In this document: one piece after another, positions 1 through 44,091 of the stretch
How the letters are laid out: every line of letters starts with the position of its first letter
How positions within the stretch are numbered: position 1 is the first letter of the stretch
IMG/VR virus record: IMGVR_UViG_3300045120_000006
Location: 1 to 44,091 of that record
Length of the DNA stretch: 44,091 nucleotides
From: a virus
Strand: one strand, 5' to 3'
Made by a program: the position numbers and the translations under genes
Notes under the pieces: generated by a model
Seen by the model: only the letters and a program-made list of their open reading frames with translations
What the model was told of the DNA's origin: nothing
The model's database searches: none

Positions 1-24
1 CCGCAAGCGTTTTCACCCAAATAA
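1..24. repeat. Terminal direct repeat, left copy
   Basis: These 24 bases are identical to the last 24 bases of the window. A gene running off the right end continues in frame through this copy to a stop at 47-49, so the repeat is best read as the overlap of a circular assembly. A physical terminal repeat cannot be told apart from this by sequence alone. Confidence 0.9.
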
Positions 25-49
25 CGATGCTGCGGAGGATATACAGTGA
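1..49 (+). CDS. 3' end of the join-spanning small coiled-coil protein
   Basis: When the two ends are joined, the gene that begins at 43850 reads on in frame from base 2 and stops at TGA 47-49. This segment encodes its last residues, ending NDAAEDIQ. The stop overlaps the next start as TGATG, a translational-coupling arrangement typical of the tightly packed genes on this strand. Confidence 0.75.
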   Translation, partial: RKRFHPNNDAAEDIQ

Positions 50-267
50 TGAGCGAGTTCAAACGCTACAAACGTAAAGCAGTTGTAGAATTACGTCCTT
101 ACATCGTTGGTGAAGATGTGTCTGATGTTAGCATCTCGCCATTCGACTACAAACTTGGCTCACCTAAAGCTGGTGACTACATCGCCCGCAATCCACAGAA
201 CCACGCTGACCAGTGGTTAGTTAGCGCTGCTTACTTCGCTGCTAACCACTTTGAGGTGGATCAATGA
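49..267 (+). CDS. Hypothetical small protein (72 aa)
   Basis: A short protein of unknown function and no recognisable domain. It begins MSEFKRYKRKAVVELRPYI and has a basic N-terminus. A GGAGG ribosome-binding site lies at 34-38. ATG 49 was chosen over the GTG at 46 because it overlaps the upstream stop as TGATG and has 10-base spacing, though the GTG (7-base spacing) cannot be excluded. Its stop overlaps the next gene by 4 bases (ATGA). Its position at the head of the recombination genes suggests a small accessory protein, but nothing in the sequence shows a function. Confidence 0.7.
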   Translation: MSEFKRYKRKAVVELRPYIVGEDVSDVSISPFDYKLGSPKAGDYIARNPQNHADQWLVSAAYFAANHFEVDQ

Positions 268-458
268 CAGAACTAGAACGACTAGAGTTAGTGCTGCGCC
301 GAGTGCACGCTGACTTAAACAAAACACCGCGCTTTGCTACATCTGACCACTTAGTAGTATTGCGTCAGATAATCCGCGAGTTGTTGATTGAGAACAACAA
401 ACAAGCGAAGCTAGATCAGTCAGCAAAAGCGGCTTCGCTCGCCGGGGAGATTGACTAA
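264..458 (+). CDS. Hypothetical small helical protein (64 aa)
   Basis: A 64-residue, mostly helical and charged protein beginning MTELERLELVLRRVHADLNK, with no family I recognise. Its start overlaps the upstream stop (ATGA) and its stop overlaps the start of the nuclease gene (TAATG at 456-460). It is therefore translationally coupled on both sides and is probably co-expressed with the downstream nuclease and Sak4-like ATPase. No function is assigned. Confidence 0.7.
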   Translation: MTELERLELVLRRVHADLNKTPRFATSDHLVVLRQIIRELLIENNKQAKLDQSAKAASLAGEID

Positions 459-1555
459 TGAAGATCACACCAACAGTAGATAAGACGCTTCCTTGGGTAG
501 ACTACTCCACACTCTCAGCTGTCAACACGTGTCCACGTTGGGGACTAATCCACAACTGGCACGGTAAACATCTAGCACATGGAGTTGAACGTGTCCTTCC
601 TCTTGAAGCTGGTCGTGCTATGCATGATGTGTTTGCTTGTGCACGCTTATTTGACCTTCTGACAGTGATAGTCAGCACAATCACCGATGGAGACACTGCC
701 AATGCAGCTTATACAAAGTATAAACGTGTCTGCGAGTATGCTGAGCGTTTGTTCAATACACCTACTGAGCCTAGGCGTTGGGAACAAGCGATGCGCTACT
801 TTGACACAGGTGAAGATGCTGAAACACGTTGTATGCAGATGGCACTCTCACTGCTAGAAACCAGTGGCTACCACGATGATCCACGTGACACTAAGCGCAC
901 ACAAGCTAATCTAGAGAGCGCCGCTATCTCATACATACAGCGTTACCCGCTAGGCCGCTTCATTCCTATCTGCAATGACGACGCAACGCAGATAGGCGTC
1001 GAAGTACCCTTCGACTTGACGCTGCATGACAAAGACGACAAACCTTATATACGCTTCATCGGTCGTGTTGACGGCATCTGCATCGACACACTGCGTCCTA
1101 GTGATAAGACGCCAGAGATACATGAGAACAAGACAGGTAGCCGTATAGACACCGTGTGGAGTAATAGCTTCGACACTAGTCATCAAGTAACCGGCTACTG
1201 TATCGCTGGTGAGTGTATGCTAGGTCTACCCATTCGTAACGTGACTATGTGGGGACTACAGCTACCTGTGCCTAAAGCTAGTAGCTACTCTGATGGAATA
1301 ATGCGCTACCCAACTACACGCAATGACGAGTCATTCGTTGAGTGGCAGCTATGGGTAGAGGACACACTACGCACGATAGACAAGTACGAAGGCGATCCTA
1401 CTAATGCACCTATGTTCACTCACTCCTGCTCACGCTACTTTCGTAGTTGCTCACTCATACCGCTGTGCACTGAGACTAGAGAGCGTCGTAAGCACATCTT
1501 CGACAACGAGATGCAAGTAGAACGCTGGTCGCCGCTCGATACAGATTTAGTCTAA
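458..1555 (+). CDS. PD-(D/E)XK nuclease, Cas4/AddB-like with Fe-S cysteines
   Basis: Predicted DNA exonuclease of the PD-(D/E)XK superfamily, 365 aa. Visible core motifs are GRVDG (Asp205), an ENK signature (Glu223, Lys225) and QVTGY (Gln243, Tyr247), matching the D, ExK and QxxxY motifs of RecB/Cas4-type nucleases. One N-terminal cysteine (Cys25, in NTCPRW) and three C-terminal cysteines (324, 331, 337) are arranged as in Fe-S-cluster nucleases such as AddB and Cas4. The gene overlaps its upstream neighbour by one base and precedes a Sak4-like ATPase and a probable ssDNA-binding protein. This is the usual setting of a phage exonuclease that makes single-stranded ends for annealing-type recombination. 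The nuclease fold is well supported; the Fe-S cluster is inferred from cysteine placement. Confidence 0.82.
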   Translation: MKITPTVDKTLPWVDYSTLSAVNTCPRWGLIHNWHGKHLAHGVERVLPLEAGRAMHDVFACARLFDLLTVIVSTITDGDTANAAYTKYKRVCEYAERLFNTPTEPRRWEQAMRYFDTGEDAETRCMQMALSLLETSGYHDDPRDTKRTQANLESAAISYIQRYPLGRFIPICNDDATQIGVEVPFDLTLHDKDDKPYIRFIGRVDGICIDTLRPSDKTPEIHENKTGSRIDTVWSNSFDTSHQVTGYCIAGECMLGLPIRNVTMWGLQLPVPKASSYSDGIMRYPTTRNDESFVEWQLWVEDTLRTIDKYEGDPTNAPMFTHSCSRYFRSCSLIPLCTETRERRKHIFDNEMQVERWSPLDTDLV

Positions 1556-1556
1556 C

Positions 1557-1584
1557 TTGCATGTGATCCTACATGTGTTATACT
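1557..1584 (+). promoter_or_regulatory. Promoter A of the four-copy early promoter family
   Basis: The -35 TTGCAT lies at 1557-1562 and the -10 TATACT at 1579-1584, with a 16-bp spacer and an extended -10 TGT before it. The same architecture and much of the spacer recur at 35716, 36901 and 42929. It sits immediately after the nuclease stop and about 24 bases before the GTG start of the Sak4-like gene. Confidence 0.75.
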
Positions 1585-1607
1585 ATGTGAAGAATAGGGA
1601 GACAGAA

Positions 1608-2384
1608 GTGGAAATCAATATCGAGCATCCGACAGATGCAGCTACACGTTTCTCATGTATACTATGGGGTGACAGCGGCAGCGGTAAGACTACACTCGCA
1701 GCTACAGCACCCGGTCGCAAGCTGTTCCTTATGCTAGACCCTGATGGTGATATGAGTATTCGCAACATGCCCAACTGGCATCGTATTAATCTTTCCAAGG
1801 AAAGCCCTGTCGATATTGTCAAGGAAGGTATGAAGCCCGATCCGTATACATTGTATACGCTTCTCGGTGACTTTGACACTCTTATCGTCGATAGCCTTAC
1901 CAAGTTCAGTGAACATGCACTTCAGTACGCTGTACGTGTCGCGCCTAAGTCTAGTATTGAGCAACCCGGACTTAACGGGTACGGACTGCGTAACATATGC
2001 GTCAGCTCTCTTATATCCAACGTACTGCGTATCACAGGTGCATTGAATAAGCATGTGATCTTCATTACGCACGAGAAGGATGCTGACAGAAACAATGATG
2101 GTGCCATTGTTAGCGTTGGTATGTTGCTTGGTGGTCAGCTGCCTAACATCACCAGCAAGGACATCTCTGAGGTGTGGAACCTTCGCGATCATGCTGGCAA
2201 ACGCTTTCTTGCTATACGTCCTGAACGCTTTAGAAGCCCGATGAAGTCGCGCATGTTCGACATGACAGGCAACACATCATTTGAGTGGCGTTATAATGCT
2301 AACACCAATGTAGGTCCGACTATAGCAGATTGGTGGCAGACGTACACAGGCAACGGACACAAAAAGCTGCCCGTTCCTAAGTAG
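1608..2384 (+). CDS. Sak4-like RecA-fold ATPase (single-strand annealing)
   Basis: ATP-binding protein of the RecA/AAA_24 type, 258 aa. A Walker A motif GDSGSGKTTL occupies residues 21-30 and a Walker B-like strand TLIVDSL lies near residue 90. Phage Sak4 proteins of this form act as recombinases or annealases that pair with an exonuclease and an SSB, both of which flank this gene. GTG 1608 was chosen because AGGGAG lies 6 bases upstream. An in-frame TTG at 1557 would extend the protein by 17 residues, but that stretch is the promoter itself. Leucine and isoleucine codons favour CTT and ATC/ATT more than in the preceding gene. A copy of the 15-bp palindrome lies inside the gene. Confidence 0.78.
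   Translation: MEINIEHPTDAATRFSCILWGDSGSGKTTLAATAPGRKLFLMLDPDGDMSIRNMPNWHRINLSKESPVDIVKEGMKPDPYTLYTLLGDFDTLIVDSLTKFSEHALQYAVRVAPKSSIEQPGLNGYGLRNICVSSLISNVLRITGALNKHVIFITHEKDADRNNDGAIVSVGMLLGGQLPNITSKDISEVWNLRDHAGKRFLAIRPERFRSPMKSRMFDMTGNTSFEWRYNANTNVGPTIADWWQTYTGNGHKKLPVPK
1844..1858. promoter_or_regulatory. Palindromic site 1 (GTATACATTGTATAC), inside Sak4-like gene
   Basis: Perfect 15-bp palindrome around a central T, extended to 17 bp by flanking C and G. It lies within coding sequence, where it encodes Tyr-Thr-Leu-Tyr-Thr, about 260 bp downstream of promoter A. It is one of 13 copies in the genome. Confidence 0.7.
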
Positions 2385-2496
2385 CTCCCCTCTACTAATA
2401 GCTATCCCGAATACACACTGAGCTACACTTAGCGGCTTGTAAGCTCTCTACTAGTGTGTATAACTTGAGTGCCGCTCAAACAGAAGGAGGCCCAAC
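2385..2496 (+). other. Structured leader before the SSB-like gene
   Basis: A 112-base gap. ATACACACT (2411-2419) is perfectly complementary to AGTGTGTAT (2453-2461), and GAGCT (2420-2424) can pair with AGCTC (2442-2446) inside it, giving an extended stem. No U-run follows, so it is not an obvious terminator. A strong GAAGGAGG ribosome-binding site ends the gap. It could be an mRNA stabiliser or a translational control element. Confidence 0.4.
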
Positions 2497-2904
2497 ATGG
2501 GTCTGTTGTCGTTCTCTAGTAACATTGCGGACGCTGAAGCACCTCCGCAACTACCTGCAGGTGAGTACAAGTGTGTATGCACTGCAGCTCAAGACAAGGT
2601 TGCTGCGTCATCTGGCAACCCTATGCTGACGTTGACACTACAAGTACCATCGTCAGAGTTCCCTGCTGACTTCGATCCCGGTGAAGGTGTCGATGCACAG
2701 ACCTTCACGCTGAACGTAGTCAGTCGTGACATTCCAGCTGATCGCTGGCGCATGAAGAACACCTGCAAAGCTTTCGGTGTTCCCATGTCCAGCAGCATTG
2801 ACCCGAACGATTTCGTAGGTCGTGAGGCTCGTTGTCGTGTCCGCATTGGACAGGACTTAGAGAAAAACCCACGTGCCGAAGTCGGTCAGGTGTTGCCACT
2901 CTAG
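2497..2904 (+). CDS. Probable ssDNA-binding protein (DUF669-like)
   Basis: 135-aa protein with the strand-rich layout of small phage single-stranded-DNA-binding proteins: LPAGEYKCVC near the N-terminus, a central LTLTLQV strand, FVGREARCRVRIG near residue 110, and a short C-terminal tail ending QVLPL. It resembles DUF669-type proteins that follow Sak4-like ATPases and polymerases in phage replication modules. Its very strong GAAGGAGG ribosome-binding site fits a protein needed in high copy to coat DNA. The assignment rests on general resemblance and context; I see no decisive motif. It could be another small replication accessory protein. Confidence 0.5.
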   Translation: MGLLSFSSNIADAEAPPQLPAGEYKCVCTAAQDKVAASSGNPMLTLTLQVPSSEFPADFDPGEGVDAQTFTLNVVSRDIPADRWRMKNTCKAFGVPMSSSIDPNDFVGREARCRVRIGQDLEKNPRAEVGQVLPL

Positions 2905-2988
2905 TTGTTCTGTGTTAGATGAACTGTGCTAGGTGGCAATAACGCCACCTAGCAACTTCCTGTAACTCTTGCAAGAGGAATTGCCAAC

Positions 2989-3264
2989 ATGGCAACAAGT
3001 CCAACTCCAATGAAGAAGGCGAAGCAAGTGAACCGTGCACCTCAGAAGCGTACCTTTCATTTCTTCATCCGTGTCGTTGATGAAGCTGGCAACGTCATCC
3101 CCGGTGCCAAGCTGAAGGTCGAGCGCATCATCACCGATGCACGTAAGGTGATTGAGTTCATGGATACTCCGAACTATTCCGAGCTAGGTCTGACCCGTGT
3201 CAAGCACGAGATCATCAGCACCAAGCGTGGCACAGAGGAAGACGGAGCTACGCAGGTTGGCTAG
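2989..3264 (+). CDS. Hypothetical small basic protein (91 aa)
   Basis: 91 aa, with a lysine- and arginine-rich N-terminus (MATSPTPMKKAKQVNRAPQK) followed by a strand-forming stretch FHFFIRVVDEAGNVIPGAKL. No known family recognised. AGAGGA upstream can serve as the ribosome-binding site for ATG 2989. Its place between the SSB-like gene and the helicase, and its basic start, would suit a nucleic-acid-binding role, but that is only inference. Confidence 0.65.
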   Translation: MATSPTPMKKAKQVNRAPQKRTFHFFIRVVDEAGNVIPGAKLKVERIITDARKVIEFMDTPNYSELGLTRVKHEIISTKRGTEEDGATQVG

Positions 3265-3420
3265 AATGTCTCATTAACACTAATGAGGTATTACTAACGA
3301 CTGGCTAACAAGCGTGGAGCAACGCCGCGTATGAAGTGAGTATCCCCACCCAGTGCGCGGCGTTGTCTATACATTGTATACAGAAACAGGGCGCGAAACC
3401 TAGCGCCAGAAAGTCACACC
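3265..3420 (+). other. Helicase leader with three hairpins and one palindromic site
   Basis: A 156-base gap dense in structure. CTCATTA/TAATGAG with loop ACAC lies at 3270-3287. A perfect 10-bp stem CAACGCCGCG/CGCGGCGTTG lies at 3320-3329 and 3356-3365 around a 26-base loop. One copy of the 15-bp palindrome is at 3367-3381, and GGCGC/GCGCC is at 3390-3407. No U-run follows the stems. It looks like a regulated 5' leader; protein-coding content is not apparent. Confidence 0.5.
3367..3381. promoter_or_regulatory. Palindromic site 2 (CTATACATTGTATAC)
   Basis: Intergenic copy, 14 of 15 positions matching the consensus, 39 bases before the helicase start and one base after the 10-bp stem of the leader. 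Confidence 0.7.
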
Positions 3421-4761
3421 ATGCAGCTAGATGCTGAACAACAGAATGCCATTGAGACATGCGCTGATTTAACAAAGAGACTAGTAGGCGTAACAGGCGA
3501 AGCTGGCACAGGTAAGACTACCATCATCAAGAATACCTGTGATCTACTTGCGTCTAAAGACATCTCCTTCACCATAGCAGCACCCACAGGCAAGGCAGCA
3601 CGTCGTATACGTGAGGCGACCGGCTACCCTGCACAAACAATCCACAAGCTGCTAGAGTTCAACCGTCCTGATGTTGACGAAGAAACAGGTGAAGCTACAT
3701 CTGTCAGTCAAGCATCACGCACACGCTTCAGGCCACTAGATGAACGCGTCGTTATTGTGGATGAGTATGCTATGGTATCCACAGGACTACACCGCGACTT
3801 GGTTAGTGCTATTCCTAGTGGTGGTTGCCTTCGTGTGTTCGGTGATATACGACAGCTTCCACCTATAGAGAACAACGAACTAGCCGATCCCACCTCCCCG
3901 TTCGCTCGTTGCTTAGAGATGCCACACACCTTCACACTCACTAACATCTACCGCCAAGCTGAAGGCAACGGTATCATTGAAGCTGGCAGACGTATCAACC
4001 GTGGGCAGTTCTTCAGTAGCAATGAAGATGTTAAAGTAATCACACACGATGCAGTGCTGCATAGTCTATACGGCAAGCTAGAAGACAAGTCAGTAGACTG
4101 GTGCATGTTGGATAATCAGATCATCTCGCCTGCACGTAAGTCTGACATCGGTACTATCAGGCTCAACAGTATACTGCAAACTCGCTTCAACCCTAACATG
4201 CCAGGTAGAGTAGAACTACCTCGCAACAAGTGGGAGACTAAGAACCGTGTCTTCGTTAGCATTGGTGACAAGGTTGTATGCAACACGAATAGCTACGACC
4301 TACGTGACTATTCTGAGCGCTTTACTGAATATAGCACTGATGGCGTCGGTATGCTTGGTAGCTTCATCGAGTGTCCAGATACAAAGCAAATGCTTAACGG
4401 TGAAGTGGGGCGTATCAATAGCATCGACGAGTACGGTGTGCTTGAGATAGACTTCGGTGATCGTGTAGTAGAACTACCGCCACGCATAGCTGACTACAAC
4501 ATGCGTAAGCGCTTCCACTATCACTACGATCCGCGTAAGGCTATCGAGCTAGCCTACGCTCTAACAACGCACAAGTGTCAAGGCTCACAGTATGACAACA
4601 TCTGCTACGTCATGGCATCGTGTGCGTTCTTTAACCTAAGTAGACCTAACTTCTACACAGGTCTAACGCGTGCTGCTAAACATGCTACTGTAGTATGCGA
4701 CCAACGCAGCTTTGCTACATCGCTGAAGTCAATGGGTTGGAAAAAGAGGAAGACGACATGA
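3421..4761 (+). CDS. SF1 DNA helicase, RecD/Dda-like
   Basis: 446-aa superfamily 1 helicase. Walker A GEAGTGKTT lies at residues 26-34, motif Ia is AAPTGKAARR, motif II is VDEYAMV, motif III is GDIRQLPPI, and the C-terminal core has THKCQGSQ and YTGLTRA. Such RecD/Dda-type enzymes unwind DNA 5' to 3' for phage replication or recombination. No DnaB-type replicative helicase or primase was recognised elsewhere, so this may be the main phage unwinding enzyme. The ribosome-binding site before ATG 3421 is weak. Its stop overlaps the polymerase start as ATGA, so the two are translationally coupled. The preceding leader is heavily structured and carries a palindromic site. Confidence 0.9.
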   Translation: MQLDAEQQNAIETCADLTKRLVGVTGEAGTGKTTIIKNTCDLLASKDISFTIAAPTGKAARRIREATGYPAQTIHKLLEFNRPDVDEETGEATSVSQASRTRFRPLDERVVIVDEYAMVSTGLHRDLVSAIPSGGCLRVFGDIRQLPPIENNELADPTSPFARCLEMPHTFTLTNIYRQAEGNGIIEAGRRINRGQFFSSNEDVKVITHDAVLHSLYGKLEDKSVDWCMLDNQIISPARKSDIGTIRLNSILQTRFNPNMPGRVELPRNKWETKNRVFVSIGDKVVCNTNSYDLRDYSERFTEYSTDGVGMLGSFIECPDTKQMLNGEVGRINSIDEYGVLEIDFGDRVVELPPRIADYNMRKRFHYHYDPRKAIELAYALTTHKCQGSQYDNICYVMASCAFFNLSRPNFYTGLTRAAKHATVVCDQRSFATSLKSMGWKKRKTT

Positions 4762-7289
4762 ACACTGCAGAACTGAAGGAGCGCTTCACCATACAAGCGC
4801 AGACAGCAGGGCTATCAGTTGAGTGTGCAATGGGTGGTACTATAGGTGCTACACTTGCTATCATAGCTGAAGCTCCAGGTCGCAATGAGATAGCTCAGGG
4901 CATACCACTCATAGGAGGTGCTGGCAACATACTGTGGAAAGCTATCCGCACATACTGCCCTGAGATAAAGCGTCACGAGTGCTACGTCACTAACGTAGTC
5001 AAGCGTCAAGTAGCATTCAGTGACTTCGACATGAAGCTTGCTAACCGTAAGCCAGTAGGCAAGCACGAGCTGACAGCGTGGCAGGAGTTGTTGTTGTGGG
5101 AACTAGATCAACTACCGAACCTGCAGCACGTACTGCTGCTAGGCAACTACGCAGTTGAAGCGATGCTAGGCAAGCGTGGTATTACTAACTGGCGTGGTAG
5201 CGTTATGGGGTGCAGGTCGCTCATTCGCCCTGTCACTGCAGTATGTACATACAACCCTGCCTTCTGCGCTCGTGATCCTATGGCGCATGTTGTGTTCGAC
5301 ATGGACATAGCTGACAAGCTGCGACCTGTCATCTTAGGAAAGTTCAAACCACATGAAGTCAACGTGCACATCAACCCTACAGCGAAAGAAGCACTTGATT
5401 ATATTCGTCATTGTGCCGCTTCGACTAGTCCAATCGGGTCAGATATTGAAGTCATCGCAAATGAGACAGCTTGTATCGGCCTTGCTGCCTCACCGCACGA
5501 AGCCATGTGCATTGCATTCCGCAATGAGCAAGAGAACGTATACAATGTATACGAAGAAAAAGCGATCCGTCAGAAGCTTCAACGCTTATACACGACGCCT
5601 AGCGTTCGAGTGGTGTGGCAGAATGGAGGATTCGATATGGCGTGGTTGTGGTTTAAGGACCACATTCGTACCCGCCCTGCATACAGCGACACGATGCTTG
5701 GTCATCATGTGCTATACCCAACAATGCCACACGACCTCGGCTTCATCGTCAAGCAGTACACAACACATCCGTTCTATAAGAATGAGAAAGACGAGTGGCG
5801 TCACACGGGAGGCATTGATAACTTCTGGATATATAACGGCAAAGACTGTGCGCTCACACTTGCGGCAAATGCTCATATCATCGCAGAGCTACGTGAACAG
5901 AAACTTGATAAGTTCTACTTTGAACACGTGATGCGCTTGCAAGCACACCTAGTGTTGATGACAGTCGGCGGTGTGCTGAATGACATGAAGATGCGTGAGC
6001 GTATGCTAGATCAGAACACCAAGGGTAACTTGTATGACGATCTGCAACGCAAGCTAGAAGCGTTCTATGAAGCATGTCGTGTAGCTGTAGGTGATAGCAA
6101 CTACACACCTAACCCTAACTCACCGAAGCAGATGGCTGAGTTGTACTTCAGTAAGCTGAAGCTAGTAGGCAGAGGTACAAGTACAGATGCTACCAACCGT
6201 GAGCTAATGCGTAAGCATCCACGCACTCCACCAGCTGCGCGTGCTGTGCTGAATGCAGTAGACGCGTACATAGAGGATGACAAGTTCTATTCAGTTTACG
6301 CCAGCGCGAAGCCTGACAACGATAGCAGGATGCGTTGCGACTACAGGCAAACCGGAGTACGTTCTGCGCCGGGGCGTCTGTCGTCTGCTCAAACTCTGTG
6401 GGGTAGTGGCGGCAATCTGCAGAACATTCCTGACCGCGCTAAGGAAATGTTCATTGCTGATGAGGGATGCTGCTTCATATACATCGACGGCTCGCAAGCT
6501 GAAGCGCGCGTCGTCGGCTGGCGTTACAACATCGCTACGTGGATTGAACAGTTCGAGCGTGCTAGGCGTGATGGCAGCTATGACTGCCATCGCGCTCTTG
6601 CCGCCGACATGTTCGACGTACCGTACAACGATGTTCCTACCTTCGACCGCTACCCACTCGACGCTATCGCCGCGAAGCGTGATGGCATCCAGTACAGCGC
6701 GGACTTGGCCGGGAAGCCCACAATCCGTTACATTGCGAAAAGGTGTCGTCATGGTCTTAACTACCGTATGATGCCTGACCGGCTCGCGCTAACAACTGGA
6801 CTGTCTCTTAGTACAGCAAGTGAGGCGTTTGTCAAGTACCACAAGCTCACTCCCGAACTGAAGCTAGGCTGGCAACAGGACTTGGAGCGGGTGAGACATG
6901 ACCGCGCTATCTATAACGCTTACGGTAGGCGTTACGTTCAATTAATTCCTGTGACTGAGGAAAGCACTGAGGCGATTGTGGCGTTCTACCCACAGTCCAC
7001 CATCGGGGATCACATATGCCGCGTCATATATAAGTGTCACGACGATGACAAGTGGCCCAAAGGCAAGGCGCGCATAGCTCTCAACACACATGATGGCCTG
7101 ATAGGCATAGCTCACAAGTCAGTAGCCAAGCAAGCACTACGCATCATGGTCAAACACGCAGAGACACCGCTGCTTATAAGTGGTAAGCAGCTAATCATAC
7201 CGGCTGAGTGTGCTATGTCAGTGGCCGATGTAGGTGGCGTACATCGTTGGTCTACGATCAAGAAGATGAAGCGGGCTGAGCTACTCTGA
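4758..7289 (+). CDS. Family A DNA polymerase with N-terminal UDG-like domain
   Basis: 843-aa replicative polymerase, started at ATG 4758 because it overlaps the helicase stop (ATGA). Residues about 25-190 resemble family 4/5 uracil-DNA glycosylase (EAPGRNE, GIPLIGGAGN, TNVVK). The family's second-motif HP(A/S) is here YNPAF, and the Fe-S cysteines are absent. The 3'-5' exonuclease follows with intact motifs: DIE (Asp229, Glu231), NGGFD (Asn289, Asp293) and Tyr359/Asp363. Polymerase motif A is DGSQAEAR (Asp577), motif B is RYIAKRCRHGLNY (Lys661, His665) and motif C is THDG (Asp779). His665 sits where E. coli Pol I has Phe762, and Gly780 replaces the usual Glu of HDE. SPO1 polymerase is a known phage example with a UDG-like extension. 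The gene ends convergently, overlapping the late operon by 9 bases. Confidence 0.9.
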   Translation: MNTAELKERFTIQAQTAGLSVECAMGGTIGATLAIIAEAPGRNEIAQGIPLIGGAGNILWKAIRTYCPEIKRHECYVTNVVKRQVAFSDFDMKLANRKPVGKHELTAWQELLLWELDQLPNLQHVLLLGNYAVEAMLGKRGITNWRGSVMGCRSLIRPVTAVCTYNPAFCARDPMAHVVFDMDIADKLRPVILGKFKPHEVNVHINPTAKEALDYIRHCAASTSPIGSDIEVIANETACIGLAASPHEAMCIAFRNEQENVYNVYEEKAIRQKLQRLYTTPSVRVVWQNGGFDMAWLWFKDHIRTRPAYSDTMLGHHVLYPTMPHDLGFIVKQYTTHPFYKNEKDEWRHTGGIDNFWIYNGKDCALTLAANAHIIAELREQKLDKFYFEHVMRLQAHLVLMTVGGVLNDMKMRERMLDQNTKGNLYDDLQRKLEAFYEACRVAVGDSNYTPNPNSPKQMAELYFSKLKLVGRGTSTDATNRELMRKHPRTPPAARAVLNAVDAYIEDDKFYSVYASAKPDNDSRMRCDYRQTGVRSAPGRLSSAQTLWGSGGNLQNIPDRAKEMFIADEGCCFIYIDGSQAEARVVGWRYNIATWIEQFERARRDGSYDCHRALAADMFDVPYNDVPTFDRYPLDAIAAKRDGIQYSADLAGKPTIRYIAKRCRHGLNYRMMPDRLALTTGLSLSTASEAFVKYHKLTPELKLGWQQDLERVRHDRAIYNAYGRRYVQLIPVTEESTEAIVAFYPQSTIGDHICRVIYKCHDDDKWPKGKARIALNTHDGLIGIAHKSVAKQALRIMVKHAETPLLISGKQLIIPAECAMSVADVGGVHRWSTIKKMKRAELL
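5538..5552. promoter_or_regulatory. Palindromic site 3 (GTATACAATGTATAC), inside polymerase gene
   Basis: Perfect 15-bp copy, 17 bp with flanking C and G, within the exonuclease-domain coding sequence, where it reads Val-Tyr-Asn-Val-Tyr. Confidence 0.7.
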
Positions 7290-10200
7290 CTGTGGTTGCT
7301 CTCCCGGCTGCGCGGGTGGCTGACTACCGAAGCTCTCGCGCATCATCTTGTCTGTTGTCTCTAGTGTGAACGCTCGACCTTGCAACCTGGGTGCCAGCTG
7401 CCGACCGAAGTTGGCATTCAGTTGTTGCTCTAAGTACTTCACAGCTAGGTGTTGCTGCTCCATATTGTCCTGCATCTTCCGCACAATCTGATTGCCACGT
7501 GCCTGTCGCTGATCCTGCGGCATGTTATACTGCACACTCACAGCTCTATTCTGCGCGCTCAGATCGCGGTATTGCTGCTTCAACTTGCCAAGCATACCAG
7601 TAGGGTTCTGATACTGCGTAACTACGTTAGCAACCTGCACTAGTATTTCATCAGTCATCGCTTGCTCAGGTACACCACCCACCTGCATAGCCAACTGCCG
7701 CTTACGCATTGCAGCTTTCCCTGTAGCATCATTCCGCATACCCACGATGTCCCGAATGTAATTGTTGTTAGTAGCAACATACTGCCAAGCAGGTGTAGTG
7801 ACACGGTAGCGCTCCTTGTTCTGCCACACTAGCGGCACATCGGGTGTGCTAGCTGTTGCCTTCTCTACCATCGCACCTGTTGCAGCTCTCAGTCCTGCAG
7901 TGAAGTCTTGCTGCTGCCTAAGCGTCTGCACACCATCGACGCTAGTAGCATACTTAGATGCATGTAGCAGTATGTCAGTGCTGCCAGCTATGTAACTACC
8001 CATAGCACCGAACAACCCCTGCATGATGGCAGTGGTGGAGTTACTAACTTGACCTAAGTTAGTAGCACTCTCAGCGTTAGGCCCTGCCTTGAACATGCTG
8101 CCACTAGTGCGGAAGATGTTGCCACCTCTAGTGTCTGCACCCTGTGGGTCTAACTTAATACCGGCTGTACCTAGCACAGCTTGCAACAGCGGCGGCATAG
8201 CTGGCATCAAGCTATTCAACATCAACAGTGGCAAGTCGTTCTTGATAGGTGTAGGTGTAGCACTAGCAGGTATCATGCCCATCTGCTGCATCATTGCTGC
8301 AGTGCCAGCAACAATTGGTATCAAGTCAGGTGGCATCGTGATGCTGTAGTAGAGCTTGCGATTGTAGGCAGGGTTCTCACCATTGGCCCATGCTTGTAGC
8401 AGTGTCGGCGTTGGTATGTCTATAATCCTGTAGCGATCATACTCAGGTCTACGCTGCCAGAACTCGCGGCGGCTTTCTTCATTCCAGTACGTGCGCCAGT
8501 AGAAGCCTGCACCTAGTGCAGTAGTCATCATGGCTAGTCGTGGTATGACGTAGTGGTATGTCTCCTTGCCGAACATGTTACGCACTAGATGATAAGCACC
8601 TAGCTTCGCCTGTGACAAGTATGGAAAGACAGCCTCTATATCCTTCATCGTCTTGTTAGCTGGCACTAGCGACATATCACCGCCGACAGTGCGTGTCTCA
8701 TACATCAGCCTAGTCAACTCATTCGGCGGTATCTTGTCAGCACCACCGAACTTCTTAGCTAGCAGGTAGTGGTTCTGCGTGTAGTATGGCCGACTACCGC
8801 TCAAATAGACAGCATCCAGTAAGCCCTTGTAGAATGAGTATGCAGTGCGTACAGACTTCGGCATCTGATCGCCTATCATTGCATACGCATCGCGCACATG
8901 TGCAGGGTTGTTGATCGACCTGATACCACGCGTAGCATTGCCACGCATCATCTTCAGCGTAGCTAGGTTCTCAGTCCACGCTGCTATGTCAACAGCCTTC
9001 TTCACCATTGCATTGAATGTAGTGTCACCTACCATACGCCTAAACATGCCGAACTCTGACTGCGCCTTCAACGTGTCAGCCATCTTCTGTGCGCCGAAGT
9101 GTGCCATGAACTCGGTAGTAGCAGCCAATATATGATAAGGCATAGCAGCTAGCACAGTAGGATCAGGTATCAACCCACCGATCCACTTAGCTATAGGTGC
9201 AGGTAGCATCCTGTGCATTGCATACGACAGCGTACCATATGCTCTATCGTTAGGACGAAAGAGCATCTGCATTATGATGTTATACAGTGCACCCTTCACA
9301 GCGAACACAGGATTACCTGAGCCAGTGGTGAAGTACTTGAACCAATTAGTAGTAGTCTGTACATTCTGCATCAACCCGTTCATCTTCACAGGGTCATGCC
9401 GCAGTGCTAATGCTAACTCCGCATCACCCATCTTCCACATACGGAGCTTACCATCATTCCACTCTGGCACGAACCGCGGATCGTTGAGCAGCTTATTGAT
9501 CTTCGGATTGTTATGTGCAATCTCTGCAGGTGTCCAGTGTTTGCCTGTATATGGATTAGGTTCGATAGCCATATAACCGTTCTTGATGAAGTCTGACGGT
9601 GTGCCATCGGGATTAGTACGCAACCACGTGACTGCTTGGTTACGTGAGTCTTGGTGTGCTAAGCTGCGATAGGCGTTCTCACTGTACTGCCTAGTGACAG
9701 TACGCGGATTGAGCGCAGACGTTATACGTGTCTCTGCACTGATGTTAGCCTTAGCTGATGGCACCTTAAGTTCAAACTCGCGTATAGGACTTTCATTAGT
9801 CAGCGCACCACCAGTGCCCTTGACACCCTCACTCTGTGCGCGCTTCACACTTGAAACCACACTACGCCGTACACGCTCTAATCCTGTAGTGCCACCTAAC
9901 GGGTCGCTCATTATAGGTGTGTAGTAAGGATCAAGACGACGTAGTTCATTTGCGTACTTCTGCGTCATACGACCGCTACGCACTTCAAGCTGCAAGATTG
10001 TATCAGCCCATGCTTTGTGTGCATCTCTTACACGTATGATGCTAGGGTCTGTGCTAGTCTCATATGCGTTTGCTATCTTGTTGACCTCGCTGCGTGGTAG
10101 CTCAGGCAGCACAGGTCTAGCACTCTCATCGTGGTCATCACGTATACGCTTCAAGTCACTGGCAGCTTGCTTGTATGCATCACTTTTCTTGTCGCGTATG

Positions 10201-11540
10201 CTAGCAAGTTGATCGACTAGTGCCTGTTCTATCCTGTCATACCGCGCCTTGATGGTAGACATAATCATAGCACCTTCAACAGCGCGACCGTTGACAGGTG
10301 TAGCTGCATCTATAGCAGCGAACAAATCGTGTGTGACTACTTCAGCTGACTGCCTAACTGCGTCTTCAAGCACTGGACCTGTGTTGCTTCTGAACACAGC
10401 TTCATGCGTTCTAAAGTCATCTGGCCTATGTTCTGCTAGTCGCTGCAGTAGTGCTGACTGGTCATCGAACACTTGACCACGCGCTCTAGTCATCGTACTC
10501 CGCGTAACACCTGTGTCTTCAATTGCACTAGGTGGATTGAGCTGCTGTTCAGCACCAGCTGTAATAATAGACTCGCCAGTTTTAGGCTCAGGTGCTATAC
10601 GCACATCTACTGAAGGTGTCTTCTCTATCGTCTTAGCTAGATCACTAGTAGCAGCTTGCAGTGCAGCCTTCTGACCACCGTGCATAGCAGCTACGAATGC
10701 AGCCATACCAGCTACAGCTGCAGCGCTAGTAACTAATGTGCCAACACCTGCATCATCTTCAGTCTTAGGTGTGAATGCTGTATCCTTACCCTGTGCATAA
10801 CGCACAGCTTGATCTAACCCAACACCAACTGCGGCGTTGGCTGCTACGTTGGCTGGCGTATATGGTATAGTGACAGGTGATGTTAGCTCAACAGCTTTGA
10901 TAGCTGTCCTGCTAATAGGGTTGTTAAGCAGTGACCTAGTAACGATGTTCTTAGCTGCAGCTTGACCTATCTTACCCGGTATACCAGCAGGTCCACCTAC
11001 CAACGCACCACCTAGTATCTCAGCTGCGCTGTCTGTCCAATCACGCTGTTCCTCTGTACGCTGATCGCCAGTTAGACCACGCGCTACATCTTGTACTTTA
11101 GAGAATGCACCGATGCCACCCTTCAACTGCGTCATGCTGAAGTCTTCAAATTGCTTACTGTGCTGATACTCCTTCAGCTTGTCGTATATCTCATCCTCAC
11201 CCATACCGGGATTAGCTTGTGCTATCTGACCAGCAACCTGATTGAGATGATCGGTGATGTTCTTCTGTGCACCTTCAATCTGCATACTCTTACCGAACTC
11301 ATCCATGAACGACTTATCAGTGCCCATAGAATTGTACAGTGCTTGACCACCTGCATAGATAGTCTCAGGCAGTGCCATCCATGCAGGGTATGCAGACATA
11401 GCTCCGCTAGCTATATCGCCACCATAGCGTGCTAACGTACCACGCTCGGCAGGTGCTTGCTGTTGTACTGCAGGTGTAGGATCATAGCCGTATGTCTGCT
11501 TGAACTCATCAGCAGTCATATAGCCATCTTCGTTAGGCAT
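7281..11540 (-). CDS. Large internal virion / DNA ejection protein (1419 aa)
   Basis: The largest gene, last of the late operon. Glycine- and alanine-rich hydrophobic segments lie near residues 165-190 and 265-285. A middle region from about 725 (WFKYFTTGSGNPVFAVKGA onward to about 1000) resembles the LPD38-type domain found in large phage and mobile-element proteins. The C-terminal region is glutamine-rich and probably coiled coil. Size, position after the tail and lytic-domain genes, and this composition fit the biggest core protein of T7-like podoviruses, which is ejected with the DNA and helps form a trans-envelope channel. No enzymatic motif was identified. The stop overlaps the convergent polymerase gene. 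Confidence 0.6.
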   Translation of the reverse strand: MPNEDGYMTADEFKQTYGYDPTPAVQQQAPAERGTLARYGGDIASGAMSAYPAWMALPETIYAGGQALYNSMGTDKSFMDEFGKSMQIEGAQKNITDHLNQVAGQIAQANPGMGEDEIYDKLKEYQHSKQFEDFSMTQLKGGIGAFSKVQDVARGLTGDQRTEEQRDWTDSAAEILGGALVGGPAGIPGKIGQAAAKNIVTRSLLNNPISRTAIKAVELTSPVTIPYTPANVAANAAVGVGLDQAVRYAQGKDTAFTPKTEDDAGVGTLVTSAAAVAGMAAFVAAMHGGQKAALQAATSDLAKTIEKTPSVDVRIAPEPKTGESIITAGAEQQLNPPSAIEDTGVTRSTMTRARGQVFDDQSALLQRLAEHRPDDFRTHEAVFRSNTGPVLEDAVRQSAEVVTHDLFAAIDAATPVNGRAVEGAMIMSTIKARYDRIEQALVDQLASIRDKKSDAYKQAASDLKRIRDDHDESARPVLPELPRSEVNKIANAYETSTDPSIIRVRDAHKAWADTILQLEVRSGRMTQKYANELRRLDPYYTPIMSDPLGGTTGLERVRRSVVSSVKRAQSEGVKGTGGALTNESPIREFELKVPSAKANISAETRITSALNPRTVTRQYSENAYRSLAHQDSRNQAVTWLRTNPDGTPSDFIKNGYMAIEPNPYTGKHWTPAEIAHNNPKINKLLNDPRFVPEWNDGKLRMWKMGDAELALALRHDPVKMNGLMQNVQTTTNWFKYFTTGSGNPVFAVKGALYNIIMQMLFRPNDRAYGTLSYAMHRMLPAPIAKWIGGLIPDPTVLAAMPYHILAATTEFMAHFGAQKMADTLKAQSEFGMFRRMVGDTTFNAMVKKAVDIAAWTENLATLKMMRGNATRGIRSINNPAHVRDAYAMIGDQMPKSVRTAYSFYKGLLDAVYLSGSRPYYTQNHYLLAKKFGGADKIPPNELTRLMYETRTVGGDMSLVPANKTMKDIEAVFPYLSQAKLGAYHLVRNMFGKETYHYVIPRLAMMTTALGAGFYWRTYWNEESRREFWQRRPEYDRYRIIDIPTPTLLQAWANGENPAYNRKLYYSITMPPDLIPIVAGTAAMMQQMGMIPASATPTPIKNDLPLLMLNSLMPAMPPLLQAVLGTAGIKLDPQGADTRGGNIFRTSGSMFKAGPNAESATNLGQVSNSTTAIMQGLFGAMGSYIAGSTDILLHASKYATSVDGVQTLRQQQDFTAGLRAATGAMVEKATASTPDVPLVWQNKERYRVTTPAWQYVATNNNYIRDIVGMRNDATGKAAMRKRQLAMQVGGVPEQAMTDEILVQVANVVTQYQNPTGMLGKLKQQYRDLSAQNRAVSVQYNMPQDQRQARGNQIVRKMQDNMEQQHLAVKYLEQQLNANFGRQLAPRLQGRAFTLETTDKMMRESFGSQPPAQPGEQPQSE

Positions 11541-11542
11541 GA

Positions 11543-14461
11543 CTACTCCATGATCTTAAACAACGGCTGACCATCGGGGCCTATCTGCACATCTATATTA
11601 CCCTGCGGTGTGCTACCGTCGCCAGCACTATTAGGCATAGGCAGCGGTAGTGCATTGCCCTTTGGTTGTATATTCAACTTAGGCTGTGGCACGATGATAG
11701 GTGTACCCCCTGGCATCTGTGTAGGTACACGCTTAGCAGGTACAGCCTCCTGTTGCACAGGTTTAGGTGCACGTGTGAACAGTGCTTTGATCCAATCAAG
11801 TGCGCCACTCATATCCTTCTCTGGCAGACCACTAACGTCTTGTCCGAATGACGAGTCGTACTGTGGTTGATTACCTTGATCGTACATAGCAGCAGCTACA
11901 CTAGCAGCTGGCACAGGTAGTGGTGCTTGTTGTGGCGGCGGCTCTTGTCCTTGTCTACTCTCTATCAAGCGCTGCACCTGCGGCGGTATATTGTATGAAG
12001 GCTTGCCCATGATCTTGCTCTTGGCATAATCAACGGCATCGCCAACCATATCGCCAGCACCTTGTACAACGTCAGTCATAGGATCGACGCTGCGTATGTC
12101 ACGTGCTACACCACCAGCAGCATTCAGTACACCGGGAACCGCTTGTGCTACATCACCAGCCATGTAACCAGCACCAGCTGCTACATCTGTCATTGGGTCA
12201 ACGCTGCGTATATCGCGCGCAACCTCACCTGCCTTGTCCAACACATTGCCGAACGGTATAGTTGTCATGCCGGGAGGCAGATCACGCAGACTACGACTAG
12301 GCCCACCCATGCTCTGTGTATCAGGTCTAGTCGGCGGCATAGGCACAGGCTCACCAGCTGACAACCGTGAGCTAGTGTCATTAGTCTCATTCATGTCATC
12401 TATAGTATAACCACTATCGGTCTGCACCTGTTGCGGAGTAGGCGCAGGTGTAGCTTGTGTAGGTTGCTCAACAGTACTAGCTGTCTGTGGTGTAGGTTGT
12501 GCAGCTGCAGCAGTAGCTTCAGGTGGTATAGGCGCTGTAGTAGGCACATCATATCCTGCAGCGCTCTGGCTCTCGGGCACCGTTCTACGCTGTTGCGTCT
12601 TAGGTGCTAGGTCCATACCAGCTAACAACCCTGACACAGCTTCAGCTGGCACACCTTGCTTACCTACAACTGGCTGATTGCCAGCTATAGTAGCGAGCGG
12701 CGCAGATGTAGGTGCACCATACGTCGCCAGCTTATCACCAGTGAACGGACGCAATTCCTCACTAGGCTTGCGTGGTGCAGTAGGAGGTGGCGCTGCAGCA
12801 GGTGTAGCTGCTTGCTGTTCTGGCTCTTGCTCACGCTTCTTCCAAGCAGCGAGAGCTTCAGGACCAAACTCATAATGTCCGAAGTCCGCGCTTTTCCAAT
12901 CACCACCACTGCGTATCTGCAGATCGCTGAGTATCTTACGCATCACCTCTGTATTCTGTGGGTCTTGCACCCATTTAGTGAACGCTGTATCGACGCGGTT
13001 CTTGCTGCGTTGGTTAACATCTAAACCAGTACCAAAGCCGTGTTGGCTAGGATGATTAGTGCCAGCTATGTTTCTCTTGACATAACCAATCAGACTACTA
13101 ACAGGTGCACCAGCTTCATACAATCGCTGTACAAACTCATTGGCTATAGGTGCAACATCTTTATGCATGACAAACGCACGACCACTGCCATCTGGATATG
13201 GTATGCTAACCATAGCGTCTTCATCACCGAACCTGTAACCAGTGCGCGGGCTAGCGAAGTTAGCGCCCTGCGGCACACGCCCTTCAGGTATAGACGCTGG
13301 CGGTATAGGTGCTTGTGCTGTCTTCTCCGGTACACCTTGTGGACCGTCTAATACACGCCGTGCTGCAGAATGCCACGGACCTACTTTCTTAGTAGCTAGC
13401 TCATCGAACCACTGTCCAACTGTTGTATTCAGCGGTATGCCATTGTTAGCCATAGTACCAGCAGCATCTACCTGCCTACCATTAGGTAGTGTAGTAGGCA
13501 TCAACACCTTCACCAGTGGCGTGTCTCTATTCACCTGCAACGCTTTGGCTACTCTAGGTGCATTACCAGCACCGAGCATGTGTGCCATGTAGTAGTAGGG
13601 CATATCCTCTGCACCACTACCCAACTTCTGACCTGTGAACTTCTCAATGTTCTGCCTGTTGCGATCAATGTTAGCAGCTAATGCGTGTCCCATCTTATAG
13701 GGGTCTTGTAAATCCTGTGGTGATAAGCCATGTTCACGCGCTAACTCGCGTGTGAACTGAAATATACCACTAGCACCACCTGCAGACTTAGGATTAGTAC
13801 CTAGATTGTAGCCACCTGCGTTCTCTAAGCCTAGCGTCATCAAGATAGTGCCACGTGGTAGCTTGTACTTAACCTCATCAGCATCCCATGATGCAATCAA
13901 CTTAGGGTCAAGCTGTCTAAAGCCTAGCGGTGTACCTCGTGTGGTGCTAGGTGCGCGTGGTGCATTGTAGGCTGGCCTCTGCTGTCGGCTCTGTGCGCTC
14001 AGAGTGACAGTCTCATCAGGACCAGCCTGTGCGAAAGACGCTAGTGGATCATCACCTGCATTGTTCTGTGAGAACTTATCAGTGCTAGGTCCAAGTGGTG
14101 TAGGGTTAGTACCTAATGACCCTTGTGGTGCAGGTGTAGCAGGTGCAGCGGGAGGTGCGTTAGGAACAGTAGCACCACTAGGTGCACCACCACTACCAAG
14201 CGGCGCAGCGGGCGTAGTAGTGAATGTGGGATACTTACCACCACCTCTATCACCGGGAGCACCGTAGTCATCATACAATCCGCGTGTGTACTTGTCACGC
14301 AGACCTAGCATCTCTTTCATAAACTCTTGCTGGCGTAGTCTGTCTTCTCTACGCTGTGCAAGTTGTATGTATAGACGCGATAAAGCATCATTAGCTGCAG
14401 CCTCGCGTGCAGCAATCTGCGTGGTATAGTCAATTATACCAGTAGGCATCGCCTTTGCCAT
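11543..14461 (-). CDS. Internal virion protein with transglycosylase and M15 peptidase domains
   Basis: 972-aa protein with two apparent cell-wall-cleaving domains. Residues about 184-315 look like a lytic transglycosylase/lysozyme-like fold, with candidate catalytic Glu213 in GLENAGGYN followed by GGASGIFQF. Residues about 410-540 match an M15-type metallopeptidase: SQHGFGTGLD (His474, Asp481) and GHYEF (His529, Glu531), the usual zinc and catalytic pattern. The N-terminus is helical, and the rest is proline-, alanine- and glutamine-rich and probably disordered. Its place between two other large internal proteins suggests that it travels in the virion and opens the peptidoglycan during DNA entry. 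It could also serve in lysis, since no separate conventional endolysin is evident. Confidence 0.75.
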   Translation of the reverse strand: MAKAMPTGIIDYTTQIAAREAAANDALSRLYIQLAQRREDRLRQQEFMKEMLGLRDKYTRGLYDDYGAPGDRGGGKYPTFTTTPAAPLGSGGAPSGATVPNAPPAAPATPAPQGSLGTNPTPLGPSTDKFSQNNAGDDPLASFAQAGPDETVTLSAQSRQQRPAYNAPRAPSTTRGTPLGFRQLDPKLIASWDADEVKYKLPRGTILMTLGLENAGGYNLGTNPKSAGGASGIFQFTRELAREHGLSPQDLQDPYKMGHALAANIDRNRQNIEKFTGQKLGSGAEDMPYYYMAHMLGAGNAPRVAKALQVNRDTPLVKVLMPTTLPNGRQVDAAGTMANNGIPLNTTVGQWFDELATKKVGPWHSAARRVLDGPQGVPEKTAQAPIPPASIPEGRVPQGANFASPRTGYRFGDEDAMVSIPYPDGSGRAFVMHKDVAPIANEFVQRLYEAGAPVSSLIGYVKRNIAGTNHPSQHGFGTGLDVNQRSKNRVDTAFTKWVQDPQNTEVMRKILSDLQIRSGGDWKSADFGHYEFGPEALAAWKKREQEPEQQAATPAAAPPPTAPRKPSEELRPFTGDKLATYGAPTSAPLATIAGNQPVVGKQGVPAEAVSGLLAGMDLAPKTQQRRTVPESQSAAGYDVPTTAPIPPEATAAAAQPTPQTASTVEQPTQATPAPTPQQVQTDSGYTIDDMNETNDTSSRLSAGEPVPMPPTRPDTQSMGGPSRSLRDLPPGMTTIPFGNVLDKAGEVARDIRSVDPMTDVAAGAGYMAGDVAQAVPGVLNAAGGVARDIRSVDPMTDVVQGAGDMVGDAVDYAKSKIMGKPSYNIPPQVQRLIESRQGQEPPPQQAPLPVPAASVAAAMYDQGNQPQYDSSFGQDVSGLPEKDMSGALDWIKALFTRAPKPVQQEAVPAKRVPTQMPGGTPIIVPQPKLNIQPKGNALPLPMPNSAGDGSTPQGNIDVQIGPDGQPLFKIME

Positions 14462-14469
14462 TGTCGCAC

Positions 14470-15495
14470 CTAAGAGTAAGAGGAACCTTCGTTGTTCTGA
14501 TAGTAGTCATCATCACTGCCGCCGCCGCTACCACCGAAACCACTGACGCCACTGCTTTGACGTTGTGCACCCATGCCACGGAACATGCTAGCTAGGCTGC
14601 TACCAGCACCAGCTACAGCATTGCCATATCCCATGTTAGGTTGCACATAATCTAGCTCGCCGCCCTTCTTAGCAAACATGCTAGTGGCAGTGTTGCCAGT
14701 GCTAAGATCGCCAGCTGTAGCTGTACTCAGTGTACCCTGTGTGTCGATAGATTGTGGCTTGTAGTTAGTCTCTGGCAGCTGTTGTGCACGAGTAGCAAAC
14801 AAGTTGTACAAGTTAGCAAGCCCTGCATCACGCTTGTCAGCTATCTCTTGACCACTACCACGTGCCATCAACTTAGTCTGTAGTGCTAACTTAGTGTATG
14901 CGTTGTTATCCTCACGCTGCAGGTTGCTAGCAATCTCACCGAAGTTGCTATTCTGTCCTGTTCGCATACCCTGTGTGAAGACACGACGACCTGCATCAGC
15001 GCTAGCTTCACGTAGTCCCATTGCACCAGCTTGATACAAGTCACCAGCTAATGCCTCATCACTAGGCACGTAGCGGTTCTGCAGCTTGCGCCTAAACGTG
15101 TCAGCTAATGCTTCCTCTTGTACACCACGTTGGTAGTTGCGCTGCATAACAGCGCGGCGCATTGGTAGATCAGTAGTAAGTACCTTCTTTTGCTCCGCAT
15201 CTTGCAGAGCCATCATATCTAGAACGCCCTTACCACCTTCAACTACCCAACCTTTACCCGGCACGAAGTGTGTACGTGTGCCGCGTATATCTGTCGTACC
15301 AAGCTTCTGTTCAGCACGAGCCTTAAGCGCCATAGCTATAGCTTCTTGGCGCTCACGCTCACGCTGCTGCATGTTCATTACATTGATGGCCCAATTCATC
15401 TGATTGGCGTCTTCTTGGGCATCAGCATTCATCATGCCGCCAGCCAAAGAAGCACCAGCACCAGCTAGACCACCGATCATTCCGAACATTTCCAT
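14470..15495 (-). CDS. Probable internal virion protein (341 aa)
   Basis: 341 aa, with a short hydrophobic glycine/alanine-rich N-terminus (MEMFGMIGGLAGAGASLAGG) followed by long charged helices rich in Gln, Arg and Ala (MQQRERERQEAIAMALKARA) and a glycine/serine-rich tail. No enzyme motif is visible. An amphipathic or membrane-active N-terminus on a helical protein, located between other internal virion genes, is typical of smaller podovirus ejection proteins. The assignment is by position and composition. The preceding ribosome-binding site is TAGGAGT. Confidence 0.5.
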   Translation of the reverse strand: MEMFGMIGGLAGAGASLAGGMMNADAQEDANQMNWAINVMNMQQRERERQEAIAMALKARAEQKLGTTDIRGTRTHFVPGKGWVVEGGKGVLDMMALQDAEQKKVLTTDLPMRRAVMQRNYQRGVQEEALADTFRRKLQNRYVPSDEALAGDLYQAGAMGLREASADAGRRVFTQGMRTGQNSNFGEIASNLQREDNNAYTKLALQTKLMARGSGQEIADKRDAGLANLYNLFATRAQQLPETNYKPQSIDTQGTLSTATAGDLSTGNTATSMFAKKGGELDYVQPNMGYGNAVAGAGSSLASMFRGMGAQRQSSGVSGFGGSGGGSDDDYYQNNEGSSYS

Positions 15496-15512
15496 GATGA
15501 GTGTACTCCTAG

Positions 15513-16628
15513 TTAGAAGATACCCTCATTACTACGTGTACTTGCGTTGTTCTGTGCTTGGTTCTGGAAGGTGTCATACAAAGCACTGCCGCCTGTACCT
15601 GTAGTAGACGGCGTAGTAGCGTTACCGACCTTAGCAGAAGCGTTGCCAATGAGTGAGTTAATGTCGAAGTACTGCTTACCACCCACTGCACCACGCAGTT
15701 CACCTTCAAGACCTTGACCGCGCTCGTCGGCGTAGTTAGTAATACGTCCAGCTTCACCCATTGGATCGTATGTAGTACCAAAGTCCCAATTGCTAGCTGC
15801 ATCAAGTGACGACTGACGACGCTTATTGATGTCAGCTATGTCACTCTCACGCACACCGCGACCGATGTTCTGTAGATCGGTGTTAGCAGTGTACTTAGCA
15901 GTGCTTAGGTCTTGCAGTGCGCGGTCGTAGACAGCTTGGCTAGCTTGTCCGCGGCCCTTAGCTGATTGCAGTCCTGTGAGTGCATCGTTGTATTGCTGAT
16001 CTAGGATGCTGTTCAAGATAGCATCATCGCTCGTAGCACTGAAGCGATCTTCAGCATAGTACGGTGAGACTTGTTGATTGAACTGGTTAGTATACTTGTT
16101 ACGCTGTCCTACACGCGCTGAGCCTAGTATCTCATCTAGGATAGTTGGTGAGAATGCAGATGAGTAGTCAGCACCAGTTTGCAAGCCAGCATTACCAGCA
16201 TTGATACGATCAGTGAACTGACTGTAGACGCCGAGAGGATCACCGCTGTCAATGCCTAGTGAGCGCAGTCTATTAGTACCGCTACTCAATGCAGCATTGT
16301 AGGCGCTACCTTTAGATGACTGCCAAGCAGCATCAGTTGCAGCTTTAGCACGATCTTCACGATCTCTGTCAGCCTGTTGCTGCGTCTGTTCACGTTGGAA
16401 CTGCATCTGCGCTTCCCAATCACGGGCTTGCGCCTGTTCCATAGGTGAGGGTTGCGGAGGCGGTTGATAACCACCACCACCTTTAGTCTCTAACACCTTC
16501 TCCTTAACCTTGCGCTTCTTCCGTGTGGGTGGAAGCGGAGCAGCTTCATCAGCTGACGCATGTAGCTCATTGCCGTTAGACTTTCGCTGTCTCTCTAACG
16601 CCCACTTCGCTATGTGTGGTGCGATCAT
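15513..16628 (-). CDS. Probable virion structural protein (371 aa)
   Basis: 371 aa with a basic, proline-containing N-terminus, a glutamine-rich coiled-coil stretch (residues about 70-110) and a long region with repeated Ala/Gln/Ser helices and Tyr-Asn motifs. No known domain recognised. It overlaps the acetyltransferase gene by 53 bases in another frame. AAGGG eight bases upstream supports ATG 16628. Its neighbours are internal virion proteins, so it is probably a virion component, but its role is unknown. Confidence 0.5.
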   Translation of the reverse strand: MIAPHIAKWALERQRKSNGNELHASADEAAPLPPTRKKRKVKEKVLETKGGGGYQPPPQPSPMEQAQARDWEAQMQFQREQTQQQADRDREDRAKAATDAAWQSSKGSAYNAALSSGTNRLRSLGIDSGDPLGVYSQFTDRINAGNAGLQTGADYSSAFSPTILDEILGSARVGQRNKYTNQFNQQVSPYYAEDRFSATSDDAILNSILDQQYNDALTGLQSAKGRGQASQAVYDRALQDLSTAKYTANTDLQNIGRGVRESDIADINKRRQSSLDAASNWDFGTTYDPMGEAGRITNYADERGQGLEGELRGAVGGKQYFDINSLIGNASAKVGNATTPSTTGTGGSALYDTFQNQAQNNASTRSNEGIF

Positions 16629-17121
16629 CTGAGTTGCCCTTCTCCATGAGATGTTTAACGGCTATGTAGCCTTGTGTTTTATAACCTAACCTATTCATTA
16701 TGTGTATAATGCGTTCGACTAACTGCGGCTCATTGTCGTGTTCAACCTGCGTATAGATGCGCTCAACCTTCCTGTCACGTGCCCACTTCTCAAAGTGCCA
16801 TAGTAGTTGTACAGCTATCAGACCACTACGATATTTAGGCAGCACAAACCACATCTCCTGACACGCTATGTCAGTGAGGTTGTAGATGCTAGGACGGATG
16901 GTGCCTATGATGTAGCCAACAGGTTTGTCATTGTCGTCATAGGCAACCCAACCATTGAGCCACTTCCTGTCAGGATCACGCACGCAGATAATCACGTGAT
17001 TAGTGATCGCCTGTCTAGCGAACGCCCGACCACAGCCAAACTCATCATGGTGTAGTTGCGCTAGGTTCTCTAGGTCTACACCATGACGCGGAGTTGTAAC
17101 AGCTTCGATCTTCATAGACAC
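16576..17121 (-). CDS. GNAT-family N-acetyltransferase-like protein
   Basis: 181 aa with the layout of a GNAT acetyltransferase. A strand pair around GWVAYDDNDKPVGYIIGTI is followed by EMWFVLPKYRSGLIAVQLLW, where the YRSGLIAV segment occupies the place of the acetyl-CoA-binding R/QxxGxG/A loop, and then by VERIYTQVEHDN and a C-terminal RLGYKTQGY strand. GNAT-like proteins occur near internal virion genes of several podophages. The substrate is unknown; a structural rather than catalytic role is possible because the CoA loop is imperfect. The C-terminus overlaps the next gene by 53 bases. Confidence 0.65.
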   Translation of the reverse strand: MSMKIEAVTTPRHGVDLENLAQLHHDEFGCGRAFARQAITNHVIICVRDPDRKWLNGWVAYDDNDKPVGYIIGTIRPSIYNLTDIACQEMWFVLPKYRSGLIAVQLLWHFEKWARDRKVERIYTQVEHDNEPQLVERIIHIMNRLGYKTQGYIAVKHLMEKGNSDDRTTHSEVGVRETAKV

Positions 17122-17173
17122 CTCAACACATCTTGGTCATCGTACCAACAATCACAACAGGACGACGACCAAT

Positions 17174-17347
17174 CTAAGGGTGCACGATGAAACCGAAATC
17201 GTGCCAGCCTAACAGGAACAGTAGTATGAAGAACAACAGACCGCTTGCATGTATAGCCCACGGAAACTGCCCACTACCCCACTGTCCAGCTGCCCAACTG
17301 AGTAACCACAACAACATGATGACCCAAAAGATCAGACCAATCGGCAT
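17174..17347 (-). CDS. Small two-helix membrane protein, candidate holin
   Basis: 57 aa with two predicted membrane segments (IGLIFWVIMLLWLLSWAA and SGLLFFILLFLLGW) joined by a short turn, and very few charges. ATG 17347 is preceded by AGGGAGA at good spacing; the upstream in-frame start has no such site. It lies next to an RlpA-like barrel protein and a membrane-anchored small protein, so the three may form the lysis cassette, with this one as holin. Function is inferred from topology and position only. Confidence 0.55.
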   Translation of the reverse strand: MPIGLIFWVIMLLWLLSWAAGQWGSGQFPWAIHASGLLFFILLFLLGWHDFGFIVHP

Positions 17348-17357
17348 GTTTCTCTCC

Positions 17358-17795
17358 CTACGCCACACTATATGGTAGTTCTAGACCCGCTGGCGTGTAC
17401 GGGAATAACACAGTGATTACATCATCTGTCTCAATGCGTAGTGCTTCCATCAGTCCCGGTGATATGTCAGCTACTCGCTCAGTGTTAACATGCGGTCCCC
17501 AATCAGCGGGGAATGCACGTGCTATGATGCCTGTCTTCACCGCGCGTATGATGGCTGTGCGCTCTAGCAACATCTCACTAGGCGTTGTCTCATAATCCCA
17601 CCTACATGCGATGTAGTGCATTGAAGGATTAAGCCTACGTGCTAATCCTGTCGTACCTTCAGGTTGCTCAGGCAGAAACAGATATGGCGCATCCTCTATA
17701 CTTTGTATAAAGGCTAAACCCTCATCAGGTTGTACACCTTCATCATTAGGTCCACCGAACCAGCTGCACTTACCTTGCAATGTCAGTAACATCAT
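17358..17795 (-). CDS. RlpA-like double-psi beta-barrel protein, candidate lysin
   Basis: 145 aa. The start GKCSWFG (residues 8-14) and the later WGPHVNTERVADISPGL (99-115) match the layout of the RlpA double-psi beta-barrel, where GxASWYG opens the domain and a DRGPF...R..DLS segment carries the catalytic Asp. Asp110 is the candidate here. Some RlpA proteins are lytic transglycosylases acting on peptide-free glycan strands. There is no signal peptide, so export would need the neighbouring membrane protein. A second ATG three bases downstream gives better spacing to GGAG. It could be a virion or wall-binding protein instead. Confidence 0.55.
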   Translation of the reverse strand: MMLLTLQGKCSWFGGPNDEGVQPDEGLAFIQSIEDAPYLFLPEQPEGTTGLARRLNPSMHYIACRWDYETTPSEMLLERTAIIRAVKTGIIARAFPADWGPHVNTERVADISPGLMEALRIETDDVITVLFPYTPAGLELPYSVA

Positions 17796-17801
17796 ATGCT
17801 C

Positions 17802-18125
17802 CTAACAACTCTTAGGGTTCCACTTCAGCGCATCAGCACGTGCACGTTGATAAGCAACTATAGAACTCTGTAAACCTGCACTCGCTCGCTCTGGCTGTTG
17901 GTGTGCATCTTTAAGCCAACCAGTGAACAGGTTTTTCATGTTATCCTTGAATGCATCATCAACCGCTAACAGTACTTGCGCTCGTATATGTACACGGTCT
18001 TCATCAGTTACACATACAGGAGTAAGAGGTTCAGCATCGCTCCTTGAATACAGCACAGCAACAGTGACGAACAGCATCACTGCGCCGAGTGTGAGTACAA
18101 ATCTATCTGTTGCGCCTATGACCAT
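17802..18125 (-). CDS. Membrane-anchored small protein, candidate spanin or lysis accessory
   Basis: 107 aa. One N-terminal membrane anchor (FVLTLGAVMLFVTVAVLY) is followed by a helical, charged domain and a terminal cysteine. ATG 18125 overlaps the end of the upstream gene by 10 bases; a start five residues earlier is possible. N-in anchor plus helical periplasmic domain is the topology of inner-membrane spanins, and the neighbours are candidate holin and lysin genes. No outer-membrane spanin partner was found, so this is a tentative reading. Confidence 0.5.
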   Translation of the reverse strand: MVIGATDRFVLTLGAVMLFVTVAVLYSRSDAEPLTPVCVTDEDRVHIRAQVLLAVDDAFKDNMKNLFTGWLKDAHQQPERASAGLQSSIVAYQRARADALKWNPKSC

Positions 18126-19117
18126 GTTATCTTGATACAACCCTGTGCGCCTGTACCGCCAGCATGATCGCTACTTCCTTGTGCACTACCACCAGCACCA
18201 CCACCACCGTAGTTGACACCTGTAAAGCTTTCGCCTTCACCGCCTTTACCAGCAAGACCACCACCTGAGTTAGCTGGCGCACCTACACCACCATTACCCG
18301 CTGGCCCTGCAGCACCACCACCTGTGCCGTAGAGTTCAGAACCATACGCACCATCACCACTACCACCTGTGTACACAATTTGACCTGCACCTGCACCACC
18401 GGGACCGGGACCACCACTACCATCACTACCTGAATATCCACCTTGACCGGGATCAGCGCGTACTGTTGACGTATTAACAACCCACGTTGAGCCTCCTGTT
18501 GAACCACGCGCAGAGCCGACAGGTGCACCGGGACCGCCAAAGCCTATACCAATAGCGATGCTTGCTCCCGGTGTTAGGTTCAAGTTGGTGTATTTAGCGT
18601 AACCACCTCCACCTCCGCCGCCGCCACCTACATAATTACCTGAGTTATCACCATAACCACCTCCACCACCACCACCATAACACTCGACAGTGTTGTTAGC
18701 AGGATTGAAGCCAGTAGGTACAGTCCAACTTGCACCGCTAGTAAGAGTAACAGAGCCGGGAATTATTGCAGCTACAGTGACACCACTACTAGTGCCTTTG
18801 ATAGCAGAGTTAACAGTGTCAGTAGCAGTGAAAGTCCAAGTACCTGCAGTCATCAACTTAACGGAGAACGTACCGAAGCCAGCTACTAGTGCAGCGTCGG
18901 CAGGTAGTACGGCAGCGCCATCTGTACACGTAATGTGTACTGTGCCTGTGTATGTGTTCGCATTACCAGCATCAGCTCGCTTCGCTTGTACCGTGATGTT
19001 GAACGCTGTGTTAGAATTAGCACTACCGGGAGCAGTGACGACGAAGCTAACAGCTGCATTAGGATCAACAGCTTTAGCCAACACAAACATCATCGCTGGT
19101 ATACTTCCCGGCAACAT
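18116..19117 (-). CDS. Glycine-rich tail adhesin with Ig-like N-terminal region
   Basis: 333 aa. Residues about 20-120 are threonine/valine-rich and beta-sheet-like, resembling an Ig-like domain. The rest is dominated by glycine tracts (two runs of seven to nine Gly near residues 145-175) and motifs such as GGSGDGAYGSELYGTGGG, ending in IKITWS. This is the composition of glycine-rich receptor-recognition tips of tail fibres. It starts one base inside the end of the collagen-like fibre gene, so it is probably a fibre tip, second fibre or adhesin. Such regions change quickly by recombination. Confidence 0.65.
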   Translation of the reverse strand: MLPGSIPAMMFVLAKAVDPNAAVSFVVTAPGSANSNTAFNITVQAKRADAGNANTYTGTVHITCTDGAAVLPADAALVAGFGTFSVKLMTAGTWTFTATDTVNSAIKGTSSGVTVAAIIPGSVTLTSGASWTVPTGFNPANNTVECYGGGGGGGYGDNSGNYVGGGGGGGGGYAKYTNLNLTPGASIAIGIGFGGPGAPVGSARGSTGGSTWVVNTSTVRADPGQGGYSGSDGSGGPGPGGAGAGQIVYTGGSGDGAYGSELYGTGGGAAGPAGNGGVGAPANSGGGLAGKGGEGESFTGVNYGGGGAGGSAQGSSDHAGGTGAQGCIKITWS

Positions 19118-22047
19118 TACTTAAAGTCCGCTGCGAATGAACAGAAGATTTCTGTAGTTGACTTACACACATATGATACAACGTCAATGGCATTGGGTGC
19201 AGTTGACAGCACAGGCTTAGTGCCACCCGCAAACTTGTAGAAAGTGCCCCATGTCATAGTACGGCCACCTGTTGCATCTTGTACTAGATAGAAGATACCA
19301 GCTTGACCGGCTTTTATAGCGGCGGGATTAGCAAGTGCACGAGTTGCACCCGCGACGTTCATTGTTAGCGTGAAGTTAATACCTGCGTTGAATGCTGGTG
19401 TAACAGTTGCAGCATCAGTGAGCGCAACAGGTGCAACTACTGCCCACGGAACGTCAGCAGTTAGAAACTTTGCAGTAGTAGCATTTAGATAGTTGCTGCT
19501 TGACGATATTAAGTACTTGGTGAACGCAAAGTAGATGCCACCACCAACGCCTAGATATAAGTCTCTCCAAGCAAATGATGTGTTGCCTAGATCAGATGTA
19601 TTGTGTACTCCCGGCAGCAACGTCACGTTGACAGCTGTCGGAGATAGATTACTGAGTGAAGCATTAGCGCCAGTAGGAGGCGCAGCTGCTATAGCTGTCT
19701 TAACGAATGCTGTCGTAGCTATAGATGTATCGTTGTCGGTTGAGAGCGGCGTAGGTGCCTGTGGATCACCTGTGAATACAGGAGATGCTTTAGGTGCGTA
19801 TGGGGTTAGATCAACAGTACCAATTGCCGCTGTAACAAATGCAGTCGTCGCTATACTCGTATCATTGTCACCAGCTAGCGGTGTTGGTGCTTTCGGGTCG
19901 CCTGTGAATGTAGGCGAAGCTAACGGCGCATACGCTGCGTAGCTGATGTTAGCAATAGCAGTAGCGACGAACGCTGTAGTTGCTAGGCTAGTATCAGCGT
20001 CACCAACAGTAGGAGTAGGAGCTGTAGGATTGCCAGTAAAGACAGGTGATGCAATAGGTGCTAACCCTGTCATCGCCACGGTTACAGCATTAGTCACATA
20101 GGCTGTAGTAGCAATACTCGTATCGTTGTCAGCTGCAGAAGGCGTTGGCGCTTTAGGATCACCTGTGAACGTGGGTGATACAGAAGACACATAGCCCTGC
20201 GCTTTGACGAACTCCGTAGTAGCTATACTCGTGTCGTTATCAGCTGTAGGAGGTGTAGGTGCTTGTGGATTGCCAGTGAATGCTGGCGAGGCAAGCGGCG
20301 CATAAGCTGATAAGTCAGGAGGTGTAGGTACAGTAGCAGCTATTGCAGCTGCAACAAATGCTGTAGTTGCAATACTGGTATCGCTATCTCCCGGTGCAGG
20401 TGTGGGTGCCTTCGGATCACCTGTAAATGTAGGATTAGCAATAGGAGCTTTCAGTGCATCTTGTGCATCTACATATGTCTTGTCTGCCTTCGTACCGATG
20501 CTAGTCTGTAGTGCTGCATCTTGTGAGTCAACGTAGGTCTTATCAGCCTTTGCATTGATATTAGTTTGCAGTGCTGTATCCTGTGTATCAACATAGGACT
20601 TGTCAGCTTTAGCAGCAACGGCGTCACCTGCGGCGACTGTACCGGCAGTAGTGCCTACATCTAATACAGCTGCACCCTTCAGACCTAAGTTGGTGCGCGA
20701 TGTAGGTACACTCAACACATCGCTGAGGTTAGCAGAGCGCAGCATGTCGCCGCTGCCGCTGCCAGCCGGTCCTGTCGCGCCTGTATCACCTTTAGGCCCC
20801 TGTGGACCTGCCGGACCTACTGCACCATCTGGACCTGTTGGGCCTGTTGCACCGGGAGTTCCCGGTATTCCTTGTATACCTTGTATACCCTGTGTGCCGG
20901 GATCGCCTTTCGGACCTTGTGGACCGGGTACTGTGCTAGCTGCACCTTGTGGGCCAGCTGGACCTGTTGCACCAGCACCACCACTCGGTCCCGGTATACC
21001 CTGTGTTCCTTGTGGACCTACCGGACCTTGGATACCTTGTGGTCCTGTTGGGCCTGTTTGACCTGTAGCGCCAGTTGCACCTTGAGGACCGGGAAGGCCG
21101 TCAGCACCATACGCGCCACCGATGTATAACTGCCAGTTGCTCTTAGTACCACTACCACGAAATGCGCCGATGCTAACTTGTAGTGTTGTGCCTACATACG
21201 ACGTAATCTGCCCTGTCATTGCGTTAGCTGCAGGGCTGATAGTATCAACGATAGTCATAAAGTTGCCGGGGTTGAATTGCTTACCCGACTGAGTTACAAA
21301 TGTCTTGATACCAATGCCAACGGTGTTAGTAGTAAGTGATGAACCTACTAGACCTGAAGCAGCGTTAGCAGCTTGTATAGCACTAGCAGATGCATCACCT
21401 GCGCTAGCTGCCGCGTTGCTTGATGCATTGGTTGCTGTGACAGCACTAGCAGATGCAGATGTAGCGCTAGCAGCAGCATTACCAGCGCTAACACTAGCCG
21501 CACCTGCGCTATTAGCTGCCGCGACTGCAGAAGCATCGGCTTCAGCTGCAGCAGCGGTAGCATCGTCTACTACTTGCGTAGCATCGAAGACTAGTTGCCA
21601 ATTGGCTGCATCTGTGGTGAAATTCGTTGCAGATACGTGATCGACTGTACACAGATGATATGAGTAGTTATTAACAACTACAATGTCGCCTAATGTGTAC
21701 AGTGTATCAGCTGCCCACGGACCTCTATACACAGGCACGCCAGCTTCCTGTGCTACCCAATAGGTAGGATTAGCAATGCGATCTTCAGCGAACGAGCCAG
21801 TTGCCGCGCTCGTGTGATCTACTAGGCATCTATACAAGCCGCCATCTTCAATGTCATATACGCGCTCACCTTCTACATACACAGTACCATTCAACCACTC
21901 ACCACGCACCTTCACTACGCCCGCTGACGCTAGCATAGCATCAAGCAGGTTCCAGTTGGAATACTCTAAAGTATGCCAACGCGGTGTGTCGAAGTTTATG
22001 AGTTTGAAGTTGTAGTTAGGAGTATAGCCACGTATATTAGCGACCAT
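19117..22047 (-). CDS. Tail fibre protein with collagen-like and repeated beta modules
   Basis: 976 aa. Two carbohydrate-binding-like W..Y..G...YRC modules occupy residues about 45-155. An alanine/serine-rich coiled coil follows (about 160-230), then a strand-rich linker, then a collagen-like Gly-X-Y block (about 320-430), three copies of a KADK(S/T)YVD heptad-like repeat, and six copies of an FTG(D/N)P.APTP...DTS(I/L)ATT repeat (about 535-775). The C-terminal domain (about 800-976) is probably the receptor-binding head. Collagen-like trimerising segments and FTG/ATT repeats are common in phage tail fibres. The N-terminal [19 protein letters not shown] is probably the tail attachment. Confidence 0.85.
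19690..20450 (-). repeat. Six in-frame tail-fibre repeats
   Basis: Six degenerate copies of a unit of about 35-45 codons inside the fibre gene, each with the core [10 protein letters not shown] and [12 protein letters not shown] or close variants. They form the fibre shaft. Boundaries are approximate. Confidence 0.75.
20760..21095 (-). repeat. Collagen-like Gly-X-Y coding repeat
   Basis: Roughly 110 codons of Gly-X-Y triplets ([18 protein letters not shown] and similar), interrupted once by AASTV. It encodes a trimer-forming collagen-like stretch of the tail fibre and, as repetitive DNA, is prone to length change. Confidence 0.8.
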
Positions 22048-22159
22048 ATCACATCACCCCTCTGACGAGCGGCGATGAAGCCAATATCATCTTGTTTGTG
22101 TATAAGTAAGACATAGCACATTTCCGTCACTTTGTCAATAGCTTGCACTGAGTTGTCTA
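22048..22159 (-). other. Gap between nozzle and fibre genes
   Basis: 112 bases without a gene. It holds a candidate leftward promoter (22110-22138) and, next to the fibre start, GAGGGG, which may be the ribosome-binding site. Nothing else was recognised. Confidence 0.5.
22110..22138 (-). promoter_or_regulatory. Candidate leftward promoter for tail fibre genes
   Basis: Read on the minus strand, TTGACA is followed after 17 bp by TATGTC, preceded by TGC (an extended -10). It shares TTGACAAA, ten bases, then TGTGCTA with the element upstream of the whole late operon at 35144-35172, at identical spacing. The -10 is only a moderate match. Confidence 0.45.
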
Positions 22160-24631
22160 CTAGCCTCTCACAGTACTTCCCTTCTGATATAAGAGACTTA
22201 TTGCTGTGACAGACAATGACTGTGTGCTTGCACCACTCACACGTGTCTTAAGTAGCTTACACTTAACAGGCACCTGCCATAGCTTTTGCTCTCTAGTACG
22301 TCTACCTGCGCCGTATACTTGCTGTCCTGCGCCGAATGCGCCAGCTTCATTAGGTACGAAGGTGAGCGTGCGCGCGGGCATCAGTTGTCCTGTAGCTGCA
22401 TCTCTGTATATGTTATCAGCGAACAGCTCTAGCTTGAACTGTGCTAATCCACTTGCATCCATGTGACAGAAGCGCAGCGCTTTAGTGTGCTGACGTTGAC
22501 CGAAGTCACTCCAAGGCAGCTCCCACGTGAACTCGATAGGCTCACCTTTGTATTCTTCCCAACTATCAGGTGCGGCTAGTCTAGCTGCAGGGAAGTCCGT
22601 TGCTGTAGTTGTAACGTCTGCTATACACCTATACACCAAGCCGTCAATTGGGTCGAATATGCGTTCGCCTGTGTGATATGTGTGTCCGCTTGTCCATGAT
22701 ACGAAGTCATACATACCCTTCCAATCAGCGTACACAGGGTCTTCAGGTGAACCGTAGCGCATCATAAAGCCGTCAGCTGTGAATAAGAATGCACGACCTT
22801 CTAATGTGCCGCAGCCGCAGTTGAATATGAGATTGCTCGTGTTCTTGAAGCGTGACCACGCAGTTAGACGTAGCTGTGGCACGTAATGGAAGATGTAGCC
22901 AACGCTGCAATCAGTGAGTGGCTGGATAGTGATGTTAACGCCGCCACCGCTTGTATCTGTACCTGTGGTGAGTGGTAGATTAGCGCCTATCTCTATCAAG
23001 ATGTAGTTCTCATTCAACACACCTAGCACCTTGCGATCACCGTTGATGCTAGCTGCACTGATTGAGCTAAATGCCGTTGCACCCGCTATCCTGACAATAT
23101 CACCTTGCTCGACCATGTGAGCATCGTGGCGTAGAATGAGTGAGCGCTTGGTGTATTCATGCTCAGCCATATCGGTGTCAAAGTAGAGTGGATCAGTTGT
23201 TAGCTGCCTAACATCGTCCTTGTCAAACTTAGGCAAGTAGAAGTGCACAGTCTTGTTCTTAGCATCGTAGAAGCCGAACGCGCTAAGTCGCATTGTCTCC
23301 TTCTTCACTCTGCCTATGTGTCTACTCAACATAGTCTCAATGTAGTTGCTCACACGTTCTGGAATGACGGCGTTGCTGATAGTTGACAACTTAGCAGATG
23401 GCACACCATTGAAGTCCATCATAAACACATCGCTGCCTATCTCCACTATCGAACGAGGTGCGTTGGAGCCAAAACCATTCATGGTGTCGATAGGTATTGG
23501 ATCGTGTTTGTCATTAGCGTTGTAGTTGCCTAGCTTCATCATCGTTGTGCTGCTAGGCGAGATGACTAGTAGTGCATCCTTGATAGTAGCAAACCCACGT
23601 ACAGCTTGCTCAGGGCTAGCAGCAATCTTAGACATGTCGATGTCAACAGCATCAGTCGGAGTAGGGCTATCACTGTAGACCATAGATGTATCTTTAGCTG
23701 CAATACGTATTTCAGTAACATGCGTTGGATATTGCGATGGGTCTGTATCGTGTACAGTGAAGTAACGGAATGCTGACTTACATGCGTCAAACGCTGGCAC
23801 CTTGTCATTGCTGAATGAATTGCCAGGGTCTACTAGATACAACACCCACTGTGATAAATCTGTACGTGAGAAGTCTATAGTCAGCGGCTTGTCATGTCCA
23901 TTGCTGCATATCAGCTCCTTGCCGAATATGTCGCTAGCTACAAAGTCTGTATATGACCAACCAATAGGCCCACCTGGGAGTCCTGCAGCTATCTTGTTAC
24001 TCCATATACGCTGTACAACCTTCGTGCGGCTGATTGTCAGTATCTCACCAGCACTAGTCCATAGCACTACTACATTGCTAAAGTACTTGCACTCTACAGG
24101 CACACCGCCTAGCGCGTGCGTGTCATGCATCCATTGCCAAGTCAGCGCTGAGCTGATCTGTGTAGCTGTAGCTTGACCTGATACTACAATGTCAAATGTG
24201 TTGGCATCACGTATACCACGTATGCCATGCGTGCGGTTCATCATCACATCTGTAATGCCGTAGAAGCTGCCTACGAAGCCACTAAGTGTGACATGATCGC
24301 CAGAAACGAAGCCGTGGTTGGGCCATATGATAGACACAACGCGGCTATCTAGCGTAACTGATATGCCGCCGCCTACTAGTGTGCCACTAGTCTCAACACC
24401 CTGCTTCAGCTTCAGGAACATCTCGTAGCCGAAGCGCGGACCTACACGCTTGTCAGTGTAAGTCACCATGTTGTCGAAGACAGGTGAGAACTTGCTAGTT
24501 AGGTTCTGTTCGCTGTCTACGACGTTTAGGCCACCACCAAAGTCTCTGATTGTGGTGTTGTTCAGCTTGCTCGTCGGGCGTGGTTGTTTCGGTCTGCCTA
24601 ACGGTTTCAGCCGTGTTAGCATCTGTACCAT
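22160..24631 (-). CDS. Tail nozzle protein (T7 gp12 / tail tubular protein B-like)
   Basis: About 823 aa, the expected size for podovirus tail tubular protein B. It follows the adaptor gene directly and has the typical N-terminus (TIRDFGGGLNVVDSE) and beta-rich body. Residues about 660-710 form an inserted W..Y..GERI.D...YRC module similar to those in the tail fibre. ATG 24631 was chosen because it overlaps the adaptor stop as TAATG with AGGTGG upstream; a GTG three codons earlier lacks a ribosome-binding site. Its role is to form the distal tail tube and anchor the fibres. Confidence 0.78.
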   Translation of the reverse strand: MVQMLTRLKPLGRPKQPRPTSKLNNTTIRDFGGGLNVVDSEQNLTSKFSPVFDNMVTYTDKRVGPRFGYEMFLKLKQGVETSGTLVGGGISVTLDSRVVSIIWPNHGFVSGDHVTLSGFVGSFYGITDVMMNRTHGIRGIRDANTFDIVVSGQATATQISSALTWQWMHDTHALGGVPVECKYFSNVVVLWTSAGEILTISRTKVVQRIWSNKIAAGLPGGPIGWSYTDFVASDIFGKELICSNGHDKPLTIDFSRTDLSQWVLYLVDPGNSFSNDKVPAFDACKSAFRYFTVHDTDPSQYPTHVTEIRIAAKDTSMVYSDSPTPTDAVDIDMSKIAASPEQAVRGFATIKDALLVISPSSTTMMKLGNYNANDKHDPIPIDTMNGFGSNAPRSIVEIGSDVFMMDFNGVPSAKLSTISNAVIPERVSNYIETMLSRHIGRVKKETMRLSAFGFYDAKNKTVHFYLPKFDKDDVRQLTTDPLYFDTDMAEHEYTKRSLILRHDAHMVEQGDIVRIAGATAFSSISAASINGDRKVLGVLNENYILIEIGANLPLTTGTDTSGGGVNITIQPLTDCSVGYIFHYVPQLRLTAWSRFKNTSNLIFNCGCGTLEGRAFLFTADGFMMRYGSPEDPVYADWKGMYDFVSWTSGHTYHTGERIFDPIDGLVYRCIADVTTTATDFPAARLAAPDSWEEYKGEPIEFTWELPWSDFGQRQHTKALRFCHMDASGLAQFKLELFADNIYRDAATGQLMPARTLTFVPNEAGAFGAGQQVYGAGRRTREQKLWQVPVKCKLLKTRVSGASTQSLSVTAISLLYQKGSTVRG

Positions 24632-25272
24632 TAGGTCCACCTACTGACGGTAGATCGTTGTGGCATGACAAGATCAAGGGGTATATTGAAAGTCTGCCGA
24701 TTGAACTGTGTAAGTGCATCTTGGAATAAGATGCGAAACTTGTCAGCAGCGCCGGGGTTTGTGCCATCATCTTCTAGTATATCCCAACATGTACCTAGCA
24801 TCAGCAATTGCGTGTCTAGGTATATAACATCTTCGTCCTGTTCAAAGTCTTTCGGCTTCGTGCGGTATGTTATCCACACCTTGCCTACTGTATTAGCTGG
24901 CAGTAACCTAAACCACTTCGCCTTGTTCGTACCCTGTGGTCGTATGCTAGGATACTGAATGTCTACATCCCGCGCGCTCATAGGCGCTATCGGTAGCGGC
25001 TTGTGTGAGTTCTCCCAAAACACTGAGTGTAGATCGCGCCAATCGTTTAGCTTATCAGTTAAGTCTCCTGTGATCTGACCAGTAACACCGTCTAAGTCGA
25101 ATTGCTCCTGATACGTGGTGTAGTCAGGTAGCCAATACTCCCTGAAGATCATGTCAAACTTGTGCTGTATTGCTAGCTGTATACGTGGCTCAGCGTATAT
25201 CTGTGCATCCAAGCCTTCAACTAGTGCTAAGCGCTGTAGTACTTTGGTAACAATGTCACCGAATGTAATCAT
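24631..25272 (-). CDS. Tail adaptor protein (T7 gp11 / tail tubular protein A-like)
   Basis: 213 aa, the usual size of podovirus gatekeeper/adaptor proteins that dock on the portal and hold the nozzle. It begins with the helical segment FGDIVTKVLQRLALVEG and ends with a helical region, and it is immediately followed by the nozzle gene, a gp11-gp12 order conserved in T7-like tails. AGGAGTG precedes ATG 25272. The assignment rests on size, order and general resemblance. Confidence 0.7.
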   Translation of the reverse strand: MITFGDIVTKVLQRLALVEGLDAQIYAEPRIQLAIQHKFDMIFREYWLPDYTTYQEQFDLDGVTGQITGDLTDKLNDWRDLHSVFWENSHKPLPIAPMSARDVDIQYPSIRPQGTNKAKWFRLLPANTVGKVWITYRTKPKDFEQDEDVIYLDTQLLMLGTCWDILEDDGTNPGAADKFRILFQDALTQFNRQTFNIPLDLVMPQRSTVSRWT

Positions 25273-25363
25273 CGCTGTGCACTCCTAGTAAGACGTAAAC
25301 GGCCCACACACGGGGTGAGGGACACCTGTGGCTGTGTGAGCCGTCTACGTTCCGCCCTCAGAA
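25273..25363 (-). ncRNA. 18-bp hairpin in the late mRNA between head and tail genes
   Basis: Positions 25293-25310 pair with 25333-25350 around a 22-base loop. In plus-strand sequence the stem has two mismatches (A/C and C/A). In the leftward transcript both become G-U wobbles, giving an uninterrupted 18-bp stem, which shows the structure is meant for the late mRNA. No U-run follows, and the next gene's ribosome-binding site lies just beyond it. A processing, stability or attenuation element is more likely than an intrinsic terminator. Confidence 0.65.
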
Positions 25364-26005
25364 CTATGCAATAACGTGCGCGTTGCCGTGCAGGTTGTTG
25401 CGATCAGCGGCCATCGAGAAGCGGTATGACTTCACACCATCGGGGATTTGATTTGGTGTGTACGTACCACGTGGATCGCCACTTACTAGTGTCTGAGCAT
25501 CTACACCGGGGACTAGCGCACCGGCGGTAGGAGTGACTTGACTTGTCAACTCGTTAATCAGCTGCGTACCGAGTGCTTTGTACGGCAGACCGAGTACAGA
25601 GCCAACACCGATGCTAAATGTACCCCCTGCAGGTACAATAACATACGCTACGTCTTTGAACATCTTCTTGCTGAGAACAGCACCAGCAATAAGTGTCACG
25701 CTTTCTCTGATAGCTTGACCGAGATAGTCGTAACCTACTATCGTGCCAGCACCACCAGCACCAGCAGTGACACTAATGTTACGGCCATAACGACCCATGA
25801 TTGCTTCACTCTGCACCGCTGTAGGCACGACATTACCTGCGGCAGCGAGAACGATACCATTGCCAAGCACGTTGGCACTCGCTGCAACAGGTGCAGGAAT
25901 GTCAACAGTAACTAGGCCATCAACGCCTACATCAGCCGCGTAGCAGCATTGATCCACACGGTTGTTGATGCGGCGCATACCGGGAATTGCGACTTGTACC
26001 GCCAT
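25364..26005 (-). CDS. Probable head decoration or accessory structural protein (213 aa)
   Basis: 213 aa, alanine-, glycine- and valine-rich and mostly beta, with stretches such as GRYGRNISVTAGAGGAG and YVIVPAGGTFSIGVGS. There are no enzymatic motifs. It lies two genes after the major capsid gene and right before the tail adaptor, where decoration or stabilisation proteins are often encoded. The strong hairpin following it in the transcript fits a highly expressed structural gene. The family was not recognised. Confidence 0.5.
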   Translation of the reverse strand: MAVQVAIPGMRRINNRVDQCCYAADVGVDGLVTVDIPAPVAASANVLGNGIVLAAAGNVVPTAVQSEAIMGRYGRNISVTAGAGGAGTIVGYDYLGQAIRESVTLIAGAVLSKKMFKDVAYVIVPAGGTFSIGVGSVLGLPYKALGTQLINELTSQVTPTAGALVPGVDAQTLVSGDPRGTYTPNQIPDGVKSYRFSMAADRNNLHGNAHVIA

Positions 26006-26009
26006 TGTA

Positions 26010-26453
26010 TTATTCCTCTACTGGCTCTTGCACAGCGTTCGCAGCGAGCAGCTTTTCGACAGCTTTAGGATCACTCTCGATCAGCTTCGTGAGAACGTCG
26101 AGTGCAGTTTTCTGTTTATCTGATAATGCAGCATTGACTTGCTGCATACCTACTGGTGTATCATCACCGCCTTCGATCAGCATAGGCACAAGGTTCTTGT
26201 CAAGCTTCAGGCGCACTACGTCTTCGTGCGATAGAAATGCGCTATCACCACGTAGAGTACGCACCATGTAACCTTCAAGTACAACTTCAGTAGGCACAAC
26301 ACGAAAGCCGATTTCATCTTTCACCGTTCGATTAACAAACGTCTTGCGTGTCATCGGCTCGATTGTATACGCAGGGACAGGCTTCTTATGCTCATCCATC
26401 GTATATGCTGCGCGCTTCTCTTGGAAGCTCACTACTTGCGGCGTTTCAGCCAT
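26010..26453 (-). CDS. Head-region hypothetical protein (147 aa)
   Basis: 147 aa, mixed and acidic at the C-terminus (LLAANAVQEPVEE). The middle has VVPTEVVLEGYMVRTL and a helical segment with DKQKTALDVLTKLIESDP. No known family recognised. It lies directly after the capsid gene, with GGAGAG upstream of its ATG, and only 33 bases separate the two genes. Those bases contain the sole strong palindromic site of the late block, so expression of this gene and those after it could be controlled separately from the capsid. Confidence 0.55.
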   Translation of the reverse strand: MAETPQVVSFQEKRAAYTMDEHKKPVPAYTIEPMTRKTFVNRTVKDEIGFRVVPTEVVLEGYMVRTLRGDSAFLSHEDVVRLKLDKNLVPMLIEGGDDTPVGMQQVNAALSDKQKTALDVLTKLIESDPKAVEKLLAANAVQEPVEE

Positions 26454-26468
26454 TGCTCTCTCCTTGTG

Positions 26469-26483
26469 CTATACAATGTATAG
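26469..26483. promoter_or_regulatory. Palindromic site 4 (CTATACAATGTATAG), only strong copy in the late block
   Basis: The core is exact, and the palindrome extends to 17 bp (GC...GC) at 26468-26484. It lies in the 33-base gap between the major capsid gene and the next gene, 15 bases from that gene's start codon. Confidence 0.7.
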
Positions 26484-26486
26484 CGG

Positions 26487-27437
26487 TTAGTCGTTGACCA
26501 CTGCGTGTGTGCGATACTGCTTCCACGTGCAGAACTGGCACTGTGTGATGACACGTTGACCGTAGCCGTCAATCGTCCACGGTGCAGTTAGATCAACATT
26601 CTTCATGTTGTTGTCACCGAGGATATGTAGGCGTAGGTAGGTGTCATTCAGGAAGTATGCACGATCTACTGGACATGACTCGTCGTAGATGATCGGCACG
26701 CCGTTGTGCGATACACCGTCGAAGCCCAAGTCCATCATGCGCTTGCCTGAGCTAGTGTTCGTGAGCGGGATGGTAAGCTTGCTACGAACAGCAGCACGAT
26801 ACAGGCGGTAGTGGTTACGACCTGCGATGATAACTTTGGGACGCTCTGTGCCTTGTTTGAGGTCGAGCAGAACGTCGTCATAAGCTTCTTCAATGTTGGT
26901 GCTGTTGAGAGTACCAGCAAAGTCATACGACGAAGATCGCCATTGCACTTCTGCCGCACGATCCACACCGGCAAGAGAACCAGTAGTAGGATCATCAGGT
27001 ATGAGTAGTGCAAGACCATTAGGATCGTTGCCACCACCCAAGCCGTAGAGGTAGCCTGAGAACTTCTCTTTGATGCTGAGTTCAAGAGCCTCAAGCTTGC
27101 CCTGAAGCAGCTTAACTGCAGCTTGCTCACCTTTGTTCTCATCTTCCTCTTGGTTGGAGATGATGACTGTACCAGCGATACGCGACCACCTGTATTCTAG
27201 CTTGATAAACTCTTGCGTCTGTTGAACAGGTAGACTGTCGTAGTACGAGTAGCTGCCCACTGTCGGATTGCGACCTGTCAACAGTGGATTAGTGATGTTG
27301 TAACCGCTTGACTCGTTCTCGATGCGGTCACGTGCAAAGCACCATGCCATCAGCGCGTTGCTTTGCATGGCTGCTACAATGAGCTTCTTACGCGAACGCT
27401 CAATCGTAGTAGCTAGGACGTTTTGGAGTACAGGCAT
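26487..27437 (-). CDS. Major capsid protein
   Basis: 316 aa. It directly follows the scaffold gene and has the composition of an HK97/P22-type coat protein: a helical N-terminal arm (RSRKKLIVAAMQSNAL), a long helix (GKLEALELSIKEKFSGYLYG) and a C-terminal strand region with DLTAPWTIDGYGQRV. The order portal, scaffold, capsid is standard for podoviruses. This is the shell-forming protein. The exact capsid subfamily is not certain from reading alone. Confidence 0.8.
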   Translation of the reverse strand: MPVLQNVLATTIERSRKKLIVAAMQSNALMAWCFARDRIENESSGYNITNPLLTGRNPTVGSYSYYDSLPVQQTQEFIKLEYRWSRIAGTVIISNQEEDENKGEQAAVKLLQGKLEALELSIKEKFSGYLYGLGGGNDPNGLALLIPDDPTTGSLAGVDRAAEVQWRSSSYDFAGTLNSTNIEEAYDDVLLDLKQGTERPKVIIAGRNHYRLYRAAVRSKLTIPLTNTSSGKRMMDLGFDGVSHNGVPIIYDESCPVDRAYFLNDTYLRLHILGDNNMKNVDLTAPWTIDGYGQRVITQCQFCTWKQYRTHAVVND

Positions 27438-27449
27438 TGTGTCTGTGTC

Positions 27450-28505
27450 CTACTTTGAGTTGAGTTCTGTGAAGACAGCTGCAGCAATGTCCTTCCACGG
27501 AGCGTTGCTCTTGAAGTCTCCACGCGAGTTAGTGTTGCGCTGAATAGGAACGCCACCATTAGGCTGCACACCGCGCATACTGCCGGGTGTTGACGGTCTA
27601 CGACCACCACCGTTGCGTTGTTGGCGCTGCATAGCTGCCTCAATCTGCGGTTTCAGTGGTGATGTAAAGTCAAAGCCTCTGCGTTCTACCCAACTACGAA
27701 GCTCAAAGTACGCACGCTCTGGCGTCAAGCCATGTTGCGCTACTAGGCTGCTGATCTCCACACCATGTGTCTCAGCATGTGGATGTTGCTGCACAAAGTT
27801 TTCCATTTCAACTTGTGCAGTTTCTTCAATCTGACGCTGCTGTTGTGCTTGCTGCGTCTGCCGCTCTAGCGGTCCTAGTCGTCTGTCGAGTTCATTAGTA
27901 ATGACACGTGCATTGATTGCAGGAACAGCGTCATTACCAAACAACTGCTCCATAGTCACGCCAGTTGACAGTACACGTGCTACAATGTCGCGCACGGCTG
28001 TAATTGGGTCTTTCTCTGCCATAGCACGTAGCTCTAAAGCTTCACGTGCCATCTTCGGTGACATGTTATTCTGCCGCATCACGGTGTCTAAACCCTGATA
28101 CTGCTGAAAGTGTTGCTGCATCTGTCTAAGTTGACGCGATGCTTGATTAGCTGCGTACTGCGCTCGGTTTAGATTGTAAGCTAGCTGCTTCTCTCGGCGC
28201 GTCGCTGCAACCACTTCACCATTCTTACCAAGTAGCTCCCCTTTCGGTCCTTTCTTGGGCTTGTCAGTGAATAGCTGCTTGTCTTCACTTCCTTGCTGTG
28301 GCGTGTGTTTGTCGCTGCCTGTCTCTGGACGGCCTTCAGCCGGTTGGTTAGCGTCATCACCGCCTCCCTCCTGTTGCTGGTCTACTTGTTGCTGTTGCTG
28401 ACCCTCACCACCATCACTCTCACCACCTTCAGGTGTAGCAGGTGTATCTTGGATGCCAAATGAGTTACCAACTGCATCCATCAAGTCTTCAGGTTCTTTA
28501 GGCAT
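27450..28505 (-). CDS. Scaffolding protein
   Basis: 351 aa. It has an acidic, glutamine- and glycine-rich N-terminal third, long charged helices in the middle (QASRQLRQMQQHFQQYQGL, LGPLERQTQQAQQQRQI) and a basic, disordered C-terminus, the part that binds coat protein in known scaffolds. It lies between portal and capsid genes, the canonical scaffold position. It would direct procapsid assembly and leave before DNA packaging. Confidence 0.75.
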   Translation of the reverse strand: MPKEPEDLMDAVGNSFGIQDTPATPEGGESDGGEGQQQQQVDQQQEGGGDDANQPAEGRPETGSDKHTPQQGSEDKQLFTDKPKKGPKGELLGKNGEVVAATRREKQLAYNLNRAQYAANQASRQLRQMQQHFQQYQGLDTVMRQNNMSPKMAREALELRAMAEKDPITAVRDIVARVLSTGVTMEQLFGNDAVPAINARVITNELDRRLGPLERQTQQAQQQRQIEETAQVEMENFVQQHPHAETHGVEISSLVAQHGLTPERAYFELRSWVERRGFDFTSPLKPQIEAAMQRQQRNGGGRRPSTPGSMRGVQPNGGVPIQRNTNSRGDFKSNAPWKDIAAAVFTELNSK

Positions 28506-28513
28506 GTAGCCTC

Positions 28514-30832
28514 CTATGCTGCAGCGCCTTGCTGCATCTGTTGCATCAGCTGTCCAGCTATATCTGCTACGCTCTTACCACGTGCTAGCTCTATGCCGAG
28601 GTGTTGCTTCATTTGTGGTGGTAAACCATCAATAAGTCTAGCTACTTCCTGTACTATTGTCGCTATGTCTTCAACTGGCGGCGGTCCACCACTAGGTCCA
28701 CCTTGTGCACCTTGTGGTGGGCCTCCTTGCGGCGGTTGTCCACCTTGTGATGCCATTGCGCGCTCGTGTAGTCGCTGCGCTTGTGCTTCGCCACCCTGTT
28801 GTTGCTGCTGTTGCTGCTGTTGTTCTTCAGGTGATGGTCCGCTAGCCTCTTTGATGATGGCTTTGTATATCAGCTCCCAATCTTCCTGACTTATTACTAC
28901 ACCGTCGAACGCTGTTGCTAGGACTTTCAGTGCAACTACAGCTGCAATGGGTGTAGCACGTGTAAATTGACCGATAATCTGTGAAATCTGCAAAGCTTGC
29001 TGCTTCTTCGACGTAGATGTTGGCTTTAGTGTGCTACCACCGACGACACGTGGTGTGAATGTGTTACGGATTGTCTGCGCGTCCATCTTTTCCCAATTTG
29101 CAGCTAGTTCATCACCAAGTAGCACAGAAACTTCGTCTTTCTCCATGAATTGTAGACACATCTGCGCTACTAGCCACAGTACGTTGCCTACGCTGTCTTC
29201 AATTGCATCCATCTTCTCATCAGCGCGTGTCTGTGTCTGACTTTCATACGACTCGATAGCGCGGTTGGTGGTGTTTGTCTTGTACTCTACACCACGCTGC
29301 ACACTACTAACGCCAGATAGGCGATCTATGCTCTCAAGTACAGGCTTCTTGTCAAAGAACTTGATCGCATCAGCGCTAGGTGGGAGTAGTGGACCTATTA
29401 CGTCACCTAGTTTCTTACCTTCAGGTAGGTCTAAGCCGATAGCGTTAGTGTCCATCGTGCCATTTATCATGCTCTCCAACACAGAACCGTCTTTGAGTGC
29501 GTTCTTGTCATAAGCTAGCTTGCCGGATGCAAACTTACGCACCTTTGCCCACTCATTGTTGATGATGTTTAGATCATCCTGTTGGTCGAGATAATACGTA
29601 ACTTCACCTTTGGCGTACATGGTGATAGGATCGGTATGAAACTCCATTGGTACAACGCTAAAGAATTGGTCAAGTGTGTAAGGATCATCCCATACCCATA
29701 GTGGGTAGCACCAATCATTGCAGTTGTATAGTTCAACGCGGCGAGTGACACGATCCCATACATAGACCACCTTTGTCATTTGTGCTGCGAGGAATGAACG
29801 CTGATCGCTATAACCATACTTAGCATATTCCGATGTAGAATAACTGAATAGTTGAAAGTTATCAGTCTGCCCCCTGTCACCTTGATCGGGCGATACGCCT
29901 GCCTTAATAACATCCGTAGGGCTGAAAACGCTCTCCCACTCATCACTATTGGGGCGTTTGCGTCCGTACTTTGCACGTAGTAGAGAGGTGTACATGAGGT
30001 CTTCAATCATCACCCAATTGCATTGACCACTGAGGTCGAGGTCGGTTGCTGTAGGATCAACTATCACCTGATCTGGACGACGCACTTTCACCCACGGACC
30101 TGCAGGTGTTAGCATGTCAATGGTTTCTTCCATCGCTAGCAGCTTGCCTTCAACTTCTTTGATGTCCTTCTGTGACTTAGCATCTTGTAGTTCTTTGCTA
30201 AGCTGCTGCATTTCTTCTAGCGCAGCTTCACTGCTATCCTCACGCAAGGTGTAGCCACACTCAAACCAGCCTACATTTGTGAGGGTTGTGCTGACGATGT
30301 TACGCTTCACCTTGCGTTTGAGGTTGATACCTGGAGCGGTCTTCTTAGCAGCTAGTACGTTCACAAGCTTCTCAAGTGTACGTTGCTTTGGTTCGTCCGT
30401 CTTGTCTTCAGTGGTAAACTCAGCTTCCGGGTTTTTAGTGAATAGCATAGGAACGAGAGCGCTGACGTTCGCAAATACCATGTTCTCAGTGCTGTCATAC
30501 GTTCCTTGGAGTGGTTTACCGGCTGATATATCTTCCTCAGTTCTTGATGGAGCATTAGTACGGGTATGGTCATGTCTGTAGTACCTATATGCTTCACTCC
30601 ATGCTTCGGTGTTCTTCTTCATAGCACTCTTACCCTGATCGTAGCGAGAACGCCACAACGGGCCGCGGTGCTTACTCACAGGTATCTTCGACTCACCTAA
30701 CATGCGGTAGAGAGGTTGGTCGTCTACTACAGCATTAGGATCAGCTGTGACACCTTCATAGCTAGTGTACTCAGAGGCAGGTTCAGCTGTCTGTCTGACT
30801 TGTTCATCAGTAGTGTCGTAAGCGTCAGCCAT
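28514..30832 (-). CDS. Portal protein (head-tail connector)
   Basis: 772 aa, the size of larger podovirus portals, directly downstream of the large terminase with an 8-base overlap. It has a helical clip/stem-like region, a long central alpha/beta body including ITMYAKGEVTYYLDQQDDLN and RAIESYESQTQTRADEKMD, and a C-terminal poly-glutamine and glycine/proline-rich barrel extension (EEQQQQQQQQQGGEAQ). It would form the dodecameric ring through which DNA is packaged and ejected. Confidence 0.82.
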   Translation of the reverse strand: MADAYDTTDEQVRQTAEPASEYTSYEGVTADPNAVVDDQPLYRMLGESKIPVSKHRGPLWRSRYDQGKSAMKKNTEAWSEAYRYYRHDHTRTNAPSRTEEDISAGKPLQGTYDSTENMVFANVSALVPMLFTKNPEAEFTTEDKTDEPKQRTLEKLVNVLAAKKTAPGINLKRKVKRNIVSTTLTNVGWFECGYTLREDSSEAALEEMQQLSKELQDAKSQKDIKEVEGKLLAMEETIDMLTPAGPWVKVRRPDQVIVDPTATDLDLSGQCNWVMIEDLMYTSLLRAKYGRKRPNSDEWESVFSPTDVIKAGVSPDQGDRGQTDNFQLFSYSTSEYAKYGYSDQRSFLAAQMTKVVYVWDRVTRRVELYNCNDWCYPLWVWDDPYTLDQFFSVVPMEFHTDPITMYAKGEVTYYLDQQDDLNIINNEWAKVRKFASGKLAYDKNALKDGSVLESMINGTMDTNAIGLDLPEGKKLGDVIGPLLPPSADAIKFFDKKPVLESIDRLSGVSSVQRGVEYKTNTTNRAIESYESQTQTRADEKMDAIEDSVGNVLWLVAQMCLQFMEKDEVSVLLGDELAANWEKMDAQTIRNTFTPRVVGGSTLKPTSTSKKQQALQISQIIGQFTRATPIAAVVALKVLATAFDGVVISQEDWELIYKAIIKEASGPSPEEQQQQQQQQQGGEAQAQRLHERAMASQGGQPPQGGPPQGAQGGPSGGPPPVEDIATIVQEVARLIDGLPPQMKQHLGIELARGKSVADIAGQLMQQMQQGAAA

Positions 30833-32423
30833 ACCTATGACCCCTAGGGTTTGTAGCAGTGCGATCTTTCTCTTGCCACAGCATCCACGATGGTACGCGT
30901 TGTTCTTCAGGTGTTATGTATTTGCCAATGTCAGGCATGTCGCTGAGTAGGTAGCGCGTGTTGTCCATAGCGTGATCGTTGCGGTCGTTAGGCTTGTCTA
31001 TGCGTTCGCCGCTTGTGTTCTGTTGCCAGAAGAAGCTAGTTATCTCATCTGTCCACCAGTCTAGCTTGGCATTGATGAACAAGCGCGGGCTACCTGCCAC
31101 ACGATGTATGGGGTGTAGCAAGTTGCGATTGAGGTTTAAGTAACTACCAACCTTGACAATGCCATTAGGAATGTCGTTATTGCCACGCTTCATCTTGATG
31201 TCATCATCGTCAAACATCTTAGCAATCGTCTTGCCCACTGTGCGCTTGTTGACTGTACGACGACCGAAGATGGACGGATCGGCATTGATCTTGTGCATAT
31301 CGTCAAGTTCAGCACTCCAATCGGAACGGATACGCCGTATAGCAGACACCTGCATGTCAATGGGCATCTCCTTCTGATAGAAGCCATCGCATATGATGAT
31401 GTGCTGTTCGGGTGTTACAAACGCGAGTGTGTAGCAGCTAGGTTGCGCTTGGCCGTAGTCGTAGGCGTCAATCCAGTTCGGATGATAGTGCTGTTCATGG
31501 TAGCCATCCAAGAGAGCGTGTATGTCGCCTTCCTGCAGTAGATGGAGAGAACTATCGTATTGTGGGTAAACAAGCCCTTCATACGCAACCCATCTTCCAA
31601 GTAGGAAGCGATCACGCTGTTGTCCTTGGTACATGGTTTCGAGTGTTTGAATGAAGTCGCCACCTTCAGCTTCATGCACGTGGCGTAGTTCATATGTGCT
31701 ACCTTCAACTACTTCGATAAGTAGCTGCGGCTTGCCGTCTATTAGAACAGGCTTGCGGTCAATGTCGCGCACGCAGATGAGGTCTTCTGTTATAACACCT
31801 GTCTTCTCATACTGCTGCAGCGGACGTACTAACTTCGTGTAGACCCAATTGCCTGTCGGGTTGCACGTGAGCATCATCCATCTAGGGCCAGTAACAGGCA
31901 TAGTAGCGTCGTCACCAGCGTAGCGAGCACGACCACGTAGTCGTCCAAACAAATCAAGGAAGTCCTTGTGTGTAATCTCAGGGTCTTCTACTTGATCTAC
32001 TATCACCCAATCGAAGGTAGCTGATAGTAGGTTGCTACTGCTGCTATCTGTCTTAGTACCCTGCTGCGCGATGTAGCGGAAATAGATAGTGGTGCCGTTC
32101 TTCAGGTGACAGATGTTGTCTCCGTTTTGTCCTGTGCTGAAGCTGACAATCCACTTAGGGGGGCACCACTTAAGGAACTCTTTTCTAATAGTGTCGTTGA
32201 GCTTGGGATAGGTTGATCTTGAAATAAGTCCAGTTGAACCGGGATACATGTCTGCAAGTTGGATTGCTTTGATGACTGCCGCCGTTGTCTTGCCATTGCC
32301 AAAGCCTCCACCGTAGATTTGTACTTTAGCACGAGATTGTAGAAACTTATCCTGTAGGCTGTTCTCCTTCAACAGCAACTCAGGACGTTCAGCTACATTG
32401 ACTGCGCGTACTCTACTAGCCAT
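30825..32423 (-). CDS. terL: Terminase large subunit
   Basis: 532-aa packaging motor. Walker A GGGFGNGKTT lies at residues 38-47 and Walker B is WVIVDQVED, a variant with Gln between the Asp and the acidic pair, seen in some podovirus terminases. It also has a TCNPTGNW coupling motif and a nuclease domain opening with DAYDYGQAQ and continuing to HIIICDGFY. It cuts and translocates genomic DNA into procapsids through the portal encoded next. Its start overlaps the preceding stop as TAATG. Confidence 0.9.
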   Translation of the reverse strand: MASRVRAVNVAERPELLLKENSLQDKFLQSRAKVQIYGGGFGNGKTTAAVIKAIQLADMYPGSTGLISRSTYPKLNDTIRKEFLKWCPPKWIVSFSTGQNGDNICHLKNGTTIYFRYIAQQGTKTDSSSSNLLSATFDWVIVDQVEDPEITHKDFLDLFGRLRGRARYAGDDATMPVTGPRWMMLTCNPTGNWVYTKLVRPLQQYEKTGVITEDLICVRDIDRKPVLIDGKPQLLIEVVEGSTYELRHVHEAEGGDFIQTLETMYQGQQRDRFLLGRWVAYEGLVYPQYDSSLHLLQEGDIHALLDGYHEQHYHPNWIDAYDYGQAQPSCYTLAFVTPEQHIIICDGFYQKEMPIDMQVSAIRRIRSDWSAELDDMHKINADPSIFGRRTVNKRTVGKTIAKMFDDDDIKMKRGNNDIPNGIVKVGSYLNLNRNLLHPIHRVAGSPRLFINAKLDWWTDEITSFFWQQNTSGERIDKPNDRNDHAMDNTRYLLSDMPDIGKYITPEEQRVPSWMLWQEKDRTATNPRGHRYG

Positions 32424-32641
32424 TAGCGTATGTTGGTTTCAGCCCACGTTGTTGAACCTGTAGTTAGTGAGCGGAATACTTCACCTGTTGCTGTGTTGAT
32501 TGCTAGTTGACTGGCGTATGCTGATGCGACTGCAGGTGGTGTTGCGCCTACGATAGTAGGCATGTCATAGCTAGGGTCGATTACACCTGCTACACCGTTA
32601 GCCTTGATGCCTTGACCGTCTTTATTCGGAACGATTGCCAT
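32423..32641 (-). CDS. Hypothetical small protein before terminase (72 aa)
   Basis: 72 aa, beginning MAIVPNKDGQGIKANGVAGV, with short beta-prone repeats and no charged helix. It is sandwiched by overlaps: 20 bases with the preceding probable small terminase and one base (TAATG) with the large terminase. Overlap on both sides supports expression. No family recognised. Confidence 0.55.
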   Translation of the reverse strand: MAIVPNKDGQGIKANGVAGVIDPSYDMPTIVGATPPAVASAYASQLAINTATGEVFRSLTTGSTTWAETNIR

Positions 32642-33278
32642 TGGACTTGTCCTTCAATGGAGTTACGTCAATGCTAGGCATGTGTTTAGGTTGTGCTATC
32701 TCGCGTATGTGACGGATGACTAGACCGCCTTCAAGTGAGTACTTGTGTTCTATCATCTGCTTCGGTGAATAGCCACCACGATCTAACATGTTCATGTAGA
32801 CGCGAGCTTTAGTAGCTGGTCTAGTTTCTTCATCAGCTACTATGTCTTCTAAACCGTCGAGCGCCTTAGCTGACATACGCTCAATGCGCTGTTGTACATC
32901 ATCAGCTTGCAGTGCTGCGATGTTCTCTTTGAGTAGTATGTCGAGTTGAGTGAATAGCTGTAGACCTTTAATCATGTCTACTTGTGAAAGCTTCAAGCCT
33001 GTAGCTTCTGCAATCTCTGCGTCGTTAATGCCGAGTGTGAAGTAGAGCCACACTACACCTGCAGTAGTTACGGCTTTAGTGTCAGCGGGTAAGTCAATGA
33101 GATTGCGACGGACAGGACGATTATTCCTGTCACGACCACGTACAGTAGCAGCTTCAGCACTCTGTCGCGTGCGGGCGGTTTGTTGCTGTATAACTGCATC
33201 TGGCGATGTTGTCGGAACAATCGCTTGTCCTGTCGTTGTATCAATGACAAGACCATTAGCGAGTGGTAGATCAGGCAT
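32622..33278 (-). CDS. Probable small terminase subunit
   Basis: 218 aa with a helix-turn-helix-like segment LGINDAEIAEATGLKLSQVD near residues 80-100, followed by long oligomerisation-type helices and DGLEDIVADEETRPATKARV. A C-terminal tail follows. It is encoded one small gene ahead of the large terminase. DNA-recognition HTH plus helical oligomerisation region is the plan of small terminases, which select phage DNA for packaging. The family match is by architecture, not by a signature. Confidence 0.55.
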   Translation of the reverse strand: MPDLPLANGLVIDTTTGQAIVPTTSPDAVIQQQTARTRQSAEAATVRGRDRNNRPVRRNLIDLPADTKAVTTAGVVWLYFTLGINDAEIAEATGLKLSQVDMIKGLQLFTQLDILLKENIAALQADDVQQRIERMSAKALDGLEDIVADEETRPATKARVYMNMLDRGGYSPKQMIEHKYSLEGGLVIRHIREIAQPKHMPSIDVTPLKDKSNGNRSE

Positions 33279-33280
33279 TA

Positions 33281-34063
33281 CTACTTGCCGCCTCTCATCG
33301 GGTTGTTAGATGGTCTACGTGTCTTTGTACCTTTGCCACCTGTGCTACGATACAAGTCAGCTATCATCGCACCCATGCGCGGGTTAGCTGATGGTGTGCC
33401 AGCTGCATTAGCGCGCGGCATTGGAATAGGGCTACGTGCTGCAGTAGGCACAGGTGCATTAGGATTGCCTACAGCACGTTGCATCATCTGCGCTGAGATT
33501 AGGTCGTCCATAGGACCACCTGACGGACCACCTGCACCACGTGGCATAGCACCACCTCCTGATTGTGGTTGAGATTGCATTAGTTCTGCTAGAGCTGCTT
33601 CACGAGCGCCACCTGCAGCTGGACCTTGTTGCATTGTAGGCTGTGCACCGGGAGGGAGTTGTGCACCATCACCATCGCCTTCATCGCCTTCAGCTGCTTC
33701 ATCGCTAGGCGTTTCACCTGCGGCAGCTTCAGCTTGTTCTAGGTCAGCTGCAGGAGCTTGTGGCGCTTCACCTTCAGCAGCTTCATCTGCTCCACTATCG
33801 GCAGCATCTTCCTCATCTACACCACCAGCTGCTTGTTTGCCAGCTGCTTGATCTACCCAATTCTCTGCAGCACTATGTACTTGTTCAGGTGTGACTTGAA
33901 TGCCCATCTGCGCCAACACCTGTGCAACTTCTTCAGGAGACATCTCCATCAGCTGTTGCAAGATCATGCCTACGTCAGCACCGTTCATGCCACCTTGTCG
34001 CTGTTGTATTGCAGCCAATGCTTCAGGTGGGATTGATTGCTGCAGCTGTGACATGTCAACCAT
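33281..34063 (-). CDS. Low-complexity acidic structural or assembly protein (260 aa)
   Basis: 260 aa. A helical N-terminus (MILQQLMEMSPEEVAQVLAQ) is followed by a very acidic Ala/Glu/Gly/Pro-rich linker (residues about 80-140) and a C-terminus rich in Gly, Pro and Arg ending NNPMRGGK. It is mostly disordered. It is located ahead of the terminase genes in the late operon, so it is probably made with virion proteins. It could be an assembly helper or minor virion component; no family recognised. Confidence 0.5.
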   Translation of the reverse strand: MVDMSQLQQSIPPEALAAIQQRQGGMNGADVGMILQQLMEMSPEEVAQVLAQMGIQVTPEQVHSAAENWVDQAAGKQAAGGVDEEDAADSGADEAAEGEAPQAPAADLEQAEAAAGETPSDEAAEGDEGDGDGAQLPPGAQPTMQQGPAAGGAREAALAELMQSQPQSGGGAMPRGAGGPSGGPMDDLISAQMMQRAVGNPNAPVPTAARSPIPMPRANAAGTPSANPRMGAMIADLYRSTGGKGTKTRRPSNNPMRGGK

Positions 34064-34075
34064 TGCTGTTGTCCT

Positions 34076-34345
34076 TTACTTGCGCTTGATGCGATCAAGC
34101 TCATCTAAGTAGTCAGGATCAATGCCGCGCTTTCTAGCTTCAGTACGGTATTGTTGATCCGTGATTTGACCACGTTGTAGTGCTAACTTCAAGTCAGACA
34201 CACCACCACCGGAGTAGAACTTACCCCATTCTTCTCTAGTGTAATCAGGCTTGTCGCTAGTGACAGGTTTAGCGTACTTGTCAGTAGGCGCGATTAATTG
34301 CTCTGCGGCCTGATCTTGCCAGCTGTCATCGTCAGGTTGTGCCAC
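34076..34345 (-). CDS. Hypothetical late protein (89 aa)
   Basis: 89 aa, hydrophilic. It contains YTREEWGKFYSGGGVSDLK and a helical segment with RGQITDQQYRTEARKRGI, and ends in a basic tail. The GGVSDLKLALQRGQITDQQY stretch reads like a short oligomerisation (SHOCT-like) helix pair, which is a suggestion only. It belongs to the run of small genes at the head of the late operon. Confidence 0.5.
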   Translation of the reverse strand: MAQPDDDSWQDQAAEQLIAPTDKYAKPVTSDKPDYTREEWGKFYSGGGVSDLKLALQRGQITDQQYRTEARKRGIDPDYLDELDRIKRK

Positions 34346-34354
34346 GATTACTAC

Positions 34355-34672
34355 CTACTTGTATTCATGCTCCTTAGCAGCAGCTTTCGGCGCTGCCTTT
34401 GGTTCTTCTTTACCTATAGTGGGAGCTACATCAGCTGGATATGGAATAGCAACACCACCAGCCATGCCCCATGCTTCATAAGCAACGCGATCAGGGTTGT
34501 TAGGATCATTGGGAATGTGTACGCCGTCTTTAGTACGAACAACTACATCGCTGGCTGTGAGCTTGTAGTCAACCAAGTCTTCAACTGGTACGTCACCAGC
34601 TTTTGCAGCGGGCTTCGGCGGGTTGGTTGGTTTGACAGGCGCAGTTGTAGCTTTAGCGTTTGCAGTAGTCAT
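34355..34672 (-). CDS. Hypothetical late protein (105 aa)
   Basis: 105 aa. The N-terminus and C-terminus are Ala/Lys/Pro-rich and probably disordered; the centre (DYKLTASDVVVRTKDGVHIP) is strand-forming and followed by an Asn/Asp/Pro turn. No known family. GGGAG upstream supports ATG 34672. It is in the late operon, so a minor virion or assembly role is plausible but unproven. Confidence 0.5.
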   Translation of the reverse strand: MTTANAKATTAPVKPTNPPKPAAKAGDVPVEDLVDYKLTASDVVVRTKDGVHIPNDPNNPDRVAYEAWGMAGGVAIPYPADVAPTIGKEEPKAAPKAAAKEHEYK

Positions 34673-34684
34673 CGTAGCAACTCC

Positions 34685-35101
34685 CTATTTGTTGATAGTA
34701 CCAAGCATACCACCACCACTGTTGCCTGACTTCTCAACAGGGTAGCCGCTAGTCTCAACACCCGCTGATAGCACAGGAGGCATGAAGCGCGGTGTCAGTG
34801 ATTGGTCAATTTGAATTTCGTCGGTGGGTGTAGTAGTGCGATTGACTACTGTGTAGGTAGCAATGTCAACCTTACCACCTAGGTTCAAGCCGTCTGCTTG
34901 TTTGCTTGCAACCTGAGTATAGCCAGCATTCACAGGAAGACCGGGAGCAGCGCCAGTGAGCGCAGTAGAAACAGCGCTGAAATACTTGGAAGCCTGTGAG
35001 GCCATGTTACGAGCCACATTGCGTGCAATACTACCCGGTTCACCTGTCAACGCGTATGGTTGTGAGTGAACATTGTCCCATAGACCTGACCATGAGGGCA
35101 T
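34685..35101 (-). CDS. First gene of the late operon, hypothetical (138 aa)
   Basis: 138 aa, beginning MPSWSGLWDNVHSQPYALTG, with a helical ARNMASQASKYFSAVSTAL segment and a glycine-rich C-terminus. No family recognised. AAGGAGT seven bases before ATG 35101 is a good ribosome-binding site. A candidate promoter lies 43-72 bases upstream. As the promoter-proximal late gene it is probably well expressed. Confidence 0.55.
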   Translation of the reverse strand: MPSWSGLWDNVHSQPYALTGEPGSIARNVARNMASQASKYFSAVSTALTGAAPGLPVNAGYTQVASKQADGLNLGGKVDIATYTVVNRTTTPTDEIQIDQSLTPRFMPPVLSAGVETSGYPVEKSGNSGGGMLGTINK

Positions 35102-35143
35102 AGTAGTACTCCTTGTGGGTTAGTACTTGTGATGCTACTATAG

Positions 35144-35172
35144 GCGGTAGCACAACATCGGGTGTTTGTCAA
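35144..35172 (-). promoter_or_regulatory. Candidate late promoter
   Basis: On the minus strand a perfect TTGACA is followed after 17 bp by TACCGC, a weak -10, with TGC before it. It shares TTGACAAA, ten bases, then TGTGCTA with the element ahead of the tail fibre gene. The poor -10 would fit a promoter needing an activator. Confidence 0.4.
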
Positions 35173-35212
35173 GACAAAACAACGCCATAGATAGTACTAC
35201 TCCTACTCTACT

Positions 35213-35229
35213 CCGGCTCGCAGAGCCGG
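35213..35229. other. Hairpin CCGGCTC-GCA-GAGCCGG
   Basis: Perfect 7-bp GC-rich stem with a 3-base loop in the control region, upstream of the candidate late promoter. There is no U-run on either side, so a canonical terminator is not supported. Confidence 0.5.
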
Positions 35230-35446
35230 TTCGCAGCCTGTTAGCTGTTCTACAACTACATACAACTACTAACTCACATACACACCCAAGCACTAGAACG
35301 TGCACGGTGTTTGGTTTCGACTGTATGTAATTCACACACGCAGGGGCTTACGTGAGTGCTGACGCCCTTCCATTTCGGGGTGGTAGTGCCAAGTAGTGTG
35401 TTTTCTAATTGGCGGGGGACTCGTCTGCTGCACACACACGTGCAGT

Positions 35447-35461
35447 GTATACAATGTATAC
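35447..35461. promoter_or_regulatory. Palindromic site 5 (GTATACAATGTATAC)
   Basis: Perfect copy, 17 bp with flanking T and A, in the divergent control region. Confidence 0.75.
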
Positions 35462-35607
35462 AACTACATCACTCGAAGCGCGCGTTGCTAAGTTGTGAAT
35501 ACAAGCCACGTGTTTAGTGCGCGAGGCCGCATTGTCTCGCATACATACCAACCACTCGCGCGCACATGCGCGGCGCAATGCAGCTGGCACCAGTGAGGCG
35601 CGCAATT

Positions 35608-35622
35608 CTATACAATGTATAC
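35608..35622. promoter_or_regulatory. Palindromic site 6 (CTATACAATGTATAC)
   Basis: Control-region copy, 161 bp from site 5 start to start and 93 bp before the -35 of promoter B. Flanking TTC and GAA add further partial symmetry. Confidence 0.72.
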
Positions 35623-35652
35623 GGGAATTAATTAGTGCACGTTTATACTGTG

Positions 35653-35689
35653 CAGCTGCAGTAGTATTCGCAGTAATACTAAGCAGCTG
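35653..35689. other. Long hairpin/cruciform upstream of promoter B
   Basis: CAGCTGC pairs with GCAGCTG and TAGTATT with AATACTA around a 6-base loop, with a small AG/A internal bulge, giving 14 paired bases. It sits 26 bases upstream of the -35 of promoter B. It may be a regulatory or replication-related structure. Confidence 0.5.
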
Positions 35690-35715
35690 TAGTAGTTATG
35701 TGTAGTTGTTAAGAC

Positions 35716-35743
35716 TTGCATGTGATTGTACAACTGATATGAT
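35716..35743 (+). promoter_or_regulatory. Promoter B of the four-copy early family
   Basis: TTGCAT at 35716-35721, a 16-bp spacer, TATGAT at 35738-35743, and extended -10 TGA. It drives the monocistronic first rightward gene at 35794. Confidence 0.75.
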
Positions 35744-35793
35744 GTTTACAGTTCAATCAACCGATTGAACGTTTCTAGTTGGGATACCTAGAC

Positions 35794-36672
35794 ATGACAC
35801 AAGTAGTTGGAATGAACGAAGCTCCGGCCTCACGTGCGAAGCGTACACACAATGCAAGCACGTATGGCGCGGACATTCTCAATCTAGCGCAAGCAAAGCG
35901 CACGAGTGAGAGTGGTTGCATATACATCGTACTCACTCACGAAGCATCGCTGCGTGATCTAGCTGCCAAATACGATCATGCAGTGGAAACAAAAGCATCG
36001 CTGCGTGAGTGTTTGCTCGATCACTGGTACGCAACGCCAGAGGGTGCGAAGTTCAAGAAGCATCGCGACACGATGCCGAAAGGAAAGAAGCGCAGTGAGA
36101 AACAAGTTGTGCAAGCTGCGGAGTTGACGCGTCTTGAGAACGCTATTCGTAATCAGATTGAGCGTTCACTAGACACGTATCGTGGCGTGACACTGTTGCG
36201 CGATCAAAAGCGCAAGGTTCACATCGAGCGCATTGATGGTACGAAAAGCTATGCTTGCTATGTTCGCAGTGAGGCAGTGTTGAATGAGCAAACTAATACG
36301 CCGTTCAACGCCAGTGATCTGCAAACGCTTAACGGCATTGCGAAGCAGTTCAACGAAAAGACATCGACTGCGAACGTACTCGCAATGTGCAGCACGAAGA
36401 AGAAGGGCGCAGCTAATGCAGCGAAAGGTAACAGCGAAGAAGCGCTTGCACCCTCGCTCATCGGCAAGACGTTGAAGCAACTTGATACCGCGTTGTCGCC
36501 ACTAGCGGCTGGCGGAAAGATCGAAGGCGTGAGCAAAGCTACTCGCGCTGAAGCTCACGCACTATGGGCGCGTTTAGATGCAGCGATGACTAGCGAAGAA
36601 AAGACTGCAGCTAAAGCAGCGTTCAACTCTCTTGCTGCGAAGCCTGAGAAGAAGGCGAAGAAAGCAGCTTAA
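35794..36672 (+). CDS. First rightward early gene, unknown function (292 aa)
   Basis: 292 aa, strongly basic, with no family I can name. The N-terminal half is mixed alpha/beta, the segment KFKKHRDTMPKGKKRSEKQV is highly basic, and the C-terminal 60 residues are Ala/Lys-rich helices ending EKKAKKAA. ATG 35794 was preferred to an in-frame TTG 15 bases upstream because GGGAT lies at suitable spacing. It has its own promoter (35716) and intrinsic terminator (36692), so it is a separate early unit. A nucleic-acid-binding or regulatory role, perhaps at the palindromic sites flanking the unit, is a guess from charge and position. Confidence 0.65.
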   Translation: MTQVVGMNEAPASRAKRTHNASTYGADILNLAQAKRTSESGCIYIVLTHEASLRDLAAKYDHAVETKASLRECLLDHWYATPEGAKFKKHRDTMPKGKKRSEKQVVQAAELTRLENAIRNQIERSLDTYRGVTLLRDQKRKVHIERIDGTKSYACYVRSEAVLNEQTNTPFNASDLQTLNGIAKQFNEKTSTANVLAMCSTKKKGAANAAKGNSEEALAPSLIGKTLKQLDTALSPLAAGGKIEGVSKATRAEAHALWARLDAAMTSEEKTAAKAAFNSLAAKPEKKAKKAA

Positions 36673-36691
36673 CTACTACTGAACTAACTAA

Positions 36692-36722
36692 CCCGCCAGC
36701 CTAACAAGCTGGCGGGTTTTTT
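36692..36722 (+). terminator. Intrinsic terminator after first early gene
   Basis: CCCGCCAGC and GCTGGCGGG form a perfect 9-bp GC-rich stem around a 7-base loop, followed directly by six T residues. This is a textbook rho-independent terminator for rightward transcription, 20 bases after the stop codon. Confidence 0.93.
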
Positions 36723-36723
36723 C

Positions 36724-36738
36724 GTATCCAATGTATAC
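36724..36738. promoter_or_regulatory. Palindromic site 7 (GTATCCAATGTATAC), one core mismatch
   Basis: Lies one base after the terminator T-run. It is the only listed copy with a mismatch in the core. Confidence 0.55.
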
Positions 36739-36851
36739 AGAAATCTAAGCGGTGCTTCGCACTTGTTTAGTAGATATATAAAAAAACGCCCTAGCGCCCG
36801 CCAACTCACACGCCGCTATCAGCAGCACTACGCAACGCTGCATGTACTTCA

Positions 36852-36866
36852 GTATACAATGTATAG
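36852..36866. promoter_or_regulatory. Palindromic site 8 (GTATACAATGTATAG)
   Basis: Exact core, 34 bp upstream of the -35 of promoter C, a position suited to activation or to repression by looping. Confidence 0.7.
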
Positions 36867-36900
36867 CGTACATATCCACAGTGTTCTCAATTAGTGGCAC

Positions 36901-36928
36901 TTGCATGTGATTTTAGATGTGGTATAAT
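36901..36928 (+). promoter_or_regulatory. Promoter C of the four-copy early family
   Basis: TTGCAT at 36901-36906, a 16-bp spacer, a consensus TATAAT at 36923-36928 and extended -10 TGG. It is the best match of the family and leads the membrane peptide, DUF932 and PEP-CTERM genes. Confidence 0.82.
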
Positions 36929-36957
36929 GATAGCTGTAAATGAGAGGGATACAACCG

Positions 36958-37059
36958 ATGATAGTCCTAATCGAGAAATTGGCTATTGCCACAATGCACC
37001 TAATAGCTGGAACGCTACTAGGTGCTTTCGTCGTTCTTATAATCGTATACAATGTATAA
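36958..37059 (+). CDS. 33-aa single-span membrane peptide
   Basis: A short reading frame just after promoter C, with GAGGGA eight bases before its ATG. It begins MIVLIEKLAIATMHLIAGTL, and the remainder is hydrophobic, ending VYNV, so it is one membrane span with a short N-terminal polar part. The last codons and the TAA stop lie inside palindromic site 9. A second 33-aa membrane peptide occurs at 38810. Function unknown; small phage membrane peptides often affect envelope or superinfection, but nothing specific is shown here. Confidence 0.5.
   Translation: MIVLIEKLAIATMHLIAGTLLGAFVVLIIVYNV
37045..37059. promoter_or_regulatory. Palindromic site 9 (GTATACAATGTATAA)
   Basis: Exact core, 11 bases before the DUF932 gene start. 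It also supplies the last codons and the stop of the 33-aa membrane peptide. A bound protein here would sit right at the ribosome-binding-site region. Confidence 0.7.
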
Positions 37060-37070
37060 GGAGAGCTAAC

Positions 37071-37913
37071 ATGCTACCAGCCCTCAGTACTAATGAGATA
37101 GAAGGCATAGACACTGCACGTGTCTTTACTGATGTAGCTACAATGCAAGATCGCTGTCCTGCATTGTTTGCTACATCTGCACATCCGAAGATGAGTGCGC
37201 GTTATAGCTTCACCAACACTTATGACATCTTGCTGCACATTCACAATAAGGGCTTCAAGGTTAGCAGTGTGCAAGGTGGGCATAAGCGCTATGGCGCAGT
37301 GATGGTGCGTATGCGTCACGATAGCTACGATAAGCGTGATGAAGCGCCTGAGATAGTTGTGCTTGATAGTCACGACGGTACTAAGCCTATCAAGCTAATG
37401 CTCGGTATGATTAAGTTCATCTGCATGAATGGTATGGTAGCAGGTGATATGCTCTATGCACGTAGCTTCAGACATCTAGCTCCTGATCTAATGGAGCAGA
37501 TCATGTTGGAGCTACAAGACATCGACGGCCATATAGATAAGTTGAAGAAACGCGTAGAGGTGATGAAGTCATACAAGACAAACATCGGTGAGCGCATTGC
37601 ACTAGCACACGCAGCTATTGCTGTGCGCTTCGGTGATGATCGTAGTGCTTCATTCATAGCTGATATGCGTCAGCGCATGTTGGAGGTTAGACGCAGTGAC
37701 GATGATAGCGACGATCTCTACACTGTGATGAACGTGATACAAGAGAATGTGTTGCGAGGTGGCATGATGTATAGCATCAACAACACGGTGAGGCGTGTGT
37801 CCGCCATCAGCAACGTCAACCGCAACGTCAGCATCAATCAAGCACTGTGGAAGGCCGCAGATGCTATAGTTGTTAAACAAGTTATCGGTGGTGCGATGGC
37901 TTCTGCCGATTAG
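37071..37913 (+). CDS. DUF932-like phage protein
   Basis: 280 aa. The central stretch EIVVLDSHDGTKPIKLMLGM followed by IKFICMNGMVAG matches the conserved core of the DUF932 family (a LNSHDGS...CSNGLVVG-like block), preceded by YGAVMVRMRH. The family is widespread in phages and plasmids and its biochemical role is not established. ATG 37071 was chosen because AAGGAGAG lies five bases upstream; the longer in-frame extension runs back over promoter C and the small membrane peptide. It sits between two palindromic sites and directly ahead of the PEP-CTERM gene. Confidence 0.75.
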   Translation: MLPALSTNEIEGIDTARVFTDVATMQDRCPALFATSAHPKMSARYSFTNTYDILLHIHNKGFKVSSVQGGHKRYGAVMVRMRHDSYDKRDEAPEIVVLDSHDGTKPIKLMLGMIKFICMNGMVAGDMLYARSFRHLAPDLMEQIMLELQDIDGHIDKLKKRVEVMKSYKTNIGERIALAHAAIAVRFGDDRSASFIADMRQRMLEVRRSDDDSDDLYTVMNVIQENVLRGGMMYSINNTVRRVSAISNVNRNVSINQALWKAADAIVVKQVIGGAMASAD

Positions 37914-37917
37914 TTGC

Positions 37918-37932
37918 GTATACATTGTATAT
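37918..37932. promoter_or_regulatory. Palindromic site 10 (GTATACATTGTATAT)
   Basis: Exact core in the 43-base gap between the DUF932 stop and the PEP-CTERM gene start, 24 bases before that ATG. Confidence 0.7.
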
Positions 37933-37956
37933 AGCCATCTCCTAGGAGACTGAAGC

Positions 37957-38697
37957 ATGAAGAAACTAAGTGGAATGCTAGCAGCACTCTCGCTGTTAGT
38001 AGCAACAAGTGCTAACGCAGATGTTATCAATAATCTGTCGATTGGAACACTACTCAGTCCAGTGCCACAATCACAGAGTAATCCGTGTATCATCTGCGCT
38101 ACGAACGCATCGCAGCCTATTGTGGATGCAGTGTCGTTCGGTTACAATAACTTCACCAGCAACGGCAACACATCATCGTACAATATGTTCTCCGACTCAG
38201 TAATCGCGAACGTAGCTGACGGTGTGATGGGACTAGCATACACGAGAGGGTTTCTCGTTGATGCATTGCAAGTACTCGGTGATGTTAACCTGTCCTTCGG
38301 TGTTGCTATCGACGTTAACACCGCACATGGAGGCGAAACGCTGCAGACGTTCCAGCTTATTGATCTTAGTAAGCCAGCTGGACAGCGTATCATCTTCGAC
38401 ATTGATGGACCTATTGCTCTACCGGATACGAACAACGGTAACGGCAAGGGTGATTATCTCATCACTGGTTTTGACTTGTCAGGTATAGATAACGGTGATC
38501 TGTTGATCTTCCGTGCTATGTGGACAAACGCCAGTGATGGAGGTGAGTCGTTCTACATAGTACCTATCTTGTCAGCAGTATCAGAGACACCACTACCTTC
38601 AGCCATCTGGGCATTCGGTAGTGCGCTGACAGGCTTCGTGTTAGTAACGCGTAGGCGTAAGCGTAGCGTGCCTGCGTTAGTGAATAGTGTTGCGTAA
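37957..38697 (+). CDS. Secreted protein with PEP-CTERM-like sorting tail
   Basis: 246 aa. A signal peptide covers residues 1-21 (MKKLSGMLAALSLLVATSANA, shown here to its cleavage after ...SANA). The mature part is Asn-, Asp-, Gly- and Ser-rich and beta-like. At the C-terminus PLPSAIWAFGSALTG is followed by a hydrophobic span to about residue 230 and a basic TRRRKR cluster, matching the PLPAAVWLFGSALLG-type variant of the PEP-CTERM signal recognised by exosortases. In bacteria such proteins are sorted with exopolysaccharide and biofilm. The phage has no exosortase, so host enzyme is implied. Possible roles are altering the infected cell surface or superinfection exclusion. CTAGGAG lies upstream. 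Confidence 0.82.
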   Translation: MKKLSGMLAALSLLVATSANADVINNLSIGTLLSPVPQSQSNPCIICATNASQPIVDAVSFGYNNFTSNGNTSSYNMFSDSVIANVADGVMGLAYTRGFLVDALQVLGDVNLSFGVAIDVNTAHGGETLQTFQLIDLSKPAGQRIIFDIDGPIALPDTNNGNGKGDYLITGFDLSGIDNGDLLIFRAMWTNASDGGESFYIVPILSAVSETPLPSAIWAFGSALTGFVLVTRRRKRSVPALVNSVA

Positions 38698-38809
38698 GTA
38701 GCACTATCCCTGCATCACATGCGGAACGTCCTCACCCCGCAGTGTAAGACGCCACACCGTGTGTGGTGCAGGGTCATAACCTGTGGGTCATTATCAATAG
38801 GAGGATAAG
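38698..38809. other. Gap after PEP-CTERM gene
   Basis: 112 bases. It holds a short GC-rich inverted repeat around 38750-38768 (CCACAC, CGT, GTGTGG) with no U-run, and a strong AGGAGGA ribosome-binding site at its end. No gene recognised. Confidence 0.4.
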
Positions 38810-38911
38810 ATGCTACATGCATTGATAACTGTATTTGGTGGGCCTATAGTACTCATAGCCATAGCTATAGCTGTTGGCTGTGTTATAGCTGATGTACCTA
38901 TAATCCACTAA
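38810..38911 (+). CDS. Second 33-aa single-span membrane peptide
   Basis: A short reading frame with a very good ribosome-binding site (AGGAGGA, about six bases before ATG). The product starts MLHALITVFGGPIVLIAIAI and continues as one hydrophobic span ending ADVPIIH. It is the same length as the peptide at 36958 but not clearly homologous. The pair brackets the DUF932 and PEP-CTERM genes. Function unknown. Confidence 0.5.
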   Translation: MLHALITVFGGPIVLIAIAIAVGCVIADVPIIH

Positions 38912-38919
38912 GGCTGCGA

Positions 38920-38939
38920 ACCGGCACTATCGTGCCGGT
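38920..38939. other. Hairpin ACCGGCAC-TATC-GTGCCGGT
   Basis: Perfect 8-bp stem with a 4-base loop right after the second membrane peptide. There is no clear U-run on the rightward side. It may act as a weak terminator or mRNA end-protecting element, and palindromic site 11 follows 13 bases later. Confidence 0.5.
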
Positions 38940-38952
38940 CATCAGTTGGTTG

Positions 38953-38967
38953 GTATACATTGTATAC
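38953..38967. promoter_or_regulatory. Palindromic site 11 (GTATACATTGTATAC)
   Basis: Perfect copy in the gap, 29 bases before the ATG of the 316-aa gene. Confidence 0.74.
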
Positions 38968-38996
38968 AGCTCAACGTAGCGATAGCAGAGGACAAG

Positions 38997-39947
38997 ATGC
39001 TAGCACAATCATGGCTATATGGCCGTCGTATGCCTTCCCCACATGACGCGTTGGTAGAGAAACGCTTACGCCTACCAGCTGAGTTCAATCCCCATAGTAG
39101 TGTAGTAGTACTCAATCAGCTTGCAGAGCGCATTGTCTTCACTGACGATGTGCCTAGCCTGTTGTATGAGATGCATGACAACAGGCAGCTGACGTATGAA
39201 GGTATGTTGACTAGTGCGCGTCTGCCTTACGACTGTTTCTGGCTTGAGTACAAATCAATCATCGGCTTTGAAGGGTTCAAGGACGTAGATCGTGCTGAGT
39301 ACGGCGCACTAGTTGTGCAGTACCATCAAGGTGCACGTTTGTACATAGTCATAGGCACGCCGTATCAAGACTTAGGCACAGTCAGCGGCTTAGTGTATGT
39401 AGTAGAGTTCAATGTGTGGCCTCCTGTTCTACATGCACACCCCAAGCTACCCGAGGGTGTGAAGAAGGCATTGTCGTTTGATGTACTCTATGCCTATAAT
39501 GACAAGCGCATCAAGAAAGAGGAAGAAGCTGCTATTGATACATTAGGTGGCATAGTCACTGAACTCATCTTCGGCATCTTCCTAGTCACACAACCACGCA
39601 CGTACTACGATGAAGCAGTCAAGTGGCATCCTAAGAAACAAGCCGCTCGTACTAAACACGGCAAGCCGCCGTTGTTGGAGTATCGTCGTATCCGTATGCG
39701 TATCACTAAGCCGGTGAAACGCTATGCAGCGCACGCGACCGCCACACGTGGCATCAACACATCTATCACACATGAACTAGACACGGAGCATCCAGATGCT
39801 ACAACTCATAGACGCTATCACAAGGTCATGGGACACTTTAGACACTACAATAACCATGATCCTGCTTACAGCGTGTGGATTGAGCCTCATTATCGTGGTG
39901 ATCCTGCGCTTGGCATTACGTTTACCGAAAGGGACGTAAGCAGATGA
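38997..39947 (+). CDS. Hypothetical early protein with C-terminal HKVMGHFRHY motif (316 aa)
   Basis: 316 aa; ATG 38997 has AGAGGA nearby. The N-terminal two thirds is alpha/beta (LYIVIGTPYQDLGTVSGLVY; a long helix EEEAAIDTLGGIVTELIFGI). The C-terminus has RYHKVMGHFRHY and SVWIEPHYRGDPALG, a His/Arg-rich block that I recall from unassigned phage proteins. No catalytic function can be assigned. Its stop overlaps the next small gene (ATGA), and a palindromic site lies just upstream. Confidence 0.65.
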   Translation: MLAQSWLYGRRMPSPHDALVEKRLRLPAEFNPHSSVVVLNQLAERIVFTDDVPSLLYEMHDNRQLTYEGMLTSARLPYDCFWLEYKSIIGFEGFKDVDRAEYGALVVQYHQGARLYIVIGTPYQDLGTVSGLVYVVEFNVWPPVLHAHPKLPEGVKKALSFDVLYAYNDKRIKKEEEAAIDTLGGIVTELIFGIFLVTQPRTYYDEAVKWHPKKQAARTKHGKPPLLEYRRIRMRITKPVKRYAAHATATRGINTSITHELDTEHPDATTHRRYHKVMGHFRHYNNHDPAYSVWIEPHYRGDPALGITFTERDVSR

Positions 39948-40123
39948 GCACTAACCACACACTATGCGTGCTGTGTGGCTACAAGCTGCAAACGCACGAG
40001 TGCAACAATGCATGGCCCGTTGCATACGGTCTATGTTGCGATGACTGCGATGACAATGTAATCTATCCTTCACGCATAATGGTACTAGCAACGCCGCGAA
40101 TGCCTGATGAGAGGATACACTGA
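39944..40123 (+). CDS. Small zinc-ribbon-like protein (59 aa)
   Basis: A short gene overlapping the upstream stop by 4 bases (ATGA). The product has CVLCG (Cys8, Cys11), Cys20, and GLCCDDC (Cys31, Cys32, Cys35), a CxxC...CxxC-type pattern for one zinc. The segment NNAWPVAYGLCCDDC followed by IYPSRI resembles small zinc-ribbon phage proteins with NNA.PV..G.CCDDCN and IPARI. It probably binds zinc and perhaps nucleic acid or protein; a specific role is unknown. Confidence 0.65.
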   Translation: MSTNHTLCVLCGYKLQTHECNNAWPVAYGLCCDDCDDNVIYPSRIMVLATPRMPDERIH

Positions 40124-40124
40124 G

Positions 40125-40352
40125 ATGGAGCAAGAGAACATCTGGCTACAGCCAGGTACACGAGCACACATGCTTGTTTATAAACAAGGCAAGTGGCAAG
40201 TGTGGACTAGCAGCAACAGCCGCCAAGGCGACAGTGATCTATGGCTTGGCACCTACATGGAGCTACACCCCAACGGCAAGTGTATACAATGTATACGGGG
40301 TGAGGTTGAAGTGCGTGATCTAGTAATCCGTCCAGCAACAGGAGATAGATAA
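40125..40352 (+). CDS. Hypothetical small protein (75 aa)
   Basis: 75 aa beginning MEQENIWLQPGTRAHMLVYK, a compact strand-rich protein with several Trp residues (KWQVWTSSNS, DLWLGTYMEL). GAGAGGA lies upstream of ATG 40125. A perfect palindromic site is inside the gene and encodes Cys-Ile-Gln-Cys-Ile. Its stop overlaps the next start as TAATG. No family recognised. Confidence 0.6.
   Translation: MEQENIWLQPGTRAHMLVYKQGKWQVWTSSNSRQGDSDLWLGTYMELHPNGKCIQCIRGEVEVRDLVIRPATGDR
40282..40296. promoter_or_regulatory. Palindromic site 12 (GTATACAATGTATAC), inside a small gene
   Basis: Perfect 15-bp copy in the coding sequence of the 75-aa protein. Confidence 0.72.
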
Positions 40353-40759
40353 TGGCTGAACCACAGACAATAGGCAGCGACCCTCTACGTGAGACAGCAG
40401 CTCGTGGTGTTGAAGCTATCCATGCTATTGTAGTAGAACGTGACGACCTACGCATTCAGTGCGACCGTATGCATACGGACATCATGCTGTATCGCCAGAA
40501 GATTGACCAACTTGAAGTGAGACTTAGCGAAGCAGCTGCAGAGCGCGATCACTACATGCGCTACTGCACTGAGATAACAGTCAGGCTTAACAACATACAA
40601 ACCCTGATAGCATCAACAGTGGAGGAAGCAAAGCACGCAGCATACAAACGCAGCAACGTCATACCAACTGCTACAAAGCCAGTTGTAAGTGACAAAGACA
40701 TAGCTGAACTTGGTAACTTAATCGCTCGCTTGCCTACCAATGGCAACAGCAAACAGTAG
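40352..40759 (+). CDS. Coiled-coil protein (135 aa)
   Basis: 135 aa. Residues about 20-100 form a long heptad-rich helix (QKIDQLEVRLSEAAAERDHY and flanks), followed by a short helical tail (DKDIAELGNLIARLP). It is translationally coupled to the previous gene (TAATG). It is one of several coiled-coil early proteins here (also at 43464 and 43850). No enzymatic motif; a structural or adaptor role is plausible. Confidence 0.6.
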   Translation: MAEPQTIGSDPLRETAARGVEAIHAIVVERDDLRIQCDRMHTDIMLYRQKIDQLEVRLSEAAAERDHYMRYCTEITVRLNNIQTLIASTVEEAKHAAYKRSNVIPTATKPVVSDKDIAELGNLIARLPTNGNSKQ

Positions 40760-40770
40760 GGATACTGACT

Positions 40771-42021
40771 ATGACTAAAGCTATATGCTTCTACAACAAC
40801 GGCACACTTGACAAGCGTGCCTTCACAATGCTCGGTCTATCTGCTAAAGCAGATGACAAAGCAATCGGCTTCTTCGGTACTGGCTTCAAGTACGCAATCG
40901 CCACGCTGTTGCGTGAGGGATTAGATGTTAAAGTACACGTGATGCAAGAGAACGGTGATGTGCGTGAGTATGGCTTCTTCACACGGCGTGACACATTCCG
41001 TGATAAGGAGTTCGACTTCATTCACTACTACTACGATGTTCCCGGTGCTAGGTTTGAGAACGAACTGCCATTCACTACACACTTAGGAGCCAACTGGAAA
41101 CTGTGGCAAGCCTATCGTGAGCTGTACACCAATGCGATAGATGAAGGTGGCAGTGTTGAGTTGATCGAAGACATACACGGCTTCAATCCTATGGCTGGTG
41201 ACGTATGCGTGTACGTGGTAGGCGACGAGTTCATTAAGGTCTACGAACAGCACAACAAGTACTTCATCAAAGCAGACACAGTTGCTGAAGGGTACAACAT
41301 ACGCTGTGTTACTAAGATCGAAGACAGTGACAACTGTGTGTACTACAAAACAATGTACACAGGTACGCAGTTGGACAAACCATCGCACTTCACCTATGAC
41401 TACGTAGGAACAGTAAGCTTGACTGAGGATAGAACACTCGCAGATACGTGGTCACTACGCCATCACATCTCTCGCCTATGGCTAGAGTTCATGGACTATG
41501 ACACATTGATAGAACACCTACCCTATGTAGCTAATGAGAAGATGTATGAAGGCAGACTTAGTGACGACTACTGCACACCTAGTGCTGACTTCGTTCGCGC
41601 GTGCACCTACCTGAGTGAGCAACATCGCTCTATGCCTATGTGGGCACGCGATGCATTCAACAAGTCACGCCCTTTCAACGAACAAGTTGAAAGCTTCAAG
41701 CCTAACAAGTGGCAACGTGCACACATGAAGCGCGTTGAGCAAATCATGCATCACTGTGGTTGCTTCATTGACATGGACAAGGTAATCACATGCGCTTCAC
41801 TACCCGATGATGTACTTGGCTTGTTCAAGAACAACATCATCTACATCGCTAAGGCAGCATTCGAGCGTGGCTTCGTAGCGTTGTTAGGAACTGTGTATGA
41901 GGAATGGCTACACATGCATAAGCATTGCGATGACGGCAGCCGCGTGATGCAGAACGCTCTAGTCGATAAGGTTGCTACACTCATGGAGCAGTTGTATGAC
42001 ACAGAACATGAAGATAAGTGA
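40771..42021 (+). CDS. GHKL-ATPase-like protein with possibly permuted motifs (416 aa)
   Basis: 416 aa. Residues 33-40 (GFFGTGFK, then YAIATLLR) look like the glycine-rich ATP-lid motif of GHKL ATPases, and residues 116-127 (RELYTNAIDEGG; Glu117, Asn121) look like the N-box. In classical Hsp90/MutL/histidine-kinase folds the N-box comes first, so the order here is reversed. The C-terminus carries VYEEWLHMHKHCDDGSR (Glu377, Glu378, His381, His383, His385), which resembles a metal-binding helix. Function unknown; its place among early accessory genes would suit host takeover or counter-defence. The GHKL reading needs structural support. Confidence 0.6.
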   Translation: MTKAICFYNNGTLDKRAFTMLGLSAKADDKAIGFFGTGFKYAIATLLREGLDVKVHVMQENGDVREYGFFTRRDTFRDKEFDFIHYYYDVPGARFENELPFTTHLGANWKLWQAYRELYTNAIDEGGSVELIEDIHGFNPMAGDVCVYVVGDEFIKVYEQHNKYFIKADTVAEGYNIRCVTKIEDSDNCVYYKTMYTGTQLDKPSHFTYDYVGTVSLTEDRTLADTWSLRHHISRLWLEFMDYDTLIEHLPYVANEKMYEGRLSDDYCTPSADFVRACTYLSEQHRSMPMWARDAFNKSRPFNEQVESFKPNKWQRAHMKRVEQIMHHCGCFIDMDKVITCASLPDDVLGLFKNNIIYIAKAAFERGFVALLGTVYEEWLHMHKHCDDGSRVMQNALVDKVATLMEQLYDTEHEDK

Positions 42022-42220
42022 TAAACGACCAGTGGTGAGAGCTGACAGCTTGTACATCATAGCCGCTGGCGACATTGCTAATGGCTTTCTATTCGTCGGC
42101 CCGTTTGCTAATGAGCAAGCAGCCAACGACTACATCGACAACGATCCTAGCGATGATATAATGTCTGCTATGCCTCTCGTTAACCCTGAAGATGTAGCAG
42201 ATGACGGTGATGCTGCTTAG
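42008..42220 (+). CDS. Hypothetical small acidic protein (70 aa)
   Basis: 70 aa, beginning MKISDKRPVVRADSLYIIAA, with a strand-turn-strand start, a FANEQAANDYIDNDPSDD helix and an acidic tail. ATG 42008 lies inside the end of the upstream gene (14-base overlap), so translation is likely coupled. No family recognised. Confidence 0.6.
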   Translation: MKISDKRPVVRADSLYIIAAGDIANGFLFVGPFANEQAANDYIDNDPSDDIMSAMPLVNPEDVADDGDAA

Positions 42221-42404
42221 CTTCATCAGCTATTGGTGGAGCACGGTGTTTCTATTCGCCGTGTTCTACCTACTCCCTTCCTACCTACTACTGCGTGGAG
42301 TACGCAACTATGTCAGACAAGATGCCACCACACGTAGCAGCGCAACGCGCAGAGTTCGCAAGCGGAAAGCGAGCTACGCAGTTGCGTCGAAGGGGAGAAG
42401 CTAG
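42210..42404 (+). CDS. Possible small membrane protein overlapping the HNH gene (64 aa)
   Basis: The reading begins MLLSFISYWWSTVFLFAVFY, a strongly hydrophobic span, followed by a very basic tail. It would explain the otherwise empty 89 bases before the HNH gene. Against it, there is no clear ribosome-binding site, and the basic tail overlaps the HNH coding sequence by 95 bases in another frame. Coupling to the upstream stop at 42218-42220 is possible. Confidence 0.38.
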   Translation: MLLSFISYWWSTVFLFAVFYLLPSYLLLRGVRNYVRQDATTRSSATRRVRKRKASYAVASKGRS

Positions 42405-43020
42405 TGAACACTACGACGTATTCCAACGCATCAACATGCACAACGGTAGTAAAGATGTATGTTGGGAATGGCTCGGCGCGCATGGCTTAGGTACACGTGG
42501 TGAGTACCGACCACGCGTAGTGATACAAGGTCGCGACTACTACGTGTACCGCGTCGTCTATCAACTCTACACTGGTTACATCTTGCAGAAGGGAGATGTC
42601 ATAAGACACCAGTGCGATCACTCGTGGTGCTGCAATCCATACCACATGCTGATAGGCACACAAGCTGACAACGTGCAAGACATGCTTGACCGTGAGCGCA
42701 TAGGCTTGAAGCACTTTCAGGTCAAGCGTATCATGCACATGTTAGAGTTAGGATGCACAGCTAAGTATGTGAGTGCGAAGATGCGCGAAGGTTACAACGT
42801 ATCTCTCGATGTGAGTGTAATCAAACGCATTCGTATGCGTAACATCTACAAGCACATACCCTGGCCTTGGGGTGACAAGTACGCTGACGCTAGACACAAA
42901 CGGCTAGACGATATTAAGAAGCAGCGACTTGCATCTGATCCTACATGTGCTATACTTAGTGATACTACAACACCGACCTCAGAAGGAGCATCTGCAGATG
43001 CCAAAGAAGACGACAAGTAA
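42310..43020 (+). CDS. HNH endonuclease (HNH_3-like)
   Basis: 236 aa. The core is IRHQCDHSWCCNPYHMLIGT (His100, Cys102, Asp103, Cys107, Asn109, His112), then QADNVQDM, the pattern of HNH_3-type homing endonucleases, preceded by WEWLG and YRVVYQLYTG. A helical C-terminal region follows, probably DNA-binding. It is a free-standing candidate homing enzyme or a phage restriction/packaging nuclease. ATG 42310 has GGAG ten bases upstream; a GTG 15 bases earlier lacks one. Promoter D lies inside the 3' part of this gene, and its end overlaps the next gene by 23 bases. Confidence 0.82.
   Translation: MSDKMPPHVAAQRAEFASGKRATQLRRRGEASEHYDVFQRINMHNGSKDVCWEWLGAHGLGTRGEYRPRVVIQGRDYYVYRVVYQLYTGYILQKGDVIRHQCDHSWCCNPYHMLIGTQADNVQDMLDRERIGLKHFQVKRIMHMLELGCTAKYVSAKMREGYNVSLDVSVIKRIRMRNIYKHIPWPWGDKYADARHKRLDDIKKQRLASDPTCAILSDTTTPTSEGASADAKEDDK
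42929..42956 (+). promoter_or_regulatory. Promoter D of the four-copy early family, inside HNH gene
   Basis: TTGCAT at 42929-42934, a 16-bp spacer, TATACT at 42951-42956 and extended -10 TGC. It is nearly identical to promoter A, including the spacer. It would drive the coiled-coil genes and those past the join. Confidence 0.75.
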
Positions 43021-43456
43021 TGGTGACGACAAGTTACCACTGGAAGCACGTGTTATACAATGTATACAGTCTATCGAAGCGCCTCAAACTACACAGGATG
43101 CAGTAGACCAACTAGCTGCCGAGCTATCAGTGGCAGCTTTGTTTAGAACGCATAGTGAGAAGCGCTACGAGAGTGTGAAGCGTCGCATTACTACTGACTA
43201 TGATGAAGCCATTAGTCAGCTGCGTGAGAAGGCTAGCGACACTATGACCAAAGCCGTCACCATGATACACGGTGAGGACTATGTGTTGAACTTCAACGCT
43301 AACAGACCAGCGATGCGTTGCGATGTTGATGAGTTGCGAACCGAGTTAGTTAGGTTAGGAGTGAAGGTTGACTTGATAGACAAAGCAATCAAGCGTGTTA
43401 CTAAGAAATCCACACCTGCCCTCATTATCAATGCTGCACCTCTCACCATAGAGTAA
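42998..43456 (+). CDS. Hypothetical helical early protein (152 aa)
   Basis: 152 aa. ATG 42998 follows AGAAGGAG at eight bases; a longer in-frame reading from 42929 would only translate promoter D. The product begins MPKKTTSNGDDKLPLEARVI, has long charged helices (HSEKRYESVKRRITTDYDEA) and ends in KKSTPALIINAAPLTIE. No known family. A palindromic site lies within its 5' coding region, about 95 bp after promoter D. Confidence 0.62.
   Translation: MPKKTTSNGDDKLPLEARVIQCIQSIEAPQTTQDAVDQLAAELSVAALFRTHSEKRYESVKRRITTDYDEAISQLREKASDTMTKAVTMIHGEDYVLNFNANRPAMRCDVDELRTELVRLGVKVDLIDKAIKRVTKKSTPALIINAAPLTIE
43053..43067. promoter_or_regulatory. Palindromic site 13 (TTATACAATGTATAC), inside a gene
   Basis: Exact core with one outer mismatch, within the 152-aa gene, downstream of promoter D. 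Confidence 0.68.
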
Positions 43457-43463
43457 CAACTAA

Positions 43464-43844
43464 ATGCCCAATGACGACAACAACAAAGTCGTCAAGCTGC
43501 GCCAGCCACAGGTACAAACCCCTGCGGCTGGCGTCAGTGTTGATGAGGCTATAACACCTAAGTCATTCCTCAATATGACTGACGTAGAGCAAGACTTATT
43601 CTTGCAACAACTACGTGAGCGACGGATGCGGGTTGTTGAAGTACTCCGACAAGCAGCTGCCGCTCGTGCACACGCCACTACAGTAGCTAGTGCGGTGCGA
43701 TTAGAGAAGAAAGCTGACAGCGTACAGCGTCTACTCGATAGAGCTACTAAATCTCTTGATAAACTTGAAGAAGCCGTCTACGGTCTACGTGCACTCACAC
43801 TGCAGCAGACTGATGTAGATATAACCAAACCTCAGAAGGAGTAA
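43464..43844 (+). CDS. Coiled-coil early protein (126 aa)
   Basis: 126 aa. The N-terminus is polar (MPNDDNNKVVKLRQPQVQ) and residues about 40-115 are two long amphipathic helices (QLRERRMRVVEVLRQAAAA; KADSVQRLLDRATKSLDKLE). No enzymatic motif or known family. It is followed after five bases by another small helical gene that crosses the join, and both are probably transcribed from promoter D. Confidence 0.6.
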   Translation: MPNDDNNKVVKLRQPQVQTPAAGVSVDEAITPKSFLNMTDVEQDLFLQQLRERRMRVVEVLRQAAAARAHATTVASAVRLEKKADSVQRLLDRATKSLDKLEEAVYGLRALTLQQTDVDITKPQKE

Positions 43845-43849
43845 CACTA

Positions 43850-44091
43850 ATGGTCAACTACGTACAGCGCGCACGTGATGTGCGTATGCTCATACATCAG
43901 GAAGGCATGGAGAAAGGATTGCTCAAATCTGTTGAGCGTCTAGCTGAAGACAACGAGATGCTACGTCAGGAGATGCAGCAGATCATCCACACTGTAGACA
44001 AGATGGCAGACATAGTTGCTAACATAGCAACAGTAGGAGTGAAGCTACAAAGCGATTGGGCAGAGGTCCGCAAGCGTTTTCACCCAAATAA
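43850..44091 (+). CDS. Join-spanning small coiled-coil protein, 5' part (88 aa in all)
   Basis: Begins at ATG 43850 with AGAAGGAG seven bases upstream and is still open at the end of the window. Joined to the start of the window it continues in frame and stops at 47-49, giving 88 aa. It is rich in heptad-like leucine and methionine (EDNEMLRQEMQQIIHTVDKM), so a coiled coil is likely. No family recognised. It is coupled (TGATG) to the gene at 49. Confidence 0.75.
   Translation, partial: MVNYVQRARDVRMLIHQEGMEKGLLKSVERLAEDNEMLRQEMQQIIHTVDKMADIVANIATVGVKLQSDWAEVRKRFHPN
44068..44091. repeat. Terminal direct repeat, right copy
   Basis: Exact copy of bases 1-24. Counting it once gives a closed length of 44,067 bp. 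Confidence 0.9.

What the first reader, a model, noticed from the sequence alone, without database searches (positions are those of the whole stretch)
4758..7289. DNA polymerase I fused to a degenerate uracil-DNA glycosylase-like domain
The N-terminal 190 residues follow the family 4/5 UDG pattern but lack the Fe-S cysteines, and the HP(A/S) motif is YNPAF. A UDG-like module attached to the replicase suggests uracil sensing or a purely structural role. It could also point to unusual bases in the genome, as in SPO1, whose polymerase carries a similar extension.
Basis: partly seen in the sequence, partly recalled or inferred. Interest (0 to 1): 0.68.

Follow-up and report, generated by a model that had tools for sequence, protein, structure and literature searches.

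The report
Phage polymerase with retired uracil glycosylase
A soil phage's DNA-copying enzyme carries, as its front part, a uracil-removing repair enzyme that has lost its cutting residue but kept its base-holding pocket, which suggests that the copying enzyme uses it to grip or read DNA rather than to repair it.

Summary
Window 4758-7289(+) encodes an 843-aa family A DNA polymerase whose residues ~25-195 are a UDG-superfamily domain (Pfam E=2.7e-16; AlphaFold pLDDT 93.7, best solved match UdgX, TM 0.77). The four Fe-S cysteines are absent and the motif-2 His is Asn. Such fusions are known (SPO1; PaBG, PMC7412058; phiLo polymerase, PDB 9QHS).

'Degenerate' needs qualification. In the window's clade (64 relatives, 44-97% identity) the chemistry residue (H155 to N) and the uracil-stacking residue (F54 to L) changed, but the remaining pocket (E38, G41, E44, N79) is intact in 59/64 and far more conserved than the rest of the domain. 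In ~15 other lineages that lost the His, the pocket has decayed. Tth UDGa H155S loses >3 orders of rate but keeps Km (PMC5387724).

Best reading: a non-excising, DNA- and probably base-binding module of the replicase. An unusual-base genome is not supported: no thymidylate-synthase, QueC or PurZ gene in this or 49 related genomes. Elsewhere, though, UDG-polymerase fusions often sit beside base-modification genes, and in SPO1-like and Serbin-like phages the uracil-recognition Asn is lost instead. New variant of a known kind; activity untested.

The parts
4758..7289 (+). UDG-like / 3'-5' exonuclease / family A DNA polymerase fusion, 843 aa
4830..5342 (+). UDG-superfamily domain (residues ~25-195); Pfam core 4842-5279
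4866..4880 (+). UDG motif 1, AEAPG (residues 37-41); E38 = Tth E41
   Evidence: residue roles from PMC5387724
4908..4910 (+). L51 in place of the uracil-stacking F54
4989..5003 (+). TNVVK (residues 78-82); N79 = Tth N80, the uracil N3/O4 contact, retained
5253..5264 (+). UDG motif 2, NPAF (residues 166-169); N166 in place of catalytic H155
5463..5864 (+). 3'-5' exonuclease domain (residues 236-369 by Pfam); D229, E231, D293, Y359, D363 invariant
6036..7166 (+). family A polymerase domain (residues 427-803 by Pfam); D577, R657, K661, Y669, H778-D779 conserved
3421..4761 (+). RecD/Dda-like SF1 helicase, overlapping the polymerase start by ATGA
2497..2904 (+). DUF669 protein (replication module)
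1557..2384 (+). AAA_24 / Sak4-like ATPase (replication-recombination module)
458..1555 (+). putative Cas4-like exonuclease: position matches the annotated Cas4/exonuclease of relatives; no Pfam, PHROG or NCBIfam hit itself

Best explanation
Residues 1-~200 are a family-4-derived UDG domain that has become a non-excising accessory module of the phage replicase. SHOWN by sequence or prediction: UDG fold; intact exonuclease and polymerase catalytic residues; loss of Fe-S cysteines, F54 and H155; conservation of the DNA-contact residues and of the remaining base pocket; vertical co-inheritance with the polymerase. INFERRED: the domain binds the DNA next to the polymerase and keeps the enzyme on it, the way the glycosylase D4 is thought to do for the vaccinia polymerase, and its pocket still accepts a base, most likely uracil, without cutting it out, because the leaving-group histidine is gone while the recognition residues stay. 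Whether base binding makes the polymerase pause at template uracil or only adds grip is open.
For: Fold. Missing catalytic residue: N166 at the H155 position in 24/24 clade I; N in 35/40 clade II, others E or S. Published kinetics: Tth UDGa H155S k2 falls from 2.3e-1 to 7.2e-5 s-1 with Km almost unchanged, i.e. binding survives (PMC5387724). Kept pocket: E38, A39, E44 invariant in 64/64, N79 in 62/64; pocket entropy 0.20 bits against 1.56 for the rest of the domain, p=1.6e-4. Internal control: in the 29 clade III sequences without the His, pocket columns have relaxed to the domain average (1.53 vs 1.24, p=0.83) while DNA-contact columns stay conserved (0.59, p=0.03). So the fused domain is kept even when the pocket decays (a non-catalytic role), and clades I+II keep the pocket for something beyond that. 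The His is absent from 16 separate subtrees of the polymerase tree. Purifying selection: pN/pS 0.22 in the UDG part vs 0.16 in the polymerase part. UDG and polymerase trees agree on the clades. Precedent: vaccinia D4, a UDG, is half of the polymerase processivity factor (PMC5682278).
Against: No biochemistry exists for this protein. Motif-2 Asn occurs in active Mug enzymes (NPSGLS, own knowledge) and families 2 and 6 are active without the His (PMC5387724), so slow excision is possible. Loss of the stacking Phe would also weaken uracil binding (F54A lowers k2/Km about 17-fold). Conserved E/G/P residues of motif 1 may be kept partly for folding. Entropy tests are not corrected for phylogeny and clades I+II are one lineage.
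Confidence: 0.5

Rival explanations
1. Pure structural or DNA-clamping domain: the UDG fold only shapes or holds the polymerase, the pocket binds no base, and residue conservation reflects folding.
For: His and often the whole pocket have been lost in many lineages while the domain stays; the pocket is destroyed in Triscuit, Shrew and Zuko; DNA-contact Arg and VRG-loop residues outlast the pocket.
Against: In clades I+II the pocket residues, including side chains with no obvious folding role (E44, N79), are nearly invariant although the rest of the domain has diverged to about 50% identity.
Confidence: 0.25
2. Active glycosylase with altered chemistry or specificity, using N166 in a Mug/TDG-like way, coupled to the replicase for repair during synthesis.
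For: Asn at motif 2 as in Mug; conserved motif 1 Glu, N79 and R172; families 2 and 6 work without the His (PMC5387724).
Against: Mug uses a motif-1 Asn to place the water; here that position is Ala (A39), the Asn equivalent to Tth N89 is Ser (S88) in the window and the stacking Phe is lost. An abasic site made in the template ahead of the replicase would be harmful.
Confidence: 0.15
3. The module marks a phage with an unusual base (hmU-type or other) in its genome, and the pocket was changed to tolerate that base.
For: In the wider family, UDG-polymerases stand near thymidylate-synthase homologues, often with dCMP deaminase (SPO1, LysYB1, Serbin, PMBT14, P744, Zuko, Shrew, Triscuit, ctfzr933) or 7-deazaguanine genes (StAshley, BSTP5); PDB 9QHS is titled 'phiLo family-A DNA polymerase with modified template'.
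Against: 0/50 genomes of the window's family have PF00303, QueC or PurZ; the N4/N6 methyltransferase gene of clade III (26/27) is absent from all 23 clade I+II genomes; no modification gene recognised among the window ORFs examined. SPO1-like and Serbin-like phages changed N80, not H155.
Confidence: 0.08

Closest known systems
SPO1 gp31 DNA polymerase and SPO1-like relatives
   Same: N-terminal UDG-superfamily domain without Fe-S cysteines, followed by 3'-5' exonuclease and family A polymerase
   Different: SPO1 keeps the motif-2 His (HPN) but has lost the uracil-recognition Asn (Ser instead); the window has the reverse. SPO1 has a dUMP hydroxymethylase gene nearby; the window phage has none.
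PaBG / 'Lupandier' jumbo phage DNA polymerase I (PMC7412058)
   Different: Jumbo phage; residue state of the pocket not compared here
phiLo family-A DNA polymerase, PDB 9QHS (released 2026-03-25)
   Same: Solved polymerase whose residues 9-153 match the fused-UDG profile (E=3.1e-11; TMq 0.60)
   Different: 1142 aa; solved with a modified template; no paper found, pocket residues not compared
Family 4 UDG (UDGa, TIGR00758) and UdgX
   Same: Fold, motif 1 EAPG, E44, N79, P167, R172
   Different: No Fe-S cluster cysteines, His replaced by Asn, Phe by Leu, no UdgX R-loop His; scores 60 bits against a cut-off of 125 (TIGR00758) and 44 against 190 (UdgX model)
Vaccinia D4 (UDG) in the polymerase processivity factor (PMC5682278)
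   Same: A UDG used as a DNA-binding part of a viral replicase
   Different: Separate subunit joined through A20 to a family B polymerase, and still an active glycosylase
UDG-PolA of other ~40-50 kb phages (Microcystis Mel-JY34, ctMlz233; 'clade III' here)
   Same: Same architecture, no Fe-S cysteines
   Different: 25-29% identity; most keep F54 and the motif-2 His; an N4/N6 methyltransferase gene is present in 26/27 genomes searched, usually near the polymerase

Membership tests
UDG superfamily (Pfam PF03167) | Significant match to the family profile above curated cut-off | tested here: met
   60.4 bits vs 24.3 cut-off, E=2.7e-16
UDG superfamily (Pfam PF03167) | UDG alpha/beta/alpha fold | tested here: met
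   AF2 pLDDT 93.7; Foldseek to UdgX, 4zbx, 1ui0, TMq 0.72-0.77
Family 4 UDG (UDGa) | Four Fe-S cluster cysteines | tested here: not met
   None of the four positions is Cys in the window; pattern absent in clades I-III
Family 4 UDG (UDGa) | Motif 2 HP(A/S) with catalytic His | tested here: not met
   N166-P-A; invariant Asn in clade I
Family 4 UDG (UDGa) | Motif 1 GE(A/G)PG and uracil-contact Asn (TN) | tested here: met
   AEAPG, T78-N79; E38 64/64, N79 62/64 in clades I+II
Family 4 UDG (UDGa) | NCBIfam TIGR00758 cut-off | tested here: not met
   60.3 bits vs 125.3
Family 4 UDG (UDGa) | Uracil excision activity | not testable with these tools
   needs an enzyme assay
UdgX | KRRIH R-loop with nucleophilic His, GEQPG motif | tested here: not met
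   No such loop; motif is AEAPG; UdgX model 44 bits vs 190
Mug/TDG (family 2) | GINPG motif 1 with catalytic Asn; NPSGLS/MPSSSA motif 2 | tested here: not met
   AEAPG and NPAFCAR; only the motif-2 Asn is shared
Family A DNA polymerase with proofreading exonuclease | Motifs A, B, C and exonuclease acidic residues | tested here: met
   D577, R657, K661, Y669, H778-D779 and D229, E231, D293, Y359, D363 conserved
Modified-base phage (hmdU, 7-deazaguanine, aminoadenine) | Synthesis genes (TS homologue, QueC, PurZ) | tested here: not met
   0/50 genomes including the window
Replicase processivity/uracil-sensing module (function) | DNA binding and effect on synthesis | not testable with these tools
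   needs biochemistry

The most novel reading that the evidence does not exclude
A lineage of uncultivated phages has turned a polymerase-fused uracil-DNA glycosylase into a uracil reader: the pocket still takes up a template uracil but cannot cut it, so the replicase stalls or signals there. This would be a bacterial-virus counterpart, on an unrelated fold, of the read-ahead uracil pocket of archaeal family B polymerases.
Probability: 0.22. Interest if true: 0.78.

Novelty: new variant of a known kind. Interest (0 to 1): 0.5.

Why it matters
UDG-polymerase fusions have been noted one by one without a stated function. The comparison here points to a testable general rule: the fold is kept in the replicase while its chemistry is lost again and again, and by different routes (catalytic His in the window's lineage, uracil-recognition Asn in SPO1-like and Serbin-like phages with a thymidylate-synthase homologue). 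That would make the domain a replicase part rather than a repair enzyme. If the base pocket is a reader, it is a new way for a replicase to sense uracil.

Tried and rejected
Considered and rejected: chance match or mis-called start (profile, fold and >100 relatives rule this out); intact family 4 or UdgX membership (cysteines, His, R-loop and NCBIfam cut-offs fail); DpoZ/aminoadenine polymerase (20 bits vs 500; no PurZ); random decay (pocket entropy). Led nowhere: literature on 9QHS/phiLo; papers on a UDG-polymerase function (PMC8775771 and PMC11348598 do not mention it); genome contigs gave only 8 contigs labelled as bacteria or archaea, at most 38% identical. Foldseek with the full-length model returns mainly polymerases and does not place the UDG domain.
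Full report
WHAT IS THERE. The window is a 44,091-base virus record. From 458 to 7289 it carries a plus-strand replication module: a Cas4-like protein, a Sak4-like ATPase, a DUF669 protein, a small gene, a RecD/Dda-like helicase and the polymerase. The polymerase start (ATG 4758) overlaps the helicase stop. The order Cas4-like, Sak4, DUF669, helicase, UDG-polymerase is kept in relatives: each gene is found in 17/17 clade I loci and in 17-18 of 18 clade II loci tested. The protein has 843 residues: UDG (29-174 by Pfam), exonuclease (236-369), polymerase (427-803). Exonuclease and polymerase catalytic residues are conserved across the aligned relatives.

FOLD. AlphaFold2 with an 80-sequence alignment gives pLDDT 92.3 and pTM 0.88 for the whole protein, and 93.7 and 0.91 for residues 1-199. 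Foldseek places the latter among family 4 UDGs and UdgX (6ioc E=2.3e-13, TMq 0.77), then the phiLo polymerase (9QHS), TDG and Mug. A profile of the fused domain hits solved family 4 enzymes at E down to 4.5e-34.

RELATIVES. Scans of viral contigs gave 147 distinct aligned proteins: clade I (24, above 70% identity to the window), clade II (40, 44-50%) and a wider group called clade III (83, 24-29%). Clades I+II are one lineage in both polymerase and UDG trees (support 1.0 and 0.99). Pairwise identities of the two parts correlate at 0.94. All 50 genomes searched hold the fused UDG as their only full UDG match.

THE POCKET. Published work on T. thermophilus UDGa defines the pocket as E41, G42, E47, F54, N80 and H155, with N89 placing the water (PMC5387724). 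The equivalents in the window are E38, A39, E44, L51, N79, N166 and S88. In clades I+II: Glu at 38 in 64/64, Glu at 44 in 64/64, Asn at 79 in 62/64; but Leu/Met at 51 in 64/64, and no His at 166 (Asn in 59/64). In that paper H155S reduces k2 more than a thousandfold with little change of Km, whereas E41Q showed no binding to U-containing DNA. The window lineage thus lost the residue whose loss spares binding. The F54 change would weaken stacking, so the pocket is altered, not simply disarmed.

DECAY OR CONSTRAINT. On the polymerase tree the motif-2 His is absent from 16 separate subtrees (15 changes by parsimony). In the clade III sequences that lost it, the rest of the pocket is as variable as any part of the domain (entropy 1.53 vs 1.24 bits, p=0.83), whereas residues aligned with DNA contacts stay conserved (0.59, p=0.03). 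In clades I+II pocket entropy is 0.20 against 1.56 (p=1.6e-4). These p-values ignore phylogeny. The contrast still says two things: the fold is kept for something other than excision, and clades I+II keep the pocket for something more. Codon comparison shows purifying selection on the UDG part (pN/pS 0.22 vs 0.16 for the polymerase part; synonymous sites are near saturation, so the ratios are rough).

UNUSUAL BASES. In the window and 49 relatives there is no thymidylate-synthase homologue, no QueC and no PurZ, and one dUTPase. Records may be incomplete and an unknown pathway cannot be excluded. The wider family looks different: 14 of 23 annotated records with a fused UDG domain have a PF00303 homologue, in many of them directly beside the polymerase with dCMP deaminase, thymidylate kinase or dUTPase (Serbin, PMBT14, Zuko, Shrew, P744); StAshley and BSTP5 have 7-deazaguanine genes beside it; 26 of 27 clade III genomes have an N4/N6 methyltransferase gene, usually near the polymerase, against 0 of 23 in clades I+II. 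The last contrast may rest on a single evolutionary event. In SPO1, LysYB1, Exiguobacterium phage 132, Serbin, PMBT14 and P744 the uracil-recognition Asn is replaced by Ser, Gly or Pro, and in Triscuit, Shrew and Zuko the pocket is gone; in StAshley, vir526, ctLwi270 and ctfzr933 the cysteines, the recognition Asn and the His are intact. ctfzr933 has both TS-type genes and an intact pocket, so the rule is not strict.

ANOTHER FUSION. Pseudomonas phage nickie and Rhizobium phage B1VFA carry a UDG-superfamily domain at the C-terminus of DnaE, an unrelated replicase (Pfam E=3.6e-12 and 3.1e-11). Fusion to replicases has thus happened at least twice.

HOW IT PROBABLY WORKS. Shown: architecture, fold, residue states, constraint. 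Inferred: the domain binds DNA beside the polymerase and adds grip, as vaccinia D4 is thought to do (PMC5682278), and the conserved pocket holds a base, most likely uracil, without removing it. Non-excising I hold at about 0.75, DNA-binding in the replicase at about 0.6, uracil reading at about 0.25-0.3.

NOVELTY. The fusion is known (SPO1; PaBG, PMC7412058; phiLo structure). What appears new, within the papers I could search, is the large uncultivated lineage with a fixed, constrained and non-canonical pocket (L51/N166), the repeated loss of the His on a tree, the two routes of inactivation, and the frequent presence of base-modification genes in other branches.

Noticed in passing
window 37957-38697 (+): A 246-aa phage protein with a signal-peptide-like start and a C-terminal 'PLPSAIWAFGSALTGFVLVTRRRKRS' that looks like a PEP-CTERM sorting tail; NCBIfam gives only sub-threshold PEP-CTERM-type matches and it is found in only 1 of 17 clade I loci.
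   Followed up: partly
L214:2127-5519 and L215:2085-5453: DnaE (Pol III alpha) of Pseudomonas phage nickie and Rhizobium phage B1VFA carry a C-terminal UDG-superfamily domain.
   Followed up: partly
G023-G048 (clade III genomes): 26 of 27 clade III genomes have an N4/N6 DNA methyltransferase gene, usually near the UDG-polymerase; 0 of 23 in clades I+II.
   Followed up: partly
L042, L046, L047: In Caulobacter phage Kuura, Vibrio phage VS-ABTNL-3 and ctLwi270 the UDG-(exo)-polymerase is split into separate ORFs, in the first two with one or more genes between the pieces.
   Followed up: no
L048, L209, L210, L219: Conserved cassette of a TS homologue, dCMP deaminase or hmase-type gene, UDG-PolA, Cas4 and Sak4 across distant phages, with an unnamed ~260-aa protein (Serbin gp51, PMBT14 gp48) in the position annotated 'pyrimidine hmase synthase' in P744.
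   Followed up: no
window 36894-37913 (+): DUF932 / phrog_12094 protein of unknown function in the early region; no match in the sampled flanks of relatives.
   Followed up: no
window 42295-43020 (+): HNH-type homing-endonuclease-like gene (HNH_3 just below cut-off), matched near the replication module in 11/17 clade I loci.
   Followed up: no
window 7281-11540 and 11543-14461 (-): Two very large virion-type proteins (1419 and 972 aa; the second with a weak M15 peptidase match), the first without any significant Pfam or PHROG match.
   Followed up: no
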